Source of the DNA: Sphaerisporangium album
Lineage (GTDB): Bacteria > Actinomycetota > Actinomycetes > Streptosporangiales > Streptosporangiaceae
DNA: 64,000 bases
Direction: 5' to 3'
NCBI RefSeq assembly: GCF_003323745.1
Contig: NZ_QOIL01000013.1
Coordinates: 106,794-170,793, forward strand
Position 1 is the first letter of the stretch; each line of letters opens with the position of its first letter. Under the pieces are notes generated by a model that worked only from the letters and a program-made list of their open reading frames with translations, had not been told where the DNA came from and did not search any database. Both the position numbers and the translations under genes were made by a program. Positions 1-64,000 of the stretch are shown here, piece by piece.

Positions 1-231
1 TCTGGGCACGCGGAACGGGATTCACAGCACCTGCCTTCGGGGTCGTGGGACGTGAGGAAGGGCACGGCGAACGCCGGTGGTGCGGTGCGGTGCGGTGGGA
101 CGGGCTCGCGGGCGTGGGGGAGTCCGGGACAGCCATCCGAGTGGCTTACACGCTTTGTTGTACTGCGTCGATTCATCACCGTAACTAGTCGGCTACGCTA
201 CGTTCTGCTAACCGTCGCCCCTTTCATGAGG
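1..231. other. No gene recognised at the left edge
   Basis: No reading frame here looks like a real protein. Positions about 130-215 are noticeably less GC-rich than the rest, which may mark a promoter or an edge of a neighbouring unit outside the window. Confidence 0.4.
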
Positions 232-259
232 CGAGGACGGGCCGCATGACCCGTCCTCG
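232..259. terminator. Hairpin terminator after the universal stress gene
   Basis: A perfect 10-bp inverted repeat (CGAGGACGGG at 232-241, CCCGTCCTCG at 250-259) with an 8-nt loop. It lies 14 nt past the stop of the minus-strand universal stress gene and has no U-run on that strand, as is usual in actinobacteria. Confidence 0.6.
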
Positions 260-273
260 GCGAACGAAAATGC

Positions 274-753
274 TCACCCGCGGGCGGCCGAAAGCGTCCG
301 ACGCGGAGGGACGCCCGCGCCGCCGTTCACCACGACCACCGGGCACCGGGCGTGGCGCAGGCAGGCCAGCAGCAGCGGGCCGAGATGCGCCTCGGCGCCG
401 GGAGCCGACGACCCCAGGACGAGCAGGTCGGCGGCCTCGGTATGGCGCAGCAGGTCCTTGACCGGGCTTTCCAGGCTCGTGTACCGGCGGACGGCGAGGT
501 CCGGATACTCCTCCTCGACGACCGAGATCGCCCGGTCCAGCGCCGCGCGCTCGCTCAGGCGCCGCCGCTCGGCCTCGGCTCGCCGGAAGACCGGCGCGTA
601 CGGCGCGGGGCTCGGCGTGTCCGAGGCGTGGACGACCACCAGGTCCGCCCCCCGCCGGTTCGCCTCCGCGGCGGCCCAGCCCAGGGCGACACGGGACTCC
701 GACCGGTGGTCCATTCCGACGACGATCCGCTCTGTGCTCATCTCCGCGCTCAT
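274..753 (-). CDS. Universal stress protein, UspA family
   Basis: A 159-residue single-domain Usp protein, the usual length. The N-terminus has the typical first strand and acidic residue (IVVGMDH, residues 11-17) and the C-terminus has the strand LLVLGSS followed by CPVVVV. In ATP-binding members the segment between them is G-x2-G-x9-G(S/T). Here the glycines are only partly kept (SSAPGAEAHLG), so nucleotide binding may be weak. Such proteins are cytoplasmic and induced by starvation, hypoxia or oxidative stress; that role is family knowledge. A second in-frame ATG four codons in (MSTERIVVG) is an equally good start. The gene is transcribed alone and is divergent from the pentapeptide gene. 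Confidence 0.88.
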   Translation of the reverse strand: MSAEMSTERIVVGMDHRSESRVALGWAAAEANRRGADLVVVHASDTPSPAPYAPVFRRAEAERRRLSERAALDRAISVVEEEYPDLAVRRYTSLESPVKDLLRHTEAADLLVLGSSAPGAEAHLGPLLLACLRHARCPVVVVNGGAGVPPRRTLSAARG

Positions 754-1071
754 CTCCGCCTTCTCCGCTCGTCACGGCGCCACGCGCCTCCGCCGGGCCA
801 CCGGCGAGGTCCTGTTCTCGGTGTCCGGGCCCCCTTGGGTGCCTACCCGAGCCGGCCGCGTTCGTTCCTCGTCCACCCCATCCTGAATCGCGGACGGTCC
901 GATCGTCGCCCGACGGGGTTCCGGTCAGGAAGCGAGCGGGGAAAGCTCAGGTGTTCTTCGTCAGTCGTTCACCTGGACGCGGTCGTGTCGCGGGTGGCCC
1001 GCGTCCGCCCGTACCCTTCGGAGTGCCGCGCGGGATACGCACGGCCGCCGTGCGAGAGGAGATCGAAGGCG
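754..1071. other. Divergent intergenic region
   Basis: About 320 bp between the starts of the universal stress gene (minus) and the pentapeptide-repeat gene (plus); it must hold both promoters. I see no confident -35/-10 pair and no strong palindrome. Long open frames here are GC-rich shadows. Confidence 0.4.
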
Positions 1072-1947
1072 TTGTCGGAGAAGCCGTCCAGCGGGACCTC
1101 CTCGGGGGCGCCGGCGAAGGGCACGCGGCCGGGCGCCGGCCGTCCCGGCCTGCGGGCCGACTGCGGAAGCTGTTTCGCGCTGTGCTGCGTCGCGCTGCCC
1201 TTCTCGGCCTCGGCGGACTTCGCCATCGACAAGGAGGCCGGGCGGCCCTGCCCCAACCTGGGCGCGGACCTCCGCTGCGGCATCCACGCGCGCCTGCGTA
1301 ACGAGGGCTTCGCCGGCTGCACGGTCTACGACTGCTTCGGCGCGGGTCAGAAGGTCTCCCAGGTCACCTTCGGCGGACGGGACTGGCGGGGCGACCCACA
1401 AAGCGCGAAGCGGATGTTCGCGGTCTTCCCGGTCATGCGGCAGCTCCACGAACTGCTCTGGTACCTCGACGACGCGTTGTCGCTGCCACGGGCCCGTCCC
1501 CTCCACGACGAGATCCGCGCCGCGTTCGCCGCGATCGAGCGCCTCACCCTGGGCGACCCCGGCGCCCTCGTGCGGCTGGACGTGGGGGCGCACCGGCGTG
1601 AGGCCGGCGACCTGCTGGCGCGCGTGAGCGAGCTGGTCCGCGCGGGAACCCGGAAGCCCGACCGCAGGGGAGCCGACCTCATCGGCGCCCGCCTGGCAAA
1701 GGCCGGCCTGCGGGGGGCGAGCCTGCGCGGGGCCCGCCTGATCGGCGCCGACCTCAAGGGGGCGGACCTGAGGTCGGCGGACCTGCTCGGCGCGGACCTG
1801 CGCGGCGCGGACCTCGGCGGCGCCGACCTCACCGGGGCCTTCTTCCTCACCCAGGCCCAGCTCGACGCGGCCAAGGGCGACGCCGCCACCAGGCTGCCGC
1901 CGTCCTTCACCCGCCCGGCGCACTGGCGCGCCGCGCCGGGCCGCTGA
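1072..1947 (+). CDS. Cys-rich pentapeptide-repeat protein
   Basis: A 291-residue protein if translation starts at TTG 1072. That start is chosen because GAGAGGAGA at 1054-1062 is a strong ribosome-binding site about 9 nt upstream, whereas the frame is open far further left without any site. The N-terminal third carries a cysteine cluster (CGSCFALCC, then CPNL, CGIH, GCTVYDC) like the metal/Fe-S-chelating YkgJ-type motif. The C-terminus, about residues 200-256, is eleven A(D/R/S)Lxx pentapeptides, which form a right-handed square beta-helix. No signal peptide, so probably cytoplasmic. The biochemical role is unknown. Pentapeptide proteins can mimic DNA against gyrase, but the short helix and Cys cluster argue against simply calling it a Qnr homologue. 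Confidence 0.82.
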   Translation: MSEKPSSGTSSGAPAKGTRPGAGRPGLRADCGSCFALCCVALPFSASADFAIDKEAGRPCPNLGADLRCGIHARLRNEGFAGCTVYDCFGAGQKVSQVTFGGRDWRGDPQSAKRMFAVFPVMRQLHELLWYLDDALSLPRARPLHDEIRAAFAAIERLTLGDPGALVRLDVGAHRREAGDLLARVSELVRAGTRKPDRRGADLIGARLAKAGLRGASLRGARLIGADLKGADLRSADLLGADLRGADLGGADLTGAFFLTQAQLDAAKGDAATRLPPSFTRPAHWRAAPGR

Positions 1948-2162
1948 CGGGACGTGACCATGGCCGGACGCCGGACCCGCTCAGCGGCCGGCGAGGCGGT
2001 CAGCGGTGCGGGACCCGCCGCGGCGCGAACCGCGGGTCGAACTTCTCGGCGGGCGGGCGGAAGAGCCGCGCCGTACGCCGTACGGCCGCGCCCGTCCGAT
2101 GACGAGCGCGGCCGCAGGTTCTCGGGACCGCCGGGGAGCGCCTGGGCGCCGCGAACGCGGCC

Positions 2163-2474
2163 TCAGCGCGTCTCGACCCGGATGTCGACGATCGTGTGCG
2201 GAGGGATGCGGGTGTAGGAGGTCTCCCCGGCGGGGACCCACGGGCCGTAGACCGGGATGTATCCGACCTCGGCCAGGAAGTGCTTCTCCAGCACCCAGAT
2301 GCGGTGCTCGCCGGTGCCGCCGGAGCAGTAGCTGCTGGCCCAGCGCTCCACGGTGTCGAGCTGGTAGCTGCACCCGGTCGGGGCGGCGTAGGCGCCGGAC
2401 GCGGTCGCGGTGACCAGCCCGGCGGTCGCCAGGACGGTGGCGCAGGCGGTCGCGGCCCATCTCTTCGCGTTCAT
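2163..2474 (-). CDS. Small secreted protein, function unknown
   Basis: 103 residues beginning MNAKRW. Residues 1 to about 30 form a clear Sec signal peptide ending ASGAYA-A. The mature part is about 73 residues with two cysteines (GCSYQL and SYCSGG) that could form one disulfide, and no recognised domain. AGGAGTC just upstream of the ATG serves as ribosome-binding site. It is a single gene, convergent with the pentapeptide gene and divergent from the methyltransferase gene. A TTTCTT-type motif about 100 bp upstream resembles one in front of the chitinase gene at 45030, so it may belong to a regulon of secreted proteins (inference). Confidence 0.75.
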   Translation of the reverse strand: MNAKRWAATACATVLATAGLVTATASGAYAAPTGCSYQLDTVERWASSYCSGGTGEHRIWVLEKHFLAEVGYIPVYGPWVPAGETSYTRIPPHTIVDIRVETR

Positions 2475-2795
2475 GCATGACTCCTGGGGGTGTCGGCGGT
2501 GTCGTGCGTGTCGTCCGCCGTGGAGCTCAGAGCCGCGGCGGCGAGGTCTGTGCGGCAGGCCAGCGCTTTTTGGGATAGGAAAGTTTCTTAAAAGAAAGAT
2601 AGTGTGGGCTCGCGGGGGCCGTCAATATCCCCCCGCGGCCCCCCGATGTCCATTTCCGGACACCCGGGAGACCCGGAAAAACCTACGCCCATATATCCAT
2701 CTTTAGCCTGATATTTCCGGGCAAACGTCGCGCAGCCGGGCCGCCCGGCCGGGCCAATTTGACGCCGGACCGGCGCGACCGCACATGCTGGAGAC
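2475..2795. other. AT-richer divergent promoter region
   Basis: This 321-bp gap contains a run of AT-rich sequence at 2565-2610 and 2690-2725. It includes the inverted repeat TTTCTT-AA-AAGAAA (2584-2597) and GC-rich hairpin-forming sequence around 2612-2645. No gene is visible. Confidence 0.5.
2577..2597 (-). promoter_or_regulatory. Candidate regulatory motif upstream of the small secreted gene
   Basis: AGGAAAGTTTCTTA (2577-2590) overlaps the perfect palindrome TTTCTT-AA-AAGAAA (2584-2597), about 100 bp upstream of the start at 2474. On the coding strand it reads TTAAGAAACTTTCCTA. A near copy, ATAAGAAACCTTCTTG, lies about 120 bp upstream of the chitinase gene at 45030. No regulator is assigned. 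Confidence 0.4.
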
Positions 2796-3584
2796 ATGTC
2801 CCTCCATGCCCCGGGCGCGAGCAGCGACCCCGACAAGAACCCCCACCCCGTCGAGACCCTCATCAAGCGCCTCGACGTCCTCGACGAACTGCCCTCGGCG
2901 GTCGAGGTGCGCCGGCGCTCGTACGAGCTTCTGGGCCTCGCCCCGGGCTCCCGCGTGGTCGACGTCGGCTGCGGGCCCGGACGGGCGGTGGCCGAGATGA
3001 CCGAAGCCGGCCTCAAGGCGATCGGAGTCGACGTGAGCGAGCGGATGGTGGACGTCGCCCGGTGGCGCCGCCCGGACGTCGACGTCCGCCTCGGTGACGC
3101 CTGCGACCTCCCGCTCGGCGACGGGGAGGTGGCCGGGTACCGGGCCGAGAAGGTGTTCCACGAGCTGGCCGACCCGGCGCGGGCGCTCCGCGAGGCCGCG
3201 CGCGTGCTCGCGCCCGGCGGGCGCATCGTCCTGGTCGGCCAGGACTGGGACACCTTCGTCATCGACTCCGACGAGCCCGCGCTCACCCGCGTCATCGTCC
3301 ACACCAGGGCCGACGCGGTGACCAGCCCGCGCGCCGCCCGTGCCTACCGCAACCTGCTGCTCGACGCGGGATTCACGTCACCCTCGGTGGAGGTGCGCAC
3401 CGCCGTGTTCACCGACGGGCTGATGCTGCCGATGCTGTCCGGCATCGCCGCGCACGCCCGCGAGACCGGCGCGATCGGCGAGGAGGAGGCCGGGCGCTGG
3501 ATCGCCGAGCAGGAGGCACGTGGCAGGGCCGGGCGGATGTTCCTCGCCCTGCCGCTGTTCCTGGCCTCGGCGCGCCGGCCCTGA
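2796..3584 (+). CDS. Class I SAM-dependent methyltransferase
   Basis: 262 residues, soluble. The Rossmann SAM-binding motif I is VVDVGCGPGRAV (about residues 54-65). It is followed by the acidic end of strand 2 (GVDVSERMVD) and a motif around GDACDLPLGDGEV, as in UbiE/COQ5-like enzymes. The C-terminal third (SPSVEVRTAVFTDG and onward) is a helical cap typical of small-molecule methyltransferases. GGAG lies 5 nt before the ATG. The substrate cannot be told from sequence, and the neighbours are unrelated. It is a single gene ending at a bidirectional hairpin shared with the convergent cupin gene. Confidence 0.85.
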   Translation: MSLHAPGASSDPDKNPHPVETLIKRLDVLDELPSAVEVRRRSYELLGLAPGSRVVDVGCGPGRAVAEMTEAGLKAIGVDVSERMVDVARWRRPDVDVRLGDACDLPLGDGEVAGYRAEKVFHELADPARALREAARVLAPGGRIVLVGQDWDTFVIDSDEPALTRVIVHTRADAVTSPRAARAYRNLLLDAGFTSPSVEVRTAVFTDGLMLPMLSGIAAHARETGAIGEEEAGRWIAEQEARGRAGRMFLALPLFLASARRP

Positions 3585-3616
3585 ACGCCCGCGCGCACGG
3601 TGCCCCCGGCGCCTTC

Positions 3617-3644
3617 GGCCACACGCGCGGTCCCACGTGTGGCC
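3617..3644. terminator. Bidirectional hairpin terminator
   Basis: GGCCACACG (3617-3625) pairs with CGTGTGGCC (3636-3644), a 9-bp perfect stem with a 10-nt loop. It sits between the convergent methyltransferase and cupin genes and touches the cupin stop codon. Confidence 0.6.
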
Positions 3645-3645
3645 G

Positions 3646-4089
3646 TCACGTCCAGCGCAGCGCGTCGAGGTTGACGACGATCGCCTCCTGGGTGCTGCGG
3701 GCGATCACGACCACCGCCTCGGCCTCCGGGTCCGGGTTCTCCTCGCGGTGCGGCACGAACGGCGGCACGAAGATGTAGTCCCCGGGCTTGGCGTCGATGC
3801 GCACCTCGCGTGGCTCGTCGCCCTCCACGTCGAGGAACACGAACGACGGGTTGCCGCTGACCACGTAGATCGCCGTCTCGGAGTCGCCGTGGTGGTGGTT
3901 GGCCGAGACGGTCGCGGGCGCGACGTGCGTCTGCCCCATCCACAGCCGCTCCGCCCCGACGCTCGCCCCGCTGACGGCCGCGCGCCGCCGCATGCCGCCG
4001 GTCTGCGCGGTCTCGGAAGTGAGGCCCGAGGGGGCGATGTGGTGGAGCCGGCGATGGAACGGGTCGCCGGGGATGTCGCTCGCCGTCAT
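3646..4089 (-). CDS. Small single-domain cupin
   Basis: 147 residues with one cupin barrel. Motif 1 is NHHHGDSETAIYVVSG (histidines and glutamate as metal ligands) and motif 2 is PGDYIFVPPFVPHREEN. The protein therefore probably binds a divalent metal (Mn, Fe or Zn). It lies 85 bp downstream of the oxalate decarboxylase gene on the same strand, so it may be the last gene of the Mn/oxalate group. No catalytic assignment is possible: small cupins of this kind include isomerases, dioxygenases and sugar-binding proteins. No signal peptide, so cytoplasmic. Confidence 0.82.
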   Translation of the reverse strand: MTASDIPGDPFHRRLHHIAPSGLTSETAQTGGMRRRAAVSGASVGAERLWMGQTHVAPATVSANHHHGDSETAIYVVSGNPSFVFLDVEGDEPREVRIDAKPGDYIFVPPFVPHREENPDPEAEAVVVIARSTQEAIVVNLDALRWT

Positions 4090-4174
4090 GCTTCAGCCTC
4101 GTCTCGGGTGCGGTGATCGGACGGCGACCATCATGGCGCATCGGCGGCCGCGGGCCGTGGCGTGTGCGGGGCCG

Positions 4175-5323
4175 TCAGCGGACGACGCTGTGCTTGTCCT
4201 TGGGCAGCGCCTCGACCCACTCCCGGGGCACGTTCAGCGTGTCCGCGCTGACCTGCGGCGGGAGGTTGGCCATCCACTGCATCGCCGAGACGTCCTCGAA
4301 GCGCGGGTCACGGAACATCTCCAGGAACACCAGCGGCTCGTTGCCGAGGTTCTCGATGTAGTGGCCGTAGGCGAAGGGCACGTACCCGACATCGCCCGCG
4401 TGGAAGTCGAACGTCCGGGCCAGCCCGGATCCCGCGAACACGCCCATGCGCCCGAAACCGGAGATGTAGTACTGCCACTCGTCATTGGTCGGATGCCAGT
4501 GCAGCTCACGCAGGCCGCCCGGCTCCAGCTCCACGAGCGCGGCGGAGATCGTGGTGGCCGCGGCGAAGTTCGTGGAGTCGGTGACGCGGACACTGCCGCC
4601 CTCGAACCGCACGGGCTCCTGGGCCAGCATCCGGTGCTTGAACGAGCGCGGCACGTCGCCCGTGGGGCTGACGACCTGGTCGGGCTCCAGCGGGGGAGGC
4701 ACCTGCCCCGGGAAGATGTACTTCTCCTTCTCGGGCAGCATGCCGAGCTGCTCGGGCCGCCAGCCCAAGTTCTTGGCGAGGACGCTCTTCGGCGTGTGCG
4801 CGAAGAAGTCGCTGAGCATGAAGGTCGAGTTCTCCGAGAAGTTCCCGTCGTCGAAGACCAGCAGGAACTCCACGCCCTCCTCCAGCGCCTGGATGTAGTG
4901 GGGAATCCCCTTGGGGAAGAACCACAGGTCGCCCCGGCGCACGTCGTCCAGGAAATTGCGTCCCTCCTGGTCGACCGCGCCGATGCGGCAGCTCCCCTCC
5001 AGGACGTAGGCCCACTCCGCCTCCTTGTGCCAGTGCAGCTCGCGGTAGGCGCCGGGGTTGAGGTGCATGTCCACCCCGGCCAGCGTGGTGGCGACCGGCA
5101 GCTCCCTGGCGGTCACCTCCCGCGTCCAGCCGCCGTCCTCGATGCGGGTGTGCGCCATGGAGAAGGGGAATTTCATGTTCGGCAGCGTGCCGTGGTCGGT
5201 CTCGGGCGGGGTGAGCAGGTCGGGATTCTGGCGGTCCAGCTCGATGTTCCTCGGCCCGGTGTCGATTCCGCCCTTTCCGTCGCGCTGCGGCTGGGGAATG
5301 GCCTGGGACGCCGAACGGTCCAT
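4175..5323 (-). CDS. oxdC: Oxalate decarboxylase, bicupin
   Basis: 382 residues, two cupin domains. It converts oxalate to formate and CO2 using Mn. Ligands of the N-terminal Mn site are H97, H99, E103 and H142; those of the C-terminal site are H275, H277, E282 and H321, with E335 matching the second-site glutamate. The lid loop reads SENSTF (from residue 163). The SENS(T) loop with its glutamate is the hallmark separating decarboxylases from oxalate oxidases, so the call is specific. No signal peptide, so cytoplasmic. The start ATG is set by AGGAAGGA seven nt upstream. The gene lies 76 bp after an Nramp Mn importer on the same strand, so metal supply and enzyme are probably co-transcribed. 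Confidence 0.92.
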   Translation of the reverse strand: MDRSASQAIPQPQRDGKGGIDTGPRNIELDRQNPDLLTPPETDHGTLPNMKFPFSMAHTRIEDGGWTREVTARELPVATTLAGVDMHLNPGAYRELHWHKEAEWAYVLEGSCRIGAVDQEGRNFLDDVRRGDLWFFPKGIPHYIQALEEGVEFLLVFDDGNFSENSTFMLSDFFAHTPKSVLAKNLGWRPEQLGMLPEKEKYIFPGQVPPPLEPDQVVSPTGDVPRSFKHRMLAQEPVRFEGGSVRVTDSTNFAAATTISAALVELEPGGLRELHWHPTNDEWQYYISGFGRMGVFAGSGLARTFDFHAGDVGYVPFAYGHYIENLGNEPLVFLEMFRDPRFEDVSAMQWMANLPPQVSADTLNVPREWVEALPKDKHSVVR

Positions 5324-5399
5324 GGCATTGTCCTTCCTATGTGTACGGCCCTATGTGTACGGCGGGCGGGCGCGAATTCCGCCGCGTCCGGGAAATGAT

Positions 5400-6701
5400 T
5401 CACGACAGCATGGTGAACGGCAGGACGCAGCCGAGCAGGGCGACGACGGCCCCGGCGGCGCCCGCGACGCGGGTGGTGAGCGGCGCGTTGACGAGCGGCC
5501 CCATCACCGACCGGTCACGGCAGAACAGCACCAGCAGGAACAGCGCGACCGGCACCCCGAGCGAGATGACCACCTGGCTGACGATGAGCAGGCCGGTCAG
5601 CGAGACGCCGAGCAGCAGGGCGGCCACCGCCGGGATCATCGTGACGAGCCTTCGCAGGTGGACCGGCACCCGCCGGCCGAGGAAGCCGTGCATGACGACG
5701 TCTCCGGCGAGCGTGCCGACCCCGGCGGAGGACACCCCCGAGGAGAGCAGGGCGACGGCGAACGCCAGGGCCGCGCCGCCCCCGATCCGGCTCGCCAGCT
5801 CCGCGTGCGCCTCCAGCAGGTCGCCCGCCCAGGCGCCGCCCGTCGCGGCGCCGAGGCCCGCGCCGAGCGCGACCATGGAGATGTTGACGACGGTGGCGAC
5901 GCCGAGGGCGAGCGCGCAGTCCAGGCGCAGCGCCCGGCGGATGAGCGCGGGCTGCCGCCAGGCGATGTCGGCCGAGCCGCCGTGTCCCGGCGCCAGCGCG
6001 GAGTGCAGGTAGACGGCGTGGGGCATGACCGTGGCGCCGACGATTCCCATGGCCAGGACCAGCGAGGACTGCCCGTGCAGCGCGGGGACGAGCCCCGCGG
6101 CCAGTCCGGACGCGGACTGGTGCCCGGTGACCAGGATGTCGTATCCGACCCCCGTGCCCACCAGCAGCAGCGCGGCGGCGCTCATGAGCTCGAACGGGCG
6201 CGTACGGCCCCGCCGCCGAAGTTCGAGCAGCAGCATGGACGCCAGCGCGGTCAGCGCGGCCGACAGGGCGACGGGCACGCCGAACAGCAGGCGCATCCCG
6301 ATCGCGGCGCCGACGAACTCCGCCAGGTCGGTGGCCAGCACCACCACCTCGGCCTGGAGCCACAGCAGCCGGGCGCCCCAGCGCGGGAAGCGCTCCCGGC
6401 ACAGCCGGGGCAGGCTCTTGCCGGTGGCCATGCCGAGCTTGGCGGCCTGGAACTGGACGAGCATCGCCACGAGGCTGGCCGCGACGACCACCCACACGAG
6501 CAGGTAGCCGAAGGTCGCGCCGGCGGTGAGGTTGGTGGCGACGTTCCCGGGGTCGACGTAGGCGATCGCGGCCACGAACGCCGGTCCGATGATCTGGCCG
6601 GCACGTGAGACGCCGGGTGCCGGGCGCGCGGCGCGGGCCTTCCTCCCGGCCGGCCGGAGTGGATCTGTCGTTCTGCTGGGGATCGTCACGGTTTGCCTCA
6701 T
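5400..6701 (-). CDS. mntH: Nramp-family manganese/divalent-metal importer
   Basis: 433 residues from the ATG at 6701, with about 11 membrane segments. The Nramp signature DPGN (residues 50-53, first unwound helix) and MPH (226-228, sixth helix) are both present; together they form the Mn/Fe-binding site, and the MPH methionine favours transition metals over alkaline earths. The frame is open to 6806, but the preceding residues (Cys/Arg-rich) are unlike Nramp N-termini, so the internal ATG is preferred. It is the first gene of a minus-strand group with oxalate decarboxylase and a small cupin. A Mn-responsive operator would be expected upstream (6702-6926) but I could not recognise one. Confidence 0.92.
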   Translation of the reverse strand: MRQTVTIPSRTTDPLRPAGRKARAARPAPGVSRAGQIIGPAFVAAIAYVDPGNVATNLTAGATFGYLLVWVVVAASLVAMLVQFQAAKLGMATGKSLPRLCRERFPRWGARLLWLQAEVVVLATDLAEFVGAAIGMRLLFGVPVALSAALTALASMLLLELRRRGRTRPFELMSAAALLLVGTGVGYDILVTGHQSASGLAAGLVPALHGQSSLVLAMGIVGATVMPHAVYLHSALAPGHGGSADIAWRQPALIRRALRLDCALALGVATVVNISMVALGAGLGAATGGAWAGDLLEAHAELASRIGGGAALAFAVALLSSGVSSAGVGTLAGDVVMHGFLGRRVPVHLRRLVTMIPAVAALLLGVSLTGLLIVSQVVISLGVPVALFLLVLFCRDRSVMGPLVNAPLTTRVAGAAGAVVALLGCVLPFTMLS

Positions 6702-6897
6702 ATCGCTTTGCATGCGTGGCTCGCGATTTCCGCGGCACATCTCGACGATGTCAACGCGAACGAGGAATACCCGCACACGGCATGCGCGATACGCGGGAGA
6801 TCCCACAATAATGCAAATGAAGGACGGTGCCCGGGAAAAAGGTCCGAATCAGCGCATCCTAAAGCGGAGTAAATTCGCTTAATCCCGCCGATGTGGA

Positions 6898-6921
6898 ATT
6901 CGCCGGACGAGTCCGGATTCA
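6898..6921. terminator. Short hairpin at the end of the two-component genes
   Basis: CCGGA (6903-6907) and TCCGG (6912-6916) form a 5-bp stem with a 4-nt loop, flanked by GAAT and ATTC that can extend it. It is only a few nt past the histidine kinase stop and is modest in strength. Confidence 0.35.
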
Positions 6922-6926
6922 CATCG

Positions 6927-7934
6927 CTATTCCGGCCGAAGGCGGGGCAGGTGGATGGTGGCCTTGAGGCCGCCGGAAGGGGCGCGGGTCAGGGCGATGC
7001 GCCCGGAGTGGGCCTCCACGATGCCCTGGGCGATCATCAGTCCCAGGCCGGACCGGGGCGAGTAGGGAGAGTCGGATCCGCGCAGGAGCTCCCGGGCGCG
7101 GGCGGGCGCGATGCCCGGCCCGTGGTCCTCCACCTCGACGACCGCGGCCGAGGCGTCCTGCCTCACCCGGAGGGCGATCGGGGCCCGGCCGTGCCGTATC
7201 GCGTTCTCCACGAGGCAGTCGAGCGCGGTCTCCATCCGCTCCTCGTCGCCCGCGACCGGCGTCGGGGCCGACTCGACGCGGATCGTCCCGTCCACCACGG
7301 GGGCCCACCGCCGGGCGACCCTCTGCACCAGGGCTCCGAGGTCGAGGACCAGGGCGCCGTCCCGGGCGTCCTGGTGCGCCCAGGCCAGCGCGGCCAGGCG
7401 CCCGGTGATGCGGGACAGCTTGCCGAGCTCGTCCACGACGACGCTCACGTCGGACGCCTGTCCGGGATCGGAGCTGTCGAGCTGGAGCATCTCGGCGTAG
7501 CCCCGGGCGACGGTGATCGGCGTGCGCAGCTCGTGGGTCGCGATCCGGACGAACCTCTCGGTCATCTCGTGCGCCACGCGCTCGCGCGAGGCGGCCAGCC
7601 GCGCCTCCGCCACCGCCGCCGTGCGCCGGCGCACGTGCCAGACCATCACGAGGAAGAGCAGGCACATGAGCGGGATCTCGGCCGTCTCCTCGAACGCGAT
7701 CACCTTGGAGTGGGCGTGCTGCCAGAGGGGCGCGCCGGTGGCCACGGCCACGCCCAGGCACACCGCGAGGGTGGCGGGCACCGGCCACGGCCGCACGCCG
7801 TACACGAGGGCGAGCGAGATCCAGACGAGGTGGAACGGGATGGTCTCGGCTCCGGGCACCACCCACATGAGCGCCGAGTTCCCGATGGCGAACACCGCCC
7901 ACAGCGGGACCGCCCAGCGCTCAGCCGGTGACAA
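6927..7934 (-). CDS. Membrane sensor histidine kinase
   Basis: 335 residues if it starts at TTG 7934, which overlaps the regulator stop by 14 nt. The longer frame up to 8009 lies wholly inside the regulator gene, so the true start is uncertain. Four to five hydrophobic segments fill the first 105 residues with almost no external loop, so the sensor is membrane-embedded. The cytoplasmic part has the H-box RIATHELRTP (phosphorylated His about 134), N-box CLVENAIRHG, G1 DHGPGIAP and G2 SGLGLMI. The enzyme autophosphorylates and passes phosphate to the overlapping OmpR-type regulator. Its position beside the copper-like operon suggests it senses metal or redox state, but no metal-binding motif is visible. 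Confidence 0.87.
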   Translation of the reverse strand: MSPAERWAVPLWAVFAIGNSALMWVVPGAETIPFHLVWISLALVYGVRPWPVPATLAVCLGVAVATGAPLWQHAHSKVIAFEETAEIPLMCLLFLVMVWHVRRRTAAVAEARLAASRERVAHEMTERFVRIATHELRTPITVARGYAEMLQLDSSDPGQASDVSVVVDELGKLSRITGRLAALAWAHQDARDGALVLDLGALVQRVARRWAPVVDGTIRVESAPTPVAGDEERMETALDCLVENAIRHGRAPIALRVRQDASAAVVEVEDHGPGIAPARARELLRGSDSPYSPRSGLGLMIAQGIVEAHSGRIALTRAPSGGLKATIHLPRLRPE

Positions 7935-8586
7935 AGCTGTAGCCCACGTTGCGGATCGTCTCGATGGAGTCGGCGCCGAGCTTGGTGCGCAGTCGCCGCA
8001 CGTACACATCGACCACGTTGCTGGCCGCGTCGAAGGCGTGCCCCCACACGTCGGTGAGCAACTCCTCGCGCCCGCACACCTGGTCGGCGCGCCGCATGAG
8101 ATGGCTGAGCAGCACGAACTCCCGCTGGGTGAGCTGGACGCTTCGGCCGTCCAGGTCCGCCGTGCGGCGGTGCAGGTCGAGCGCCACGTGCCCGGCGCGG
8201 ATCCAGCGCCGGGACGGCGGCCGCGCCGGCTCCGCCGCCCTGATGCGCACCCGGGCCACCAGTTCGGCCAGCGCGAACGGCTTGGACAGGTAGTCGACGG
8301 CCCCGGAGGCGAAGCACTCGACCTTGGCCGCGACGTCCCCGATGGCGGACAGGACGAGCACGCGCTGGCCGGGACGTCGTTCGAGCATCTGGCGCAGCAC
8401 GTCGATGCCGCTGAGCTGGGGGAGCATCAGGTCGAGGACGACCAGCGCGAACTCCTCCGTGTCGGCGAGGCGCAGTGCCTGCTCACCGGTGCCCACCCAT
8501 TGGACGACGTGACCGTCGCGTTCCAGGGCACGCGAGACGAACCGGCAGATCCTCGGTTCGTCGTCCACGACCATGATCCGGGGCAT
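7921..8586 (-). CDS. OmpR-family response regulator
   Basis: 221 residues from ATG 8586 (MPRIMVVDDEP); the upstream extension in frame is not regulator-like. The receiver domain has the acidic pair DD (8-9), phospho-acceptor D52 (VVLDLMLP) and the conserved lysine in YLSKPF. The C-terminal winged helix ends DVYVRRLRTKLG and IRNVGYSF, the OmpR/PhoB signature. It is co-transcribed with the overlapping histidine kinase and divergent from the beta-helix/multicopper operon at 8831. Direct repeats at 8724-8743 between the two transcripts are candidate binding sites. Confidence 0.92.
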   Translation of the reverse strand: MPRIMVVDDEPRICRFVSRALERDGHVVQWVGTGEQALRLADTEEFALVVLDLMLPQLSGIDVLRQMLERRPGQRVLVLSAIGDVAAKVECFASGAVDYLSKPFALAELVARVRIRAAEPARPPSRRWIRAGHVALDLHRRTADLDGRSVQLTQREFVLLSHLMRRADQVCGREELLTDVWGHAFDAASNVVDVYVRRLRTKLGADSIETIRNVGYSFVTG

Positions 8587-8723
8587 GAGGGCGCTCCACG
8601 CGGCTAAGCGGCGCCCCACCCGACGACGCCCATCTGTGCCTACCTCTCGTGTGTACCTGCCGAGATCACGACCGGCAAGCGCCCCGCTATGCCGGAAATG
8701 GACATCGTGTGATGATCTGCGGC

Positions 8724-8750
8724 GATGTGACGCCGATCTGACAGTCACAT
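8724..8750. promoter_or_regulatory. Candidate response-regulator binding repeats
   Basis: CGATGTGAC and CGATCTGAC recur with an 11-bp pitch, the spacing OmpR-type dimers favour, and TCACAT (8745-8750) is also an inverted match to ATGTGA (8725-8730). The site lies between the divergent regulator gene (start 8586) and the operon at 8831. Confidence 0.4.
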
Positions 8751-8830
8751 GACGGACTCGTCATCTACGGCGTCCGCCGGGCGCGGCTCGCGCACCGTTG
8801 CCGGGACGGATCACGGCAGGAAGGGCAGCC

Positions 8831-11800
8831 ATGCGCGCTCGTCGTATGCTCACCGCTCTCACGCTGTTGACGGCGGCGCTGACGGCCTTGGCGACGGGCA
8901 TCGTGCCCGCCACCGTGGTGACGGCCCAGGGCCAGGCCGGCGCGGAGGTGAGGCTCCGCGTCGTGTCGGCGCGTACCGGGGATCCGGTCACGTCGTACAA
9001 GTTCCTCGTCACCAAGGACGACACGGGCGACCCCGCGCACCCGCGCGACGCCGCGTGCCTGCCGGGGAGCGGCGCCCCGGAGACGTCCTATCCCAAGACC
9101 TGCGACTGGCCTTCCACGCACACCTTCACCGGCGGCGCCGGCGGGGCGGGCAACCTGGTCACCCAGGGCACCGAGGCGGAGTTCTCGGAGACCACGGGGC
9201 TGAACCTGCCCGAGGGCAAGTACATGGTCTCGGTGGTCGCCGACGGCTTCAAGATCGACGGCGGGTGGGTCACCGTCCCCTCGCCCGAGCGGGGCCCACT
9301 GACGGTGCGGCTCCAGCCCGACCCCCTGCCTCTGGCGCAGATCAGGGTCACGGTGTTCGAGGACAACGCCACCAACGGCCAGTTCGACCCCGCGGTCGAG
9401 CACGGCCTGGAAGGCTGGGTCGCGCACATCTCCGACGTGGTCGGCGAGGTCACCACCGACTGGTACGGCAACCCGCTGTGCACGCGGTACGACGCCGCCC
9501 ACGAGCCGATCGAGGGCACGGGCGGCGAGTGCGTCAGCGACGCGAGCGGCGCCATCGTGATCCCGAACCTGGGCTCCAACCGCTACAGCCTTCAGGTGGT
9601 CCCGCCGGACGGCCAGGAGTGGATCCAGACCTCCTCCCTCGAAGGCGGCCACGACTGGGACACGTGGGTGGAGGAGGGGCACAAGGGCTTCGACACCGAG
9701 CTGATCGTCAACGGCGCGCCGATCCCCGAGGCCCAGTTCGGCTACGTCAAGCCCACCTCCCTGGACTCCGCCCACTCGGGAAACGCCACGGTCAAGGGCC
9801 GTGTCGTCAGCGTGAAGTCCTACCTCCCGCCCGCCGGTGGCGACACCGTGGAGGGGCCCGTCGCCAAGCCGTGGATCGCCGTCACCGACCTGCTCGACAA
9901 CGACACGCTGGTGTACGCCGCCCCCGGCAACGCCGACGGCACCTTCTCGGTGCCGGACCTCAAGCCGGGCGACTACCAGGTCGCCTACTGGGACTACGAC
10001 CAGAACCTGCTGCTCCAGCTGATCAACGTCACGGTCGCGGACGGGCAGACGGCCGACCTCGGCGACCTGACGCTGTCGCACTGGTTCAGCCAGTTGCATG
10101 GCTCGGTGTTCCTGGACACCGACAAGGACGGCAGGCGCGACCCCGGGGAGCCGGGGCTGCGCTCGCAGCCGGTGGTGCTCAAGTCACGGGACAACTCGGT
10201 CGTCGACGCGGGCAGCAAGTCCGCCACGACCGACGTCCAGGGGAACTGGACGCTGCGGCAGGTCTACCCGTACGGCTACTGGACCGTGCTCGAGGTCTAC
10301 AACGACCGCTTCTACACCACCGGCTTCACCTACCAGACCGACAACCAGCCGGACGAGACGACGGTCCTCGGCAGCGGGGTCGACGTCGCGACGCTCAACC
10401 AGGACGGCCTCAACACGCGCGTCGACATCGGCGTGCAGCCGTACGCCCGCGGCACCAACGGTGGCATCGTCGGCACGGCGGTCTACAACCTGACCCGCAA
10501 CGAGCTCGACCCCCGCCTGGCGGCGACCGAGGACTACGAGCCCGGCGTCCCCGGCCTCACCGTGGACCTGTACGCCCCCGTGACCGGCCCCGACGGCGAG
10601 TACGTCACCGAGGCCGACGGGTCGTACAAGCTGGGCCGCAAGCTGAACACCTACCTCACCGAGACCTTCGAACGCCCCACCGACTGCCAGGCGCGCGACG
10701 CCGGCGGTTCGCCGCTGAACCTGCGGTTCGCGCCCCCGGCGTCCGGCGGCTACGAGTGCGTCGAGTCGCCGCTGATGGGCAACCAGGTGCAGAGGGGCTT
10801 CTCCACGGTCAACGGCAACTACGGCTTCACGACCGTGTGGCGGTACGGCCCCGACGGCGAGGTGGTCAAGGACGCCGACGGCGACGCGGTCGAGGACCCC
10901 ATGCCCAAGGGCGACTACCTCGTCAAGGTCGTGATCCCCGAGGACGCCTTCGGCAGGCCGAAGTACACGGTGACGCGGGAGGAGGACGTCAACGTCTTCG
11001 ACGGGGACGACTACCAGCCGCAGGTGCCCCCGCCGCCGTGCGCGGGCGCCCTGCACACCGTGGACGTCAAGGGGATCGCCCCCGACGGGCCGGACGCCGT
11101 GGACAATCCGACCTTCGCGGACGCGGGCGGCAGCCCGTACGAGGGCGAGCAGCGGCCGCTGTGCGACGTCAAGCTCGTCACCGTCAACGACCAGCGGTCC
11201 ATCGCGCCGCCGTTCCACCTGTTCACCGACGTGCCGCAGCCGGGCAGGCTGTTCGGCGCGGTCGTCGAGGACCTGGCGCTCGGCACCGACCCCAACGAGT
11301 TCTACTACGGCGAGAAGGCCGGCCTCCCCAACGTCCCCGTCGGCATCTACGACTTCACCGGCCGGCTGGTCCACACGATCACCAGCGACCCCAACGGCTT
11401 CTTCGAGGTGCTGCTGCCCTCCACGAAGACGATGAACTGCCCGCTCCCCGCGGGCCCCTGCCCGAACGTCTACCGCCTGGTCGGCAACGACCCGGGGGCG
11501 CCGGGCCATCCGAACCCGAACTACAACCCCGCCTACCGCACGCTCGCCTCCCAGTGGCAGATCTGGCCGGGCCTCACCCTGCTCGCCGACGTGGCGCTGT
11601 TGCCGACGACCCCGGCCATGGAGTTCCCCGGCTCGCAGACCCCGCACCCGCCGAGGTGCCTGCTCCCCGACGGGACCCCGGAACTGTTCGCGGTGTCGAG
11701 GCCCTACGTGAACGGCACCGGTTCGTTCACCATCTCCGGGCAGGGCTTCGGCGCCACCACGGGCAAGGTCCTCCTCGACGGCACGCAGCTCCCGGCGACC

Positions 11801-13993
11801 GGCTGGACCGACCGGGCGATCACGGCGACCGTGCCGCTGCTGACGCCGCCGGGGCCGCACCGCCTGCGCATCGTGCGGTCCGACGGCAGGGAGGCGCGCA
11901 ACACGCTCACCTTCCACGTCCTCGGCGGGACCTACACGCCGGCCGTGATCGAGGTCGGCCCCGGGAAGGCGCACGCGAAGATCCAGGACGGCCTGGAGGC
12001 CGCCGCCGGGGTGCCCCGCGCGCTCGTGGTCGTCTACCCCGGCACGCCGTCCCCGTTCGCCCCGCTCGGTGACTACTTCGAGAGCGTCGTCGTCCACTCG
12101 CCCGTGAAGCTCCAGGGCGTCGGACCCGGCGGCGTCCGCGCGGACGGCAGCTCGGTGCCCGGCTCGATCATCAACGGCCTCGGGTTCTCGGCCGAAGGCG
12201 CGGCGCGGTGGAGCACCCTGGTCGAGGGGATCAAGGCGTCGCCCGGCTGGAGCGGCAACCAGCAGATCTCCGAGGGACAGGTCGTCTACGTCGTCGCCAG
12301 GGACGGGACGTTCACCCCGCAGTACAAGGCCGGGATCGACGGCTTCACGATCCAGGGCGGAGACGAGTTCGGCCTGGAGGGCACGTTCGTCACGCCCTTC
12401 TACCCGGTCCAGGGCGGCGGCGTCTACGTCAACGGCTACGCCCGCGACCTGCAGATCACCAACAACGTGATCAGGAGCAACGGCGGCGCGTACGGCGGCG
12501 GCATCCGGCTCGGCACCCCGGACATCGGCAGCAACCACAACGACCGCGTCCACGTCGGCTACAACCGGATCCTGCACAACGGCGGCTCCAACCTGGCGGG
12601 CGGCGTCGCGGTGTTCAACGGCGCCGACGGCTACGAGATCGACCACAACGAGATCTGCGGCAACTTCTCCGCCGAGTACGGCGGCGGCATCACCCACTAC
12701 GGCCTGTCGGGCGCGTCGGGCGGCCCCAACTCGATCCACCACAACCTGATCTGGGCGAACGGCTCCTACGACGAGGGCGGCGGGGTCATGTTGGCCGGTG
12801 AGGCGCCGCCCGCGGTGCCCGGCGGCCCGCCCTCGCCCGGGTCCGGCCCGGTCGCCGTCCACGCCAACATCATCCAGTCCAACCTGGCCTCCGACGACGG
12901 CGGCGGCGTCCGCCTGCTCCAGGCGGGGAACTGGCCGATCGACATCTACAACGACATGATCGTCAACAATGTCTCCGCCCACGAGGGCGGCGGTATCGCC
13001 ATCGACGACGCCACCCGCGTGCGCGTCTACAACACCACCGTCATGAAGAACATCACCACCGCGACCGCCGCGACCGGCAACGGCGACCCGGCCCCCGCGG
13101 GCCTGTCCACGGCGGCCAACAGCGCGCCGCTCCAGGCGACGCTGCCCCCGGGGTCGCCCACGTTCAGCGACCCGCTGCTGTTCAACGACGTCTTCCACGA
13201 CAACAGGGCGGGCGCGTGGGACGGTACGAACGCCCGGCTCACCGGCCTCGGGCAGCCCGGAGACGCCACGCCCGTGAACGTGTGGGACCTCGGCGCGGCG
13301 GACCTCAGCGGCAGGCTCTCTCCGACCAACACCTTACTCACCAAGGACCATCCGGCCTATGTCAACGCGGCGCCGTCCAACGTGGTGGGCAGGGACCCGA
13401 AGGTGCTGCGGCCCTACGACACGGTCGTGCAGGCCCTGGCCTGGCGCGGCGCGCCGCAGTTCGTCCAGAGCGTCATCATCTCGATGGACCAGCCCGCCCA
13501 GCTCGCAGGGGACTACCACCTGCAGCCGAGGGCGAACGGATCGCCCGCGCTGGACGTGGGGGCCATCGGCAAGGCGGGCGTCCTCGCGCCGCTCGTCGAC
13601 ATCGACGACCAGCTCCGGCAACTGCTCCGGTACGACCTCGGCGCCGACGAGGAGCGGTCGGACGCGCCGCTGCCCCTGATGACCGGCCTGACGGCCCTGC
13701 CCGGCGCGGTGAGGGCGGGGACCAAGGTCGCGCTAGGCGCGCTCACGAGCCACACGCTCACCGGAAGTTCCCCCATCGCGGCGGCGGAGTGGTTCACCGG
13801 CGCCGACCCCGGGGCGGGCCGCGGCACGGCGATGCGCGCCGTGGACGGCAGGTTCGACGCCGCCACCGAACTGGTCAGCGCCTCGGTGGACACCACCGGC
13901 TGGCCGAAGGGCCCGCGGACGGTGTCCGCGCGCGCCAGGGACGGCAACGGTAACTGGACCCTGCTCAAGACCACGACCATCACGATCAGGTAG
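8831..13993 (+). CDS. Giant secreted SdrD-like/TIG/beta-helix protein
   Basis: 1720 residues. ATG 8831 is chosen because AGGAAGG sits 8 nt upstream and a signal peptide (MRARRMLTALTLL, cleavage near residue 35) follows directly. From about 36 to 900 there are repeated Ig/Cna-B-like modules with SdrD-B features, for example FLDTDKDGRRDPGEPGL near 425. An IPT/TIG-like module lies around 956-1035. A right-handed parallel beta-helix runs around 1040-1400, with ITNNVIRSNGG, IDHNEICGN and VYNTTVMKN ladders. A C-terminal region of about 320 residues has no recognised domain. No sortase motif or membrane anchor is seen, so it is secreted or held by partners. It is the first gene of an operon with three cupredoxin proteins 7 bp downstream, so a scaffold, adhesin or substrate-binding role for an extracellular oxidase complex is plausible but inferred. 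Confidence 0.85.
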   Translation: MRARRMLTALTLLTAALTALATGIVPATVVTAQGQAGAEVRLRVVSARTGDPVTSYKFLVTKDDTGDPAHPRDAACLPGSGAPETSYPKTCDWPSTHTFTGGAGGAGNLVTQGTEAEFSETTGLNLPEGKYMVSVVADGFKIDGGWVTVPSPERGPLTVRLQPDPLPLAQIRVTVFEDNATNGQFDPAVEHGLEGWVAHISDVVGEVTTDWYGNPLCTRYDAAHEPIEGTGGECVSDASGAIVIPNLGSNRYSLQVVPPDGQEWIQTSSLEGGHDWDTWVEEGHKGFDTELIVNGAPIPEAQFGYVKPTSLDSAHSGNATVKGRVVSVKSYLPPAGGDTVEGPVAKPWIAVTDLLDNDTLVYAAPGNADGTFSVPDLKPGDYQVAYWDYDQNLLLQLINVTVADGQTADLGDLTLSHWFSQLHGSVFLDTDKDGRRDPGEPGLRSQPVVLKSRDNSVVDAGSKSATTDVQGNWTLRQVYPYGYWTVLEVYNDRFYTTGFTYQTDNQPDETTVLGSGVDVATLNQDGLNTRVDIGVQPYARGTNGGIVGTAVYNLTRNELDPRLAATEDYEPGVPGLTVDLYAPVTGPDGEYVTEADGSYKLGRKLNTYLTETFERPTDCQARDAGGSPLNLRFAPPASGGYECVESPLMGNQVQRGFSTVNGNYGFTTVWRYGPDGEVVKDADGDAVEDPMPKGDYLVKVVIPEDAFGRPKYTVTREEDVNVFDGDDYQPQVPPPPCAGALHTVDVKGIAPDGPDAVDNPTFADAGGSPYEGEQRPLCDVKLVTVNDQRSIAPPFHLFTDVPQPGRLFGAVVEDLALGTDPNEFYYGEKAGLPNVPVGIYDFTGRLVHTITSDPNGFFEVLLPSTKTMNCPLPAGPCPNVYRLVGNDPGAPGHPNPNYNPAYRTLASQWQIWPGLTLLADVALLPTTPAMEFPGSQTPHPPRCLLPDGTPELFAVSRPYVNGTGSFTISGQGFGATTGKVLLDGTQLPATGWTDRAITATVPLLTPPGPHRLRIVRSDGREARNTLTFHVLGGTYTPAVIEVGPGKAHAKIQDGLEAAAGVPRALVVVYPGTPSPFAPLGDYFESVVVHSPVKLQGVGPGGVRADGSSVPGSIINGLGFSAEGAARWSTLVEGIKASPGWSGNQQISEGQVVYVVARDGTFTPQYKAGIDGFTIQGGDEFGLEGTFVTPFYPVQGGGVYVNGYARDLQITNNVIRSNGGAYGGGIRLGTPDIGSNHNDRVHVGYNRILHNGGSNLAGGVAVFNGADGYEIDHNEICGNFSAEYGGGITHYGLSGASGGPNSIHHNLIWANGSYDEGGGVMLAGEAPPAVPGGPPSPGSGPVAVHANIIQSNLASDDGGGVRLLQAGNWPIDIYNDMIVNNVSAHEGGGIAIDDATRVRVYNTTVMKNITTATAATGNGDPAPAGLSTAANSAPLQATLPPGSPTFSDPLLFNDVFHDNRAGAWDGTNARLTGLGQPGDATPVNVWDLGAADLSGRLSPTNTLLTKDHPAYVNAAPSNVVGRDPKVLRPYDTVVQALAWRGAPQFVQSVIISMDQPAQLAGDYHLQPRANGSPALDVGAIGKAGVLAPLVDIDDQLRQLLRYDLGADEERSDAPLPLMTGLTALPGAVRAGTKVALGALTSHTLTGSSPIAAAEWFTGADPGAGRGTAMRAVDGRFDAATELVSASVDTTGWPKGPRTVSARARDGNGNWTLLKTTTITIR

Positions 13994-13999
13994 GACGGG

Positions 14000-15268
14000 A
14001 TGAGCGGAAACCAGATCAGCCGGCGCGGCCTGCTGCGGGCCGCCACCACGGCGGCCGCCGGCGCCGCCACGGGCGGATGGCTGCTGCGCGACGCGACGGC
14101 GGGCGCGGCCGCCGTCCGGGGGACGGCCCTGCCCCCGACCGTCCACCTCGCCGCGACCGACGGGTGGATCTCCCTGCCCGGGCAGGTGGCGGGCGTCCAC
14201 CCCGACCCGATGGCCCCGGCGCCGTTCACCACGTGGGGCTTCGGGTTCCGCGACGTGACCACGCTCACCGCGACCCAGGTGAAGGCGCAGAAGGGCAGGT
14301 TCCAGGCGCCCGCGCCGATGTGGTGGGTGGACGAGCTGCAGGACACGCGCGTGCAGCTCACCAACCTCGGCATGGTCGTCAGGCCCGACCTGAGCGACTC
14401 GCACACCGTTCACTGGCACGGCTTCCGGAACGCCGTCCCGCTGTTCGACGGGGTGCCGGAGCTGTCCGTCGCGGTGCCGATCGGCCGGGCGTTCACCTAC
14501 TTCTACCGGCCGCGCGACCCGGGCACGTACATGTACCACTGCCACTTCGAGGACGTCGAGCACGTCTCGATGGGCATGACCGGCATCGTCTTCGTGCGCC
14601 CGCGCCAGAACGCGGGCGCGCCGGGGATCCCGCCCGGCAAGTACGTCTACAACGACGGCGACCGGTCGACCGCCTACGACCGCGAGTGGGGCATGTTCCT
14701 GTCCGAGGCCTGGACGCGGGAGCGCTTCGAGGGCGCGCACATCCAGGAGCACGACTGGAGCGAGTACGACGCCGACGTGTGGATGCTCAACGGCCGTTCG
14801 TACCCGGACACGCTCGCTCCCGGCGGGGGAGGTACCGGGGCCGGCGGGGACCTCATCGCTCCCGCCGGATATCCGAAGCTGAAATATCAGCCCATCTCAT
14901 CTCTTGTCCGCTGCATGTCCGGCGAGAAGGTCCTGCTGCGCCTGGTCAACCTCGGGTTCCAGCAGCACACGATGACGCTCGCCGGCATCCCGATGCGCGT
15001 GGTGGGCAGGGACGCCACCCTGTCGCGCGGCCGCGACGGCACCGACCGGTCCTTCCTCACCAACGCCGTCCACATCGGCCCGGGCGAGAGCGTCGACGCG
15101 ATCTTCACGGCCCCGGCCGTGAGCGCCCCGGCCGTCCACCTGCTCTACAACCGCGCGTACGCCACGCTCGGCAATCCGGGCGTCGCCGGGCTCGGAGGCC
15201 AGGTGACCGAGGTGCGCGTGCTGCCCGCGGGAAGCGGCCTGCCGCCGCAGACCGCGCCCAACACCTGA
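14000..15268 (+). CDS. Tat-exported multicopper oxidase-like protein (two-domain)
   Basis: 422 residues. The N-terminus has a Tat signal (SRRGLLRAA), fitting a cofactor-loaded export substrate. Copper ligands cluster in the first cupredoxin domain: HWHG from H138, and HCHFEDVEHVSMGM from H180, where C181, H188 and M193 match a type-1 site and H180/H182 match trinuclear-centre ligands. In the second domain the usual HPxHxHG is reduced to QQHTM, so only one histidine remains. The second half of a trinuclear centre is therefore missing in the monomer. It starts 7 bp after the giant beta-helix gene. It could be a two-domain laccase type working as an oligomer or with its neighbours. Confidence 0.87.
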   Translation: MSGNQISRRGLLRAATTAAAGAATGGWLLRDATAGAAAVRGTALPPTVHLAATDGWISLPGQVAGVHPDPMAPAPFTTWGFGFRDVTTLTATQVKAQKGRFQAPAPMWWVDELQDTRVQLTNLGMVVRPDLSDSHTVHWHGFRNAVPLFDGVPELSVAVPIGRAFTYFYRPRDPGTYMYHCHFEDVEHVSMGMTGIVFVRPRQNAGAPGIPPGKYVYNDGDRSTAYDREWGMFLSEAWTRERFEGAHIQEHDWSEYDADVWMLNGRSYPDTLAPGGGGTGAGGDLIAPAGYPKLKYQPISSLVRCMSGEKVLLRLVNLGFQQHTMTLAGIPMRVVGRDATLSRGRDGTDRSFLTNAVHIGPGESVDAIFTAPAVSAPAVHLLYNRAYATLGNPGVAGLGGQVTEVRVLPAGSGLPPQTAPNT

Positions 15269-15283
15269 ACGGCGGAGGACCTC

Positions 15284-16534
15284 ATGCTCGTACGCAAGGC
15301 ACTGCGCGCGGTCACGGCCGCCGCGGCGCTCGTGCTCCTGCCGGCCCCGCAGGCGCACGCCGCACCGCCCGAATCGGGTGTCTCCTGCACGACCGGCCCG
15401 TCCTTCGACCTGGCCGCCGCCGACGGCGCCGCCGGGTTCCCGGACGGCAACACGGTCCACATGTGGAGCTACACCGTCGACGGGAACGCGTTCCAGCTCC
15501 CCGGGCCGGTGCTGTGCGTCACCGAGGGCGACGTCGTCACCGTCACCCTCCGCAACACCCTCCCCGAGCCCGTCTCGCTGTTCGTCCCGGGAATGACCGG
15601 CGTGACCGCCGACGGGTCGCCCGCGCAGCCGCAGTTCACCGGCGGCACGCTCACCTCGCTCGTGCAGGCCGCGCCGCCCGGCGGCACCGTGACCTACCGG
15701 TTCACGGCCTCGGCCCCCGGCACCTACCTGTACGCCAGCGGCACCGACCCCGCCAAACAGGTGCAGATGGGCCTCTACGGCGCGCTGATCGTGCGCCCGG
15801 CGGGCCACCCCGACCGCGCGTACGGCACGGACGCGAGCCGCTTCAACCCGGCGGCCGAGTACATCTCGCTGCTGTCGGAGGTCGACCCCGACCTGCACGC
15901 CGCGGTCGAGAACGGCAGGCCCTACGACGTGACCAAGCTCCACCCGCGGTACTGGCTGATCAACGGCCGGAGCTTCCCCGACACGATCGCGCCCAACGGG
16001 GCCGGGTGGCTGCCGAGCCAGCCCTACGGGTCGCTGATCCACATCCGGCCGAAGGACCCGGTGACCAACCCGCACCCGGCGCTCGTGCGCTACCTCAACG
16101 CCGGAGACCGCATCCACCCCTTCCACCCCCACGGCAACCACGGCCGGGTGATCGGACGGGACGCCCACACGCTCGTGGACGGCGCCGACCTGTCGGCCGA
16201 GAACTTCCTCGCCGACATCGGGCCCGGCCAGACCTGGGACGTCACCTACGACTGGACCGACGTGGAGAAATGGCGGCCCGGCACCAACCCGATCCCGGTG
16301 CCGCTGCCCCAGCAGCAGAACCTCGTCTACAAGGACGACGCCACCTGGTACGGCGGCAGCCCGTACCTCGGCGTCACCGACGGCCTGCCCGTCGGCGTCA
16401 CGTCCTACAACGAGTGCGGCGAGTACTACCAGATGTGGCACAGCCACGCGCTCAACGAGGCCGCCAACTACGAGGCGGGCTTCGGCGGCATGATGACGCT
16501 CGAGCGCGTCGACCCCCCGGGAGGGTGTTCCTGA
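15284..16534 (+). CDS. Secreted multicopper oxidase-like protein with degenerate type-1 site
   Basis: 416 residues, with a Sec-type signal peptide to about residue 26 (PAPQAHA-A). Two cupredoxin domains. The first lacks the histidine pairs: the usual LYHSH position reads LYASG. The second has HPFHPHG (H278, H281, H283) and H286. At its C-terminus the expected HCH reads HSH (386-388) in MWHSHALNEA, so the type-1 copper cysteine is replaced by serine. The protein may bind one or two coppers but is unlikely to be a complete oxidase by itself. GGAGGACCTC precedes the ATG. It lies 15 bp from the upstream oxidase-like gene and overlaps the next gene by 1 nt. Confidence 0.86.
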   Translation: MLVRKALRAVTAAAALVLLPAPQAHAAPPESGVSCTTGPSFDLAAADGAAGFPDGNTVHMWSYTVDGNAFQLPGPVLCVTEGDVVTVTLRNTLPEPVSLFVPGMTGVTADGSPAQPQFTGGTLTSLVQAAPPGGTVTYRFTASAPGTYLYASGTDPAKQVQMGLYGALIVRPAGHPDRAYGTDASRFNPAAEYISLLSEVDPDLHAAVENGRPYDVTKLHPRYWLINGRSFPDTIAPNGAGWLPSQPYGSLIHIRPKDPVTNPHPALVRYLNAGDRIHPFHPHGNHGRVIGRDAHTLVDGADLSAENFLADIGPGQTWDVTYDWTDVEKWRPGTNPIPVPLPQQQNLVYKDDATWYGGSPYLGVTDGLPVGVTSYNECGEYYQMWHSHALNEAANYEAGFGGMMTLERVDPPGGCS

Positions 16535-17634
16535 TGCGCGCGCCCCACGCGTCCGCCCGCCGATTCGCCCTCGCCTGCGGTGCCCTCACGACGGCCACCG
16601 TCCTCCTGACCCAGCCCCCCGCCACGGCCCAGCCGTCCCTCACCACCCGGTCGTCCGCCACGGCCAAGTCGGCGGTGACCGCCCTACCGGCCGCGACCGC
16701 CGGGTCCGGCGCCGCGGCCGAGCGCACCCGCGCTTCCACGGCCGCCGCCCTGCCGTCCTCGCCGTGCACGCCGAACGCGGGCGTGCGCGCATGCGAGCTC
16801 TGGGCCAAGACGGGCACGCTCGCGCTGCCCGGCGGGGTCACCGTGCCGATCTGGGGCTACGCGGCCGCCGCCGGCGACCCGCCGTCGCTGCCGGGGCCGC
16901 TGCTGCTGGCCACCGCGGGCGAGACCGTGCGGGTCACGGTGCACAACATGCTCGGCGAGGCGACGAGCCTCGGCCTGCCCGAACAGGACGTGCCCCCCGA
17001 CACGACGGGCGCCGCCCCCGGGGCGTCGAGGACCTACGAGTTCACGGCGACCCGGCCCGGGACGTTCCGGTACGAGGCCGGGCTGACCGGCGGCGGGCCC
17101 CGGCAGGTCGCCATGGGCCTGGCCGGCGCGCTCGTCGTCCGGCCGGCCTCCGGAGGCGGCGCCTACGGCACGCCCACGACGGCCTTCGACGACGAGGCGC
17201 TGGTGGTGCTGCAGGGGATCGACCCGGCGTTCAACGCCGCGCCGTCCACCTACCCCATGTCCCGCTACCGTCCCCGGTACTGGCTCATCAACGGGGCGGC
17301 GTACCCGGACACGGCGCCGATCCCCACCGCCCAGGGGCACCGGCTGCTCCTGCGGTACGTCAACGCGGGACTCGAAGACCACCCGATGTCGCTGGCAGGG
17401 GCGTACCAGAGCGTCGTCGGCGCGGACGGCCGGGAGGCCGGGCATCCGTACACGGTGTTGTCGGAGACCGTGATCGCGGGCGGGACGATGGACGCCGTCG
17501 TCGCCGTCCCCCCGGGGGCGCCGCCGCTCATCCCGCTCTTCGAGGCCGCCCGCCACATCGACAACGCCGGCCACGTCACCGCCGGGACCGTCGACCTCGG
17601 CGGCATGCTCACCTTCATCGCGGTGACCCCATGA
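16534..17634 (+). CDS. Secreted cupredoxin-fold protein, ligands largely lost
   Basis: 366 residues. ATG 16534 overlaps the previous stop by one base (TGATG), with GGGAGGG about 8 nt upstream. Signal peptide to about residue 34, then an Ala/Ser/Thr-rich linker. Two cupredoxin-like domains are recognisable by order and by shared phrases with its neighbours (VAMGLAGALVVRP, RPRYWLINGAAYPDTAP, DHPMSLAG). The HxH motifs of a multicopper oxidase are absent from domain 1 (FRYEAGLTGG) and only a single His remains in domain 2. It is therefore probably a non-catalytic paralogue, perhaps a structural partner or copper carrier. Domain 2 most resembles that of the first oxidase-like protein of this operon. 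Confidence 0.82.
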   Translation: MRAPHASARRFALACGALTTATVLLTQPPATAQPSLTTRSSATAKSAVTALPAATAGSGAAAERTRASTAAALPSSPCTPNAGVRACELWAKTGTLALPGGVTVPIWGYAAAAGDPPSLPGPLLLATAGETVRVTVHNMLGEATSLGLPEQDVPPDTTGAAPGASRTYEFTATRPGTFRYEAGLTGGGPRQVAMGLAGALVVRPASGGGAYGTPTTAFDDEALVVLQGIDPAFNAAPSTYPMSRYRPRYWLINGAAYPDTAPIPTAQGHRLLLRYVNAGLEDHPMSLAGAYQSVVGADGREAGHPYTVLSETVIAGGTMDAVVAVPPGAPPLIPLFEAARHIDNAGHVTAGTVDLGGMLTFIAVTP

Positions 17635-18278
17635 CCGACCCGCCCCACGACGAGCCCACGACCGATTCACCTGACCACGGGCTCGCGAACGGCTCGGCCG
17701 GCGACGGGGTCGTGGCCGGTTCACCTCACGAAGGGTTCGTGGCCGGTTCGGCTCACGAGGGGACTGCGACCGCCTCCCCCCAGGACCGGACCGTCACCGG
17801 CTCACCCCACCACGGGACCGCGACGGGGTCGCCTCGCCGTCGGATCGTGGCATGGTGGCTGACGGCCGGGGCGGTGGCGGCCGTGGCGGCGCTGGTCGTC
17901 GTGCTCGCCCTGCCCCACGGCGGCGGGACCGCGCGGGCCGGGATGCCCGCCGCCCCCGACGTCGAGCAGCGGTACGGCGTGCGCTTCACGATGGTCGGCG
18001 TGACGGCCGACCACGGCCTGCTCGACGTGCGGTTCATCGTCCTGGACCCGGACCGGGCGGCGGCCATGCTCTCCGACGCGCGACGGCTGCCGCGCGTCAT
18101 CGTGGACACCGCGGGCAGGGCCCTTCCGTCGCCCGCGCTCATGCCGATGATCCACGATCCGGTCGCAGGGCGGACGTACTACGTGCTCTACCGCAACTCC
18201 GGCGGGGTGATCCGCCGGGGCGACACCGTGACCCTGGCCTTCGACCAGGCGAGCGTGCCCCATGTCCCGGTTCTCTAG
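17631..18278 (+). CDS. Single-span membrane protein with 9-residue repeats
   Basis: 215 residues, starting at an ATGA overlap with the previous stop. Residues 16-69 are six copies of a 9-residue repeat of the form (D/E/H)G-x-(A/V)-(A/T)-G-S-(P/A)-H, encoded by 27-bp DNA units. A membrane span follows (IVAWWLTAGAVAAVAALVVV, about 72-91), then an extracytoplasmic domain of about 120 residues with no recognised family. The repeats are Gly/Ser/His-rich, so a metal-binding or flexible role is possible. It overlaps the CopC-CopD gene by 17 nt. Not recognised by name; probably a dedicated membrane component of this copper-like operon. Confidence 0.75.
   Translation: MTDPPHDEPTTDSPDHGLANGSAGDGVVAGSPHEGFVAGSAHEGTATASPQDRTVTGSPHHGTATGSPRRRIVAWWLTAGAVAAVAALVVVLALPHGGGTARAGMPAAPDVEQRYGVRFTMVGVTADHGLLDVRFIVLDPDRAAAMLSDARRLPRVIVDTAGRALPSPALMPMIHDPVAGRTYYVLYRNSGGVIRRGDTVTLAFDQASVPHVPVL
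17676..17837 (+). repeat. Six 27-bp tandem repeats inside the membrane-protein gene
   Basis: Six degenerate in-frame 27-bp units coding for a 9-residue repeat that begins with HG, DG, EG, EG, DR and HG and ends GSPH-like. The period is exact, with no indels. Confidence 0.75.
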
Positions 18279-20244
18279 GCCCGCGTCGGCCACCCGGCGC
18301 GGGCCGGCGGCTGTCTCGCCCAGGGCGGCCATTCCGTCCAAGGTGGCGGGCCTCATGCCCAGAGTGGCCGGCCTCAGGCCCAGAGTGGCGTCCATCCTGC
18401 TCAGGCTCGCGGCGGCCACCCTGCTGTGGGTCGTGGTCATGGCCGGGACGGCCTCGGCGCATCCGATCCTGGTCGGTTCCGAGCCGGCCGACGGGCAGGT
18501 GCTGTCCAGCGCTCCCGCACGGCTGCGGCTGGAGTTCACCGAACCGGTCCTGCTCTCCTCCGTCCGCCTGTCGTTGCACCCATCGGCCGGCACGGTGCGT
18601 TCCCTCACCCCGTCGGCGGAGGCGGCGGGCCGCGTGGTGGCCTCGCTCCCTCCACTGGCCGAGGACATCTACGCGGTCCGCTGGGCGGCGACGTCCAGCG
18701 AGGACGGCCACCGCCTCGGCGGAAGCCTCGTGTTCGGCGTCCGGCGCGCGGTGACCGCGGCGGGGCAGGCGGTCCGCGAGGGCCCGCGACCCTGGGACTC
18801 CGTGCTCGCCGCGATCCGCACCGTCGGCCTCTCGACGGCCGTTGGCGGCTTCCTCACGGCGGCGCTCCTCGTGCCGCTCGCACGCCGCCGTCACCCCGTC
18901 GGCCCGTGGGCGCGCGTCACCCGGCACGCCCTGCGTGCCGGGTCGGCGGGGACCGGTGCGGCACTCGCGGCGGTGACCGTCGTCGCCGCCCAGTCCGTCT
19001 GGCTGATCATCGACACGGCCCACGGCCGCCGGATGATCGAACAACTCGTGCTCCTGCTCGCCGCGTTCTTCCTCGCACGCCGCGCGACGATGCGGGACGA
19101 CCGCCCAGCCGCGCTCGGGGCCGTGTGCGCCGGGCTCGCGGTCGTGGTGGGGGCGCTCGACGGGCACGCCGCCGCGGCGGGGGAGGCGTTGCCCGCCGCC
19201 GTGCACGCGCTCGGCGCCGCCGTCTGGATCGGCGGGGTGATCGCGCTCGCGGTCGCCGGCCTGCCGATGCTCGCCGACCGTGCCCAGCGCGCGGCCGTCC
19301 GCGCCCTGCTCCGCGGGTTCGCGTGGCCCGCCGCGGCGGCCGTCGTGGCCCTCGGCGTGACCGGGCCGCTGCTCGCCGGAGGTCAGATCGCCACACCGTA
19401 CGCCGGCCTGGTCACCCCCTACGGGCTCATCCTCGCGATCAAGCTGGTGTTCCTGCTCGGGGTGGCGGCCGTCGCGATCCGCGTCGCGCGGGGCCGGACG
19501 GGAGGCAGGCTGCTGGTCGTGGAGGCGGTGCTGCTCGCCGAGGTCGCCTGCTGCGCGGCGGTGCTGACCGTCACGCCGCCCGCCAGAGGGCCGGGCCTGG
19601 ACCCGGTGCCCGCCGCCGCGCCGCTCCAGCGCAGCGTGAGGCTGGACGACCTGGTGCTGGCCGTCTCGGTCCGGCCGGGCACGCCGGGCAGGAACCTCGT
19701 CACCGTCGACGTGTACGACACGCGCCGCCCGGCGCCCGGACGCCTGAGCGCGGTGCGGCTCGGCGTGGGGAACGCCCCGCTGGCGGCCGTGGCGGTGGCC
19801 GAGCGGCGGTGGGAGGCCGTCGCCGACCTTCCCCCGGCGGGACAGGTGCCCGTCCAGGTCGGCGTCCAGCGGGACGGCCTTCCGGACGCGGGGGTGAGGC
19901 TGGACTGGGCCGTCCGGGGAGACGCTCCCCGGGGCTTCCTGGCCGAGCGGTCCCTGGCGTCCGTCACCGGCGTCATGGCGTGGACGATCGCCGCCCTCGG
20001 AGCGGTGGCGGCGGCCGTGGCCCTCCTGAGCTCTGTGAGGAGGCGCCGAGAAGAGGGCTCTGTGCCGAAGCGCCGTGAAGACGGCTCTGTGAGGGTGGGC
20101 CGTGAAGACGGCTCTGTGAGGGTGGGCCGTGAAGACGGCTCTGTGAGAAGGAAGCGCCGCCATGACGATCCGAGCCCTCGCCCTGATATTGCTGGTGAGC
20201 CTGACGACCGTGCCCACGTATCCCGCGAGCGTGCCGGAGCCTGA
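18262..20244 (+). CDS. CopC-CopD fusion, copper transport/tolerance protein
   Basis: 660 residues. After an N-terminal export segment the mature CopC domain starts with the invariant histidine (H67 in SAHPILVGS), the copper-coordinating N-terminus of CopC. SSEDGHRLGG near 150 supplies the second conserved His. Beyond about residue 185 there are eight or so membrane helices of the CopD family, then an extracytoplasmic segment and a last helix. CopC binds periplasmic or extracellular copper and CopD is thought to pass it inward (family knowledge), so this gene could supply copper for the cupredoxin proteins. The C-terminal tail (596-631) has four 9-residue repeats REDGSVRVG. The last 83 nt overlap the subtilisin gene in another frame, unusual for this window. 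Confidence 0.9.
   Translation: MSRFSRPASATRRGPAAVSPRAAIPSKVAGLMPRVAGLRPRVASILLRLAAATLLWVVVMAGTASAHPILVGSEPADGQVLSSAPARLRLEFTEPVLLSSVRLSLHPSAGTVRSLTPSAEAAGRVVASLPPLAEDIYAVRWAATSSEDGHRLGGSLVFGVRRAVTAAGQAVREGPRPWDSVLAAIRTVGLSTAVGGFLTAALLVPLARRRHPVGPWARVTRHALRAGSAGTGAALAAVTVVAAQSVWLIIDTAHGRRMIEQLVLLLAAFFLARRATMRDDRPAALGAVCAGLAVVVGALDGHAAAAGEALPAAVHALGAAVWIGGVIALAVAGLPMLADRAQRAAVRALLRGFAWPAAAAVVALGVTGPLLAGGQIATPYAGLVTPYGLILAIKLVFLLGVAAVAIRVARGRTGGRLLVVEAVLLAEVACCAAVLTVTPPARGPGLDPVPAAAPLQRSVRLDDLVLAVSVRPGTPGRNLVTVDVYDTRRPAPGRLSAVRLGVGNAPLAAVAVAERRWEAVADLPPAGQVPVQVGVQRDGLPDAGVRLDWAVRGDAPRGFLAERSLASVTGVMAWTIAALGAVAAAVALLSSVRRRREEGSVPKRREDGSVRVGREDGSVRVGREDGSVRRKRRHDDPSPRPDIAGEPDDRAHVSRERAGA
20047..20154 (+). 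repeat. Four 27-bp tandem repeats at the 3' end of the CopC-CopD gene
   Basis: Units begin at 20047, 20074, 20101 and 20128. The last three share the core CGTGAAGACGGCTCTGTGAG. They encode R-E-(D/E)-G-S-V plus three variable residues. The repeat ends just before the ribosome-binding site of the next gene. Confidence 0.85.
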
Positions 20245-21577
20245 GCGGACCGCCGTCGTCGTCTACCTCAAGGACCGGGCGGACCTCGGCCGTCTGCCGC
20301 CGGAGGCCCTGCCCGCGCACCGGCGCAGGGTCGTGGAGGAGCTTCGCCGGGTCGCGGACCGCGCTCAGGCGCCGCTGCTGCGCGCCATCGAGGCCGAACG
20401 GCGACGGGGCGCCGTCACCGGCGTTCACCGGCTCTGGAACGTCAACGCGATCGCGCTGACGGCGACACCGGACTTCGCCGCGTCGATGGCCCGGCGTCCG
20501 GAGGTGGCGTCCGTGGTCCCCGACACCACCGCTTTCGCCCTCGCGACGGGCACCGGCCGGGTGACGGGGGCCACCGCCACGACCGCACCCCACGCCGCGG
20601 CCATGGTCGCCGCCGCCTCGCAGGGCGTCGTTCCCCGGACGGGCACTCGCGAGATCGGCGCGCGACTGGCGGGGGTCGAGGCGAACCTGGCGCAGTCGGG
20701 TGCGCCCTCGCTCTGGTCGCTCGGGCTTCTCGGCGAGGGGGTCGTCGTGGCGAGCGTCGACACCGGGGCGGACGTGACGCATCCCGACCTGGCGCCCCGG
20801 TGGCGGGGCGGTCCGGGCTCGTGGTTCGACCCGTACGGCGAGCACGCGACGCCCTTCGACGCCTCCGGGCACGGCACCTGGACCATGGGCGTCATGGTCG
20901 GCGGCGACGCGGGCGGCACGGCCATCGGCGTCGCGCCCGGCGCCCGGTGGATCGCGGCCAAGGCCTTCGACGACGGCGGCGTCGCGACGACCTCCGGGCT
21001 GCACGCGATCTTCCAGTGGCTGCTCGACCCCGACGGCGACCCGGCCACCGACGACGCCCCTGACGTGGTCAACAACTCCTGGACCTTCGCCGCCAAGGGG
21101 TGCAACCTGGCCTTCGAGCCCGACCTGGCCGCGTTGCGGGCGATCGGCGTGCTACCGGTCTTCGCGGCGGGCAACGGCGGGCCGTACGCGAGCAGTTCCT
21201 ACAGCCCGTCCAACAACCCGTCCGCGTTCTCCGCCGGGGTGGTGAACGGCTCCGACGTGATCCTCTCCATGTCCAGCAGGGGCCCGTCGGCGTGCGGCGG
21301 GCGTACGGGCGTGTTCCCGGACGTGGTCGCACCCGGCAAGGACACCTGGACCAGCGACCTGTACGGCATGTGGACCAGCGCGACGGGCACGTCGATGGCC
21401 GCGCCGCACGTCAGCGGTCTGCTGGCGCTGGTGCTATCCGGCCGGCCGGGACTGACGGCGGCCCAGCAGGCGGCGGCGGTCACCACGGGCGCCCGCGACC
21501 TCGGCGTCCCCGGCCCCGACAACACCTACGGCAAGGGCCGCCTCGACGCCCTCGCGACATGGAACGCCCTGCCCTGA
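20162..21577 (+). CDS. Secreted S8 subtilisin-family peptidase
   Basis: 471 residues. Signal peptide to about residue 22, a propeptide (inhibitor I9-like, with VVYLKDRADLG and EVASVVPD) to about 120, then the S8 domain. Catalytic triad: D200 (SVDTGADVTHPD), H237 (SGHGTW) and S411 (GTSMAAPH); the oxyanion Asn is in VVNNSW. The substrate may be a partner of the operon, for example maturation of the giant secreted protein or of the oxidase-like proteins, but this is inference; a nutritional protease is equally possible. AAGGAAG lies 7 nt before ATG. The gene overlaps the CopC-CopD gene by 83 nt and the transcript ends at the hairpin at 21798-21837. Confidence 0.93.
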   Translation: MTIRALALILLVSLTTVPTYPASVPEPERTAVVVYLKDRADLGRLPPEALPAHRRRVVEELRRVADRAQAPLLRAIEAERRRGAVTGVHRLWNVNAIALTATPDFAASMARRPEVASVVPDTTAFALATGTGRVTGATATTAPHAAAMVAAASQGVVPRTGTREIGARLAGVEANLAQSGAPSLWSLGLLGEGVVVASVDTGADVTHPDLAPRWRGGPGSWFDPYGEHATPFDASGHGTWTMGVMVGGDAGGTAIGVAPGARWIAAKAFDDGGVATTSGLHAIFQWLLDPDGDPATDDAPDVVNNSWTFAAKGCNLAFEPDLAALRAIGVLPVFAAGNGGPYASSSYSPSNNPSAFSAGVVNGSDVILSMSSRGPSACGGRTGVFPDVVAPGKDTWTSDLYGMWTSATGTSMAAPHVSGLLALVLSGRPGLTAAQQAAAVTTGARDLGVPGPDNTYGKGRLDALATWNALP

Positions 21578-21613
21578 CCGGACCCCTGACTGACCGGCCC
21601 TGATCGACCGGCC

Positions 21614-21778
21614 ATGACCGGACCGCCGTCACCGGACGGGCCTGACCTGCGGCCGTTCCTGCGGGCACGGCGCCTTCAGGGCGCGCTGTGGATGCTCGCC
21701 AAGCTGCGGGACTTCCCCGGCGAGTCCGCCCGCGTGGAGGCCGCCCTCGCCGAATGGCGCGAGGGCAGGAACGACTGA
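21614..21778 (+). CDS. Possible small protein of 54 residues
   Basis: An open frame starting MTGPPSPDGPDLRPFLRARR and ending EWREGRND, 36 nt after the subtilisin stop. It is amphipathic and charged, predicted helical, without signal peptide or known domain. No convincing ribosome-binding site is visible (GATCGACCGGCC upstream). It is either a small last gene of the operon or a chance frame in GC-rich DNA; I lean slightly to real because its length, start and stop fill the gap before the terminator exactly. Confidence 0.4.
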   Translation: MTGPPSPDGPDLRPFLRARRLQGALWMLAKLRDFPGESARVEAALAEWREGRND

Positions 21779-21797
21779 CCGCGCCGGGGCCGTGTGC

Positions 21798-21837
21798 GGG
21801 CGGCTCCGCGGTTCCCTGGGGGGCCGCGGAGCCGTCC
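21798..21837. terminator. Bidirectional hairpin terminator
   Basis: CGGCTCCGCGG (21801-21811) pairs perfectly with CCGCGGAGCCG (21824-21834) and the stem extends to 21798/21837 with one G-T pair. It separates the plus-strand copper-like operon from the convergent GH95-like gene. Confidence 0.75.
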
Positions 21838-21879
21838 GCTACCCGTTCGTCACGTGGCCTCGCCGGAGGCCGCGCGACG

Positions 21880-24645
21880 TCAGGACGGGGTGATGGTGTA
21901 GGTCGCTCCCGCCTGGGTCGGGAAGGTGACGACGTCGTTGGCCACGGTGTGGCCGACCGTGCCGCCGCCTGCCCGTGTCACCACGACCGCGCGGCCGGGC
22001 CACGGGTTGCCGACGCTCGCGGTGCGGCCCGCGTCGCTGGTGATGTCGACGTACGAGACCGTGCCGCCGACGCGGGCGCTGGAGACGAGGAACCCGTTCT
22101 TGGCCCGGAGCTTGACGAAGGAGGCGTTCCTGCCCGCGGGCCACACCGGGTACAGGCGCATGACGCCGCCGTCGCTCTGGAGCAGCACGTCGTTGACGGC
22201 CTCGATCGCGCCCGCCTTCTCCAGCCCGTGGTTGGGGTCGGTGATCCGCAGGTTGGGGGCGATCTTGGAGGTGATCTGGCCCTTGAGCTTGTCGATCAGG
22301 CTCTGGGCCGGGTAGCCGACGCGGGCGGCCTGGGTGAACACCTTGGGGAAGCTGTTCTCCTGGCCCCAGGAGTTCATCACGTCGATCGTGGCGATGGCGA
22401 CCTGCCTGTCGGCGGCGGGGGAGTTGATGCCGAGCGCGTCGCCCGGGTGGATGAACTCCAGGTTGACGGTGTTGTCGCCCGGCCGGATGGGCCGGTTGTC
22501 GGACAGCGTGCCGGGGTCGGCCAGCGCGTACACCGTCTGCCCGTTGTAGGTCGTCCTCGGGATGTCCGGCAGGCGCGAGGCGATGTTCTGCCAGGTGGCC
22601 CGGTCGCCGGCGTCCACGTTGAGCTCGGTGCTCGCACTGACCAGCGAGGAGAACAGCCGCTTGAGCATGCCCCCGTCGGGGCTTGAGTTGCGCCCCCACG
22701 TGCCCTCGTGCGGCCCGCTCCACAGCCGGTAGCGCCCTGCGGCCGAGTCGTACTCCAGGTAGCTCTGGAAGAACGCCGCGACCTCCTTCATGAAGGGGTA
22801 GGCCGTGCCGGACAGGAAGGCGCGGTCCTGGGTGTACTCCCAGTACGAGATGTACTGCGTGACCGTGAACAGCGAGTTGGCCACCTGCTGGTGGTAGACG
22901 TCGCCGACGGTGGAGCCGAACGGGCCGATCCCGACCGGGAACAGCACGCCCGCGGGCACGCCGCCGCTCGGGAAGCGCGCGCTGACGTAGTCGGGCTTGA
23001 CCCGGTTCAGGTCCTGCCGTGCGCGCCGCCTGGCCTCGGGCAGGTAGGCCTGCACCAGGTCGTACAGCGGCAGGGCCAGCTCCGGCCGGTTGCTGGAGTA
23101 GACGCCGTAGAAGTTGGCCACCCAGTTGTAGTTGAGGTGCATGTCGCCACCCCACTGCGGGAAGTCGGAGGTGGCCCAGATGCCGTACAGCCCGGGCGCC
23201 GTCTTGCCGGCGCGGATCGACGAGCCGAGCAGGTACAGCGAGCCGTAGTAGAACCTCTCCAGCGTGTCGTCGTCGAGGTCCACGTACGACTTGAGCCAGT
23301 ACTGCTTCCACCAGTCGAGGTGCGCGTTGTAGAGCGCGTCGATCGAGCCGGCGTTCTGCCCGTCGGCGAGGCCGCGGGCGGCCGGGGCCGGGTCGGCGGG
23401 GTTGGGCCCGCCCCCGGCGACGCCGGTGACGACGGTCACGGTCTGGCCCGGTGGCAGGTCGAAGACGATGTTCCCGGCGGCTCCGCCCGCCGTCGGCGCG
23501 CCGACCTGCGTCCCTCCGATGACGCGGGTGGCGAGGGACGCGCGGGAGACCCAGCGTGAACCGGACGGCGTCTGGCGCGTCGCCCACACGGTGTTGCCCG
23601 AGACCCCCGAGGTGCTGGTGAAGCCGCCGCGCGCGTCCGGCGACCCCGTGGCGGTCTGCGCCTGGAGGCGTACGGTGGACGACCCGGTGGAGCGGATCCG
23701 CGTCACCACGAGGTCGCTGGAGGCCGCCGTCCAGGTCTTCATGACCACGGGGGTGCCGCCGATGGTCATCGTGGTGTCCACGTCGCCCTGGAGGATGTTC
23801 TGCTCCTCGGTGAACGGGCCGGACGGCGGCTGCGGCCCTCCTCCCGCGCCGTACAGCTCGAACTGGCCGATGCGCGCCCGCGGGTTGGCTGTCGAGTCGG
23901 GCGTGGTGCTCTGTGTGGGTTCGGTGATGGTGAGGCGCAGGTAGCGGGCGGTGGTCGAGGCGAACGTCCGGTCGGTGACGTTGGCCGTGTTGCCCGTGAC
24001 CGTGTCGGCCGTCGTCCAGGTGGAGTTGTTCGTGCTGGTGGCCAGGGTCCAGTTCCTGGTGTTGTTGGCGGTCTCGGCGGGGCGGGCCGCGGCGTCGTGG
24101 CGGAGGATGTAGCGGTTGAAGGTCTTGGCCGTGCCGAGGTCCAGGGTGAGGGTTTGCGGTTTGCCGATGTCGGAGACCCAGCCCTCGTACCCCGCGCCCC
24201 ACTGGCCGTTGACGGCCCTGTTCGGCGGGAAGGACGGGTGGGAGCTGGAGGCCGTGGCGCCGGCGCCGAGGGCCAGGTTGGACGAGCCGCCCCCGGCGAC
24301 CGGGCTGATCGAGACCGAGCCCAGCGCGACCAGGGACACGTCCGGGTTGCCGGTCCAGAAGTCGCCCTTGGAGATGTAGAACGTCTTGTACCCGTCACCT
24401 CCGCCGGAGGTGACTCCGATGTCGCCGTTGCCGAGCAGCGCGGTGTTCGGCATGGTGCGGGTCACCGAGCCGGAGTAGGCCTGGTCGGTCCAGCGCCCCT
24501 TGACGGGGCCCACGAGCTGCTGCACCTGGGCCCATTGCTGGTCGGGTGTGGGCGCGGCGGACGCGGCCGTGGGCGCGGCCACCAGCGTCATGGTCAGGGC
24601 GGCGGCCAGTGCGGCGGGCAGCAGCCGGCGTCGTGGTCTGTACAC
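21880..24645 (-). CDS. Secreted GH95-like glycoside hydrolase with inserted discoidin module
   Basis: 921 residues, GTG start with AAGGGAA upstream. Signal peptide to about residue 31. The hydrolase N-domain begins with NTALLGNGDIGV and ISKGDFW, phrases typical of GH95 (alpha-L-fucosidase/galactosidase) and related proteins. It is interrupted at about 121-275 by an F5/8-type-C (discoidin/CBM32) module, SSNLALGAGATASS to IGQFELYG, then resumes. The catalytic helical barrel covers about 430-800 (QWGGDMHLNYNW, WSGPHEGTWG, EFIHPGDALG). The exact substrate is uncertain. It is the last gene of a minus-strand operon with a MalEFG-type importer, so the released sugar is probably what the importer takes up. 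Confidence 0.82.
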   Translation of the reverse strand: MYRPRRRLLPAALAAALTMTLVAAPTAASAAPTPDQQWAQVQQLVGPVKGRWTDQAYSGSVTRTMPNTALLGNGDIGVTSGGGDGYKTFYISKGDFWTGNPDVSLVALGSVSISPVAGGGSSNLALGAGATASSSHPSFPPNRAVNGQWGAGYEGWVSDIGKPQTLTLDLGTAKTFNRYILRHDAAARPAETANNTRNWTLATSTNNSTWTTADTVTGNTANVTDRTFASTTARYLRLTITEPTQSTTPDSTANPRARIGQFELYGAGGGPQPPSGPFTEEQNILQGDVDTTMTIGGTPVVMKTWTAASSDLVVTRIRSTGSSTVRLQAQTATGSPDARGGFTSTSGVSGNTVWATRQTPSGSRWVSRASLATRVIGGTQVGAPTAGGAAGNIVFDLPPGQTVTVVTGVAGGGPNPADPAPAARGLADGQNAGSIDALYNAHLDWWKQYWLKSYVDLDDDTLERFYYGSLYLLGSSIRAGKTAPGLYGIWATSDFPQWGGDMHLNYNWVANFYGVYSSNRPELALPLYDLVQAYLPEARRRARQDLNRVKPDYVSARFPSGGVPAGVLFPVGIGPFGSTVGDVYHQQVANSLFTVTQYISYWEYTQDRAFLSGTAYPFMKEVAAFFQSYLEYDSAAGRYRLWSGPHEGTWGRNSSPDGGMLKRLFSSLVSASTELNVDAGDRATWQNIASRLPDIPRTTYNGQTVYALADPGTLSDNRPIRPGDNTVNLEFIHPGDALGINSPAADRQVAIATIDVMNSWGQENSFPKVFTQAARVGYPAQSLIDKLKGQITSKIAPNLRITDPNHGLEKAGAIEAVNDVLLQSDGGVMRLYPVWPAGRNASFVKLRAKNGFLVSSARVGGTVSYVDITSDAGRTASVGNPWPGRAVVVTRAGGGTVGHTVANDVVTFPTQAGATYTITPS

Positions 24646-24675
24646 GCGGTTCCCTTCTTGGCGGGTATCCCCGGA

Positions 24676-25509
24676 TCACCCCTTGACCGCGCCGCCGGTC
24701 AGCCCCTTGACGAAGTTCTTCTGCAGGGCGAGGTAGAAGACGAGGATGGGCAGTGTGGCGAGGAACATGAAGGCGAACACCGCGCCGAAGTCGGACTGGT
24801 GCTGTCCGATGGCCCGGTAGACGCCCACCGTGACAGTGGTGCCACTGTCAGGTCCGAGGATGACGAGCGGGGTCAGGAAGTCGTTCCAGATCCACACTCC
24901 GAGGAAGATGAGCACGCTGGCCGAGGCCGGGCGCAGCAGCGGGAAGACCACCTGCCAGAACACCCGCAGGCGGCTCGCGCCGTCGAGCTCGGCGGCCTCC
25001 TCCAGCTCCAGCGGGACGCCCTTCACGAACCCCATGAAGAGCAGCACCCCGAACGGGACGTAGTAGCCGATGTTGACCAGGATGAGCCCCTGCAGCGTGG
25101 TCATCAGGCCCAGCGTCTTGAGCACCGAGGTGATGGGCGCCAGGATCACCGGCACCGGTATCATCAGCCCGCACAGCAGCGTCACCATCACGACCTTGGC
25201 GAGCACGTGCCGTGACCTGGCCAGGTAGTGGCCGAGCATCGCCGACAGCACCGTCAGGATCGTGATGGACAGCGCGGTGACCGCGACGCTGTTGACGAGC
25301 CCGTAGGTGAACAGGCTGTCGGGGCGCGACAGCACCGCGCCGATGTTCTCCATGGTCGGCGGCACGGGCGGCGCCGCCGGGTGGGGGACGATGTCGGTGC
25401 TCGGCTTGAAGACGTTAACCAGCATCAGGTACAGCGGCAGGAAGAACACCGCGCCGGCGAACGTCGCGGCCAGCGGCCGCAGCCAGGCGTGCGTCCGGGC
25501 GTCGATCAC
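24676..25509 (-). CDS. Sugar ABC importer permease, MalG type
   Basis: 277 residues. GTG 25509 overlaps the stop of the upstream permease (GTGA), so translation is coupled; longer upstream starts lie inside that gene. Six membrane helices. The cytoplasmic EAA loop reads EEAAELDGASRLRVFWQVVF, which docks with the ATPase. No ATPase is encoded here, so a shared MsiK-type ATPase elsewhere is expected, as is common for actinobacterial sugar importers (family knowledge). Third gene of the operon, followed 30 bp later by the GH95-like hydrolase. Confidence 0.92.
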   Translation of the reverse strand: MIDARTHAWLRPLAATFAGAVFFLPLYLMLVNVFKPSTDIVPHPAAPPVPPTMENIGAVLSRPDSLFTYGLVNSVAVTALSITILTVLSAMLGHYLARSRHVLAKVVMVTLLCGLMIPVPVILAPITSVLKTLGLMTTLQGLILVNIGYYVPFGVLLFMGFVKGVPLELEEAAELDGASRLRVFWQVVFPLLRPASASVLIFLGVWIWNDFLTPLVILGPDSGTTVTVGVYRAIGQHQSDFGAVFAFMFLATLPILVFYLALQKNFVKGLTGGAVKG

Positions 25510-26582
25510 CGCGTCACCTCGCGTCGCTGGAGCACCCGCAGCACGATCACCGAGACGGTCCCCACCAGGGCCAGCATGACCGCCGCCATCGCCGAGGAGT
25601 AGCCGATGTGGTTGCCGGTGAAGGCCGTCTGGACGACCTGGAAGGCCATGGTGGCGGTCGTGCCCGTCCCCGGGCCGCCGTTGGTGATGACCTGGATCTG
25701 GTCGTAGGCCTTGAACCCCGTGATCAGCAGCATCACCGTGTTGATCGTCAGGGCGGGGGCCAGCATGGGCCAGGTGACGTTGCGGAACCGCGCCAGCGGC
25801 CCGCACCCGTCGATGGCCGCGGCCTCGCGCAGCTCACGCGGCACGCCCTGCAGGCCCGCCAGGTACACCACGACGCAGAAGCCGAGCATCTGCCAGGTGA
25901 GGATCCAGGCGATGGAGTAGAGCGCGATCTCCGGGTCCGACAGCCACCCGGGCGGGTCCGCCACGCCGAGGCCCCGCAGCACCGAGTTCAGCAGGCCCTC
26001 GTCGGTGAGCACCGCCTGCCAGATGACGCTGATCACCACCGAGCTGAGCACGACGGGCGTGAAGAAGACGCCGCGCAGCGCCAGGTACAGCTTGGTGGGC
26101 CGGTCCAGCAGCATCGCGATGAGCAGGCCGCCGGCGTTGGCCAGCAGCGTCACGATCACGGTGATCACGACGGTGTTGGCCAGCGCCTGGTGGAACTCGG
26201 GGTCGCCGAGCAGGTCGGCGTAGTTGCGCAGGCCCACCCAGCGGGTGGGCGGGTTGAACGGGTTGCGGTTGGTGAAGCTGTAGTACGCGGTCATGCCGAT
26301 CGGCACCAGGACGAACAGCACGTACGCCAGCAGGCCGGGGAGGGCGAACAGGGCGAAGCGTCCCAGGCTCTGGCCGGTGCGGTACCGCCAGGCCGGGGGT
26401 CTGCGCCGGCGCGGCGGCTCCGCCGGGGGCCGCCGGACGCCGGAGGGGGCGGCCGCGGCGCGTGCGGTGGCCGCGCGGGTCGTCTGCGCCTTGTTCGCTT
26501 GGGCACTGTTCGCTCGGGCACTGTTCGCCTGCTCCATAGGGGCCGAGGAGGCCGCGAGGGCCGCGTGGTCGATGTCTGTCAT
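25506..26582 (-). CDS. Sugar ABC importer permease, MalF type
   Basis: 358 residues with six membrane helices and the EAA loop REAAAIDGCGPLARF. The first 65 residues are a low-complexity Ala/Ser/Asn/Arg segment with internal repeats (SARANSAQANKAQ) that is longer than in ordinary MalF-like permeases; a shorter start is possible at the internal ATG 15 codons in (MEQANSA). It works with the downstream permease and the binding lipoprotein encoded 16 bp upstream. It is the middle gene of the operon under the LacI-type repressor. Confidence 0.92.
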   Translation of the reverse strand: MTDIDHAALAASSAPMEQANSARANSAQANKAQTTRAATARAAAAPSGVRRPPAEPPRRRRPPAWRYRTGQSLGRFALFALPGLLAYVLFVLVPIGMTAYYSFTNRNPFNPPTRWVGLRNYADLLGDPEFHQALANTVVITVIVTLLANAGGLLIAMLLDRPTKLYLALRGVFFTPVVLSSVVISVIWQAVLTDEGLLNSVLRGLGVADPPGWLSDPEIALYSIAWILTWQMLGFCVVVYLAGLQGVPRELREAAAIDGCGPLARFRNVTWPMLAPALTINTVMLLITGFKAYDQIQVITNGGPGTGTTATMAFQVVQTAFTGNHIGYSSAMAAVMLALVGTVSVIVLRVLQRREVTR

Positions 26583-26598
26583 CTACTGGTGTCCGGTC

Positions 26599-27888
26599 CT
26601 ACCGGGTGGCCTTGGCCCACTGGTCGTCGAGGTAGGCCGCGAAGTCCGCCGCCGACTTCTTGCCGGTGATCAGGTCCTGGACGCCGAGCGCCGCCTTGTC
26701 GGCCAGGCCGGGCGGCAGCGAGCCGTCCCCGGCCTCCTGCGAGAAGGCGTTGACGATCGAGCCGTCGGCCATGCCCTTCTGGTAGATGTCGACGGTCGCC
26801 CTGTAGACCGGGCCCATGTCGGAGGGCGGCGTGTAGCCCTTGATCGCCGGGATCGAGCCGTCGGCCTTGACGAAGGCGTCGTTGTTCTGCTTGTCCTCGT
26901 CGAAGGCCAGCGCCCACTTCTTGGCCAGGCCGACGTTGGGCGCCGAGGAGCTGACGAGCGTCCCGCCGCCGGTGAAGGTCGGGGTGACGGGGGAGCCGTC
27001 GTCGGAGGGCCAGGGGAACGCGCCGATCTCGAAGCCGGGCTTGGTGTTGTCGGCGGAGGTGGCGAACCACGACCCCATGGGGTACATGGCGCCCTTGCCG
27101 TCGCGGAACGCCTGCTCGGTGTCGGCGTACGACCTGCTCAGGCCCGCCGGGTCGATGTAGCCCTTCTGCGCCAGGTCGGCGACCTTCTGCGCGGCCTTGG
27201 TGAAGTCGGGGCCCGCGAACTTGACCGAGCCGGTGGCCCGCTGCGTCAGCCAGTCGGGCGTCTTGTGGTAGACGTCGGTGGCCACCGTGGCGGTCAGCGG
27301 GTACATGTCGGCCCAGGTGTCGGCGCCGCCGCCTCCGACCACGAACGGGGTGATCCCCTTGTCCTTGAGCTTGGCCGACACGTCCAGCAGCTCGGGGTAC
27401 GTCCTGGGCGTCCCGGTGATCCCCGCCTTGGCGAAGGCGTCCTTGTTGTAGTAGACCACCGGGATGACCTGCGTGTTGTACGGCAACTGGTAGACCTTGC
27501 CGGCGATGGCGCCGGCCTTGGGCGCGATGAAGTTCCTCAGCTCCTCGTCGGTGAACGGCGCGAGCTTGCCCGCCTGGGCGAACCCGGCCGGGTTGACCGA
27601 CTGCAGGATGTCGGGCAGGTTGCCCGAGGCGTCGAGCTGCTTGGCGTAGCCGGTTCGGTCGACGTTGGGCGATACGAGCTTCTTGATGGTCACGCCGGGG
27701 ACCTTGGCGGAAGCCCGGGCGATCGCGGCGTCCCAGAACGCCGCGTCGAGGTTCGGCGTCTCGAAGACCAGGAAGGTCAGCGTGACATCGCCGCCGGAGG
27801 CGGACGTCTCGGACGGCTTCTCGCCGCCCACGCCGCACCCGGCCGCCGCGAGGGTCGCGGCGAGGCACCAGACCATGGATCTGCGCAC
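26599..27888 (-). CDS. Sugar-binding lipoprotein of an ABC importer
   Basis: 429 residues from GTG 27888, fixed by a consensus AGGAGGG seven nt upstream; the longer frame to 27978 crosses the operator. A lipoprotein signal (VRRSMVWCLAATLAAAGC) ends in a lipobox, so the mature protein is tethered outside the membrane. The rest is a family-1 extracellular solute-binding protein with typical phrases (YQLPYNTQVIPVVYYNK, GKGAMYPMGSWF). It delivers an oligosaccharide or sugar to the two permeases that follow. First gene of the operon, directly downstream of a perfect 12-bp palindrome. Confidence 0.92.
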   Translation of the reverse strand: MRRSMVWCLAATLAAAGCGVGGEKPSETSASGGDVTLTFLVFETPNLDAAFWDAAIARASAKVPGVTIKKLVSPNVDRTGYAKQLDASGNLPDILQSVNPAGFAQAGKLAPFTDEELRNFIAPKAGAIAGKVYQLPYNTQVIPVVYYNKDAFAKAGITGTPRTYPELLDVSAKLKDKGITPFVVGGGGADTWADMYPLTATVATDVYHKTPDWLTQRATGSVKFAGPDFTKAAQKVADLAQKGYIDPAGLSRSYADTEQAFRDGKGAMYPMGSWFATSADNTKPGFEIGAFPWPSDDGSPVTPTFTGGGTLVSSSAPNVGLAKKWALAFDEDKQNNDAFVKADGSIPAIKGYTPPSDMGPVYRATVDIYQKGMADGSIVNAFSQEAGDGSLPPGLADKAALGVQDLITGKKSAADFAAYLDDQWAKATR

Positions 27889-27934
27889 TGCGCAGCCCTC
27901 CTTTCCCTGTGATCGGCTCCCCGCGGCCGGTTGA

Positions 27935-27946
27935 GATAACGTTATC
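27935..27946. promoter_or_regulatory. LacI-type operator palindrome
   Basis: GATAACGTTATC is a perfect 12-bp palindrome with the central CG typical of LacI-family operators. It lies 46 nt upstream of the binding-protein start and between it and the divergent LacI-type gene, so it can control both. Confidence 0.7.
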
Positions 27947-28060
27947 CCGAAAGGTAGGTTGTTACCGAGAGGTTTCAAAGAGCAAGGGCGGCAACGAATT
28001 GGTCACGGCACTCCGGGCTTCACGATGGCCAAGAACGGCGATCATGAAGAAGATGTCCTC

Positions 28061-29092
28061 ATGCGGGGACGGGAAGAAGAGGTGAGCGCCGGCCGCCGAA
28101 ACCGGCGTCCGACGATGGTCGACGTCGCCCGGGAGGCCGGGGTCGCGCTGCGTACCGTGTCACGCGTCGTCAACGGCGACTCCACCGTCGGGCCCGGGCT
28201 CGCCGCGCGCGTGCACGCCGCCATCGCCGCGCTGGACTACCGCCCCGACGAGCGCGCCCGCCAGCTGCGCTCCGGCGTCACCGGCACGCTCGGCGCGGCC
28301 GTCCGTCAGCTCTCGCACGTCAACCCGGTGCTGAGGGCGGTCGAGCGCGCCGCCAGGGACGCCGGGCTGATGGTGCTGGCCGCCTCGACCGAGGACGATG
28401 AGGAGCTGGAGCGCCGGGTCGTCGAGTCGATGTGCCGGCGCCGCTTCGACGGCATCATCCTGGAGCCGATAGGAACCGACCACGGCTACCTGATCCCCGA
28501 GCTGGCGGCGGGCCTGTCCCTGGTGGCCGTCGACCGTCCCGTGCTCGGGCTCGACGTCGACTGCGTGCTGTCCGACAACGTCGCGGGGATCCAGGCCGCC
28601 TACTCCCACCTCGCCGAGCGCGGGCACCGCCGCATCGCCTACATCGGCGACGACGAACGCATATACACCGCGCAGGAACGTGCCACCGCCTTCCGCGCGT
28701 GCGCGGCCGCGAGCGGCCGCGCCGTTGACAGCATGGCGCACACCGGGCCGATCGAGCGGGGCCGCATCCGCGCGGCCATCGCCGCGGTGCTGGACGGCGA
28801 CTCCCCGGCGAGCGCGATCATCACGGGCAACGCCACCATCAGCGTCGAGGTGCTGCGCGAGCTGGGCGCCGCCGCGGGGAAGGTCGCCGTCATCGGCTTC
28901 GACGACTCCGAGCTCGCCACCCTGCTGCGCCCGGACCTCACCGTCATCGCGCAGGACGACCGGACGATAGGCGGCACGGCCGTCGACATGCTCCGCGCCC
29001 GCATCGCCGAGCCGGACCGTCCCGTGCGACGGGTGACGGTGCCGGTGGAGCTGGTCGCCCGGGGCTCGGGGGAGATCCCTCCCGCCTGGTGA
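28061..29092 (+). CDS. LacI-family transcriptional repressor
   Basis: 343 residues from ATG 28061; ATG 28025 and GTG 28082 are other possible starts, and the last has GGAAGAAGAG directly before it. The N-terminal helix-turn-helix is PTMVDVAREAGVALRTVSRV, followed by the hinge helix (ARQLRSG). The C-terminal periplasmic-binding-protein-like domain binds the inducer (DGIILEPIGTDHG, VAVIGFDDSELA). It is divergent from the sugar importer/GH95-like operon and the palindrome at 27935 is its probable operator. The usual model is derepression by the imported sugar or a phosphorylated derivative. Confidence 0.92.
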   Translation: MRGREEEVSAGRRNRRPTMVDVAREAGVALRTVSRVVNGDSTVGPGLAARVHAAIAALDYRPDERARQLRSGVTGTLGAAVRQLSHVNPVLRAVERAARDAGLMVLAASTEDDEELERRVVESMCRRRFDGIILEPIGTDHGYLIPELAAGLSLVAVDRPVLGLDVDCVLSDNVAGIQAAYSHLAERGHRRIAYIGDDERIYTAQERATAFRACAAASGRAVDSMAHTGPIERGRIRAAIAAVLDGDSPASAIITGNATISVEVLRELGAAAGKVAVIGFDDSELATLLRPDLTVIAQDDRTIGGTAVDMLRARIAEPDRPVRRVTVPVELVARGSGEIPPAW

Positions 29093-29463
29093 CCCCGGCC
29101 CGTGCCCGCTTCGCGACAGTGACCTCGTCCTGCCGTCCTTGCCCGAGACCTCCTATCGGTTGTCCGGCGTGGCCGTGGTGACGAAGTAGCCGCCCTTGTC
29201 GAAGTCGGCGAGCAGGCCGACACTTCGGTTGCCGCCGCTCGGGCCGCAAAAATCTCACGATATCGAGCAAATGGCAACCGCCAATCGCGCCGCCGTTCGT
29301 ACGCGCTGACGAGGCGGTATGTCGGCGCTTCCGTCCGGGGTGGATCACCTCCTACCAATCGCCGGGCCGGTCACTCATGCCCGCCCCCTCCCATGTGCGA
29401 CAGGCGGCCTCAAAGTCGAAATAGAGGCATGAATGGGACATTAATTTATGTGGCACAAAAATC
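29093..29463. other. Intergenic region, no intact gene
   Basis: The left part is GC-rich. On the minus strand 29153-29247 reads as a short protein-like tail (VGLLADFDKGGYFVTT, stop at 29153), but it is preceded by a stop and has no start, so it is at most a gene relic. From about 29410 the sequence becomes AT-rich and leads into the promoter of the IclR gene. Confidence 0.4.
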
Positions 29464-29491
29464 TTGACACCGCTCACGTCCGATGTAACTA
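29464..29491 (+). promoter_or_regulatory. Candidate promoter of the IclR-led operon
   Basis: A consensus -35 TTGACA (29464-29469) and a -10-like TAACTA (29486-29491) with a 16-nt spacer. Transcription would start near 29498, about 40 nt before the IclR ATG, in an unusually AT-rich stretch. Confidence 0.5.
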
Positions 29492-29522
29492 TCGCAAAAA
29501 ATTACAGGATTGTGAAAACAGA

Positions 29523-29537
29523 TTCGAGTAACTCGAA
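29523..29537. promoter_or_regulatory. Perfect palindrome abutting the IclR start codon
   Basis: TTCGAG-TAA-CTCGAA ends one base before the ATG at 29538, where a ribosome-binding site should be. It could be the autoregulatory operator, or an RNA hairpin limiting translation. Confidence 0.5.
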
Positions 29538-30377
29538 ATGCAAGGCGGGCGCAAATCGTCAAGCGTCGACAAGGCGTTTGAACTCATCCAGACGGTCTCC
29601 GAGACGGGCCGTGCCGGCATCACGCTCGGTGAGCTCGCCGGTCACGCGGGCATCGCCGTCAGCACGGCGCACCGGTACGTCACCTCGCTGCTCGAACTCG
29701 GCGTGCTCGACCGGGACGCGGCCGGCTCCTACCACCTCGGCGTCACGCTGGTCGCCCTGGCAGGGCAGTACCTGGAGGAGGACGGCCTGCGCGCCGCGGC
29801 CCGCCCCTACCTGGCCGAGCTGGTCGAGCTCAGCGGCGAGACCGTCCACCTGGGCATCCTCGCCGGCAACCACATCGTCTACATCGACAAGGTCGAGAGC
29901 GCCAAGTCGGTGCGGCTGGTGTCCCGGATCGGCCACCGCGTCCCCCTGCACTGCACGGCGATGGGCAAGGCGGTCCTGTCCCTGCTGGACGACCGGCGCA
30001 GGGACGAGCTCCTCGCCGGCCCGCTCGACCGCCGCACCCCGGGCACCCTCACCGGAGAGGCCCTGCTGGACGAGCTGGCCGTCGTCCGCGACCGCGGCTT
30101 CGCGATCGACGACGAGGAGAACGAGGAAGGCGTCCGCTGCGTGGGCCTGGCGATCGTCAACGCCTCCGGCCAGCCCGCCGCCGCCTTCAGCGTCTCGGCC
30201 CCCGCCAACCGCTTCAGCGTCGAGGACTGCCATCGCCTGGCGCCCTCCGCCCTGGCGATGGCGGCCGAGATCAGCCGCCGGATCGGCTACGTCACCAAGA
30301 ACGGCGCCTCCGGGACGCACCGCCCGCGCAGGCGGGCGCCCGGCCGCCCGCCGCTCAGCGGGGCCAGGGATCCCTGA
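29538..30377 (+). CDS. IclR-family transcriptional regulator
   Basis: 279 residues. An N-terminal winged helix-turn-helix (ITLGELAGHAGIAVSTAHRY, about residues 29-48) is followed by the IclR effector domain (GNHIVYIDKVES, LHCTAMGKAVLS, EGVRCVGLAI). IclR proteins are repressors or activators that respond to small carboxylates or sugar catabolites. No ribosome-binding site precedes the ATG; a 15-bp palindrome occupies its place. The gene heads an apparent operon with an aldehyde dehydrogenase (66 bp gap) and a ribose-type ABC importer, so the effector is probably a catabolite of that sugar. The last 30 residues are a basic, Pro-rich tail longer than usual. Confidence 0.9.
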   Translation: MQGGRKSSSVDKAFELIQTVSETGRAGITLGELAGHAGIAVSTAHRYVTSLLELGVLDRDAAGSYHLGVTLVALAGQYLEEDGLRAAARPYLAELVELSGETVHLGILAGNHIVYIDKVESAKSVRLVSRIGHRVPLHCTAMGKAVLSLLDDRRRDELLAGPLDRRTPGTLTGEALLDELAVVRDRGFAIDDEENEEGVRCVGLAIVNASGQPAAAFSVSAPANRFSVEDCHRLAPSALAMAAEISRRIGYVTKNGASGTHRPRRRAPGRPPLSGARDP

Positions 30378-30443
30378 CCGTCCCGGTCTGTGCCCGCCGC
30401 GCGGCGCCGATCGAGAAGCCGATCCATCTGAGGAGTGAAACGG

Positions 30444-31865
30444 ATGTCCACCGATATATCGCCCGCATCATCGAAGAACGTCATCGTCGTCCGCAACCCC
30501 GGCACGGGCGAGGTCCTCGGGGAAGTGGAGGCCATGGACGCGGGGCGCGTCGCCGAGGTGGTCGCCGACGCGCGCGACGGCCTGCGGGTGATGACGGCCA
30601 TGCCCGCCCACGAGCGGGCCGCGCTGCTGCGCCGGGTCGCCGGCCTCATGGAGGACGAGAGCGAGAGCCTCGCCCTCCTGCTCGCGGCCGAGAACGGCAA
30701 GCCGCTGCCGCAGACCCGCGGCGAGGTCGAGGCCGCCATCCGCATCTTCCGCGGCTACGCCGGGGAGGCCACCCGGCTGTTCGGCCGGCAGATCCCCCTG
30801 GACGCCGTGCCGGGCCTGGAGAAGAACCTCGCGGTCACGATGCGCGAGCCGCTCGGCGTGGTCGCCGCGCTCGTGCCGTTCAACTACCCGGTCGAGCTGT
30901 ACGCCCACAAGGCCGCCGCCGCGCTGGCCGGGGGCAACAGCGTCGTCGTGCAGCCCCCCGCCCGCTGCCCGCTCACGCTGCTGCGGGTCGCCGAGCTGGT
31001 CGACCAGGCGGGCGCGCCCCTGCACGCCCACCAGCTCGTCACCGGCGGGGTGGAGGTCTCGCAGGCGCTGGCCTCCTCGCCGGGCGTCGCGGCGATCGGC
31101 CTCACCGGCAGCACGGCCGCCGGGCGCGAGATCGCCCGCCGCGCCGCCGACACCCTCAAGAAGGTCTTCCTGGAGCTCGGCGGCAACGACGCGCTCATCG
31201 TGTGCGACGACGCCGACGTCGAGGCCGCCGCCCAGGCGGTGGTGCTCGGCCGCCTCGCGCGCGGCAACGGCCAGATCTGCTGCGCGGTCAAGCGGGTCTA
31301 CGTCCAGGACCGCGTGCACGACGCGTTCGTCGAGTCGCTGCTCGCCCAGACCGCCAAGCTCACCGTCGGCGACCAGCTCCTGGAGTCCACCGACGTGGGC
31401 CCGCTGATCTCCGAGGAGGCCGCCGAGCGCGTCGAGGCCGCCGTCGGCACGCTCGTCCGGGACGGCGCCCGGCTCGCCGCCGGTGGAGCCAGGCGCGGCT
31501 CGTTCCTCGACCCCGCCGTCCTGGTCGACGTCCCGGTGACCAGCGCCGCGTTCGCCGAGGAGATCTTCGGCCCGGTGGCGCCGGTCGCCCGGTTCTCCGA
31601 CCCGCTGGAGGCCGTGCGGATGGCCAACGAGTCCCCCTACGGCCTGCACGCCGCCGTCTTCACCCGCGACATCTCGCGGGCGTTCACCCTCTCCCGGCTG
31701 CTGGACACCGGCGGCGTCATCGTCAACGGCTCGACGGCCCTGCGCGCCGAGAACCTGCCGTTCGGCGGCACCAAGGACACCGGAGGCCACCGCGAGGGCC
31801 TGCACGACACCGTCCTCGAGTACACCAAGGAGAAGACGGTCATCGTGATGGGGGCCTTCGGATGA
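30444..31865 (+). CDS. NAD(P)-dependent aldehyde dehydrogenase
   Basis: 473 residues, aldehyde dehydrogenase superfamily. Catalytic glutamate E244 (LELGGND) and nucleophile C279 (GQICCAVKR) are present, as is N147 of the oxyanion hole (PFNYP). In most members the coenzyme strand ends VVxKP; here it reads VVVQPP, so the lysine that contacts the adenosine ribose is a glutamine, which may change coenzyme preference. AGGAG lies 8 nt before ATG 30444. It follows the IclR gene and overlaps the ABC ATPase gene by ATGA. In such sugar operons these enzymes oxidise an aldehyde intermediate such as lactaldehyde or a semialdehyde; which one is not decidable here. Confidence 0.9.
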   Translation: MSTDISPASSKNVIVVRNPGTGEVLGEVEAMDAGRVAEVVADARDGLRVMTAMPAHERAALLRRVAGLMEDESESLALLLAAENGKPLPQTRGEVEAAIRIFRGYAGEATRLFGRQIPLDAVPGLEKNLAVTMREPLGVVAALVPFNYPVELYAHKAAAALAGGNSVVVQPPARCPLTLLRVAELVDQAGAPLHAHQLVTGGVEVSQALASSPGVAAIGLTGSTAAGREIARRAADTLKKVFLELGGNDALIVCDDADVEAAAQAVVLGRLARGNGQICCAVKRVYVQDRVHDAFVESLLAQTAKLTVGDQLLESTDVGPLISEEAAERVEAAVGTLVRDGARLAAGGARRGSFLDPAVLVDVPVTSAAFAEEIFGPVAPVARFSDPLEAVRMANESPYGLHAAVFTRDISRAFTLSRLLDTGGVIVNGSTALRAENLPFGGTKDTGGHREGLHDTVLEYTKEKTVIVMGAFG

Positions 31866-33352
31866 TCCTGGAGCTCCGGGGCGTGCGCAAGGACTACGCG
31901 GGGGTCCAGGTGCTCCACGGCGTCGACCTCGCCGGCAGGGGCGGCGAGGTCCTCGCCGTGGTAGGCGCGAACGGGGCCGGCAAGTCCACCCTCATCAAGA
32001 TCCTCGCCGGGGCGCAGGCCATGAGCGAGGGCGAGATGCGCATCGACGGCGAGCGGGTCGAGCTGCGCTCGCCGCACGACGCCCACGCGCGCGGCATCAG
32101 GACCGTCTACCAGGAGCTCACGCTGGTGCCCCAGCTCTCAGTCACCGAGAACCTGCTGATGGGCAACTACCCCCGGCGGCGCGGCGGCCTCATCGACTGG
32201 CCCGCCGCGCACGCGCGGGCCAAGGAACTGCTCGTGGGCATCGGCTTCGGCGCGATCGACCCGCGCACCCCGGCGGGCCGCCTGCCGGTGGCCCGGCAGC
32301 AGATGGTCGAGATCGCCAAGGCCCTGGTGGACGAGCCGCGCGTGCTGGTGCTGGACGAGCCGTCCGCGGTGCTCGCCGGCACCGACCTGGAGGCCCTGTT
32401 CTCGCTCATCGCGCGGCTGCGCGAGCGCGGCGTCCTGGTCGTCTACGTCTCCCACCGGCTCGCCGAGGTGCTCGACATCGCCACCACGATCGTCGTCATC
32501 AAGGACGGCCTGGTCATCGGCACCACCGAGCCGTCGCGCACCGACGAGGGCGAGCTGATCGGCCTCATGGCCGGACGCCGCCCGGCGCAGATCTACCCCG
32601 ACCGGCGTGCCGGCCGCGGCGAGCCCGCGCTCACCGTCTCGGCGCTCGGCCGGGCCGGGGAGTTCGACGGCGTCTCCTTCACCCTGCACGCCGGGGAGAT
32701 CGTCGGCCTGTTCGGCCTGGTCGGATCCGGCCGCAGCGAGATGGCCCGGTGCGTCTTCGGCGCCGAGCCCGCGACCTCCGGCCAGGTGCGGGTCCCCGGC
32801 GGCGGGGGCGGCTTCCGCACCCCGGCCGAGGCCATCGCCGCCGGGCTCGCCCTGGTGACCGAGGACCGCAAGGGCAGCGGGCTGGTGCTCGGCATGAGCG
32901 TCGCGGACAACATCATGCTCGCCACCCTGCGCTCCACCCTGCGCGGCCCGCTGATCGACATGGCCCGCCGCCGGCGCACGGTGGCCGAGATGATCGAGAG
33001 GCTGGACATCCGGCCGCCGCACTGCGCCACCATGGCCGCGGGCCACCTCAGCGGCGGCAACCAGCAGAAGGCCGTCCTCGCCAAGTGGCTGCTCGCCGGG
33101 CCTCGCGTGCTGATCCTGGACGAGCCGACCCGCGGCGTCGACATGGCCACCCGGGTCGAGATCTACCGGATGATCGACGGCCTCGCCCGCGAGGGCCTCA
33201 GCGTCCTGCTCATCTCCTCCGACCTGACCGAGGTGCTCGGCGCCACCGACCGCGTCCTGGTGATGAACCAGGGACGGATCACCGGCGAGGCCCGCTCGGA
33301 CCGCGCCACCGAGGACGAGCTGCTCACCTACGCGATCGGGAGCGCCGCATGA
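31862..33352 (+). CDS. Sugar ABC importer ATPase, RbsA/XylG type (duplicated)
   Basis: 496 residues, two fused nucleotide-binding domains as in RbsA-like proteins. The first has an intact Walker A (GANGAGKST) and Walker B (VLVLDEPS), but its signature region reads LPVARQQM. The second has a degenerate Walker A (GLVGSGRSE) with an intact signature LSGGNQQK and Walker B VLILDEPTRGVD, the asymmetry normal for this family. It powers the permease encoded next (ATGA overlap). The start overlaps the aldehyde dehydrogenase stop in the same way. Confidence 0.94.
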   Translation: MILELRGVRKDYAGVQVLHGVDLAGRGGEVLAVVGANGAGKSTLIKILAGAQAMSEGEMRIDGERVELRSPHDAHARGIRTVYQELTLVPQLSVTENLLMGNYPRRRGGLIDWPAAHARAKELLVGIGFGAIDPRTPAGRLPVARQQMVEIAKALVDEPRVLVLDEPSAVLAGTDLEALFSLIARLRERGVLVVYVSHRLAEVLDIATTIVVIKDGLVIGTTEPSRTDEGELIGLMAGRRPAQIYPDRRAGRGEPALTVSALGRAGEFDGVSFTLHAGEIVGLFGLVGSGRSEMARCVFGAEPATSGQVRVPGGGGGFRTPAEAIAAGLALVTEDRKGSGLVLGMSVADNIMLATLRSTLRGPLIDMARRRRTVAEMIERLDIRPPHCATMAAGHLSGGNQQKAVLAKWLLAGPRVLILDEPTRGVDMATRVEIYRMIDGLAREGLSVLLISSDLTEVLGATDRVLVMNQGRITGEARSDRATEDELLTYAIGSAA

Positions 33353-34350
33353 CCGGCCGGCTCATCGAGCCCGCCCCGCCCACCTCGTCCGCCGCGCCGC
33401 GCCGCGGGCTTCCCCGGCTGGTCGTGGGCGGCCGCGACCTCACCGTGCAGGCGGCGTTCGTCGCCCTGATCGTGCTGCTCGCCGGGACGGCGGCGCTGAC
33501 CTCCGACACCTTCCTCACCCAGGCGAACATCACCAACCTGCTCAAGCAGATGGTCACCACCGGGCTGCTGTCGTTCGGCATGCTCGTGGTCATCCTCACC
33601 GGCGGCATCGACCTGTCGGTCGGCTCGGTGGTCGCCTTCTCCGGCATCATCACCGCGGGCCTGGTCTCGGGGCTGCCGATCCCGGTGGCGATGCTGGTCG
33701 GCCTGGCAGCGGGCATCGGCGTCGGGCTGGTCAACGGCACGCTCGTCGCCCGCTTCGGGCTGGCGCCGTTCGTGGTGACGCTGGCCGCGCTCACCACCGT
33801 CCGCGGCCTGGCGTTCGTCTACTCCGAGGTGCCGATCGCCCCCGAGGACCCCGGGTTCCTGACCCTGGGCACGGCCATGGCGGGCCCGCTGCCCTTGAGC
33901 ACCCTCATCATGCTGGCGGTGTTCCTCGCCGGCGGCGTGTTCCTGTCCCGCACCCCCGCGGGCCGGTCGATCGTCGCGATCGGCGGCAACGCCGAGACCG
34001 TGCGCCTGGCGGGCATCAACGTGCGCCGGCACGTCGTGCTCGCCTACACCGTCAGCGGCGCCTGCGCGGGCCTGGCCGGGATCATCCTCACCAGCCGCGT
34101 CGGCATCGCCCAGCCCAGCGTGGGCGTGGCGTTCGAGCTGGACGCCATCGCCGCGTGCGTCATCGGCGGCGCCAGCCTGGCGGGCGGGCGCGGCTCGGCG
34201 CGGGCCACGTTCGGGGGCGTGGTCGTCCTCGCGCTGATCAACAACCTCCTCAACCTCTACGGCGTGCAGGCCTTCTGGCAGCAGGTGCTCAAGGGATTGA
34301 TCATCATCGCCGTGATCCTCGTCCAGCGCACCAACCGAGTGCGTTCCTGA
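33349..34350 (+). CDS. Sugar ABC importer permease, RbsC type
   Basis: 333 residues with about ten hydrophobic segments. Family phrases include ILTGGIDLSVGSVVAFSG, GLAPFVVTLAALT, AIGGNAETVRLAGINV and CVIGGASLAGGRGS. It forms a homodimeric channel with the preceding duplicated ATPase. The start codon overlaps the ATPase stop (ATGA), so the two are translationally coupled. It is followed 52 bp later by the binding protein. Confidence 0.94.
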   Translation: MTGRLIEPAPPTSSAAPRRGLPRLVVGGRDLTVQAAFVALIVLLAGTAALTSDTFLTQANITNLLKQMVTTGLLSFGMLVVILTGGIDLSVGSVVAFSGIITAGLVSGLPIPVAMLVGLAAGIGVGLVNGTLVARFGLAPFVVTLAALTTVRGLAFVYSEVPIAPEDPGFLTLGTAMAGPLPLSTLIMLAVFLAGGVFLSRTPAGRSIVAIGGNAETVRLAGINVRRHVVLAYTVSGACAGLAGIILTSRVGIAQPSVGVAFELDAIAACVIGGASLAGGRGSARATFGGVVVLALINNLLNLYGVQAFWQQVLKGLIIIAVILVQRTNRVRS

Positions 34351-34402
34351 CCTCCCTCCTCCCTCCACAACCCCCCTTCGGAAGCCATCGGAGGCCCCCG
34401 AC

Positions 34403-35395
34403 ATGAAATTCACGAGGCTGCTCGGCGTGCTGGTCACCGGCGTTCTCGCCGCCGGCCTGGCCGCATGCTCCTCCGGATCGAACGAGCCGGCCGCGAGCGG
34501 CGGCGCCACCACCGGCGGCAAAGGCCCCTACACCATCGGCGTCGCCAACTTCATGCTGAGCGGCCCCTACTTCAGCGGCATGGACAAGGCGATCGCCGCC
34601 CAGGCCAAGAAGAAGGGCAACGTCACGATCATCAGCACCGACGCGGGCGGCGACGCCGCCAAGCTGGCCGCCAACGTCGAGGACCTGCTGAGCAAGAACG
34701 TCGACGCCGTCATCATCTCCGGCGGCCCGCTGGAGTCCGCGCCCGCCGCGCTGAACTCCATCAAGGCCGCAGGCAAGCCGGTGGTGCTGGTCGACCGCAA
34801 GTTCCAGACCGGCGAGTACACCAGCTGGATCGGCCCGGACAACGAGGCGATCGGCAAGCAGGACGGCGAGTTCATCGCCTCCAGGCTGCCGGACGGCGGC
34901 GAGGTCGCCATCATCAAGGGCGGCCCCGCCGACAATAGCATCGGCCTGGCCCGCACCAACGGCGTCAAGTCCGTGCTGGGGAGCAAGCCGGGCATCAAGC
35001 TGGTCGAGGCCCCCGCCTTCGGCGAGTGGGGCTCGGACGGCGGCCTGTCGGTCATGGAGAACCTGCTGGCGACCAACCCCAAGCTCGCGGCGGTCTTCTG
35101 CGAGAACGACGCGATGTGCCTGGGCGCGCAGCGGGCCATCGCGAGCGCCGGCAAGGACGAGCAGATCATCATCGCGGGCGTCGACGGCCAGGCCGAGGCG
35201 CTCAAGGCGATCCTCGACGGCACCAACTACGTGGTCACGGGCCTGAACGACGCCGACGTCATCGGCGGCAAGGGCCTGGACCGGGCGGTGGAGATCCTCC
35301 AGGGCGCCCAGGTCGAGAAGGACACCGTCGTCCCCTCGCCCATGGTCACCAAGGACAACGCGGCACAGTACTACGACCCCGACGGGGCCTTCTGA
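34403..35395 (+). CDS. Sugar-binding lipoprotein, RbsB type
   Basis: 330 residues. A lipoprotein signal ends with the lipobox LAAC at about residue 22, then a Ser/Gly linker and a periplasmic-binding-protein-1 fold (TIGVANFMLSGPYFSGMDKA, VDAVIISGG, VLVDRKF, IIAGVDGQAEALKAI). It is the receptor of the importer and sets its specificity. The ligand-site residues match a monosaccharide receptor in general, but I cannot name the sugar. GGAGG lies upstream of the ATG. Confidence 0.94.
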   Translation: MKFTRLLGVLVTGVLAAGLAACSSGSNEPAASGGATTGGKGPYTIGVANFMLSGPYFSGMDKAIAAQAKKKGNVTIISTDAGGDAAKLAANVEDLLSKNVDAVIISGGPLESAPAALNSIKAAGKPVVLVDRKFQTGEYTSWIGPDNEAIGKQDGEFIASRLPDGGEVAIIKGGPADNSIGLARTNGVKSVLGSKPGIKLVEAPAFGEWGSDGGLSVMENLLATNPKLAAVFCENDAMCLGAQRAIASAGKDEQIIIAGVDGQAEALKAILDGTNYVVTGLNDADVIGGKGLDRAVEILQGAQVEKDTVVPSPMVTKDNAAQYYDPDGAF

Positions 35396-35500
35396 GGAAG
35401 CTCCAGCACCAGATCGGCCGGGACGGCGGGCGGCGACGCCACCCGGCCACCGCGCGGCGCCGTCCGCGCCGCGCGACAGAACACCCCCGGAGGACAACGT

Positions 35501-37390
35501 ATGCGACACACGGCACGACGAGCGGCTCGCGGGGCGGCCTTCGCCGCGGTCACCTCGGCCCTCGTCATCCTGAACACCGCCACGGCCGGATCGGCCACGG
35601 CGGGTCCGGCGAAGCCCGGACCGTCGGCCGGCTCCCGGACGGCGGGCGCCGCGGCGCCCGCCGTCGCGGCCGACGACCCGACCCGTCCCGGCTGGACCCT
35701 GCTCTACAACGAGAACTTCTCCACGCCGATCAACGCGTCGGGCACCCCGTGGGTGAGGGAGACCTACGCCCAGCCGTTCGACACGATCAGCGACGACGCC
35801 GGCCAGTGGTACCGCAACGACTACGGCCCGGCCTGGACCACCCAGTTCAACTCCTTCTCGACCTACCGCAAGGACATCCGGGTCGGCCAGGACGGGTGGC
35901 TGACGGCCTCGCTGTCGGCGCGCGACTTCAACAACGACGGCGTCCTGGAGTCGCCGCCGTCGATCAGCACGCAGGCACTCGGCGGCGAGCACGTCGCGGT
36001 GCTCAACGTCCCGGAGTCGACCGGCGGCGCCATCTTCCGGCCCACCAACAAGCTGCCGGACCAGTACCGCGTCGAGTACAAGCTGAAGACCCTCGACTTC
36101 GGCGGCAAGCGCAACGGCGCGATCAACTACAACAACCGGATCAACGGCTACAGCACGGCGGGCTGCAAGACCCAGCACCCCTGGGGTGAGGGATCGCGCT
36201 CTCCCGGCTGGACCGGCGACGCGTCGGTGCCCTACTGCCAGTGGCAGGACGTGCGCCAGGGCCCGTACGGGTACAACGGCTTCCACTTCATGTCGATCGT
36301 CGACTTCGCCAACCCGGCGCCCCGCAACAACCACTTCTGGCACTACCACCGCAAGGTGCTGATGGACGCGTTCTCGCAGCACCCCGACCGGGTGGGCTCC
36401 GGCACCGGCGGCCGGGTGTGCAACTCGGCCGACAACACCTACTACAACTACCGCGACAGCAGCTTCAACACCGTCAACATGTGGATCAGCGGGATGCCGA
36501 ACTGGAACCCCGGCCCCGGCGGCCTGCCCGGCAACTCGCAGTGGTTCATGACGAGCTGCTCCGGCGGCGTCGCCGAGCAGCAGCTCTCGTCGGCCGCCGA
36601 GCTGCAGCCCGAGCTGATGCCGAACACCTACTACACCTTCGCGATCGAGCGCGACGCCACCGGCTACACCCTGGAGGCCAGCGGCAACTTCGCCCGCGCC
36701 GGCCAGAGGACCCTGCGCTTCCACCGGAACTTCGTCGTCGGCAACGACCCGATCTGGCACTACAACGTCAAGGCGTCCGAGTACGACGGCCGGTTCAACG
36801 GGACGCTGACGCAGAACGACGCGAACGGCAGCGCCTCCTGGCCGAACCAGTGGCCGAACGGCTCCGCCTACCCCGACTACTTCGTCATCGGCGACCTCTA
36901 CACCAACGTGTACGAGGGCAGCGCGAGCCTGACCGACATCCGCCTGTACGTCCCCGGCCAGCAGACCGGGACGAATCTGCTGCTCAACAAGCCCGCCACC
37001 GCCGACAGCCAGTGCGCGGCGACCGAGGGGCCGGCCAAGGCCGTCAACGGCACCTGGAACGGCGGCAACGCGGACAAGTGGTGCTCCCTCGGGGCGAGCA
37101 AGTGGCTGCGCGTCGACCTCGGGGCCTCCACCGCGATCAAGCGCTTCGTCGTCCGCCACGCCGGGGCGGGCGGGGAGAAGCAGAGCTTCAACACCCGCGA
37201 CTTCGACATCCAGGTGAGCAACGACGGCAACATCTGGACGAACGCCGTCCAGGCGCGGGGCAACACCGCCGACGTCACCACGCACGCCGTCAACGTCTCC
37301 GGACGGTATGTACGCGTCAACGTGATCAAACCGACGAACGACACCGACACCGCCGCGCGAATCTACGAGCTGGAGGCCTACTCCTCCTGA
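35501..37390 (+). CDS. Secreted protein with unknown N-domain and C-terminal discoidin domain
   Basis: 629 residues. Signal peptide within the first 40 residues, then an Ala/Pro linker. The central 420-residue region begins GWTLLYNENFSTPINASG, rich in Trp, Tyr and Asn. This suggests a beta-sandwich carbohydrate-active fold (lectin/glucanase-like), but I do not recognise the family or its catalytic residues. From about residue 490 a discoidin/CBM32 module follows (NLLLNKPATADSQCAATEGP to ARIYELEAYSS). It is the last gene of the IclR/ALDH/ribose-type importer group, 105 bp after the binding protein, so it probably acts on the polymer that supplies the imported sugar. GGAGG precedes the ATG. Confidence 0.82.
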   Translation: MRHTARRAARGAAFAAVTSALVILNTATAGSATAGPAKPGPSAGSRTAGAAAPAVAADDPTRPGWTLLYNENFSTPINASGTPWVRETYAQPFDTISDDAGQWYRNDYGPAWTTQFNSFSTYRKDIRVGQDGWLTASLSARDFNNDGVLESPPSISTQALGGEHVAVLNVPESTGGAIFRPTNKLPDQYRVEYKLKTLDFGGKRNGAINYNNRINGYSTAGCKTQHPWGEGSRSPGWTGDASVPYCQWQDVRQGPYGYNGFHFMSIVDFANPAPRNNHFWHYHRKVLMDAFSQHPDRVGSGTGGRVCNSADNTYYNYRDSSFNTVNMWISGMPNWNPGPGGLPGNSQWFMTSCSGGVAEQQLSSAAELQPELMPNTYYTFAIERDATGYTLEASGNFARAGQRTLRFHRNFVVGNDPIWHYNVKASEYDGRFNGTLTQNDANGSASWPNQWPNGSAYPDYFVIGDLYTNVYEGSASLTDIRLYVPGQQTGTNLLLNKPATADSQCAATEGPAKAVNGTWNGGNADKWCSLGASKWLRVDLGASTAIKRFVVRHAGAGGEKQSFNTRDFDIQVSNDGNIWTNAVQARGNTADVTTHAVNVSGRYVRVNVIKPTNDTDTAARIYELEAYSS

Positions 37391-37415
37391 CCGGTCCTTC
37401 CCGGCCCGATGCGCG

Positions 37416-37444
37416 GGGCGGGCCTCGCACGCCGAGGCCCGCCC
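37416..37444. terminator. Bidirectional hairpin terminator
   Basis: GGGCGGGCCTCG (37416-37427) pairs perfectly with CGAGGCCCGCCC (37433-37444) around a 5-nt loop. It lies between the convergent discoidin-protein and MFS genes. Confidence 0.8.
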
Positions 37445-37472
37445 GGCTTCGTCGCCTCCGGCCGGGCCCGCT

Positions 37473-38822
37473 TCAGGCCGGTTCGCCCTCCAGGCCCTCC
37501 GGCCGCGCCCGGCGGATCGGCGTCAGCACGGCCGACAGGGCGATCAGCGTGCAGGCGACGCCGGCGAGCAGGAAGACGGACGTGACGCCGTAGCGGGACG
37601 CCGCGGCGGTCAGGACGGCGGCGCCCACCGGGCCGAGGGTGTTGTGGATGGTCCAGAAGGCCGAGGTGACGCGGCCGAGCAGATGGCTCGGCGTGACCTC
37701 CTGGCGCAGCGACATCGAGCAGATCCCGGCGACGCCCGTGCAGAGCAGGCAGAGCGTGGCCAGCACGCCGACGGCCAGGGCTCCCGGGGACGCCCCGAGC
37801 AGCGCGATCGTCACGCCGCACAGCGCCCAGGCGCCGATCCAGCACGCCCCGAACCCGAGCCTTTCGCGCAGGGGGGCCACGAGGGTGGCCGCGAGCAGGG
37901 AGCCCCCGGTGGCGGCGGCGAGGATGTAGCCGACGGTGCTGTCGGACCGGCCGAGGTCGTGCTTGAGGTAGTAGATGATCAGGTCCGTCAGGCCGAACGT
38001 GAGGAACAGGAGCAGGGTGAGCATGATCGTCAGCCGCCGCAGCACCGGGTGACGCCAGAGGAACCCCGCCCCTGCCATGAAGTCCCTGGTCACGGCGCGG
38101 CGCCGGGACGGCTTGGCATCGGTGGCCCCGGGCTCGGCCTCGTCGGCTCGGACACCGGCCCCCGGGCCGGACGCGGGATCGGGCCGGGGGGCGGGTTCGG
38201 CGGGGCGCGGGCGGACCAGGAGAAGGCCGGCCGCCGAGACGGCGAAGCTCGCCGCGTCGATCGCGATGGCCGCGGCCGGCCCGGCCAGGCCGGAGACGAC
38301 GCCCGCCAGCGTCGGCCCCGCCACGCCCGCCACCGAGTACGCCGCGTACAGGTGGCCGTTGGCCTTGGTGATCTGGCCGGCGGGGACGAGGGCGGGCACG
38401 ATGGTCACATAGGTGACCTGGAACTGCATCGCGAAGGCCCCCGCGAGGGGGACGACGGCGTACAGCAGCCACACCTGCGGCGACACCAGCCACACCACCG
38501 GGATCAGCCCGTACAGGACGCACCGCGCCACGTCGCAGACGATCAGCAGCGCCTTGCGGTCCACCCGATCGGCCAGATATCCGGCGAACAGCCCCGTGAC
38601 GATCGAGGCGACGCCCACCAGGCCCGTGACCACCCCCATCTGGACCACCGAACCGGTCGCCCGGAGCACGAGCAGCGGGATCGCCACGTACGAGAACGAA
38701 TCACCGAGCGCGGACAACGCCTGCACGGTGAGAAACCAGCGGAAGTTCCGGTTCCGCCACAGGGACGGCGCCGATCCGGCCGGGCCCGCGGACTCACGGG
38801 ACGCGGCCTCCCCGTCTGGCAT
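37473..38822 (-). CDS. MFS transporter, drug-exporter type
   Basis: 449 residues from ATG 38822; GTG 38828 two codons earlier is an alternative. Twelve membrane helices with a long charged central loop (about residues 195-240). The first helix and loop carry NRNFRWFLTVQALSALGDS and AGYLADRVDRKALL, the latter being the usual DR motif between helices 2 and 3. This is the MFS subfamily of macrolide-efflux-like proteins. The substrate is unknown. It is monocistronic, with a possible promoter at 38863-38891, and convergent with the sugar operon. Confidence 0.88.
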   Translation of the reverse strand: MPDGEAASRESAGPAGSAPSLWRNRNFRWFLTVQALSALGDSFSYVAIPLLVLRATGSVVQMGVVTGLVGVASIVTGLFAGYLADRVDRKALLIVCDVARCVLYGLIPVVWLVSPQVWLLYAVVPLAGAFAMQFQVTYVTIVPALVPAGQITKANGHLYAAYSVAGVAGPTLAGVVSGLAGPAAAIAIDAASFAVSAAGLLLVRPRPAEPAPRPDPASGPGAGVRADEAEPGATDAKPSRRRAVTRDFMAGAGFLWRHPVLRRLTIMLTLLLFLTFGLTDLIIYYLKHDLGRSDSTVGYILAAATGGSLLAATLVAPLRERLGFGACWIGAWALCGVTIALLGASPGALAVGVLATLCLLCTGVAGICSMSLRQEVTPSHLLGRVTSAFWTIHNTLGPVGAAVLTAAASRYGVTSVFLLAGVACTLIALSAVLTPIRRARPEGLEGEPA

Positions 38823-38862
38823 CGACACCCCCGCGGTCAGGTTCCGGCCCGGCGACCCGGAC

Positions 38863-38891
38863 AGTGCAACAAGATCCCAGCCACGTGTCAA
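38863..38891 (-). promoter_or_regulatory. Candidate promoter of the MFS gene
   Basis: On the minus strand a consensus -35 TTGACA (38891-38886) is followed after 17 nt by the weak -10 TGCACT (38868-38863). This would leave a leader of about 35 nt before ATG 38822. Confidence 0.45.
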
Positions 38892-39019
38892 GCGCGCCCC
38901 CTGCCCGGACACCAGGGCCGCCACGCGAGCGCCATGTTCGGAACCGGTCCTGATGGTCGCGGGTGGCGCTGTCCGAATCCTGGCGGAGGTGTCGCCCCCA
39001 CGCCGGCCGGCCCGGCAGG

Positions 39020-39964
39020 TTACAGGGACCGCGCCGGCGCCGGCAGGAGAGGGCGGGCGGCCCGCGCGTCGACGAGGCGCACCGTGTCGGACAGCACCTC
39101 GCCCAGCCGGGCGTCCACGGTGAGCGTCGCGTAGTCGTCCCCGCGCGTCGGGCCCTGGTTGACGATCGCCACCGGGATGTCCAGCTTCGCGGCCCGCAGC
39201 ACGAACCGGCGGCCCGACATCACCGTCAGCGACGACCCGAGCACCAGCAGGACGCGCGCCCGCTCGACCATGGCGTAGCACGCGCCGACCCGGTCCGGTG
39301 GGACGGTCTCGCCGAAGAACACGACGTCGGGCTTGAGGACGCCGCCGTCGCAGGCGCGGCACCCGACCGTCAGGAACCTCTCGGCCTCCTCGTCGGACAG
39401 GTCGACGTCGCCGTCGGGGTTCACCGCGTCCGCCTGGGCGTCGAACCGGGGATTGGCCTCGCCGAGGCGGTGGTGCAGCTCCTCGCGGGAGCTGAGGTCG
39501 CCGCAGCCCAGGCAGACCACCTGGTCCAGGCTGCCGTGCAGCTCGACGACCCCGCGCGCGCCGCCGGCCTGGTGCAGGCCGTCGACGTTCTGGGTGATGA
39601 TGCCGCTCACCAGCCCCCGCTCCTGGAGACCGGCGACCGCGCGGTGCCCGGCGTTCGGCGCGGCCCGGGCGATAGTCCGCCAGCCGACGTGGCTGCGCGC
39701 CCAGTAGCGCCGGCGCGCGGAGGCGTCCCCGGTGAAGGTCTGGTAGGTCATGGGGGTGTGCCGGACCAGCGCCCCGCTCGGCCCCCGGTAGTCGGGAATG
39801 CCCGACTCCGTGGACAGTCCCGCCCCGCTCAGCACGACAACGCCGCCCGCGCCCAGCATGTCCGCCAGCGCGCTCGTCCCATCGATCACCCCTCCATGCT
39901 GCCCCACGGCACACCGTGCCCGGGCACGCGCCCGGGTGACCGGCCCGGCCGGGGGCGCCGTCAC
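39020..39964 (-). CDS. Sirtuin, NAD-dependent protein deacylase
   Basis: 314 residues if translation begins at GTG 39964, which overlaps the upstream stop (GTGA); GTG 39889 would give a shorter N-terminus. The NAD-binding motif is GAGLSTESGIPDYR, the TQNVDGLH motif is intact, and the catalytic histidine is in ELHGSL. Four zinc cysteines occur as two CxxC pairs (CLGC and CRAC). The residues around ARSHVGW differ from the sirtuin-5 pattern, so ordinary deacetylase activity is likely. It is the third member of a coupled operon with a pyruvate-oxidase-like enzyme. Sirtuins reactivate acetyl-CoA synthetase by deacetylation, so a joint role in acetate metabolism is a reasonable inference. Confidence 0.9.
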   Translation of the reverse strand: MTAPPAGPVTRARARARCAVGQHGGVIDGTSALADMLGAGGVVVLSGAGLSTESGIPDYRGPSGALVRHTPMTYQTFTGDASARRRYWARSHVGWRTIARAAPNAGHRAVAGLQERGLVSGIITQNVDGLHQAGGARGVVELHGSLDQVVCLGCGDLSSREELHHRLGEANPRFDAQADAVNPDGDVDLSDEEAERFLTVGCRACDGGVLKPDVVFFGETVPPDRVGACYAMVERARVLLVLGSSLTVMSGRRFVLRAAKLDIPVAIVNQGPTRGDDYATLTVDARLGEVLSDTVRLVDARAARPLLPAPARSL

Positions 39965-41727
39965 GACCGCAGTTCGTTGATCTTGTCGCGGGCGACGGTG
40001 ACGAGGATCTCCCTCTTGTGCGGCTGGCCGCGCAGGAAGGCCTCGGTGAACGCCTTGGCCTGCTCGTAGGTCACCTTGCCCGGCATCGGAGGCTCGTTGG
40101 GGTTGACGTCGCAGTCCACCAGCGCGGGCCCGTCATGAGCCAGCGCGGCGCGAATGGCGCGCGGGAGCTCGTGCGGAGAGTCCACCTTCGCCCCGTAGGC
40201 GCCGCAGGCGCGCGCCCAGGCGGAGAAGTCGGCCTCCGGCTGCCGGTGGCGGACGGAGTACTCGGGGTAGCCCAGCACGATCTGCTCCCAGAGGATCTGC
40301 GCATAGGCGTTGTTGTTGCAGATCACCACCTTGATCGGAAGCTGGTTCCGCACGGCCGTGAGGAACTCGGCCATCAGCATGGCGAAGCCGCCGTCGCCGA
40401 CGAAGGCGATCACCTGGCGGCCGGGGAAGGCGTGCTGCATGCCGATCGCGTACGGCAGGCCGGGCGCCATGGTGGCCAGGTTCCCGGACAGGTAGAAGTC
40501 GCGGCCGCCGCGGATCGTCCAGTGCCGCGCCGCCCAGGTGGCGATCGTCCCGGAGTCGCAGGTCAGGATGGCGTCGCCGGTGGCCGCCTGGTCGACGCAG
40601 CCCATGAGGTACTGCGGGGCGATCGGGTGCCGGGAGGGGTCCTCCAGCGCCTTCATGTCCGCCCGCCAGGCCTGGGCCTTGCGCTGGTACTTGCGCAGGA
40701 ACGACGGGTCGGCGCCGCCCTTCAGCCGGGGGAGGAGCCGCTCCAGCGCCAGCCGCGCGTCGCCCGCGACGGGGGCCTCCACGGGCAGTCGCAGGCCGAT
40801 CAGGCTCGGGTCGGCGTCGATCTGCACGACCCGGGCGGCGCCGGGCTCGGGCAGGAACGTGGCGTACGGGAAGGACGCGCCGACCATGAGCAGGGTGTCG
40901 CACTCGCGCATGATCTCCTCGCTCGGCTTGGTGCCGAGCAGCCCGAGAACGCCGGTGGTCATCGGATGGTCGTCCGGCACGACGGGCTTGCCGGGCAGGG
41001 TCTTCACGATCGGGCTCGCCAGCCGCTCGGCCACGGCCAGCACCTCGGCGCGGGCGTCGCGGGCGCCCGCCCCGGCGAAGACGGCGACCTTGCGGCCCGC
41101 GTTGAGCGTGTCCGCCGCGCGGTCGAGGTCCTCCTCCGCCGGGGGCAGCGGCGGTCTGGAGTAGACGGGGACGCTGCGGGACGGGGCCCCCGGGCCGACG
41201 TGCCGGTAGGGATCCTCGGTGACGGGCGCGACCTGGATGTCGTTGGGGAAGCTCAGGTGGGCGACGGTGCGCTTGGACAGGGCGTCCCGCACGGCCAGGT
41301 CCACCACCCCCGGCACCTGCTGGGGGTTGGTGACCATCAGGTTGTAGGAGGCCAGGTCCTGGAAGAGCCGATCGAGGTGGACCTCCTGCTGGTAGTACGT
41401 GCCGAGTACCGAGGTCTCCTGCATGCCCGTGAGCGCCAGCACCGGCGCGTGGTCGAGCTTGGCGTCGTACAGCCCGTTCATCAGGTGGATCGCCCCCGGA
41501 CCCGAGGTGGCCGCGCACACGCCGAGCCGCCCGGTGGCCTTGGCGTACCCGGTGGCCATGAACGCGGCGGCCTCCTCGTGGTGCACCAGCACGAAGCGCA
41601 GGCGCGCGCGGTGACGCCGGAAGCCCTCCATGAGGCCGTTGATGCCGTCGCCCGGCAGGCCGAAGATCGTGTCGACCCCCCACTCGACCAGCCGCCTGGC
41701 GACGCTCTCGCCCACGATCTCCGTCAT
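39961..41727 (-). CDS. ThDP-dependent pyruvate oxidase/dehydrogenase-like enzyme
   Basis: 588 residues, three-domain ThDP enzyme of the PoxB/acetolactate-synthase superfamily. The activating glutamate is in VHHEEAAAFMA (about residue 51). The ThDP/Mg motif is GDGGFAMLMAEFLTAVRNQLP with CNNNAY at its end. GVLGLLGTKPSEE and the lack of acetolactate-synthase specificity phrases favour a pyruvate oxidase/quinone-dependent dehydrogenase. It would turn pyruvate into acetate and CO2. The C-terminal membrane-binding helix of E. coli PoxB is not obvious. AGGAG lies 8 nt before the ATG. It overlaps its neighbours on both sides (ATGA and GTGA), showing strong co-expression with a small membrane protein and a sirtuin. 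Confidence 0.9.
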   Translation of the reverse strand: MTEIVGESVARRLVEWGVDTIFGLPGDGINGLMEGFRRHRARLRFVLVHHEEAAAFMATGYAKATGRLGVCAATSGPGAIHLMNGLYDAKLDHAPVLALTGMQETSVLGTYYQQEVHLDRLFQDLASYNLMVTNPQQVPGVVDLAVRDALSKRTVAHLSFPNDIQVAPVTEDPYRHVGPGAPSRSVPVYSRPPLPPAEEDLDRAADTLNAGRKVAVFAGAGARDARAEVLAVAERLASPIVKTLPGKPVVPDDHPMTTGVLGLLGTKPSEEIMRECDTLLMVGASFPYATFLPEPGAARVVQIDADPSLIGLRLPVEAPVAGDARLALERLLPRLKGGADPSFLRKYQRKAQAWRADMKALEDPSRHPIAPQYLMGCVDQAATGDAILTCDSGTIATWAARHWTIRGGRDFYLSGNLATMAPGLPYAIGMQHAFPGRQVIAFVGDGGFAMLMAEFLTAVRNQLPIKVVICNNNAYAQILWEQIVLGYPEYSVRHRQPEADFSAWARACGAYGAKVDSPHELPRAIRAALAHDGPALVDCDVNPNEPPMPGKVTYEQAKAFTEAFLRGQPHKREILVTVARDKINELRS

Positions 41728-41981
41728 CGGTCTCCTCCGATCCGTGCGCGCGCCGGACGGTCGCCGGAGCGGGCCGCGTCCCGCGCGCGGCGGGCGTGGC
41801 TGCGTCCGGCCAGGTAACCGGCCGCGAGCAGCGCCGCCAGGGCGAGCGGCCTGGCGGGGGAGACCCGGGACCTCAGCCGCGCCGCGGCCTCCTTGGGATC
41901 GGCCACGGACCCCGCGAGGGTGCCCAGCGCCGACGCCACGACGTCGCGCGGGTCACCGCATGTCAGGAGGTGTGTCGTCAT
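41724..41981 (-). CDS. Small membrane-anchored protein, function unknown
   Basis: 85 residues from ATG 41981 (MTTHLLTCGDPRD), with GGGAG upstream. The first half is hydrophilic with a single cysteine, then one short hydrophobic stretch (PLALAALLAAGYLAG) is followed by a strongly basic tail (RSHARRARDAARSGDRPARARIGGDR). The topology suggests a cytoplasmic, membrane-tethered peptide. Its stop overlaps the start of the pyruvate-oxidase-like gene (ATGA), so it may recruit that enzyme to the membrane, which is inference. Not recognised as a named family. Confidence 0.65.
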   Translation of the reverse strand: MTTHLLTCGDPRDVVASALGTLAGSVADPKEAAARLRSRVSPARPLALAALLAAGYLAGRSHARRARDAARSGDRPARARIGGDR

Positions 41982-42233
41982 GTCCGGCTCCCGCTCTCCG
42001 CAGGCGATCCGCCCTCGACGGGGGCTCAGCGCCCGGGTGCGGTCCATGATCGGCGCACCCGATCGGTTGTGAACCCGTACCCGCGTCGCCCTTCCCGGCG
42101 GTCCTCGGCGCAAAACCCCAGATGGGACGGCATGCCCGCATCTCTTGCGAGATACGTGCCGGGCCATTAACCGATATTTCCGGACTTCAACCGAGTGTGG
42201 CCCGCCGCGCTCCGATCCCCGGCCGATGCGCCC

Positions 42234-43445
42234 TCAGCCGGACAGGCGCGTCACGTTCGCCGGGGAACCGTCGCCCGCCGCCGGGATCGCCCCCAGCAGG
42301 AACTCGTCCACCACCAGGGTGGCCGCGCCGAGCGCCACCGCGTCCGCGCCCAGCCTGCCGGGCACGATCGAGACGGTCTGGTACGGCTGGGTCAGCGAGT
42401 TCTCGGCGACCGCCGCCTTGATCCTCACCAGCTCGTGCCGGGCCAGCAGCAGCCCGGCCCAGCCGCCGATGACGATGCGCTCGGGGTTGAACAGGTTGAT
42501 CAGGTTCGCCAGCCCCGCGCCCAGGTACTCGATCGTCTCCAGGACGACGGGCGCCCCCGACCGCACCAGCTCGCCCAGCGCGGCCTGCTCGCGCTCGATC
42601 TCGGCCGACAGCCCGGCACGTTCCAGAATGCTCTGCGCCCCGATGTAGGCCTCCAGGCAGCCGCGCGCGCCGCAGCGGCACGTCCGTCCCCCCACCGCGA
42701 TCTTGGTGTGGCCCCACTCGCCGGCGCTGCTGTTGGCCCCGCGGTAGGTCAGCCCGCCGGTGATGATGCTCGCTCCCACGCCCGAGCCGATCAGCACGAC
42801 GATGGCGTGCCGGAACCCCCGCCCGGAGCCGAACCACAGCTCGGCCTGGCCCATGGTCTTGGCCCCGTTGTCGACGTACAGGGGCAGCGAGGTGCCGGCG
42901 CGGACCTTCGCGCCGAGAGGCACCCCGTCCCAGCCGAAGGTCTGGGCGTGGACGAGCGCGTCCGGGCCGCTCTCGACGATGCCCGGCACGCCGATGCCCA
43001 CGCCGAGGACCTGCGCGGGCGTGGCCTCGGCGGAGGCGAGCACGGCGTCGATGCCGGCCAGGACGTGGCGGACGACCAGGTCGGCGTCGTGCTGGGCCGC
43101 CCGCAGGGTGAACTCGGCCTTGGCGTGCATGTTCATGTCGAGGTCGAACAACTCGACGTGCACGTGGGTCTCGCCGACGTCGACGCCGATCGCGTACCCG
43201 TACTCGCGGTTGACGCGCAGCAGGGTGCGGGGACGGCCGCCGTCGGAGTCCACCATGCCGGCCTCGACGATGATGTTCTCCGCGAGCAGGTCGCCGGTCA
43301 CGTTGCTCACAGAGGCGGCGCTCAGGCCGGTGAGGCGGCTGAGCTCCTGGCGGCTGGCCGGGCCCGCGAAGTACAGATTGCGCAGCAACACCGCCCGGTT
43401 TCCGCGCCGAAGGTCGCGCACCGTCCGGCGCTCGGGGCTGGCCAT
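42234..43445 (-). CDS. ROK-family transcriptional regulator
   Basis: 403 residues. An N-terminal winged helix (SRQELSRLTGLSAASVSNV) is fused to a ROK sugar-kinase-like domain: ATP/sugar loop IGVDVGETHVHVELFD, and the zinc site GHTKIAVGG then CRCGARGCLEAY. Proteins of this architecture (NagC/XylR/Mlc type) are repressors that respond to sugars. It lies directly upstream of nothing on its own strand except the small-protein/oxidase operon, and downstream of the chitinase gene. Regulation of chitin or glucan genes nearby is plausible. Confidence 0.92.
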   Translation of the reverse strand: MASPERRTVRDLRRGNRAVLLRNLYFAGPASRQELSRLTGLSAASVSNVTGDLLAENIIVEAGMVDSDGGRPRTLLRVNREYGYAIGVDVGETHVHVELFDLDMNMHAKAEFTLRAAQHDADLVVRHVLAGIDAVLASAEATPAQVLGVGIGVPGIVESGPDALVHAQTFGWDGVPLGAKVRAGTSLPLYVDNGAKTMGQAELWFGSGRGFRHAIVVLIGSGVGASIITGGLTYRGANSSAGEWGHTKIAVGGRTCRCGARGCLEAYIGAQSILERAGLSAEIEREQAALGELVRSGAPVVLETIEYLGAGLANLINLFNPERIVIGGWAGLLLARHELVRIKAAVAENSLTQPYQTVSIVPGRLGADAVALGAATLVVDEFLLGAIPAAGDGSPANVTRLSG

Positions 43446-43627
43446 TGCTTCGTGCGTTCCTTTCGGGGGCCGTGGGCCGCGGCCGGATCGTGCGCGCCGG
43501 CCACGTCACCGGGGTGCGGTGCCGTGGCCGGCGTGGTGATCACACTCTGACCAAGTCTGACGGAAAGGGTACGCCTTCCGCCTCGAAGTGGTCGGCCGCA
43601 GGCGACGAAGTACGCCGCCCTCCGGCG

Positions 43628-43661
43628 GGGAGGGGACGGGCGCCGTGCCCCGCCCCCTCCC
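43628..43661. terminator. Hairpin terminator of the chitinase gene
   Basis: GGGAGGGGACGGG (43628-43640) pairs with CCCGCCCCCTCCC (43649-43661) in 12 of 13 positions, 8 nt past the chitinase stop on the minus strand. Confidence 0.7.
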
Positions 43662-43668
43662 GGGGCCG

Positions 43669-45030
43669 TCAGAAGCCCGCGGTGATGCGGGTGAACTCCC
43701 ACTCGCCGGAGGGCACGCCGGCGCCGTTGGCGCGGTCGCGGTTGACCGACCAGTAGGCGAACCGGGTCAGGCCCTTGGACTTGGCCCAGTCGCGGATCTG
43801 CGTCCAGGTGGCCGGGGAGGTGACCTCGGACTGGTCGGACAGGCCGTTCATGCCCGAGATGCCCATGTGCGCGTACGCCTGGGCGTCGGTCCAGCCCCAC
43901 GCGCTCTTCAGGGCGTTCTTGAGCCCTTCGGAGGCGTTGACCGTGCTCTGGTACATGTTGGCGCCGCCGCCGAAGTCGAACGGCATGATCGTGTAGTTGT
44001 CGATCGGCACGTTCAGCGCCCGGGACTGGTTGATCAGCCGCAGGCCGTCACCGGTCGGGCCGGTGGTGCTCGTGCCGAAGGTCACGGCGATCTTGACGTT
44101 CGGGTTGTTCTGCTTGACGATCTTCAGGCCGTTCAGGATGCGGTCCTGGACGGTGTAGTTGGAGAACTCGTCGGTGTTCTCGATGTCGAAGTCCACGACC
44201 GCGGGGCCGAGCGCGTTGATGACCTGCTGCACCGCGTTCGCGTAGGCCTGCGGGGTCGAGCAGTTGGGGCCGAGCTTGTTGCCGCTCCAGCCGCCGAAGG
44301 AGATCTGGACGCTGCCGCCCTTGGACTTGATGGTGTTGATGGCCTGCTGGTCGGTGCCGCCGGTCAGCGCGCGCTGGCCGTCCCAGGCGGGGGTGCAGCC
44401 GCCGCTGGAGAGGATGAAGGCCATCGTGAAGGACTTGATGCCGGTGGCGTCCATGACGGTGCCCGGGTTGGGCGGGTTGCCCCAGCCCATGTACAGGTAC
44501 GGCGCGCCCGGCATCTTGCCGGGGGCGGGCGGCGGGGTGCCGCCGCCGCTGGGCAGCGTCCAGCGCTGGTTCGCGCCGGCGAAGCAGTCCCAGATCTGGA
44601 GGGGGGTGCCGTCGGCGGAGCTGTTGCCGGTGGCGTCCAGGCACTTGCCGAGGGCGCGCAGGGTGCCGTCGGAGCCGGCGGTCCAGACCTGGGCGGCGCT
44701 GCCGTTGCAGTCCCAGATCTGCACCTTGGTGCCGTTGGCGTTGCTGGCGGCGTTGACGTCCAGGCACTTGCCGAGGGCGCGGATCGTGCCGTCGGAGCCG
44801 GTGGTCCACTGCTGGGCGCCGGTGCCGTTGCAGGTGTAGAGCTGGACCTGAGTGCCGTTGGCGTTGCTGGCGGCGGCGACGTCGACGCACTTGCCGGCGA
44901 TGCCGGTGATCTGGCCGGTGGCGGCGTAGGCGGGGGAGAGGCCGAGACCGGCCGCGAGAAGGGTCAGGATCGCCACGAAGGCGCCTGAGAGCAGCCAGGC
45001 GCGGCTGCGTGCGGGGTGTTGGCGTTTCAT
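43669..45030 (-). CDS. Secreted GH18 chitinase with N-terminal ricin-type lectin
   Basis: 453 residues. Signal peptide to about residue 36 (SPAYA-A). A ricin-B/CBM13 beta-trefoil with three QxW repeats (AQQW, AQVW, NQRW) covers about 38-160. A Pro/Gly linker leads to a GH18 domain with the substrate-site strand VVDFDIENTDEF, where DxDxE is the catalytic signature, plus SVQISFGGWSG. Chitinases of this type hydrolyse beta-1,4-GlcNAc polymers outside the cell. A second, truncated-by-window copy starts at 63446. The lectin is almost identical to that of the neighbouring GH30 gene. A TTTCTT motif lies 120 bp upstream. Confidence 0.92.
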   Translation of the reverse strand: MKRQHPARSRAWLLSGAFVAILTLLAAGLGLSPAYAATGQITGIAGKCVDVAAASNANGTQVQLYTCNGTGAQQWTTGSDGTIRALGKCLDVNAASNANGTKVQIWDCNGSAAQVWTAGSDGTLRALGKCLDATGNSSADGTPLQIWDCFAGANQRWTLPSGGGTPPPAPGKMPGAPYLYMGWGNPPNPGTVMDATGIKSFTMAFILSSGGCTPAWDGQRALTGGTDQQAINTIKSKGGSVQISFGGWSGNKLGPNCSTPQAYANAVQQVINALGPAVVDFDIENTDEFSNYTVQDRILNGLKIVKQNNPNVKIAVTFGTSTTGPTGDGLRLINQSRALNVPIDNYTIMPFDFGGGANMYQSTVNASEGLKNALKSAWGWTDAQAYAHMGISGMNGLSDQSEVTSPATWTQIRDWAKSKGLTRFAYWSVNRDRANGAGVPSGEWEFTRITAGF

Positions 45031-45146
45031 GGGGGGTGTTCGCGTCCTTCTAGATCAGTGCTTCAAATAAGCAATGGAAAAAGCGCTCGGGAAGCCTCCG
45101 TTCAGCGGGGCCCTCCTGTCGGCCTGAGTGGGCAGCCTCAATTGAC

Positions 45147-45159
45147 AAGAAGGTTTCTT
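45147..45159 (-). promoter_or_regulatory. Candidate regulatory motif upstream of the chitinase gene
   Basis: AAGAA-GGT-TTCTT forms an imperfect palindrome in an AT-rich segment. On the coding strand ATAAGAAACCTTCTTG matches the motif at 2577-2590. No DasR-type box was recognised. Confidence 0.35.
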
Positions 45160-45227
45160 ATCAGTTCGTTGCCTGGGATTTAACGCTCCCTGGTGCGTGC
45201 GGTCAAGAGACCGGGTGAAGCGGCAGG

Positions 45228-47069
45228 TCAGACGATGGACCATCGCTGGTTGTCGCCCGCGAAGCAGTCCCAGATCTGCAGGGGAGTGCCGTCGGCGGAG
45301 CTCGGACCCGTGGCGTCCAGGCACTTGCCGAGGGCGCGGATCGTGCCGTCGGAGTTCACCGTCCACGACTGCGCGGCGCTGCCGTTGCAGTCGTAGATCT
45401 GCACCTTGGTGCCGTTGGCGTTGCTGCCGGCGTTGACGTCCAGGCACTTGCCGAGCGCGCGGATCGTCCCGTCGGTGCCCACGGTCCACTGCTGGGCCGT
45501 GCTGCCGTTGCAGGTGTAGAGCTGGACCTGCGTGCCGTTGGCGCTGTTCGCGCCGGCCACGTCCACGCACTTGCCGCCGTAGCCGACGATGGACCGGCCG
45601 CCGCCACCGCCGCCCTGCGTGCCCGCCCAGGTGAAGGTGGCCGAGGTCTTGGCGGGCAGCGTGTAGGTGAACGACTGGCCGCCCCAGTTGACCTTGACCG
45701 ACTGAGAGCCGCCGGTCGTGTTGTAGGCGATCAGCGCCTTGGAGCCGTCGGGGTTCTTCCAGGCGACGTTCTTCACCGCGCCGTTGGCGGTCGAGTCGAC
45801 GCGGTAGGCCCCGGGCTTCACGAACTTCGTGAGGTGGCCCATCGTGTAGTACTCGATGGTGTAGTCGACCTGGCCGTGGCGAGCGTCGCCGTTGTGGACG
45901 GTGATCAGGCCGGTGCAGGTGCCGCAGCCGCCGTTGTGCGGGCCGTAGTTCTGGTCCACGGCGAGGCTCCACTTGATCCAGCTACGAGCCCAGTTGCGGG
46001 TGTAGTCGATCAGGTTGTTCATGTCCTCGGCCTGCTGGTCGCCGATCCACGTGCCGCCCGAGTGCTCGGTCTGGTACGCGTTGACCTGCGGGTACTGGTT
46101 GTGCACGGTGGTCTGCTTGGTGACGTCGCCGCCGTATCCGTGCCAGGCGATCCCGCCGAACAACGGGTCGTTGCGGATCGCGGCGTCGTTGACCAGCAGG
46201 GCCGCGTACTCGTCGTACTTGTCCCAGTTCCAGTCGTGGACCAGCGTCTTGGTGGTGATCCCCGCGGCGCGGAAGGCCGGCCACAGGCCGTTCTTGACGA
46301 AGGTCTGGAGGCCGGAGGCGTTCCAGTTCATCGACGGGTAGCCGGCGCAGCAGGTGGGCTCGTTCTGCGGGGTGACGTAGTCGACGCGGATGCCCTGCTG
46401 CTGGTAGGCCTGGATGTACCGCGCGAAGTACTGCCCGTACAGGCCGTAGTACTGCGACTGCAGCCAGCCCTGGCTGTAGGAGTTGTTGTCCTTCATCCAC
46501 GGCGGCGCGCTCCATGGCGACGCCATGACCTTCAGGGCCGGGTTGAGCTGCTTGGCCTGCTTGGTCAGCGGCACGATGTCGGCGAGGTCGTGGCTGATCG
46601 AGAAGTCGTTCAGGTCGCAGCAGGTGTTGTCGAACGAGAAGCTGTTGCGGGCCAGGTCGGAGGACCCGAGCGGGTTGCGGAGGAAGTCGACCCCGATGCC
46701 GTTGACCGGGTCGAACAGCTTCTGCATGACCGAGTTGCGTGTCGCGGCGGTGAGCGCGCCGCTGCTGTTCATCAGCCACGCGGCGGTGTCGGTGAAGGAC
46801 GCGCCCGCGCCCTCGAACTGCTGGTACGTCGTGTTCTCGTTGACGGTGATCGTCTGCTGCGCGCCGGGGCTGGTGGCCGCGAACGCGATGGGCGCCTGCT
46901 GCTGGAGCCCCCTGGTCACGTTGCGGCCGCCGGCGTCGGAGGTCGTGGTGAGCCAGATGTTGACGGTCTCGCCGGCCGCCTGCGCGGCCGGGGCTCCGGC
47001 GACGCCGAACGCGGTGCCGCCGAGGAGCAGGACGGCGGTCGCGGCGAGCCGGAATCTTCGCAAGGACAT
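45228..47069 (-). CDS. Secreted GH30 hydrolase with C-terminal ricin-type lectin
   Basis: 613 residues from ATG 47069 (GGGAG upstream). Signal peptide to about residue 31 (PAAQA-A). GH30 domain with acid/base glutamate in TPQNEP and nucleophile in TEHSGG, as in glucosylceramidases and endo-beta-1,6-glucanases; the opening YQQFEGAGASFTDTAAW is typical. A Gly-rich linker leads to a ricin-B/CBM13 trefoil (three QxW repeats). It cleaves beta-linked glucans outside the cell, perhaps fungal wall beta-1,6-glucan, which would pair logically with the adjacent chitinase. The lectin of about 120 residues is roughly four-fifths identical to the chitinase lectin, but sits at the opposite end of the protein. 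Confidence 0.93.
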   Translation of the reverse strand: MSLRRFRLAATAVLLLGGTAFGVAGAPAAQAAGETVNIWLTTTSDAGGRNVTRGLQQQAPIAFAATSPGAQQTITVNENTTYQQFEGAGASFTDTAAWLMNSSGALTAATRNSVMQKLFDPVNGIGVDFLRNPLGSSDLARNSFSFDNTCCDLNDFSISHDLADIVPLTKQAKQLNPALKVMASPWSAPPWMKDNNSYSQGWLQSQYYGLYGQYFARYIQAYQQQGIRVDYVTPQNEPTCCAGYPSMNWNASGLQTFVKNGLWPAFRAAGITTKTLVHDWNWDKYDEYAALLVNDAAIRNDPLFGGIAWHGYGGDVTKQTTVHNQYPQVNAYQTEHSGGTWIGDQQAEDMNNLIDYTRNWARSWIKWSLAVDQNYGPHNGGCGTCTGLITVHNGDARHGQVDYTIEYYTMGHLTKFVKPGAYRVDSTANGAVKNVAWKNPDGSKALIAYNTTGGSQSVKVNWGGQSFTYTLPAKTSATFTWAGTQGGGGGGRSIVGYGGKCVDVAGANSANGTQVQLYTCNGSTAQQWTVGTDGTIRALGKCLDVNAGSNANGTKVQIYDCNGSAAQSWTVNSDGTIRALGKCLDATGPSSADGTPLQIWDCFAGDNQRWSIV

Positions 47070-47576
47070 GAGCGGGTCTCCCTCTGGGGGTGAGTGGGGA
47101 ACCTGCCCGCACGGCCCTGCCCGGCATCGCACTGGCAGTAGAAGAGGTAACACGTTCCCGAACAAGCCTGCAATCGCTTCGGACAAGATATTTCACAACT
47201 TGTATCTCGCCATGGAAAAAGAGCCTGGTCAGGACCGCTCTCGCCCCCCGCGGACCGCTCGCGCGGGTCGGTCCAGCCTGCCGCCCCGCATGATCGCGAT
47301 CACCGGGCAGCCCAGGAGGCTGACCGACCGCTACCTCTACCTGAACATCGACACGCCGAACGAGACCGACCGCCTGCAAGGCGAGCACCGCGCGATCTAC
47401 GAGGCGGTGCGCGCGGCGACCGAGACCTCGCCCCAGAGCTGACGCGCCGGCACATCGCGAGACCGCACGAGTTCCTTCTGCGCCACATGCCGGGCCTGGC
47501 CGGCGGCCCGCCGGGATCCGGCCGGACCACCGGCGGCGACCCGTCCCGAGCAGGGCCCGGCGGCCGCGTCAGCGCT
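47070..47576. other. Intergenic region with a gene remnant
   Basis: 507 bp. The part next to the GH30 start contains the promoter of that gene (AT-rich around 47185-47225, with ACAAG and CTTGT as an imperfect palindrome at 47184-47204). The rest holds the remnant at 47290-47442 and non-coding GC-rich sequence. Confidence 0.45.
47290..47442 (+). pseudogene. Remnant of a GntR/FCD-type regulator C-terminus
   Basis: About 50 residues in one frame end at 47442 and read like the last helices of an FCD effector domain (RRLTDRYLYL, then EHRAIYEAVRA). There is no start codon with a ribosome site and no DNA-binding domain, so it is probably a decayed tail. Confidence 0.45.
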
Positions 47577-48113
47577 TCACGGAAGCCGGCCCACGTGGGC
47601 CAGGGCCTGCTTCAGCAGCAGACCCTGCCCGCCGGTCATCTCCTGCTGCACCTGCGGGGACGCGGCCTCCTCCGGCGTGAACCAGATCAGGTCCAGCGCG
47701 TCCTGCCGGGGACGGCAGTCGCCCGCCACGGGGACGATGTAGGCCAGGGATACGGCGTGCTGCCGCGGGTCGTGGTACGGCGTGACGCCGGGGGTCGGGA
47801 AGTACTCGGCGATGGTGAACGGCTGCGGCGAGACCGGCACGTGGGGCAGTGCCACGGGCCCGAGATCCTTCTCGAGGTGACGCACGAGCGCGTCGCGCAC
47901 CCGCTCGTACAGAAGGACGCGGCCGGAGACCAGCGCGCGGCTGATGGTGCCGTCGGAGCCGATGCGCAGCAGCAGGCCGATGTGGGTCACCACGCCGGCC
48001 TCGTCCACCCGCACGGGCACGGCGTCGACGTAGAGGATCGGCATCCGGCCCCGCACCGTCTCGAGCTCCTCAGGAGCGAGCCAGCCAGGTGCGGTTTCGG
48101 TTGTTTCGGTCAC
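47577..48113 (-). CDS. NUDIX-like protein (DUF4916 type)
   Basis: 178 residues, GTG start at 48113; an upstream extension has no family-like sequence. It resembles the actinobacterial NUDIX-fold family with phrases LYVDAVPVRVDEAGVVTHIGLLLRI, YHDPRQHAVSLAYIVPVAGD and the C-terminal GGQGLLLKQALAHVGRLP. The classic NUDIX box (GxnExxxxxREUxEExGU) is not present in recognisable form, so catalysis is doubtful. No signal peptide, so cytoplasmic. It lies 23 bp downstream of the TetR/thioredoxin-like gene on the same strand and may be co-transcribed. Confidence 0.75.
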   Translation of the reverse strand: MTETTETAPGWLAPEELETVRGRMPILYVDAVPVRVDEAGVVTHIGLLLRIGSDGTISRALVSGRVLLYERVRDALVRHLEKDLGPVALPHVPVSPQPFTIAEYFPTPGVTPYHDPRQHAVSLAYIVPVAGDCRPRQDALDLIWFTPEEAASPQVQQEMTGGQGLLLKQALAHVGRLP

Positions 48114-48136
48114 GCACCGATGGTACTTCGCCAGGG

Positions 48137-49261
48137 CTAGCCATGACGTCGCGCCTCGGATCGGCCGGGCGGCGTGGCGACGGTGGCCGAGGCGGCGGCG
48201 TGGCAGGCGCCCCGGCCGTCGGCGCGGGCGACGACCCGGCCGCCGGCGACGCGCACGGCCGTCTCGGTGTCGTCCCCGACCGCGGGCACGCCCGCCGCCG
48301 CGGCGACGGCGCCGGACTCGTCGTGCACCACCTGAAGGCGCGGCCACGCCCCCGGCGGGAAGGACTCGCGCAGGCAGCCGCACAGGTCGGCCACGACCAG
48401 CCGCGCCAGCGGCGCCAGCTCGCCCGGGTCGCCGGTGACCAGGACGGCGGTGACCTCGGCGCCCGGCGGCGCCGCGCGCACGGCCTCCTCGACGGCCTCC
48501 AGCCGGTGCAGCCCGAGGACCGCCACCACGCCGTCGTCGCCGAGCCGCGCGGGCTCGCCGCGCACCACGTCGATCAACCCTCCCGCGTCCGGCGCCATGG
48601 GAGACCACGGCTCGTCGGCGGGCCGCGCCGGGGGGACGGGCGGAACGAGCGGCCACCCGCCACCGAGCTCCAGGCCCACGAGCCGCTCGCAGACGCTGAC
48701 GACGTCGAAGGGCTCGATGAAGCCGGGCGCGGCGGTGGCCATCTGCGTGGCGCCGTGCAGGGTCGTGAGCGCGGCCTCGGCCACGCGCACCTGGCGGACC
48801 GGCGGCGCGCCGGGCGGGCCCAGCCGTTCGAGCGCGAGCCCGAGCAGGATCGCGTCGAGCTTCATGAGCTGCGCGAACGGGCGGCGGGTGCGCTCGTCGG
48901 CGAGGATCTCGGGCATCAGGTCCATGGCGAGGCGGGCCGCGCCGGGACCGTCGTCGGTGGCGAGGGGGAGACGACCGACCCAGGCGCGGGCGAACGCGCC
49001 GAGCGCCGTGCGGGCGTCGCGGCCCGCCTCGGGACGCGGGGCGTCAGGACCGCGCTCGGCCGACTCGGCGAGGACGGCGAAGTAGAGCGCCCGCTTGCCG
49101 GGGAAGTTGGAGTACACCGCGCCGCGGGTGAGCCCGGCGCGCTCCGCGATGCGGTCGATCTTGGCGTCGCGGAAGCCCAGCTCCGAGAACTCCTCCCGGG
49201 CGGCGGACAGCACCCTGGCGCGGTTGCGCTCCTGTGACTCCGCCCTGGTCAGCCTGGCCAT
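48137..49261 (-). CDS. TetR regulator fused to a thioredoxin-like domain
   Basis: 374 residues, nearly twice a normal TetR protein. The N-terminal helix-turn-helix is typical (DAKIDRIAERAGLTRGAVYSNF), followed by a TetR ligand domain to about residue 195. The C-terminal 170 residues look like a thioredoxin/peroxiredoxin-type fold (GVVAVLGLHRLEAVEEAV, VVADLCGCLRESF with a CxC pair, LQVVHDESGAVAAAAGV, RVAGGRVVARADGRGA). This suggests redox sensing joined to DNA binding. ATG 49261 is chosen because TetR similarity begins there. It is divergent from clpX, with two perfect 13-bp palindromes between them, so it may regulate itself and clpX. Confidence 0.8.
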   Translation of the reverse strand: MARLTRAESQERNRARVLSAAREEFSELGFRDAKIDRIAERAGLTRGAVYSNFPGKRALYFAVLAESAERGPDAPRPEAGRDARTALGAFARAWVGRLPLATDDGPGAARLAMDLMPEILADERTRRPFAQLMKLDAILLGLALERLGPPGAPPVRQVRVAEAALTTLHGATQMATAAPGFIEPFDVVSVCERLVGLELGGGWPLVPPVPPARPADEPWSPMAPDAGGLIDVVRGEPARLGDDGVVAVLGLHRLEAVEEAVRAAPPGAEVTAVLVTGDPGELAPLARLVVADLCGCLRESFPPGAWPRLQVVHDESGAVAAAAGVPAVGDDTETAVRVAGGRVVARADGRGACHAAASATVATPPGRSEARRHG

Positions 49262-49331
49262 CGGTCGTCCTCGCCCTTCCTCGTCCTCGGGTTTGCCGTC
49301 CGGCGGGATCCAAGATACCGTCGGCATCCAG

Positions 49332-49357
49332 ATGGTATGACCATATGATCGAATCAT
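49332..49357. promoter_or_regulatory. Two adjacent 13-bp palindromes, candidate TetR operators
   Basis: ATGGTATGACCAT (49332-49344) and ATGATCGAATCAT (49345-49357) are each perfect 5-3-5 inverted repeats, directly abutting, in the 145-bp region between the divergent TetR-type gene and clpX. Confidence 0.6.
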
Positions 49358-49406
49358 GTGAAGCGCCGGGTCTGACGTCCGCACGCTCACCGAGGGGGTT
49401 TTCCGA

Positions 49407-50699
49407 GTGGCACGCATCGGCGACGGCGACCTGCTGTGCTCGTTCTGCGGCAAGGGCCGCAAGCGGGTCCGCAGGCTCATCGCGGGCCCGGCGGGCGTCT
49501 TCATCTGCGACGAGTGCGTCGAGGTCTGCAACGAGCTGATCGAGGACGAGCTCGTCGAGACGGCCGGGGGCGCGCCGCCGGAGGCGCCGAAGCCGCGAGA
49601 GATCGACGCGTTCCTGGGGCGGTACGTCGTCGGCCAGGAGACGGCGAGGATGTCGCTGTCGGTGGCGGTCTACAACCACTACAAACGCGTCCGCCCGGCC
49701 ACCGGCCGCGCCCGGCGGCCCGCCGGCGACGACGAGGACGTCGAGCTCGGCAAGTCCAACATCCTCATGATCGGCCCGACCGGCTCCGGCAAGACCCACC
49801 TCGCCCGCACCCTCGCCCGCCTGCTGGACGTCCCCTTCGCGATCGCCGACGCCACCGCGCTCACCGAGGCCGGGTACGTCGGGGAGGACGTCGAGAACAT
49901 CCTGCTCAGGTTGATCGAGGCCGCCGGCCACGACATCAGGAGGGCCGAGACGGGCATTCTCTACATCGACGAGATCGACAAGATCGCCCGAAAGGGCGAG
50001 AACCCGTCGATCACCCGCGACGTGTCCGGCGAGGGCGTCCAGCAGGCACTCTTGAAGATCATCGAGGGGGCGACGGTGAGCGTGCCGCCCCAGGGCGGTC
50101 GCAAGCACCCGCATCAGGAGTTCATCCAGATCGACACCAGCCACGTGCTGTTCATCGCCGGCGGGGCGTTCGACGGCCTGGAGACGATCATCGAGCGGCG
50201 GACGGGGCGCGGCCGCGCCGGGTTCGGCGCCGGGATCCGCCCCGCGCCCGCGAAGGGCGAGGGGCACGTCTTCGCCCAGGTGACCTCGCAGGACCTGCTG
50301 GAGTTCGGACTGATCCCGGAGCTGGTGGGGCGGCTGCCGGTGCTGTCGACGCTCCGGTCGCCGGACCGCGAGGCGCTGACGCGCATCCTCACCGAGCCGC
50401 ACGACGCGCTGATCAAGCAGTACCAGAAGCTGTTCGCCCTGGACGGCGTCGAGCTGGAGTTCACCGAGGACGCTCTGGGCGCGATCGCCGACCAGGCCCT
50501 GCTACGCCGAACCGGCGCCCGGGCGGCCCGCGCGATCCTCGAAGAGGTGCTGCTCAACGTCATGTACGAGGTGCCGAGCCGGGACGACGTCGCCCGCGTC
50601 GTGATCGACCGCGACACCGTTCTGCACAACGTCAACCCGACCCTCATCGCCCGTGAGCGGCCGGGACGCGGCCATGAGCGCCACGAGAAGACGGCCTGA
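49407..50699 (+). CDS. clpX: ClpX-type unfoldase with altered IGF loop
   Basis: 430 residues, GTG start with GAGGGGG upstream. N-terminal zinc-binding domain (CSFCGKG then CDECVEVC), AAA+ core with Walker A (GPTGSGKTH), Walker B (LYIDEIDKI), pore loop GYVGED and sensor-2 region [11 protein letters not shown]. ClpX unfolds tagged proteins and feeds them to ClpP. The ClpP-docking tripeptide IGF is AGF here (A271-G272-F273), which in E. coli ClpX studies is a sensitive position, so ClpP binding could be weakened. No clpP gene is near; the housekeeping clpX is normally linked to clpP, so this is probably a second copy (inference). It is divergent from the TetR/thioredoxin-like gene. Confidence 0.9.
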
Positions 50700-51432
50700 C
50701 GGGGGCGCCCGCGTCGGCCGCGGCGGGGGGTGACCCCGGAGGAAGGTACGGGTGACGGAAAGAATCGGGGGCGGAATCGATTCCGCCGGGAGATATGCGA
50801 CCGGCTGATTATCGGGGAATGGGGTACCGCCTCTGAGGCGTCGATGAGGCGCCGGGGAGGCGCCGTCCGTTCGTTCTCCGTCTGGTCGGCGAATGCCGCA
50901 CGCGCGTTTCCGAAGCGGAGTTCGCGTCGCGAGCGCGGTCCGCGAAGACGGCCGCGTCGCTGCCGCGAGTGGAGTTACCTGCCGCACCCGTGAGCCGAGA
51001 CGCGACTCCAAGGGAGCGCGGGAGGCGGCTCCAAGAGAGTACGCGAGGCGGCTCCAAGAGAGGGCATGAGGCGACTCCGGGGGAGTGTCCGCCAGGTTCC
51101 GCGACTCCGCAGACCGCAGACCGCAGTCCGGTGCCGCAGGCCGTCCGTCGACCGGTGCCGCAAGCCGTCCCGTGCCGCCGTCCGGTCCTGTCGATGCCGT
51201 CAGCGCTTCCCTTGCGTCCGGTGTCGTGTCCGTATGGAGCGAGCGCGCCGTGCCGCTTTATCAGAAGCCGGCAAACAAGTACATAAATTTCCTATAAAGA
51301 TTCAATGCCAGCGAATGTGAGTATTTGAAACCTTGACGATGATCCTCCCTTTGGCAACAATTCTTGCCGAATGCGTACTTCGTGCCGGGATGACCCCCTA
51401 CCCCGGTGTCGTGCGCCTACTGGAGGAATCTC
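50700..51432. other. Long intergenic region with short tandem repeats
   Basis: 733 bp without a convincing gene. It holds four degenerate 23-bp repeats (51002-51093), a GC-rich block of short CCGCAGACC/CCGTCC repetitions (51110-51190), and an AT-richer segment from about 51265 that probably includes the promoter of the carboxypeptidase gene. GGCAA-CAATTC-TTGCC (51353-51368) is a small palindrome there. Confidence 0.5.
51002..51093. repeat. Four 23-bp tandem repeats
   Basis: Units start at 51002, 51025, 51048 and 51071 and follow GCGRCTCCAAGRGAG plus eight variable bases. The second and third units match best. They are non-coding as far as I can see. Confidence 0.7.
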
Positions 51433-53880
51433 GTGAGGACTTCTCTCAAACGCGGGAGGGCCGGCCTCATCATGCTGGCCGTCGCCCTGCCCGTAGCCTT
51501 CTCTCTGAGCGCGATCCCGGTTCTCGCCCAGCCGTCCCCGCCCACCAGTGAGGTCGTGCCGGACCGGCAGCCGAGCACCGAGCAGAACGGCGTCGCGCTG
51601 CTGCGCGTCGTCGTCCCGGACCAGGACGCCCTCGACCGCCTCAACTCCATGGGCCTCGACCTCGCGGAGTACAAGAAGTCCGTCGCCGACGGCATCGAGG
51701 TGCACGCCGTCCTGAGCCCGCAGGAGGCCCAGGACCTGCGCGCCCTCGGCATCGACGTGCGCGGCGCCATCTCCGACCAGACCGACGCCGCCGCCAACAT
51801 GGCCCAGCGGCGCTCGGCGATCGCGGAGTCGAAGGAGGCGCAGGCGGAGGTCGACAAGCTGACCGTCCTGCGCGCCGAGTGGTTCACCAGCCTCGACGAC
51901 CAGCGCTTCCTGTCCGTCGAAGTGAAGTCGAGCGCCACCGACGCCGAGACCGTGCTCACCGCGACCTGGGACAGCGGCAGGGGAACGGCCCCGGACTCCG
52001 GCGGCACCGCCACGATGTCGCGTTTCACCGACGCCGGCCAGTACATGTACCACCGGTTCAACACGCCGCTGAACATCGACCAGACCCCCACCAAGGTCAC
52101 GATCACCAGCAATCGCGGCGGCACGGTCACCGTCCCGGTGTCCAAGTGGCTGGGCGAGCGCCGCAAGGCGCCGGGCAAGCACTACATCTCCGACTTCGTG
52201 GACCACTACATGGACCCCACCGAGGTCACCTACCGGATGACGACGCTGGCCCGGGAGTTCCCGAAGGTCGCCGAGATCGTCGACCTGCCGTACAAGACGA
52301 ACGGCTACCGCCGTCTCGCGCAGGCGCAGTTCGGCACCGTCGCCGCGAGCACGTTCTACGTCAGCTCGAAGGTCTACGGCCACGAGGGCGGTAACGACAT
52401 CAGCGTCGCCCTGGTGAAGCCCGGGACGCCGAACGCCGCGCTCGGCGTGTCGGTGACCGGCAAGGACGTCGTGGTCAGCCTGGCCACGGACGCCTCCGGC
52501 GCCGTCAGCAGCACCGCCCGCCAGGTCGCGGACGCGCTCAATGCCCACGCCTCCGCGTCCGCCCTGCTGACCGCCGCCACCTACCGGGGCAACGCCGGAG
52601 CCGGCCTGGTCGCCGCGGCCCCCGCCACCCGGCTGACCGACAACCTCAAGGCCCCGCAGTCGATCGCGCGCGCCCCCTTCCAGATGAAGGCGCTGCGCGT
52701 CGGCAAGAAGCGCGACGGATCCAAGACCGGCGTCTTCCTGTACTGCCAGGAGCACGCCCGCGAGTGGGTGACCCCGGTGACCTGCGTCGAGACCGCCGAG
52801 CGGCTCCTGCGCAACTACGCCAGGGACAACGCCACCAAGAAGCTGGTCGACGACCTGGACATCTTCATCCTGCCGGTGGTCAACCCCGACGGCGCGCACT
52901 ACAGCATGTACGACTACAACTTCCAGCGCCGCAACATGACCGACCACTGCGGACCCGAGCGCTCGGACCCGGCGGCCCGCAACGGCTGGGGCGTGGACAT
53001 CAACCGCAACTTCTCGGTCGGCTCGTACTACGACGGGTACAGCGGCGCCTCCGCGAGCTGCTCCAGTGACACCTTCGCCGGCCCGGCCGAGCTGTCGGAG
53101 CCGGAGTCCCGCAACGAGGTGTGGCTCACCCACCAGTACCCGAACATCAAGTTCGCGATGAACACCCACTCCTACGGCGGCTACTTCATGTGGCCCCCCG
53201 GCGCCTACAAGGCCGCGGGCCGCGAGCTGCTGCCCCGGGTCGACTTCGGCACCGAGGAGTACTTCTGGCAGGCCTCCAGCCACATCCTGTCCGCCGTGCA
53301 GTCCTGGCGCGGCACGGCGATCTGGCCCGGCCGCACCGGCCCGGTCCCGGACGTGCTGTACTCGGCGGCGGGCAACAGCGCCGACGAGCACTGGTTCAAC
53401 CGGGACATCATCGGCTGGGACTTCGAGGTCGGCGCCGACGTCTACAACCCGGCGACCAAGCAGTTCGAGCCGGTCGGCTTCCAGCCGCCGTTCGCCGAGG
53501 GTCACGAGGAGGCGATGGAGTTCTCCTCCGGGCAGATCGCCATCCTGGAGGTCGCCCGCTCCTTCGCCGACGACGACGACCGTCCCCGGTCGGACCTGAA
53601 GGTGACCGCCAAGGCGCCCGGTTCGACGTCGTTCACCTTCACGATCGACGAGCCCGCCAACGTGTACTACACGCTGGACGGCAGCCGTCCGACGCTGAGC
53701 TCTCCCAAGCTCACCGCCGCGGCGATGCGTGAGGGGGCGCAGCAGCTCACCGTCGACAGGACGACCGAGGTCCGCTGGTTCGCCGTGGACATCGCCGGCA
53801 ACGTCGAGCGCGGCTACCGGCCGGACGGCCACGCCGACAACTACCGCAAGGAAAGGGTGGAGGTCCGCAAGGCCCCCTGA
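51433..53880 (+). CDS. Secreted M14 zinc carboxypeptidase
   Basis: 815 residues from GTG 51433, which has GGAGG 7 nt upstream. Signal peptide to about residue 34. An N-terminal region of about 250 residues precedes the M14 peptidase domain. Zinc ligands H441 and E444 (EHAREW) and H579 (NTHSYGG), substrate-binding Asn-Arg in VDINRNF and catalytic E665 (WDFEVG) are all present. The C-terminal 100 residues include a short beta-sandwich (VYYTLDGSRPTLSSPKL) of the chitobiase C-terminal type, likely a surface-binding module. It removes C-terminal residues from peptides outside the cell. Single gene followed by a strong hairpin. Confidence 0.93.
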   Translation: MRTSLKRGRAGLIMLAVALPVAFSLSAIPVLAQPSPPTSEVVPDRQPSTEQNGVALLRVVVPDQDALDRLNSMGLDLAEYKKSVADGIEVHAVLSPQEAQDLRALGIDVRGAISDQTDAAANMAQRRSAIAESKEAQAEVDKLTVLRAEWFTSLDDQRFLSVEVKSSATDAETVLTATWDSGRGTAPDSGGTATMSRFTDAGQYMYHRFNTPLNIDQTPTKVTITSNRGGTVTVPVSKWLGERRKAPGKHYISDFVDHYMDPTEVTYRMTTLAREFPKVAEIVDLPYKTNGYRRLAQAQFGTVAASTFYVSSKVYGHEGGNDISVALVKPGTPNAALGVSVTGKDVVVSLATDASGAVSSTARQVADALNAHASASALLTAATYRGNAGAGLVAAAPATRLTDNLKAPQSIARAPFQMKALRVGKKRDGSKTGVFLYCQEHAREWVTPVTCVETAERLLRNYARDNATKKLVDDLDIFILPVVNPDGAHYSMYDYNFQRRNMTDHCGPERSDPAARNGWGVDINRNFSVGSYYDGYSGASASCSSDTFAGPAELSEPESRNEVWLTHQYPNIKFAMNTHSYGGYFMWPPGAYKAAGRELLPRVDFGTEEYFWQASSHILSAVQSWRGTAIWPGRTGPVPDVLYSAAGNSADEHWFNRDIIGWDFEVGADVYNPATKQFEPVGFQPPFAEGHEEAMEFSSGQIAILEVARSFADDDDRPRSDLKVTAKAPGSTSFTFTIDEPANVYYTLDGSRPTLSSPKLTAAAMREGAQQLTVDRTTEVRWFAVDIAGNVERGYRPDGHADNYRKERVEVRKAP

Positions 53881-53902
53881 CCCTCTCCCCGGGCACGTGA
53901 GG

Positions 53903-53930
53903 CGGCCGCCGGTCATCCGACCGGCGGCCG
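53903..53930. terminator. Hairpin terminator of the carboxypeptidase gene
   Basis: CGGCCGCCGGTC (53903-53914) pairs perfectly with GACCGGCGGCCG (53919-53930) around a 4-nt loop, followed by TTT. Confidence 0.82.
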
Positions 53931-54016
53931 TTTCGCGCGGTCGGCCCCCTTACGGACGCCGCGTGAGGGAGACGGCCGACTCTCCGGCTGGAACGCCACC
54001 GCTGTGCTACGGAATG

Positions 54017-54036
54017 AATCTACAAAGTAAAGGCGT
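54017..54036. promoter_or_regulatory. 20-bp motif, copy 1 of 2
   Basis: AATCTACAAAGTAAAGGCGT matches the motif at 58499-58518 in 19 of 20 positions. It lies 178 bp upstream of the ketoacyl synthase gene. Confidence 0.45.
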
Positions 54037-54213
54037 CCGGTCGGTGGCCACCAACGATCGTGACATCGGCGACAAAGGTCACGTCACTTTTTCGTCGGTC
54101 AGGCCACCTGCCGAAACCGGCCCGCCTTGAGACCGTAGACCTCGAGTGTTCGGGACGTATCGCCGCGCGGCGGGGTCCGCGGGGACGGAGGGGTCGTGTC
54201 GAGGGGAGACGGG

Positions 54214-55422
54214 ATGAAAGAGGGTGCCTCGGTCACCGGGCTCGGTGCCACCACGCCGCTGGGCGGGGACGTCACCTCCACGTGGGCCGGCATGCTGGAG
54301 GGACGGTCCGGGGTGGTCGCGATCGAGGAGGACTGGGCGCGGGACCTGCCCGTCCGCATCGCCGGGCGCATGAAGACCGATCCCGCCGAGGTGCTGGGCC
54401 GGGTGAAGGCCCGGCGGCTGGACCGCTGCCAGCAGGCCGCCCTGGTCGCGGCGCGGGAGGCCTGGCAGGACGCCGGGGCTCCGGACGTCGAGCCCGAGCG
54501 GCTCGCGGTCGTCATCGGCACGGGGGTCGGCGGGGTGCTGACGACCCTCGCCCAGAACGCGCTGCTGGAGGAGTCGGGCGCCCGGAAGGTGTCGCCGTAC
54601 ACGGTTCCGATGCTGATGCCCAACGGCCCGGCGGCGGTGGTGAGCATCGAGCTCGGCGCCCGGGGCGGCGCGCACACGCCGGTGAGCGCCTGCGCCTCCG
54701 GCGCCGAGGCGATCGCGATGGGGCTGGACCTGATCAGGCTCGGTCGCGCCGACGTGGTGGTCGCGGGTGGCGCGGAGGCGTGCGTGCACCCGCTCACGCT
54801 GGCCGGGTTCGCCCAGGCCAGGGCCTTGTCCACGCGCAACGACGCGCCCGGGGAGGCGTCCCGGCCGTTCGACGGGGGACGGGACGGCTTCGTCCTGGGG
54901 GAGGGGGCGGCCATCGTGGTGCTGGAGCGCGAGGGGTTCGCCGCGGCCCGGGGAGCCCGGGCGCACGCGACGCTGGCCGGGGCGGGCACCACGTCCGACG
55001 CTCATCACATCACCGCCGGCGACGTGAGCGGTCAGGTCCGTGCGATGCGGCTCGCGCTGGCGTCGGCGGGCCTGGAGGCGCTGGACGTGGGGCATGTGGG
55101 CGCGCACGCCACCTCGACCCCGACCGGCGACCTGACGGAGGCGGGGTCGATCACCGAGGCGATCGGGACGCATCCCGTGGTCACCGCGGTCAAGTCGATG
55201 ACCGGGCATCTGTGCGGGGCGGCCGGGGCGATGGGCGCCCTGGCGACGGTCCTCGCCCTGCGGGACGGGGTGGTCCCGGCCATCCGCAACCTGGACGATC
55301 TCGACGCGCAGGTGAAGCTGGACGTCGTCACCGGTACCCCCCGGCGGGGCGGCTGGACGGCGGCGATCGCCAATTCGTTCGGCTTCGGCGGACACAACGC
55401 CTCCCTGGCCTTCACCAGGTAG
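54214..55422 (+). CDS. Beta-ketoacyl-ACP synthase, KAS II/FabF-like
   Basis: 402 residues, thiolase fold. Active-site C160 (VSACASG), H298 (GAHATSTPTGD) and H332 with K327 (KSMTGHLCGAAG) form the Cys-His-His set of a decarboxylating condensing enzyme. It elongates acyl-ACP with malonyl-ACP. GAGGGGAGA precedes ATG 54214. It stands alone, without acyl carrier protein, reductase or chain-length factor, so it is either a spare FabF or serves an unlinked pathway. It is convergent with the TetR gene, only 31 bp apart. Confidence 0.92.
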   Translation: MKEGASVTGLGATTPLGGDVTSTWAGMLEGRSGVVAIEEDWARDLPVRIAGRMKTDPAEVLGRVKARRLDRCQQAALVAAREAWQDAGAPDVEPERLAVVIGTGVGGVLTTLAQNALLEESGARKVSPYTVPMLMPNGPAAVVSIELGARGGAHTPVSACASGAEAIAMGLDLIRLGRADVVVAGGAEACVHPLTLAGFAQARALSTRNDAPGEASRPFDGGRDGFVLGEGAAIVVLEREGFAAARGARAHATLAGAGTTSDAHHITAGDVSGQVRAMRLALASAGLEALDVGHVGAHATSTPTGDLTEAGSITEAIGTHPVVTAVKSMTGHLCGAAGAMGALATVLALRDGVVPAIRNLDDLDAQVKLDVVTGTPRRGGWTAAIANSFGFGGHNASLAFTR

Positions 55423-55453
55423 CCCCTCACCGGCATCCGGGAACGAGCCGCTG

Positions 55454-56032
55454 TCAGGCGAGCGAGTCGATCCAGCCTTCCAGGCGCCGGCCTTCGGTCG
55501 CCATGAGTGCCGGGTCGCGGAAGGTGTTGGTGAGCAGGGAGATCCCCTGGTAGGCGGCGACCAGGGCCACGGCCAGCTCCCGGGAGTCGGTCCGCCCCAT
55601 CTGCCGGAACTGCTGGTCGACCCAGTCGAGCAGCGCCCCCATGACCTTGGCGATCGCGCGGTCGAGGCCGTCGGCGCGCTTGTCGAGCTCCGAGGCCAGC
55701 GTTCCGGTGGGGCATCCGTACCGGGCCGCGACCTCGCGCTGGTCGGCCCAGCCTCGCACGAGCGCCTTCAGCCGGTCCTGCGGCGCCGGGAGCCGTTCGA
55801 GCGCGGCGATGAGCGTCTTGAGACCGTCGGCGTGGGACTCGATCGCGGCTTCGACGAGTTCGTCCTTCGTCTTGAAGTAGTAGTAGACGTTTCCGACGGG
55901 GACGCCGGCCGCTCGCGCGATGTCGGCGAGCGTGGTCTTCTCGACGCCCTGTTCGTGCAGCACGCGGGCGGCGGCGGACGCCAGGCGCTCCCGCTTGCCG
56001 GCCCCGCGCCGGACCCTCGTTGAGTCAGTCAC
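55454..56032 (-). CDS. TetR-family transcriptional repressor
   Basis: 192 residues from GTG 56032; in-frame GTG codons at 56041 and 56050 are alternatives and none has a clear ribosome site. Helix-turn-helix: TTLADIARAAGVPVGNVYYYF. The C-terminal ligand domain includes RYGCPTGTLASELDKR, characteristic of the TetR_C_33-like group. The start region overlaps a perfect 8-4-8 palindrome (56021-56040), a likely autoregulatory operator. Divergent from the NmrA-like gene it probably represses. Confidence 0.9.
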   Translation of the reverse strand: MTDSTRVRRGAGKRERLASAAARVLHEQGVEKTTLADIARAAGVPVGNVYYYFKTKDELVEAAIESHADGLKTLIAALERLPAPQDRLKALVRGWADQREVAARYGCPTGTLASELDKRADGLDRAIAKVMGALLDWVDQQFRQMGRTDSRELAVALVAAYQGISLLTNTFRDPALMATEGRRLEGWIDSLA

Positions 56033-56040
56033 CTGACTCA
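56021..56040. promoter_or_regulatory. Palindromic operator overlapping the TetR start
   Basis: TGAGTCAG-TCAC-CTGACTCA is a perfect 8-bp inverted repeat that covers the likely GTG start of the TetR gene. Confidence 0.65.
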
Positions 56041-56078
56041 CTATAGACACGCGAGGCCGCGACGGGCTACGGTCGGTT

Positions 56079-56100
56079 CTTAGTCAGCCAACTAACTAAG
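56079..56100. promoter_or_regulatory. Second TetR operator candidate
   Basis: CTTAGT (56079-56084) and ACTAAG (56095-56100) form an inverted repeat, with TTAGT-CAGCCA-ACTAA nested inside. It lies 10 nt before the NmrA-like ATG and shares GTCAG with the operator at 56021. Confidence 0.6.
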
Positions 56101-56110
56101 GAGACGATCC

Positions 56111-56950
56111 ATGATCGTGGTAACCGGTGCGACCGGGAACATCGGGCGGCATCTGGTGCGGACGCTCGCCTCGGCCGGCGAGCGGGTGACGGCCGTGTCG
56201 CGGCGGGCGGCGGACCTGCCCGACGGCGTACGGCATCGCCAGGCCGACTTGGGCCGATCCGAGAGCCTTCGCCCCGTGCTCGAAGGCGCCGCCGCGCTCT
56301 TCCTCCTGATCGCCGGAGAACAGCTCGTCACCGGCGCGAGCCCCCATGCGATCCTCGACGACGCGAAGGCCGCCGGGGTCGGGCGGGTCGTCCTGCTGTC
56401 CTCGCAGGCCGTGGCGACGCGCCCGGAGTTCGTCTCGCACGCCAGGCTCCGGGAGTTCGAGGACGCGCTGCGGCAGGCCGGTCCGGACTGGACGATCCTG
56501 CGGCCGGGAGGGTTCGCCTCCAACGCCTTCGCCTGGTGCGAGCCGATCCGCGCGCACCGGACGGCCGCGGCGCCGTTCGGCGACGTGGGACTGCCGATCG
56601 TCGACCCGGCCGACATCGCGGAGGTCGCGGCCGCCGCCCTGCGTGAGCCGGGCCACGCGGGGCGCACCTACGAGCTCACCGGGCCCGTCGCCGTGACACC
56701 GCGCGAGCGCGCCACGGCGATCGGCGAGGCGCTGGGCGAGCCGGTGCGGTTCGTCGAGCAGAGCAGGGAGGAGGCGCGTGCGCAGATGTCCCGGTTCATG
56801 CCCGAGGTGGTGGTGGAGGGCACCCTGGCCATCCTCGGCGAGCCGACGGACGGCGAACGGCGGGTGAGCCCCGACGTCGAGCGCGTCCTCGGCCGCGCGC
56901 CCCGCACCTTCGCCGAGTGGGCAGGCCGCAACATCGCCGCCTTCAGGTGA
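56111..56950 (+). CDS. NmrA/SDR-type NAD(P)-binding oxidoreductase
   Basis: 279 residues. The Rossmann dinucleotide motif is VVTGATGNIGRHL (residues 3-15). VVLLSSQAV (strand 4) is followed by no Tyr-x3-Lys, so it belongs to the NmrA/QOR2 group of atypical SDRs, which sense or reduce quinones with NADPH. DWTILRPGGFASNAF and YELTGP are typical of it. AAGGAGA lies 6 nt before the ATG. It is paired with the divergent TetR gene and two palindromes, so it is probably inducible by a small electrophile or quinone. Confidence 0.9.
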   Translation: MIVVTGATGNIGRHLVRTLASAGERVTAVSRRAADLPDGVRHRQADLGRSESLRPVLEGAAALFLLIAGEQLVTGASPHAILDDAKAAGVGRVVLLSSQAVATRPEFVSHARLREFEDALRQAGPDWTILRPGGFASNAFAWCEPIRAHRTAAAPFGDVGLPIVDPADIAEVAAAALREPGHAGRTYELTGPVAVTPRERATAIGEALGEPVRFVEQSREEARAQMSRFMPEVVVEGTLAILGEPTDGERRVSPDVERVLGRAPRTFAEWAGRNIAAFR

Positions 56951-57078
56951 CGCTCCCACGACGGCCGTCATCGCCACTGATCCGCACGCTCGTGCTGCGA
57001 TTCGCGGCCGAAGGACCTCCTGGCTGCCGTGCCGAGCATCGGTGGTGGCGCGTCCACACCGGCCGTGCCACACTCACT

Positions 57079-57108
57079 GTTCTATAACTCATCATAGAGT
57101 TATAGAAC
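57079..57108. promoter_or_regulatory. 30-bp perfect inverted repeat
   Basis: GTTCTATAACTC (57079-57090) and GAGTTATAGAAC (57097-57108) are perfect 12-bp arms separated by ATCATA. It ends 14 nt before the start of the trpB remnant. It looks like a repressor operator embedded in a promoter (TATAAC could be a -10). Confidence 0.75.
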
Positions 57109-57122
57109 GATCGGAGCATGGC

Positions 57123-57661
57123 ATGCGAGATGTGTTGGCCTGGCGTGAGCCGGTCCCGCCGGACGGGACGATGGGCGAGCCCCGAGCGCGGGGCCGATTC
57201 GGCGAGTACGGCGGACGGTACGCGCCGGAGTCCCTGGTGGAGGCGTGCCGCGAGGTGGACGAGGCGTTCCGGGAGGCCTGGGCGGATCCGGGGTTCCGCG
57301 GCGCCCTGGCGCGGCTGCTCGCCGTGCACGCCGGGCGGCCGACCCCGCTCACACCGGCCCGCCGGCTGTCTTCGTCTATGCGGTGTCGCTGATGGGCACC
57401 ACCGGTGAGCGGGCCGCCCTCGCCGCTTCGGCGGCGGAGCTCACCGAGCGGATCAGGCGCGTCACCGACCGGCCGGTCTTGCTAGGATTTGGCATTTCCA
57501 CCCCGGACCAGGCACGCGAAGCCCGCCGGCACGCCGACGGCGTGGTGGTCGGCGCCGCGGTCATGCGGCGGGTGCTCGACGGGGCTGGTCCGGAGGACCT
57601 GCGGGCCTTCCTCGCGACCCTGCGGCAAGCCCTCGACCAGGAGTGTGACCGACCACGATGA
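57123..57661 (+). pseudogene. Tryptophan synthase trpB-trpA deletion chimera
   Basis: The first 85 or so codons encode the N-terminus of tryptophan synthase beta (GRFGEYGGRYAPESLVEA, then GRPTPLTPARRLS). Around 57362-57372 the sequence jumps, in a different frame, to the C-terminus of the alpha subunit (FVYAVSLMGTTGERAALAAS, VLLGFGISTPDQAREA, DGVVVGAAVM) and ends at 57661. About 300 codons of trpB and two-thirds of trpA are missing, so both subunits are dead. The start still has a ribosome site (CGGAG) and a perfect 30-bp palindrome in front, and the trpA stop overlaps the GntR start (ATGA), showing the original operon order. Confidence 0.85.
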
Positions 57662-58413
57662 CCCCCGACGCCGGGCACGAGGCGAGATACCGCGCCATCG
57701 CCGCCGACCTCGCCGCGAAGATCCGGTCGGGACACTACGCCCCCGGTGAGGTCCTGCCGCCGCAACGGGAGCTGAGCGCCTCCTACGGGGTGACCCTCAT
57801 GACGCTGCGCCAGGCGTTGCGGGAGCTCAGCGACCAGAGACTGATCGTGCAGCAGCCCGGCAGGGGCACGTTCGTCGCCCCGCCCCACCTGGCGTACCAG
57901 CTCGACTCCCTCCGCAGCCTGGTCGACGACCTGCGCAAACAGGGCCACGACGTGCGCACCGCGGTGGCCGGGCGGGCGGTGCGCCGGGCGCCCGCCCGGA
58001 TCGCCGCGGAGCTGCGGCTGCGTCCCGGCGACACCGCCCTGCGGCTGGAGCGGGTCCGCGAGTTCGCGGGACGTCCCGCCGTACACCAGGTGTCCTGGGT
58101 CCGCCGGCCGGTGGCCGACCAGATCCGCGACCGCGACTTCACGGCCGTGTCCCTCTACACGGCCCTCGCCGACGCGGGAGTGACGGTCGCCCGGGCGTCC
58201 GAGGTGGTTCGGCCCGGTTTGCTCGACCCCGCCGCCGCCCGCCACCTCCACGAGCCGCAGGGCAGCCCGGTGCTCGTCAGCACCCGGATCACCTACACGC
58301 TCGACGCCACGCCCGTGGTGTCCGACCATGCCACCATCCTCGGCAGCATGATGGAGATCCGCACCGAACGCGCCGCCACCGGCCTCTCTCTCACCTGGGG
58401 CGCCACCAGCTGA
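57658..58413 (+). CDS. GntR-family regulator, HutC/UTRA type
   Basis: 251 residues. N-terminal winged helix (ELSASYGVTLMTLRQALREL, about residues 40-59) then GRGTFVAPP, followed by the UTRA effector domain (LRLRPGDTALRLERVREFAG, YTALADAGVTVARASEVV, SPVLVSTRITYTLD). HutC-type regulators usually repress and bind small metabolites. Its ATG overlaps the trpA stop of the chimeric pseudogene, so it was part of a trpBA operon and the palindrome at 57079 may be its operator. The effector could have been tryptophan-related or something quite different. Confidence 0.92.
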   Translation: MTPDAGHEARYRAIAADLAAKIRSGHYAPGEVLPPQRELSASYGVTLMTLRQALRELSDQRLIVQQPGRGTFVAPPHLAYQLDSLRSLVDDLRKQGHDVRTAVAGRAVRRAPARIAAELRLRPGDTALRLERVREFAGRPAVHQVSWVRRPVADQIRDRDFTAVSLYTALADAGVTVARASEVVRPGLLDPAAARHLHEPQGSPVLVSTRITYTLDATPVVSDHATILGSMMEIRTERAATGLSLTWGATS

Positions 58414-58498
58414 CAACCGGTCTGCGGTCCGTCCCACCGTGGCGACGAGGCCGGCCGCCGGCCGCGCTGACTCGTAGAGATCGACGGGTGCAGCTAGA

Positions 58499-58518
58499 AA
58501 TCTACAATGTAAAGGCGT
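58499..58518. promoter_or_regulatory. 20-bp motif, copy 2 of 2
   Basis: AATCTACAATGTAAAGGCGT, 19 of 20 identical with 54017-54036. The TACA-A-TGTA core is palindromic. No intact gene lies close downstream, so this copy may be left over from a lost gene. Confidence 0.45.
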
Positions 58519-58584
58519 TGGCTTCGCTCAGAAAACAGCTGAGCAACCCCCGACAATCTCCAGCTGCGCCCTGACGGCAGTCCG

Positions 58585-59180
58585 TCAGCGGGTCCGACGG
58601 GGTCCTTGGCCGATCAGGTCCAGGGCTGTGAGCAGGAGTGGCAGTGCGGTCAGCCAGGCGAGGTGGACCGGTTCCCAGGTCGGTTCGCTTGGTAGAGCCA
58701 GGGCCAGTACGGGCCGCGCAGTCTTCGTACAGCCACCAGCTGCTGGTGGATTGCTTGACGGTCGGGATGTGCTCCCGTTGTGCCGGGGGCAGGGCTTGGA
58801 CGACGGGGTCGATCGCCGCGGCCCAGAGCGGGATCCAGGACTGGTAGTCGGGGAAGGCGCAGTAGGTGACGGTGCGGTGTTCGCGGCAGGTTCGGGCGTG
58901 GGGTGACAGGTAGCGGTCGCGGATCTGGGCGGGGAGGCGTTCGGGGTGGCCGGTTCCTGGGGCGCCAGATGGCGACGAAGGTGTCCTGGATGACTTCGTC
59001 GACGAGGTCGGGGTCGGCGCAGCGGCGGGTGAGGCGTAGGCGTAGCCAGGGTGCGTGGCGGTGGTGGAGGGTTTTCAGCGCGCCGGTGTGCTGGGCGGCG
59101 ATGGCGGTGAGGAGTGTGGCGTCGTCGCCGCCGAGGTCGGTGGGGGGTGGTTGTGCGCGGCGTCGGAGGTGTCGGTGCAC
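58585..59180 (-). pseudogene. Sigma-factor/membrane-protein remnant
   Basis: From GTG 59180 the frame encodes an ECF-sigma region 2 (DATLLTAIAAQHTGALKTL to DEVIQDTFVAIWR) and then turns into Pro/Arg-rich nonsense. Another minus frame, 58900 to about 58720, reads like an extracytoplasmic domain with paired cysteines (CREHRTVTYCAFPDYQSW, ALPPAQREHIP). A third ends in a hydrophobic tail (WLTALPLLLTALDLIG) with a stop at 58585. The simplest reading is a sigma factor gene joined by deletion and frameshifts to the end of a membrane-protein gene. Confidence 0.6.
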
Positions 59181-59331
59181 ATCTTGTCTATCGCGCTGTG
59201 GGGGTGATCCGGTTCCGGGTCGGGGCTTTTGGCCGCGAGCGGGATCCGCCCGCTGGCCGGCGGGGCCACCCGGGAGACTTGGGTGCTCCGATCGGCCGGG
59301 CCGTTCGTTCCCGCGTCGGCCCTGTGTGGGG

Positions 59332-59922
59332 TCACTTGGTGGTGGGGCGGGCGCGGACGTGCATGCGTTCGCCTTGGGGGCCGAAGATGATGAGCATTTC
59401 GACGGGGTGGGGGTCGGCGCTGGCGAAGGCGTGGGGGAGGTGGGTGTCGAATTCGGCGGCTTCGCCGGTGGTGAGGACGACGTCGTGTTCGCCGAGGACC
59501 ATGCGCAGGCGGCCGGACAGGACGTAGAGCCACTCGTACCCCTCGTGGACCCGGGGGTCGAGGGGGGCGCCGGGGTCCGGTGACGGGGGGATGATCACTT
59601 TGTAGGCGTGCAGGCCGCCGAGATGGCGGGCCAGGGGGATGAAGGTTCTGCCGTGCCGGGTGAAGGGGCGCAGGTGGACGCGGGGGTCGCCGGTGGCGGG
59701 GGCGCCGACGAGTTCGTCCAGGCGCACGCCGTGGGCCTTGGCGAGGGGGAGCAGGAGTTCGAGGGTGGGTTTGCGCTGGCCGGATTCCAGGCGTGACAGG
59801 GTGCTGAGGGAGATGCCGGTCGCCTGGCTGAGCTGGGCGAGGGTTACGTCGCGTTCGCGGCGCAGGGCCCGCAGTCGCGGGCCGACGGCGTCGAGGACGC
59901 CGGTGAGGTCTTCGTCGGCCAT
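59332..59922 (-). CDS. XRE-cupin transcriptional regulator
   Basis: 196 residues from ATG 59922. An N-terminal XRE helix-turn-helix (TLAQLSQATGISLSTLSRLE, about residues 25-44) is joined to a C-terminal cupin (VHEGYEWLYVLSGRLRMVLG, then THLPHAFASADPHPVEML). Such two-domain regulators bind a small molecule in the cupin and usually repress a neighbouring gene. It is divergent from a methyltransferase gene with a palindrome in between. The extended upstream frame is not regulator-like. Confidence 0.9.
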   Translation of the reverse strand: MADEDLTGVLDAVGPRLRALRRERDVTLAQLSQATGISLSTLSRLESGQRKPTLELLLPLAKAHGVRLDELVGAPATGDPRVHLRPFTRHGRTFIPLARHLGGLHAYKVIIPPSPDPGAPLDPRVHEGYEWLYVLSGRLRMVLGEHDVVLTTGEAAEFDTHLPHAFASADPHPVEMLIIFGPQGERMHVRARPTTK

Positions 59923-59929
59923 CTCTATA

Positions 59930-59944
59930 TTGCCACTCCGGCAA
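59930..59944. promoter_or_regulatory. Operator candidate of the XRE-cupin regulator
   Basis: TTGCC-ACTCC-GGCAA is a perfect 5-5-5 inverted repeat 8 nt upstream of the regulator start and about 100 nt upstream of the divergent methyltransferase gene. Confidence 0.5.
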
Positions 59945-60043
59945 GAAGGTTTGTCAAACGAGCGGGGGTGGGCGGACCATCTCGGTGAACGCGGGGAGTG
60001 CGCGGTGTGTGCTTTCCGGTCTGCGGGACGAGAGGGATGGCCG

Positions 60044-60679
60044 ATGGGTGAGGATCTGGGCGTGGCGGCGCGGCACTGGGACGCGCGGTACGCGGAGCGG
60101 GATCGGGTCTGGAGTGGTGAGCCCAACGTGATGCTGGTCCGCCAGGTGGCGGCGTTGCCGGCGGGGACGGCTCTGGATCTGGGGTGTGGCGAGGGGGCGG
60201 ACGCGATCTGGCTGGCCGGGCGGGGGTGGCGGGTGACGGCGGTGGACGTGTCGGGGGTGGCCCTGGAGAGGGCGGCGGCGCGGGCCGCGGAGGCGGGGGT
60301 CGCGGGTCTGGTGGACTGGCAGCGGCGTGATCTGGGGGTGTCGTTCCCGCGGGGGGTGTTCGATCTGGTGTCGGCGCATTTCCTGCATTCGCATGCGGAG
60401 CTGCCGCGTGAGCGGATCCTGCGGTGGGGTGCGGCGGCCGTGGCGCCGGGCGGGGTGCTGCTGGTGGCGGGGCATGCCGGGCCGGCGCCGTGGGAGGCGG
60501 ACGCGCATCCGGGGCTGACCCTTCCCACGCCGCGGGAGGTGCTGGAGGCGCTGGACCTGCCTCCCGGCGGGTGGGAGGTGGAGGTGTGCGAGGAGTACGA
60601 GCGCGTCCAGGACACCCCGGACGGCCGGCCGGTCGCGCGTACCGACAACGTGCTGAAGGTGCGCCGCCTGCCGGGATGA
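60044..60679 (+). CDS. Class I SAM-dependent methyltransferase, TehB-like
   Basis: 211 residues. ATG 60044 has GAGAGGGA 7 nt upstream. It opens HWDARYAERDRVWSGEPN, a phrase of the thiopurine/tellurite-type methyltransferases, then motif I ALDLGCGEGADAIWLA and VTAVDVSGVALERA. The rest is a compact Rossmann fold. Members often methylate small toxic chalcogen or thiol compounds, so a detoxification role is plausible. Divergent from and probably regulated by the XRE-cupin gene. Confidence 0.92.
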   Translation: MGEDLGVAARHWDARYAERDRVWSGEPNVMLVRQVAALPAGTALDLGCGEGADAIWLAGRGWRVTAVDVSGVALERAAARAAEAGVAGLVDWQRRDLGVSFPRGVFDLVSAHFLHSHAELPRERILRWGAAAVAPGGVLLVAGHAGPAPWEADAHPGLTLPTPREVLEALDLPPGGWEVEVCEEYERVQDTPDGRPVARTDNVLKVRRLPG

Positions 60680-61152
60680 GAGCGGCCGGCCGGTGGGACG
60701 GGCCGGCGTGGACTCCGTGGACGGTCTGCCCGGCGCGGTCCGCCCGGTGGGGTCGGTGCGGTCTGCGCGGCTTCCCGGGCGCTTTCCTCGCCCCACAGGC
60801 GCCGCATCTCGGGGCAGGTGCGCAGCGGTTCGGTGAGGGTGCCGCGGCCGGCGACGCGGCCGGCGGTCCAGGACGGTGATCTGGTCGGCACGCTGGAGTG
60901 CGGCCGGGCGGTGGGAGACGACGAGCACGGTGGCGCAGCCGGTGCCGTCGCGGGCGGCGCGGGCGACGCGTTCCCGCAGCGGTGTCTCGGTCATGGCGTC
61001 GTCGGCGAACCGGCCGGCGAGCGGGGGCAGCACGGTGGTGGTGGCGGCGATGGCGGCGGCGGGGGCTGGTGCGGAGCGGCGGCGGGGGCGGGGCAGCCGC
61101 CGGACCTCCCGCCGCGCCGCCGTGGTGGTGTGGGGTGAGGTGGTGGTCGGGG
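60680..61152. other. Intergenic region holding an ABC ATPase remnant
   Basis: 473 bp between the methyltransferase and the ribosomal protection gene. Apart from the minus-strand remnant at 60785-61060 I see only GC-rich, Ala/Gly/Arg-coding noise. Confidence 0.55.
60785..61060 (-). pseudogene. C-terminal remnant of an ABC exporter ATPase
   Basis: One minus frame encodes LRERVARAARDGTG, then VLVVSHRPAALQRADQITVL, the H-loop region of an MDR-type ATPase. About 60866 the reading shifts frame to AGRVAGRGTLTEPLRTCPEM and RRLWGEE, the normal C-terminus. Upstream the Walker B region is reduced to FADDAMTET and the Walker A and membrane domains are absent. Both a deletion and a frameshift are present. 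Confidence 0.7.
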
Positions 61153-63129
61153 CTACACCCGCTTCCGCAGGTGCAGCAGGTACTGCTCGCGGTTGAGCGG
61201 GTCGGGGCCGGTCGGCCGCCGGGTGGGGGGCGCGCCGCGTACCGGTTCGTGGTGGCCGAAGGCCAGCTCCAGGACGCCTTCGCCGTGGGTGAGCGCGCTC
61301 AGCCGCCGGCGCAGGTCGTGGGCGCGGGCGGCGCGGATGTCGCCCTCCAGCGTGGTGACCTGGCCGGATGTCGCGGTGGTCTGGGTGGTCGCGCCCAGGC
61401 GGGCGAGGACGGGCAGGACCGTGGCGGTGGTGGCTGAGGGGATCTCCAGGTGGAAGCGGTGGACCGGCTCGCACACCACCGTCCCGGCCCGGCGCAGGGC
61501 GCTCATCAGGACCAGCGGCGTGAGCAGGCGCAGGTCGCGCGCGGTGGTCTCGGGGGAGGCGTAGCCGCAGTCGGTCATGGTGACGGCGCAGTCGAGGACC
61601 TGCCAGCCGCGCAGGCCCTGGCGCAGCGTCTGGCGGACGGTGTCCTGGACGGCCTGGTGGAACTCCTCGACGGACTTGTAGATGTACAGCGGGATGGATT
61701 CGACCTTCAGGTCCAGTTCCACGCGCACGCCCGAGCCGGGGGCGGCGGGCTCGACGCGCAGGCCGGCCGTGGCGAGGAACGGGTTGGCCGGTTCGCCGAT
61801 GCGCTCGACGGCGACGCCGGTGCCGGCGGGGCGTTCCACGCAGATGGTCGTGGTCTCGCGGAAGTCGGCCCGCAGGCCGTAGTCGGCGGCGAGGGTCTGC
61901 TGGATGACCTCTTTCTGCACCTCCCCGTACAGGGAGAGGAACAGTTCCTGGCGGACGTCGTCCTGGCGCAGGTTGATGAGCGGGTCCTGTTCGGCGAGCT
62001 GGGTGAGTGCGGTGTGCAGGGCGCCCTTGTCCTCGGGGTGGTGGGGGACGACGGCCGTCTCCAGCGCGGGCGGGGGGAAATGCCGCTCGTGCGGGGGTGT
62101 GGTCGGTGTGGCGCCGATCGGGTCGCCGATCCGGACGCCGGTCAGGCCCCACACCTTGCCGATCTGCCCGGCGTGGACCGAGGCGCGGCGGACGGCCGTC
62201 CCGCGGTCGAAGACCTGGACGGCGGTCACCTTGGCCGGGGTGCCGCGCTCGCCGAGGGGAGGCCGGTCGCGGGTGCGCAGGGTGCCGGAGAACATGCGCA
62301 CGTAGGCGATCTTCTCTCCGGCGGGGCCGCGTTCGACCTTGAAGACGCGGCCGGACACCGGTGCGGCGGCGTCGCCCGCGGCGGCGGGCAGCAGTTCGAC
62401 GAGGCCGGCGGTCAGCGCGTCGACGCCGGCGCCGGTGACGGCCGACCCGGCGAACACCGGGTGGGCCAGGGCGCGGCGGGTCTGGTCGGCGAGCGCGGCG
62501 CGCAGCCGCGCGTAGGGGACGGCCGCCGGGTCCTTCAGCCAGGAGGCGAGGAGTGCGTCGTCGTGGCGGGCGAGCAGGTCGGCCAGCGCGGTGGTGAACG
62601 CGCCGTCGCCTGGGCCGCGGGTGGTGAAGCGGGCGGCGGGGGTGCCGAGGTCGTGGGCCGCCCCCATCGCGACCACGTCCGGGGTCAGCGTGTCGCGGAT
62701 CTGGTCCAGGACGCGTCCGGGGTGCGCGCCGCGACGGTCGATCTTGTTGATGAAGATCAGCGTCGGGATGCGCAGCCGCCGCAGCGCGCGGGCCAGCACG
62801 CGGGTCTGCGCCTGCACGCCCTCGACGGCCGAGACGACCAGGACGGCGCCGTCGAGCACGCTCAGCACCCGTTCCACCTCGGCGATGAAGTCGGGGTGGC
62901 CGGGGGTGTCGATCAGGTTGACCGTGACGCCGGCGATGGCGAAGGACACCACCGCGGACTTGATGGTGATGCCGCGCGCGCGTTCCAGGTCGAGGGTGTC
63001 GGTCTGGGTGTCGCCGTCGTCGACGCTGCCGGCGCGGTCGATGACACCGGCGGCGAACAGCAGCTGCTCGGTGAGGCTGGTCTTACCGGCGTCTACATGC
63101 GCGAGGATTCCTAGGTTGAGCGTGGGCAC
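61153..63129 (-). CDS. TetM/OtrA-type ribosomal protection GTPase
   Basis: 658 residues, GTG start with AGAGGA about 11 nt upstream. EF-G-like translational GTPase: G1 AHVDAGKTS (10-18), G2 region RGITIKS, G3 DTPGH, G4 NKID. Domains II to V follow (SGRVFKVERGPAGEKIAYVR, LDLKVESIPLYIYKSVEEF, DCAVTMTDCGYASP). Proteins of this type bind the ribosome and displace tetracycline (family knowledge). Actinomycetes carry many chromosomal homologues, some in producer strains, so resistance is likely but not proven. The C-terminal helix is short and Arg/Pro-rich. No tetracycline biosynthesis gene is in the window. Confidence 0.9.
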   Translation of the reverse strand: MPTLNLGILAHVDAGKTSLTEQLLFAAGVIDRAGSVDDGDTQTDTLDLERARGITIKSAVVSFAIAGVTVNLIDTPGHPDFIAEVERVLSVLDGAVLVVSAVEGVQAQTRVLARALRRLRIPTLIFINKIDRRGAHPGRVLDQIRDTLTPDVVAMGAAHDLGTPAARFTTRGPGDGAFTTALADLLARHDDALLASWLKDPAAVPYARLRAALADQTRRALAHPVFAGSAVTGAGVDALTAGLVELLPAAAGDAAAPVSGRVFKVERGPAGEKIAYVRMFSGTLRTRDRPPLGERGTPAKVTAVQVFDRGTAVRRASVHAGQIGKVWGLTGVRIGDPIGATPTTPPHERHFPPPALETAVVPHHPEDKGALHTALTQLAEQDPLINLRQDDVRQELFLSLYGEVQKEVIQQTLAADYGLRADFRETTTICVERPAGTGVAVERIGEPANPFLATAGLRVEPAAPGSGVRVELDLKVESIPLYIYKSVEEFHQAVQDTVRQTLRQGLRGWQVLDCAVTMTDCGYASPETTARDLRLLTPLVLMSALRRAGTVVCEPVHRFHLEIPSATTATVLPVLARLGATTQTTATSGQVTTLEGDIRAARAHDLRRRLSALTHGEGVLELAFGHHEPVRGAPPTRRPTGPDPLNREQYLLHLRKRV

Positions 63130-63350
63130 GGAGCGTCATGTCCTCTGGGTAGGCGAAAGGTGTCTGCGAGGTGGACATGAACGCTTGCCGCATGGCTCCG
63201 TCTCCTGGCTCCGAGGACTGTTCGCCGCGAGTACAACAGACCCCGCCCGGCCGGGACAACCCGATTTCCGGCCCGGCGCGGCAAAGTGATGGTCATCGGG
63301 CCGTCCTGGCGTGGCGGGTGAGGACGGCGGCGCCGGCGCAGGACGTGAGA

Positions 63351-63390
63351 GAGCGGGCGGCCGGGCTCGCGTACGCCTGGCCGCCCGCTC
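63351..63390. terminator. Second hairpin downstream of the partial chitinase
   Basis: GAGCGGGCGGCC (63351-63362) pairs perfectly with GGCCGCCCGCTC (63379-63390) around a 16-nt loop. It is a backup terminator or a boundary before the ribosomal protection gene. Confidence 0.6.
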
Positions 63391-63409
63391 GTGATCGACC
63401 GGTGGAACC

Positions 63410-63439
63410 GTGGGGGACGGGCGCCGGCCCGTCCCCCAC
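63410..63439. terminator. Hairpin terminator of the partial chitinase
   Basis: GTGGGGGACGGGC (63410-63422) pairs perfectly with GCCCGTCCCCCAC (63427-63439) around a 4-nt loop, 6 nt past the stop on the minus strand. Confidence 0.82.
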
Positions 63440-63445
63440 GCGCGG

Positions 63446-64000
63446 TCAGAAGCCCGCGGTGATGCGGGTGAACTCCCACTCGCCGGAGGGGACCCCGGCG
63501 CCGTTGGCGCGGTCGCGGTTGACCGACCAGTAGGCGAACCGGGTCAGGCCCTTGGACTTGGCCCAGTCGCGGATCTGCGTCCAGGTGGCCGGGGAGGTGA
63601 CCTCGGACTGGTCGGACAGGCCGTTCATGCCCGAGATGCCCATGTGCGCGTACGCCTGGGCGTCGGTCCAGCCCCACGCGCTCTTCAGCGCGTTCTTCAG
63701 GCCCTCGGAGGCGTTGACGGTGTCGTTGTACATGTTGCTGCCGCCGAAGTCGAACGGCATGATCGTGTAGTTGTCGATCGGCACGTTCAGCGCCTTGGAC
63801 TGGTTGATCAGCCGCACGCCCGGCGCCGTCGGGCCGGTGGTGGAGGTGCCGAAGGTCAGGACGATCTTGACGTTCGGGTTGTTCTGCTTGACGATCTTCA
63901 ACCCGTTGAGGATGCGGTCCTGGACGGTGTAGTTCTCGAACTCGTCGGTGTTCTCGATGTCGAAGTCCACCACGGCCGGCCCGACCGCGTTGATCACTGA
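63446..64000 (-). CDS. Second GH18 chitinase, 3' part only
   Basis: The last 184 residues or so of a GH18 chitinase run off the right edge. The visible part begins inside the catalytic strand VVDFDIENTDEFENYTV and ends FTRITAGF, as in the gene at 43669. The first 240 nt from the stop are almost identical to that gene; further upstream there are more differences, for example TGPTAPGVRL for TGPTGDGLRL and GGSNMYND for GGGANMYQS. It is a tandem-oriented paralogue about 19.8 kb away. Whether it also has a lectin domain cannot be seen. Confidence 0.92.
   Translation of the reverse strand, partial: SVINAVGPAVVDFDIENTDEFENYTVQDRILNGLKIVKQNNPNVKIVLTFGTSTTGPTAPGVRLINQSKALNVPIDNYTIMPFDFGGSNMYNDTVNASEGLKNALKSAWGWTDAQAYAHMGISGMNGLSDQSEVTSPATWTQIRDWAKSKGLTRFAYWSVNRDRANGAGVPSGEWEFTRITAGF

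Follow-up and report, generated by a model that had tools for sequence, protein, structure and literature searches.

Can three neighbouring genes, none of which encodes a complete set of multicopper oxidase (MCO) ligands, together specify one copper oxidase? This question is raised by a locus of Sphaerisporangium album within the 64,000-nucleotide stretch of DNA that we analysed (the window), where a preliminary description had noted three adjoining cupredoxin proteins with unequal copper ligands. The open reading frames, a Pfam search that found cupredoxin/MCO domains in all three products, and the copper motifs all agree with that description. The three genes, which lie on one strand, are:

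14000..15268, + strand: P1, 422 aa, two cupredoxin domains, with a type-1 site and one half of a putative trinuclear centre (TNC) in domain 1

15284..16534, + strand: P2, 416 aa, two cupredoxin domains, with the other putative TNC half in domain 2 and no type-1 Cys

16534..17634, + strand: P3, 366 aa, with two cupredoxin domains that lack copper ligands; a candidate structural or adaptor subunit

The presence of two cupredoxin domains in each chain is indicated by Pfam, by AlphaFold2 secondary structure and by fold matches. The P1 and P2 genes are separated by 15 nt and the P2 and P3 genes overlap by 1 nt, as first described, but the gap ahead of P1, given originally as 7 bp, is 6 nt (the upstream gene ends in a TAG at 13991-13993, and the ATG of P1 is at 14000). 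The putative copper ligands, assigned by conservation among homologues, lie in the following motifs:

14402..14422, + strand: HTVHWHG, P1 residues 135-141, with type-1 H135 and TNC H138 and H140

14537..14578, + strand: HCHFEDVEHVSMGM, P1 residues 180-193, with TNC H180 and H182 and type-1 C181, H188 and M193

16115..16135, + strand: HPFHPHG, P2 residues 278-284, with TNC H281 and H283 (H278 is not conserved)

16439..16447, + strand: HSH, P2 residues 386-388, with TNC H386 and H388

Homologous loci were gathered by a genome scan with patterns taken from the P1 motifs, and the best 79 of 297 relatives form the locus set to which the counts of loci and homologues below refer. (In column counts, gapped rows are excluded from n and the window sequence is not counted; locus L041, with P2 in two frames, supplies two P2 rows and was excluded from the distance correlation and covariation analyses.) P1 contains HWHG and HCH...H...M signatures but no HPxHxHG, just as had been reported (H135-TV-H138-W-H140-G and H180-C181-H182...H188...M193). 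Among the best 79 of 297 relatives, H135, H138 and H140 are each His in 79/79 and the copper ligands of residues 180-193 are kept in 78-79 of 79, a conservation that arises partly by construction because the scan patterns came from these very motifs. At both matchable positions of the four TNC-equivalent places in domain 2 of P1, His occurs in 0/79 of the same homologues, and a search of the columns surrounding the remaining two places found none with a conserved His.

Unlike those of P1, the P2 and P3 sequences were not selected by the scan patterns. In the P2 homologues of the best 79 of 297 loci, H281 and H283 are invariant (77/77 aligned rows), as are H386 and H388 (76/76), residue 387 is Ser, Asn, Val or Asp and never Cys (76 aligned rows), and domain 1 has His in 0/76 rows at all four TNC-equivalent places. 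These findings bear out the original portrait of P2 as a protein with HPFHPHG, a Ser in place of the type-1 Cys and no remaining domain-1 histidines. The suggestion that H278 is a TNC ligand fails, however: H278 occupies the type-1 position and is His in just 10/77 rows (Tyr in 55), and the P2 half of the TNC would therefore consist of H281, H283, H386 and H388. In P2 the type-1 Cys is lost, and the type-1 His mostly so, yet the TNC histidines persist.

P3 has neither the P1-type nor the P2-type motif set. Its homologues have His in 0-1 of 68-71 rows at each of the four TNC-equivalent places of domain 1 and in 0/70 at both matchable positions of the four in domain 2, and the columns surrounding the other two domain-2 places included none with a conserved His; P3 had been called nearly ligand-free, and TNC-equivalent histidines are indeed almost absent from its family. 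Combined, the ligands of the three proteins amount to one complete MCO set (a type-1 site plus eight TNC histidines). As anticipated, no chain is complete and the full set is reached only jointly, its halves being divided between P1 and P2 and conserved in homologues.

The preliminary description had proposed a search for the same triplet in other genomes, and had allowed that the homologues might mostly occur alone. Solitary homologues are not the rule: we found the P1-P2-P3 order, and hence linkage of the three genes, in 71 of the best 79 of 297 relatives (P2 being in two frames in one of the 71). Seven of the eight loci without the full order stop no more than 340 bases from the last family ORF; in L077, P3 was not found in the 3 kb read past P2. 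P1, P2 and P3 are all present in the 7/7 loci read from Pseudomonadota (L016 and L117-L122; 6 genomes), and the family spans at least four phyla, probably with a contribution from horizontal transfer. Wherever both were found in the loci examined, P1 and P2 are separate ORFs, and no fused P1-P2 was seen among the plasmid matches listed (21, 312 and 10 matching records, of which two regions were opened). Because homologues across phyla retain the P1/P2/P3 pattern of ligands, that pattern exceeds chance; we rejected chance or an annotation artefact as its origin, gene order and ligands both being conserved in homologues.

Two readings had been offered at the outset, and the one favoured here is a hetero-oligomeric oxidase with an inter-chain TNC, for which complementary conserved half-sites, gene order and a confident placement of P1 and P2 in joint models all speak. 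Thus we consider it likely that P1, P2 and P3 form an exported heteromeric MCO with a single TNC at the P1-P2 interface and with P3 as a structural subunit. The other reading, an active P1 with two structural partners, is disfavoured because the four TNC histidines of P2 are invariant. A homotrimer of P1 with a complete centre, the arrangement that the preliminary description had set against both, would lack the second TNC half, because domain 2 of P1 has no His at the two tested positions (0/79 each) and no conserved His around the place of the last motif.

AlphaFold2 joint models of P1-P2 from the window (pLDDT 84, pTM 0.84) and of P1-P2-P3 from locus L059 (pLDDT 83, pTM 0.85) were obtained with natural stop codons read as Gly, so that the chains are tethered in a way that could favour contact. 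pLDDT fell below 50 in the linkers and in two loops near the copper motifs, one directly following HWHG in P1 and the other directly preceding HxH in P2. In Foldseek searches, the six-domain matches ceruloplasmin, factors V/VIII and MnxG aligned with tiny E-values and low TMq (0.20-0.22 for the P1-P2-P3 model and 0.26-0.29 for the P1-P2 model), 3g5w, one two-domain unit alone, reaching TMq 0.22 against the three-chain model. The low whole-model TMq to ceruloplasmin-type proteins implies that the packing differs from a gene-order ring and, with the gene-order ring excluded, the other ring order (P2-P1-P3) sets domain 2 of P2 against domain 1 of P1; by exclusion, the models thus suggest that these two domains would be in contact. 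Mean-field covariation (71 rows, Neff 59) assigned 262 of the top 1,000 inter-chain pairs to the P2-P1-P3 ring (240 expected) and 243 to the gene-order ring (238 expected), and pairs linking domain 1 of P1 to domain 2 of P2 fell short of expectation in the top 1,000 (61, with 98 expected) and numbered 6 in the top 50 (5 expected). Covariation did not tell the two ring orders apart, and it lent no support to contact between these two domains. The three-chain model matched Thermus laccases with TMt 0.71-0.73, and the single units 3g5w and 2zwn, which are also the nearest solved relatives by sequence (matching P1 domain 1), with TMt 0.75 and 0.72, respectively. Laccases reached only TMt 0.41-0.56 with the P1-P2 model among the 50 matches listed, and a laccase-like packing of P1 and P2 is therefore not confirmed.

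The unit exceeds P1-P3, for it includes the gene upstream, and the two genes 3' of P3 probably also belong to it. These flanking genes, and an export motif in P1 read from its sequence, are:

8798..13993, + strand: UP, a secreted protein of 1,731 aa (from Pfam and locus linkage), with a likely ATG start at 8831 judged by eye

14018..14035, + strand: Tat-type SRRGLL motif in the P1 signal peptide

17631..18278, + strand: 215-aa protein of a family without a Pfam match, overlapping the P3 stop by 4 nt

18262..20244, + strand: CopC-CopD fusion (PF04234, 3.9e-15; PF05425, 0.0015, under its cut-off)

UP comprises SdrD_B-like, CarboxypepD_reg, TIG and beta-helix segments (by Pfam, the beta-helix falling just under its cut-off). 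A relative of UP lies 5' of P1 and in the same orientation in 72 of the best 79 of 297 relatives, always ending no more than 1 kb from the P1 model start and in 65 cases within 400 nt; the seven loci without one start at most 651 nt before the P1 match. In L121, the 6.1 kb ahead of P1 yielded no UP. UP relatives and P2 co-occur in the same 3/396 genomes, and distance correlations among P1, P2, P3 and UP are 0.79-0.92 (52 rows including the window, with no species-tree baseline). UP is a near-constant partner of P1-P3; moreover, P3 is fused to a UP homologue in L016, L120 and L122, and four of the five C-terminal extensions of P3 homologues that were tested contain an Ig-like Big_13 domain above its cut-off. 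The 215-aa protein, which gave no match in a Pfam search, seems by eye to have a membrane segment at its N terminus and has relatives anywhere in the locus in 61 of the best 79 of 297. The CopC-CopD fusion, with relatives in 39 of the same 79, has a probable role in copper import or handling, judging from its domains.

By a home-made motif rule, which skipped rows with fewer than 35 upstream residues, Tat-like signals are present in 77/78 P1, 8/76 P2 and 4/71 P3 homologues from the best 79 of 297 loci. P2 and P3 look to be exported via Sec. With a Tat-type P1 and Sec-like partners, assembly of the centre would finish only once the proteins had left the cytoplasm.

Under the proposed mechanism, P1, P2 and P3 would be subunits, in 1:1:1 stoichiometry, of one exported MCO, each contributing two cupredoxin domains to a three-part ring that resembles the homotrimeric two-domain MCOs but retains one of three possible active sites. 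Substrate would be oxidized at the type-1 copper of P1 (H135, C181, H188 and M193), the His-Cys-His bridge would carry electrons to the TNC, and O2 would be reduced to water at this TNC, common to P1 domain 1 (H138, H140, H180 and H182) and P2 domain 2 (H281, H283, H386 and H388). The ligand-free P3 would close the ring and probably serve as its link to UP, the large surface protein, and the CopC-CopD protein may aid the supply of copper to a centre finished outside the cytoplasm. As to the substrate, we would guess at a metal ion outside the cell, for example Mn(II), Fe(II) or Cu(I). The fullest form of the proposal, in which an obligate heteromeric MCO with a Tat-delivered type-1 half and a Sec-delivered half completes its TNC after export on a scaffold of empty P3 and giant beta-helix UP, and has reached at least four phyla, probably by horizontal transfer, has in our judgement marginally better than an even chance of being right.

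Four alternatives bear on the shared-centre enzyme. The first, which we think rather unlikely, is that the active enzyme is a P1-P2 heterodimer or a higher alternating assembly, with P3 a separate adaptor outside the ring; P1-P2 alone is modelled at pTM 0.84 and P3 is fused to a UP homologue in three loci, but the three-chain model is no less confident (pTM 0.85), the two-domain fold of P3 is identical in type, and P3 comes after P2 in 71 of the best 79 of 297 loci, with the remainder mostly cut by contig ends. Quite improbable is a six-domain manganese oxidase of the MnxG/MofA type, split into three genes with its architecture unchanged. Total length (1,204 aa, against 1,217 aa in MnxG chain 9bxa_A), the six cupredoxin domains and export all fit; however, the type-1 site here is in the first domain, the TNC halves are in domains 1 and 4 as counted along the genes, MnxG gives a TMq of 0.22 with the three-chain and 0.29 with the P1-P2 model, and no reading frame with a listed P1 match exceeds 691 aa in the 274 genomes from the class to which genome G475 belongs. 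That P1 alone, which does hold a complete type-1 site, is a functional blue-copper electron-transfer protein, with P2 and P3 structural and the TNC never forming, strikes us as very improbable, since such a protein would need neither the four TNC-type histidines conserved in P1 domain 1 nor the four in P2 domain 2, and the latter have outlasted the type-1 Cys of P2 and mostly its type-1 His. Kinship with copper nitrite reductases rather than O2-reducing oxidases, hinted at by weak similarity of all three proteins to models of those enzymes, is barely credible and was rejected, as P1 has HCH, with two type-3 ligands, where the reductases have HCA, eight TNC-type histidines are spread across P1 and P2, and scores against NCBIfam Cu_nitrite_red TIGR02376 (30.8, 36.7 and 35.6 bits) are far under the 296.3-bit cut-off.

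P1-P2-P3 looks like an apparently unrecognised and widely conserved way to build a copper oxidase, in which two chains appear each to supply half of the TNC ligands that related enzymes usually carry on one chain. The usual hallmark of an MCO is a set of four copper motifs in one protein, and a large survey dropped sequences without all four (PMC3192119); a split system of this kind would therefore be lost, each of its genes being discarded separately. If the shared-centre enzyme is real, it offers a natural active site shared by different gene products in a family of homotrimers and single chains, a test case for the evolution of homotrimers into asymmetric heterotrimers and six-domain fusions, an export route tied to assembly of a copper cluster, and an extra candidate extracellular metal or organic oxidase for Actinomycetota and Chloroflexota. 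Searches of the open-licence PMC literature found no heteromeric or split MCO of this kind, the matches listed giving only "heterodimeric laccase", and no experimental work on any family member.

The nearest solved relatives, 3g5w (BCO of Nitrosomonas europaea) and 2zwn (a metagenomic two-domain laccase), are proteins that we take to be type C two-domain MCOs. Such enzymes resemble P1 in having two cupredoxin domains per chain, a type-1 site in the N-terminal domain (H135/C181/H188/M193 in P1) and the motifs HxxHWHG and HCHx5Hx4-5M, and resemble P2 in having the second TNC half in domain 2. Two-domain laccases are described as homotrimers with a site between two like monomers (PMC3192119, PMC13151041), the second of which has the TNC ligands of two-domain MCO trimers come from two protomers (PMC13151041). 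In contrast, the four copper-binding regions that a type C chain holds are here divided over two genes (two in P1 and two in P2), none falls to the third gene, and a three-part assembly could form just one site. The heterodimeric fungal laccases likewise have more than one kind of subunit; their large subunit carries the full copper set and their small one is not known to contain a cupredoxin half-site.

Ceruloplasmin, hephaestin and factors V/VIII, like P1-P3, have three pairs of cupredoxin domains of which some have lost their copper sites, but each is a single chain where here there are three genes, and ceruloplasmin and factors V/VIII show no whole superposition with the three-chain model (TMq about 0.21). 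The TNC of ceruloplasmin and hephaestin is reported to lie between domains 1 and 6, and that of bacterial six-domain MCOs between domains 2 and 3 with the type-1 copper in domain 2 (PMC3600357), whereas the type-1 site here is in domain 1 of P1. MnxG (from Bacillus), MofA and OmpB share with the P1-P3 set six cupredoxin domains, one TNC and export, and MnxG is similar in total size to the three proteins combined. However, these are single polypeptides (MofA and OmpB being set apart by description), and in the window and its homologues P1 and P2 are encoded separately. Within a MnxG fragment of about 235 aa, motif B comes after motif D (PMC3039467), and the MnxG partners MnxE and MnxF, put at about 12 kDa (PMC5622069), are small beside the 1,731-aa UP. 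The MCO proposed here may be an oxidase of metal or mineral surfaces, built on a plan that is its own and not that of MnxG.

The three adjacent cupredoxin genes that we term P1, P2 and P3 encode proteins with Pfam Cu-oxidase domains and are closely spaced, with 6 nt before P1, 15 nt between P1 and P2, and a 1-nt overlap between P2 and P3; a possible start of the following gene, at 17631, overlaps the P3 stop.

14000–15268, plus strand: P1, 422 aa, Cu-oxidase domains
15284–16534, plus strand: P2, 416 aa, Cu-oxidase domains
16534–17634, plus strand: P3, 366 aa, Cu-oxidase domains
20162–21577, plus strand: subtilisin-like S8 protease, directly after the CopC-CopD fusion gene

To identify relatives, we used an alignment of P1 to scan 84,980 species genomes; this returned 297 relatives, and we analyzed the best 79 of these 297 loci (43 from Actinomycetota, 32 from Chloroflexota, one each from Pseudomonadota and Dormibacterota, and two without assignment). 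In domain 1 of P1, H135, H138, H140, C181, H182 and H188 were kept in 79/79 loci, and H180 and M193 in 78/79. In domain 2 of P2, positions 281 and 283 were histidine in 77/77 aligned rows and positions 386 and 388 in 76/76, with the type-1 positions of this domain being lost (histidine at 278 in 10/77, cysteine at 387 in none). (Note that the scan patterns partly preselected for P1 conservation; the conservation of P2 is free of such selection.) At the four matching positions of the trinuclear centre (TNC), histidine occurred in 0/76 rows for P2 domain 1 and in 0–1 of 68–71 for P3 domain 1, and at two of the four it occurred in 0/79 for P1 domain 2 and 0/70 for P3 domain 2; around the other two positions in these second domains we found no histidine-rich column (maximum 12/53 for P1 and 21 of 66–70 for P3). 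These counts imply that each three-gene set carries one type-1 site and one complete set of TNC ligands, divided between P1 and P2. The unequal copper ligands noted in the preliminary description are thus real, as judged by motifs and by conservation in relatives, and its account of the motifs was correct for all three proteins, except that the first histidine of HPFHPHG occupies a type-1 position and lies outside the TNC. Separately, P1 residue 242 (14723–14725), close to the conserved H247 (73/79), is arginine here and histidine in 78/79 homologues.

P1, P2 and P3 occurred consecutively and in the same orientation in 71/79 loci, 70 of them with a single ORF for each; in the other, L041, P2 is split over two overlapping frames (2707–3722), reflecting a genuine break or else an error in the sequencing. 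In seven of the remaining eight loci, the sequence runs out no more than 340 bases from the final family ORF. L077 alone leaves enough space for P3, and there a repeat-rich surface protein, not P3, follows P2 in the 3 kb available (8282–11326). Together, sequence and gene conservation lend good support to a hetero-oligomeric reading of P1–P2–P3 with a putative shared copper centre.

At E 1e-20, P2 was found in 1/80 genomes of the window's family, its own, and in 3/396 genomes of its phylum, indicating a rare and patchy occurrence in these groups. In a phylogeny of P1, the window's copy groups with one from Chloroflexota (support 100/99), and every row closest to it is likewise from Chloroflexota; this suggests horizontal transfer, although a placement of this kind is no proof. 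P1-like matches occurred in 11/274 genomes of the class of a Methylococcaceae genome, G475 (E 1e-12), of which four were weak (E >1e-14, frames of 337–368 aa) and resemble ordinary copper proteins; further matches were present in G487 and G580. All seven Pseudomonadota loci read in detail (L016 and L117–L122, from six genomes) contained all three genes; P1 and P2 were separate in each, P3 ran off the contig in L117 and L121, and the motifs were those of the 79-locus set. The sole Pseudomonadota member of that set, L066, comes from a Methylococcaceae MAG titled MnB_9, Mn-Methylococcaceae-1, which hints at a manganese-related sample; a literature search on this point found nothing. One genome, G287, has two P1–P2–P3 sets on separate contigs (L011; L013/L123), and on a haloarchaeal plasmid (L017, 5695–8075) a halocyanin-domain gene comes immediately after one with multicopper oxidase (MCO) domains.

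A larger unit is indicated by UP, the 1,731-aa gene upstream of P1: in 72/79 loci a UP relative precedes P1 in the same orientation, and its ORF ends no more than 1 kb from where the P1 model starts in all 72 and no more than 400 nt from it in 65; the other seven loci begin at most 651 nt from the P1 match. UP (E 1e-40) and P2 were found in the identical 3 of 396 genomes. Among the Pseudomonadota, a UP homologue precedes P1 in L117–L119 and is fused to P3 in L016 (Cupriavidus metallidurans, with a secretin gene near the set), L120 and L122; in L121 (1–6132; P1, P2 and cut P3) a search of the 6.1 kb preceding P1 gave no match to UP. An Ig-like domain scored above cut-off in 4/5 P3 extensions tested. 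Relatives of the 215-aa protein encoded just downstream of P3 occurred anywhere in 61/79 loci, those of CopC-CopD in 39/79 and those of the S8 protease in 23/79, so that the protease may be an operon member; a few of these relatives lie elsewhere than downstream. A Tat-like signal, by a home-made motif rule, was present in P1 in 77/78 cases, P2 in 8/76 and P3 in 4/71, a pattern suggesting that folded P1 would encounter P2 only once exported.

Elsewhere in the window, 21880–24645 (minus strand) encodes a 921-aa secreted protein with an apparent discoidin-type carbohydrate-binding stretch, and 61156–63129 (minus strand) a GTPase-like protein (N-terminus LNLGILAHVDAGKTSLTEQLL) akin to ribosomal-protection or elongation-factor GTPases, both as judged by eye.

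The closest solved proteins by sequence are the two-domain oxidases 3g5w and 2zwn. In trimers of two-domain MCOs, the TNC ligands are contributed by two protomers; those of type C have their type-1 site in the N-terminal domain (PMC13151041). L059, in which P1, P2 and P3 share a single frame, offers a natural stretch foldable as one chain; its model reached pLDDT 83 and pTM 0.85, and that of the window's P1–P2 pLDDT 84 and pTM 0.84, the low-confidence parts being the linkers, the loop right after the P1 HWHG and the loop right before the P2 HxH. With Foldseek, ceruloplasmin, factors V/VIII and MnxG matched both models at very low E-values but with a TMq of only 0.20–0.22 (three-chain) and 0.26–0.29 (P1–P2); a single two-domain unit, 3g5w, by itself gave 0.22 against the three-chain model. 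As the chains are confidently placed, such low values imply that the packing differs from the gene-order ring of those proteins. Thermus laccases gave a TMt of 0.71–0.73 with the three-chain model, as against only 0.41–0.56 for laccases among the matches listed for P1–P2. Arguing by exclusion from these models, the other ring order (P2–P1–P3) would set P2 domain 2 against P1 domain 1, matching the ligand needs. Covariation singled out neither ring order and did not favor the pairing of these two domains.

In the open-licence PMC literature we found no report of an MCO whose TNC is divided between different gene products; an earlier laccase survey discarded sequences in which even one of the four motifs was missing (PMC3192119). 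In MnxG-group six-domain MCOs from bacteria, the type-1 copper is reported to lie in domain 2, with the TNC placed between domains 2 and 3 (PMC3600357), and a PCR study of MnxG places motif D ahead of B in a 235-aa fragment (PMC3039467). The arrangement in P1–P2–P3 is different.
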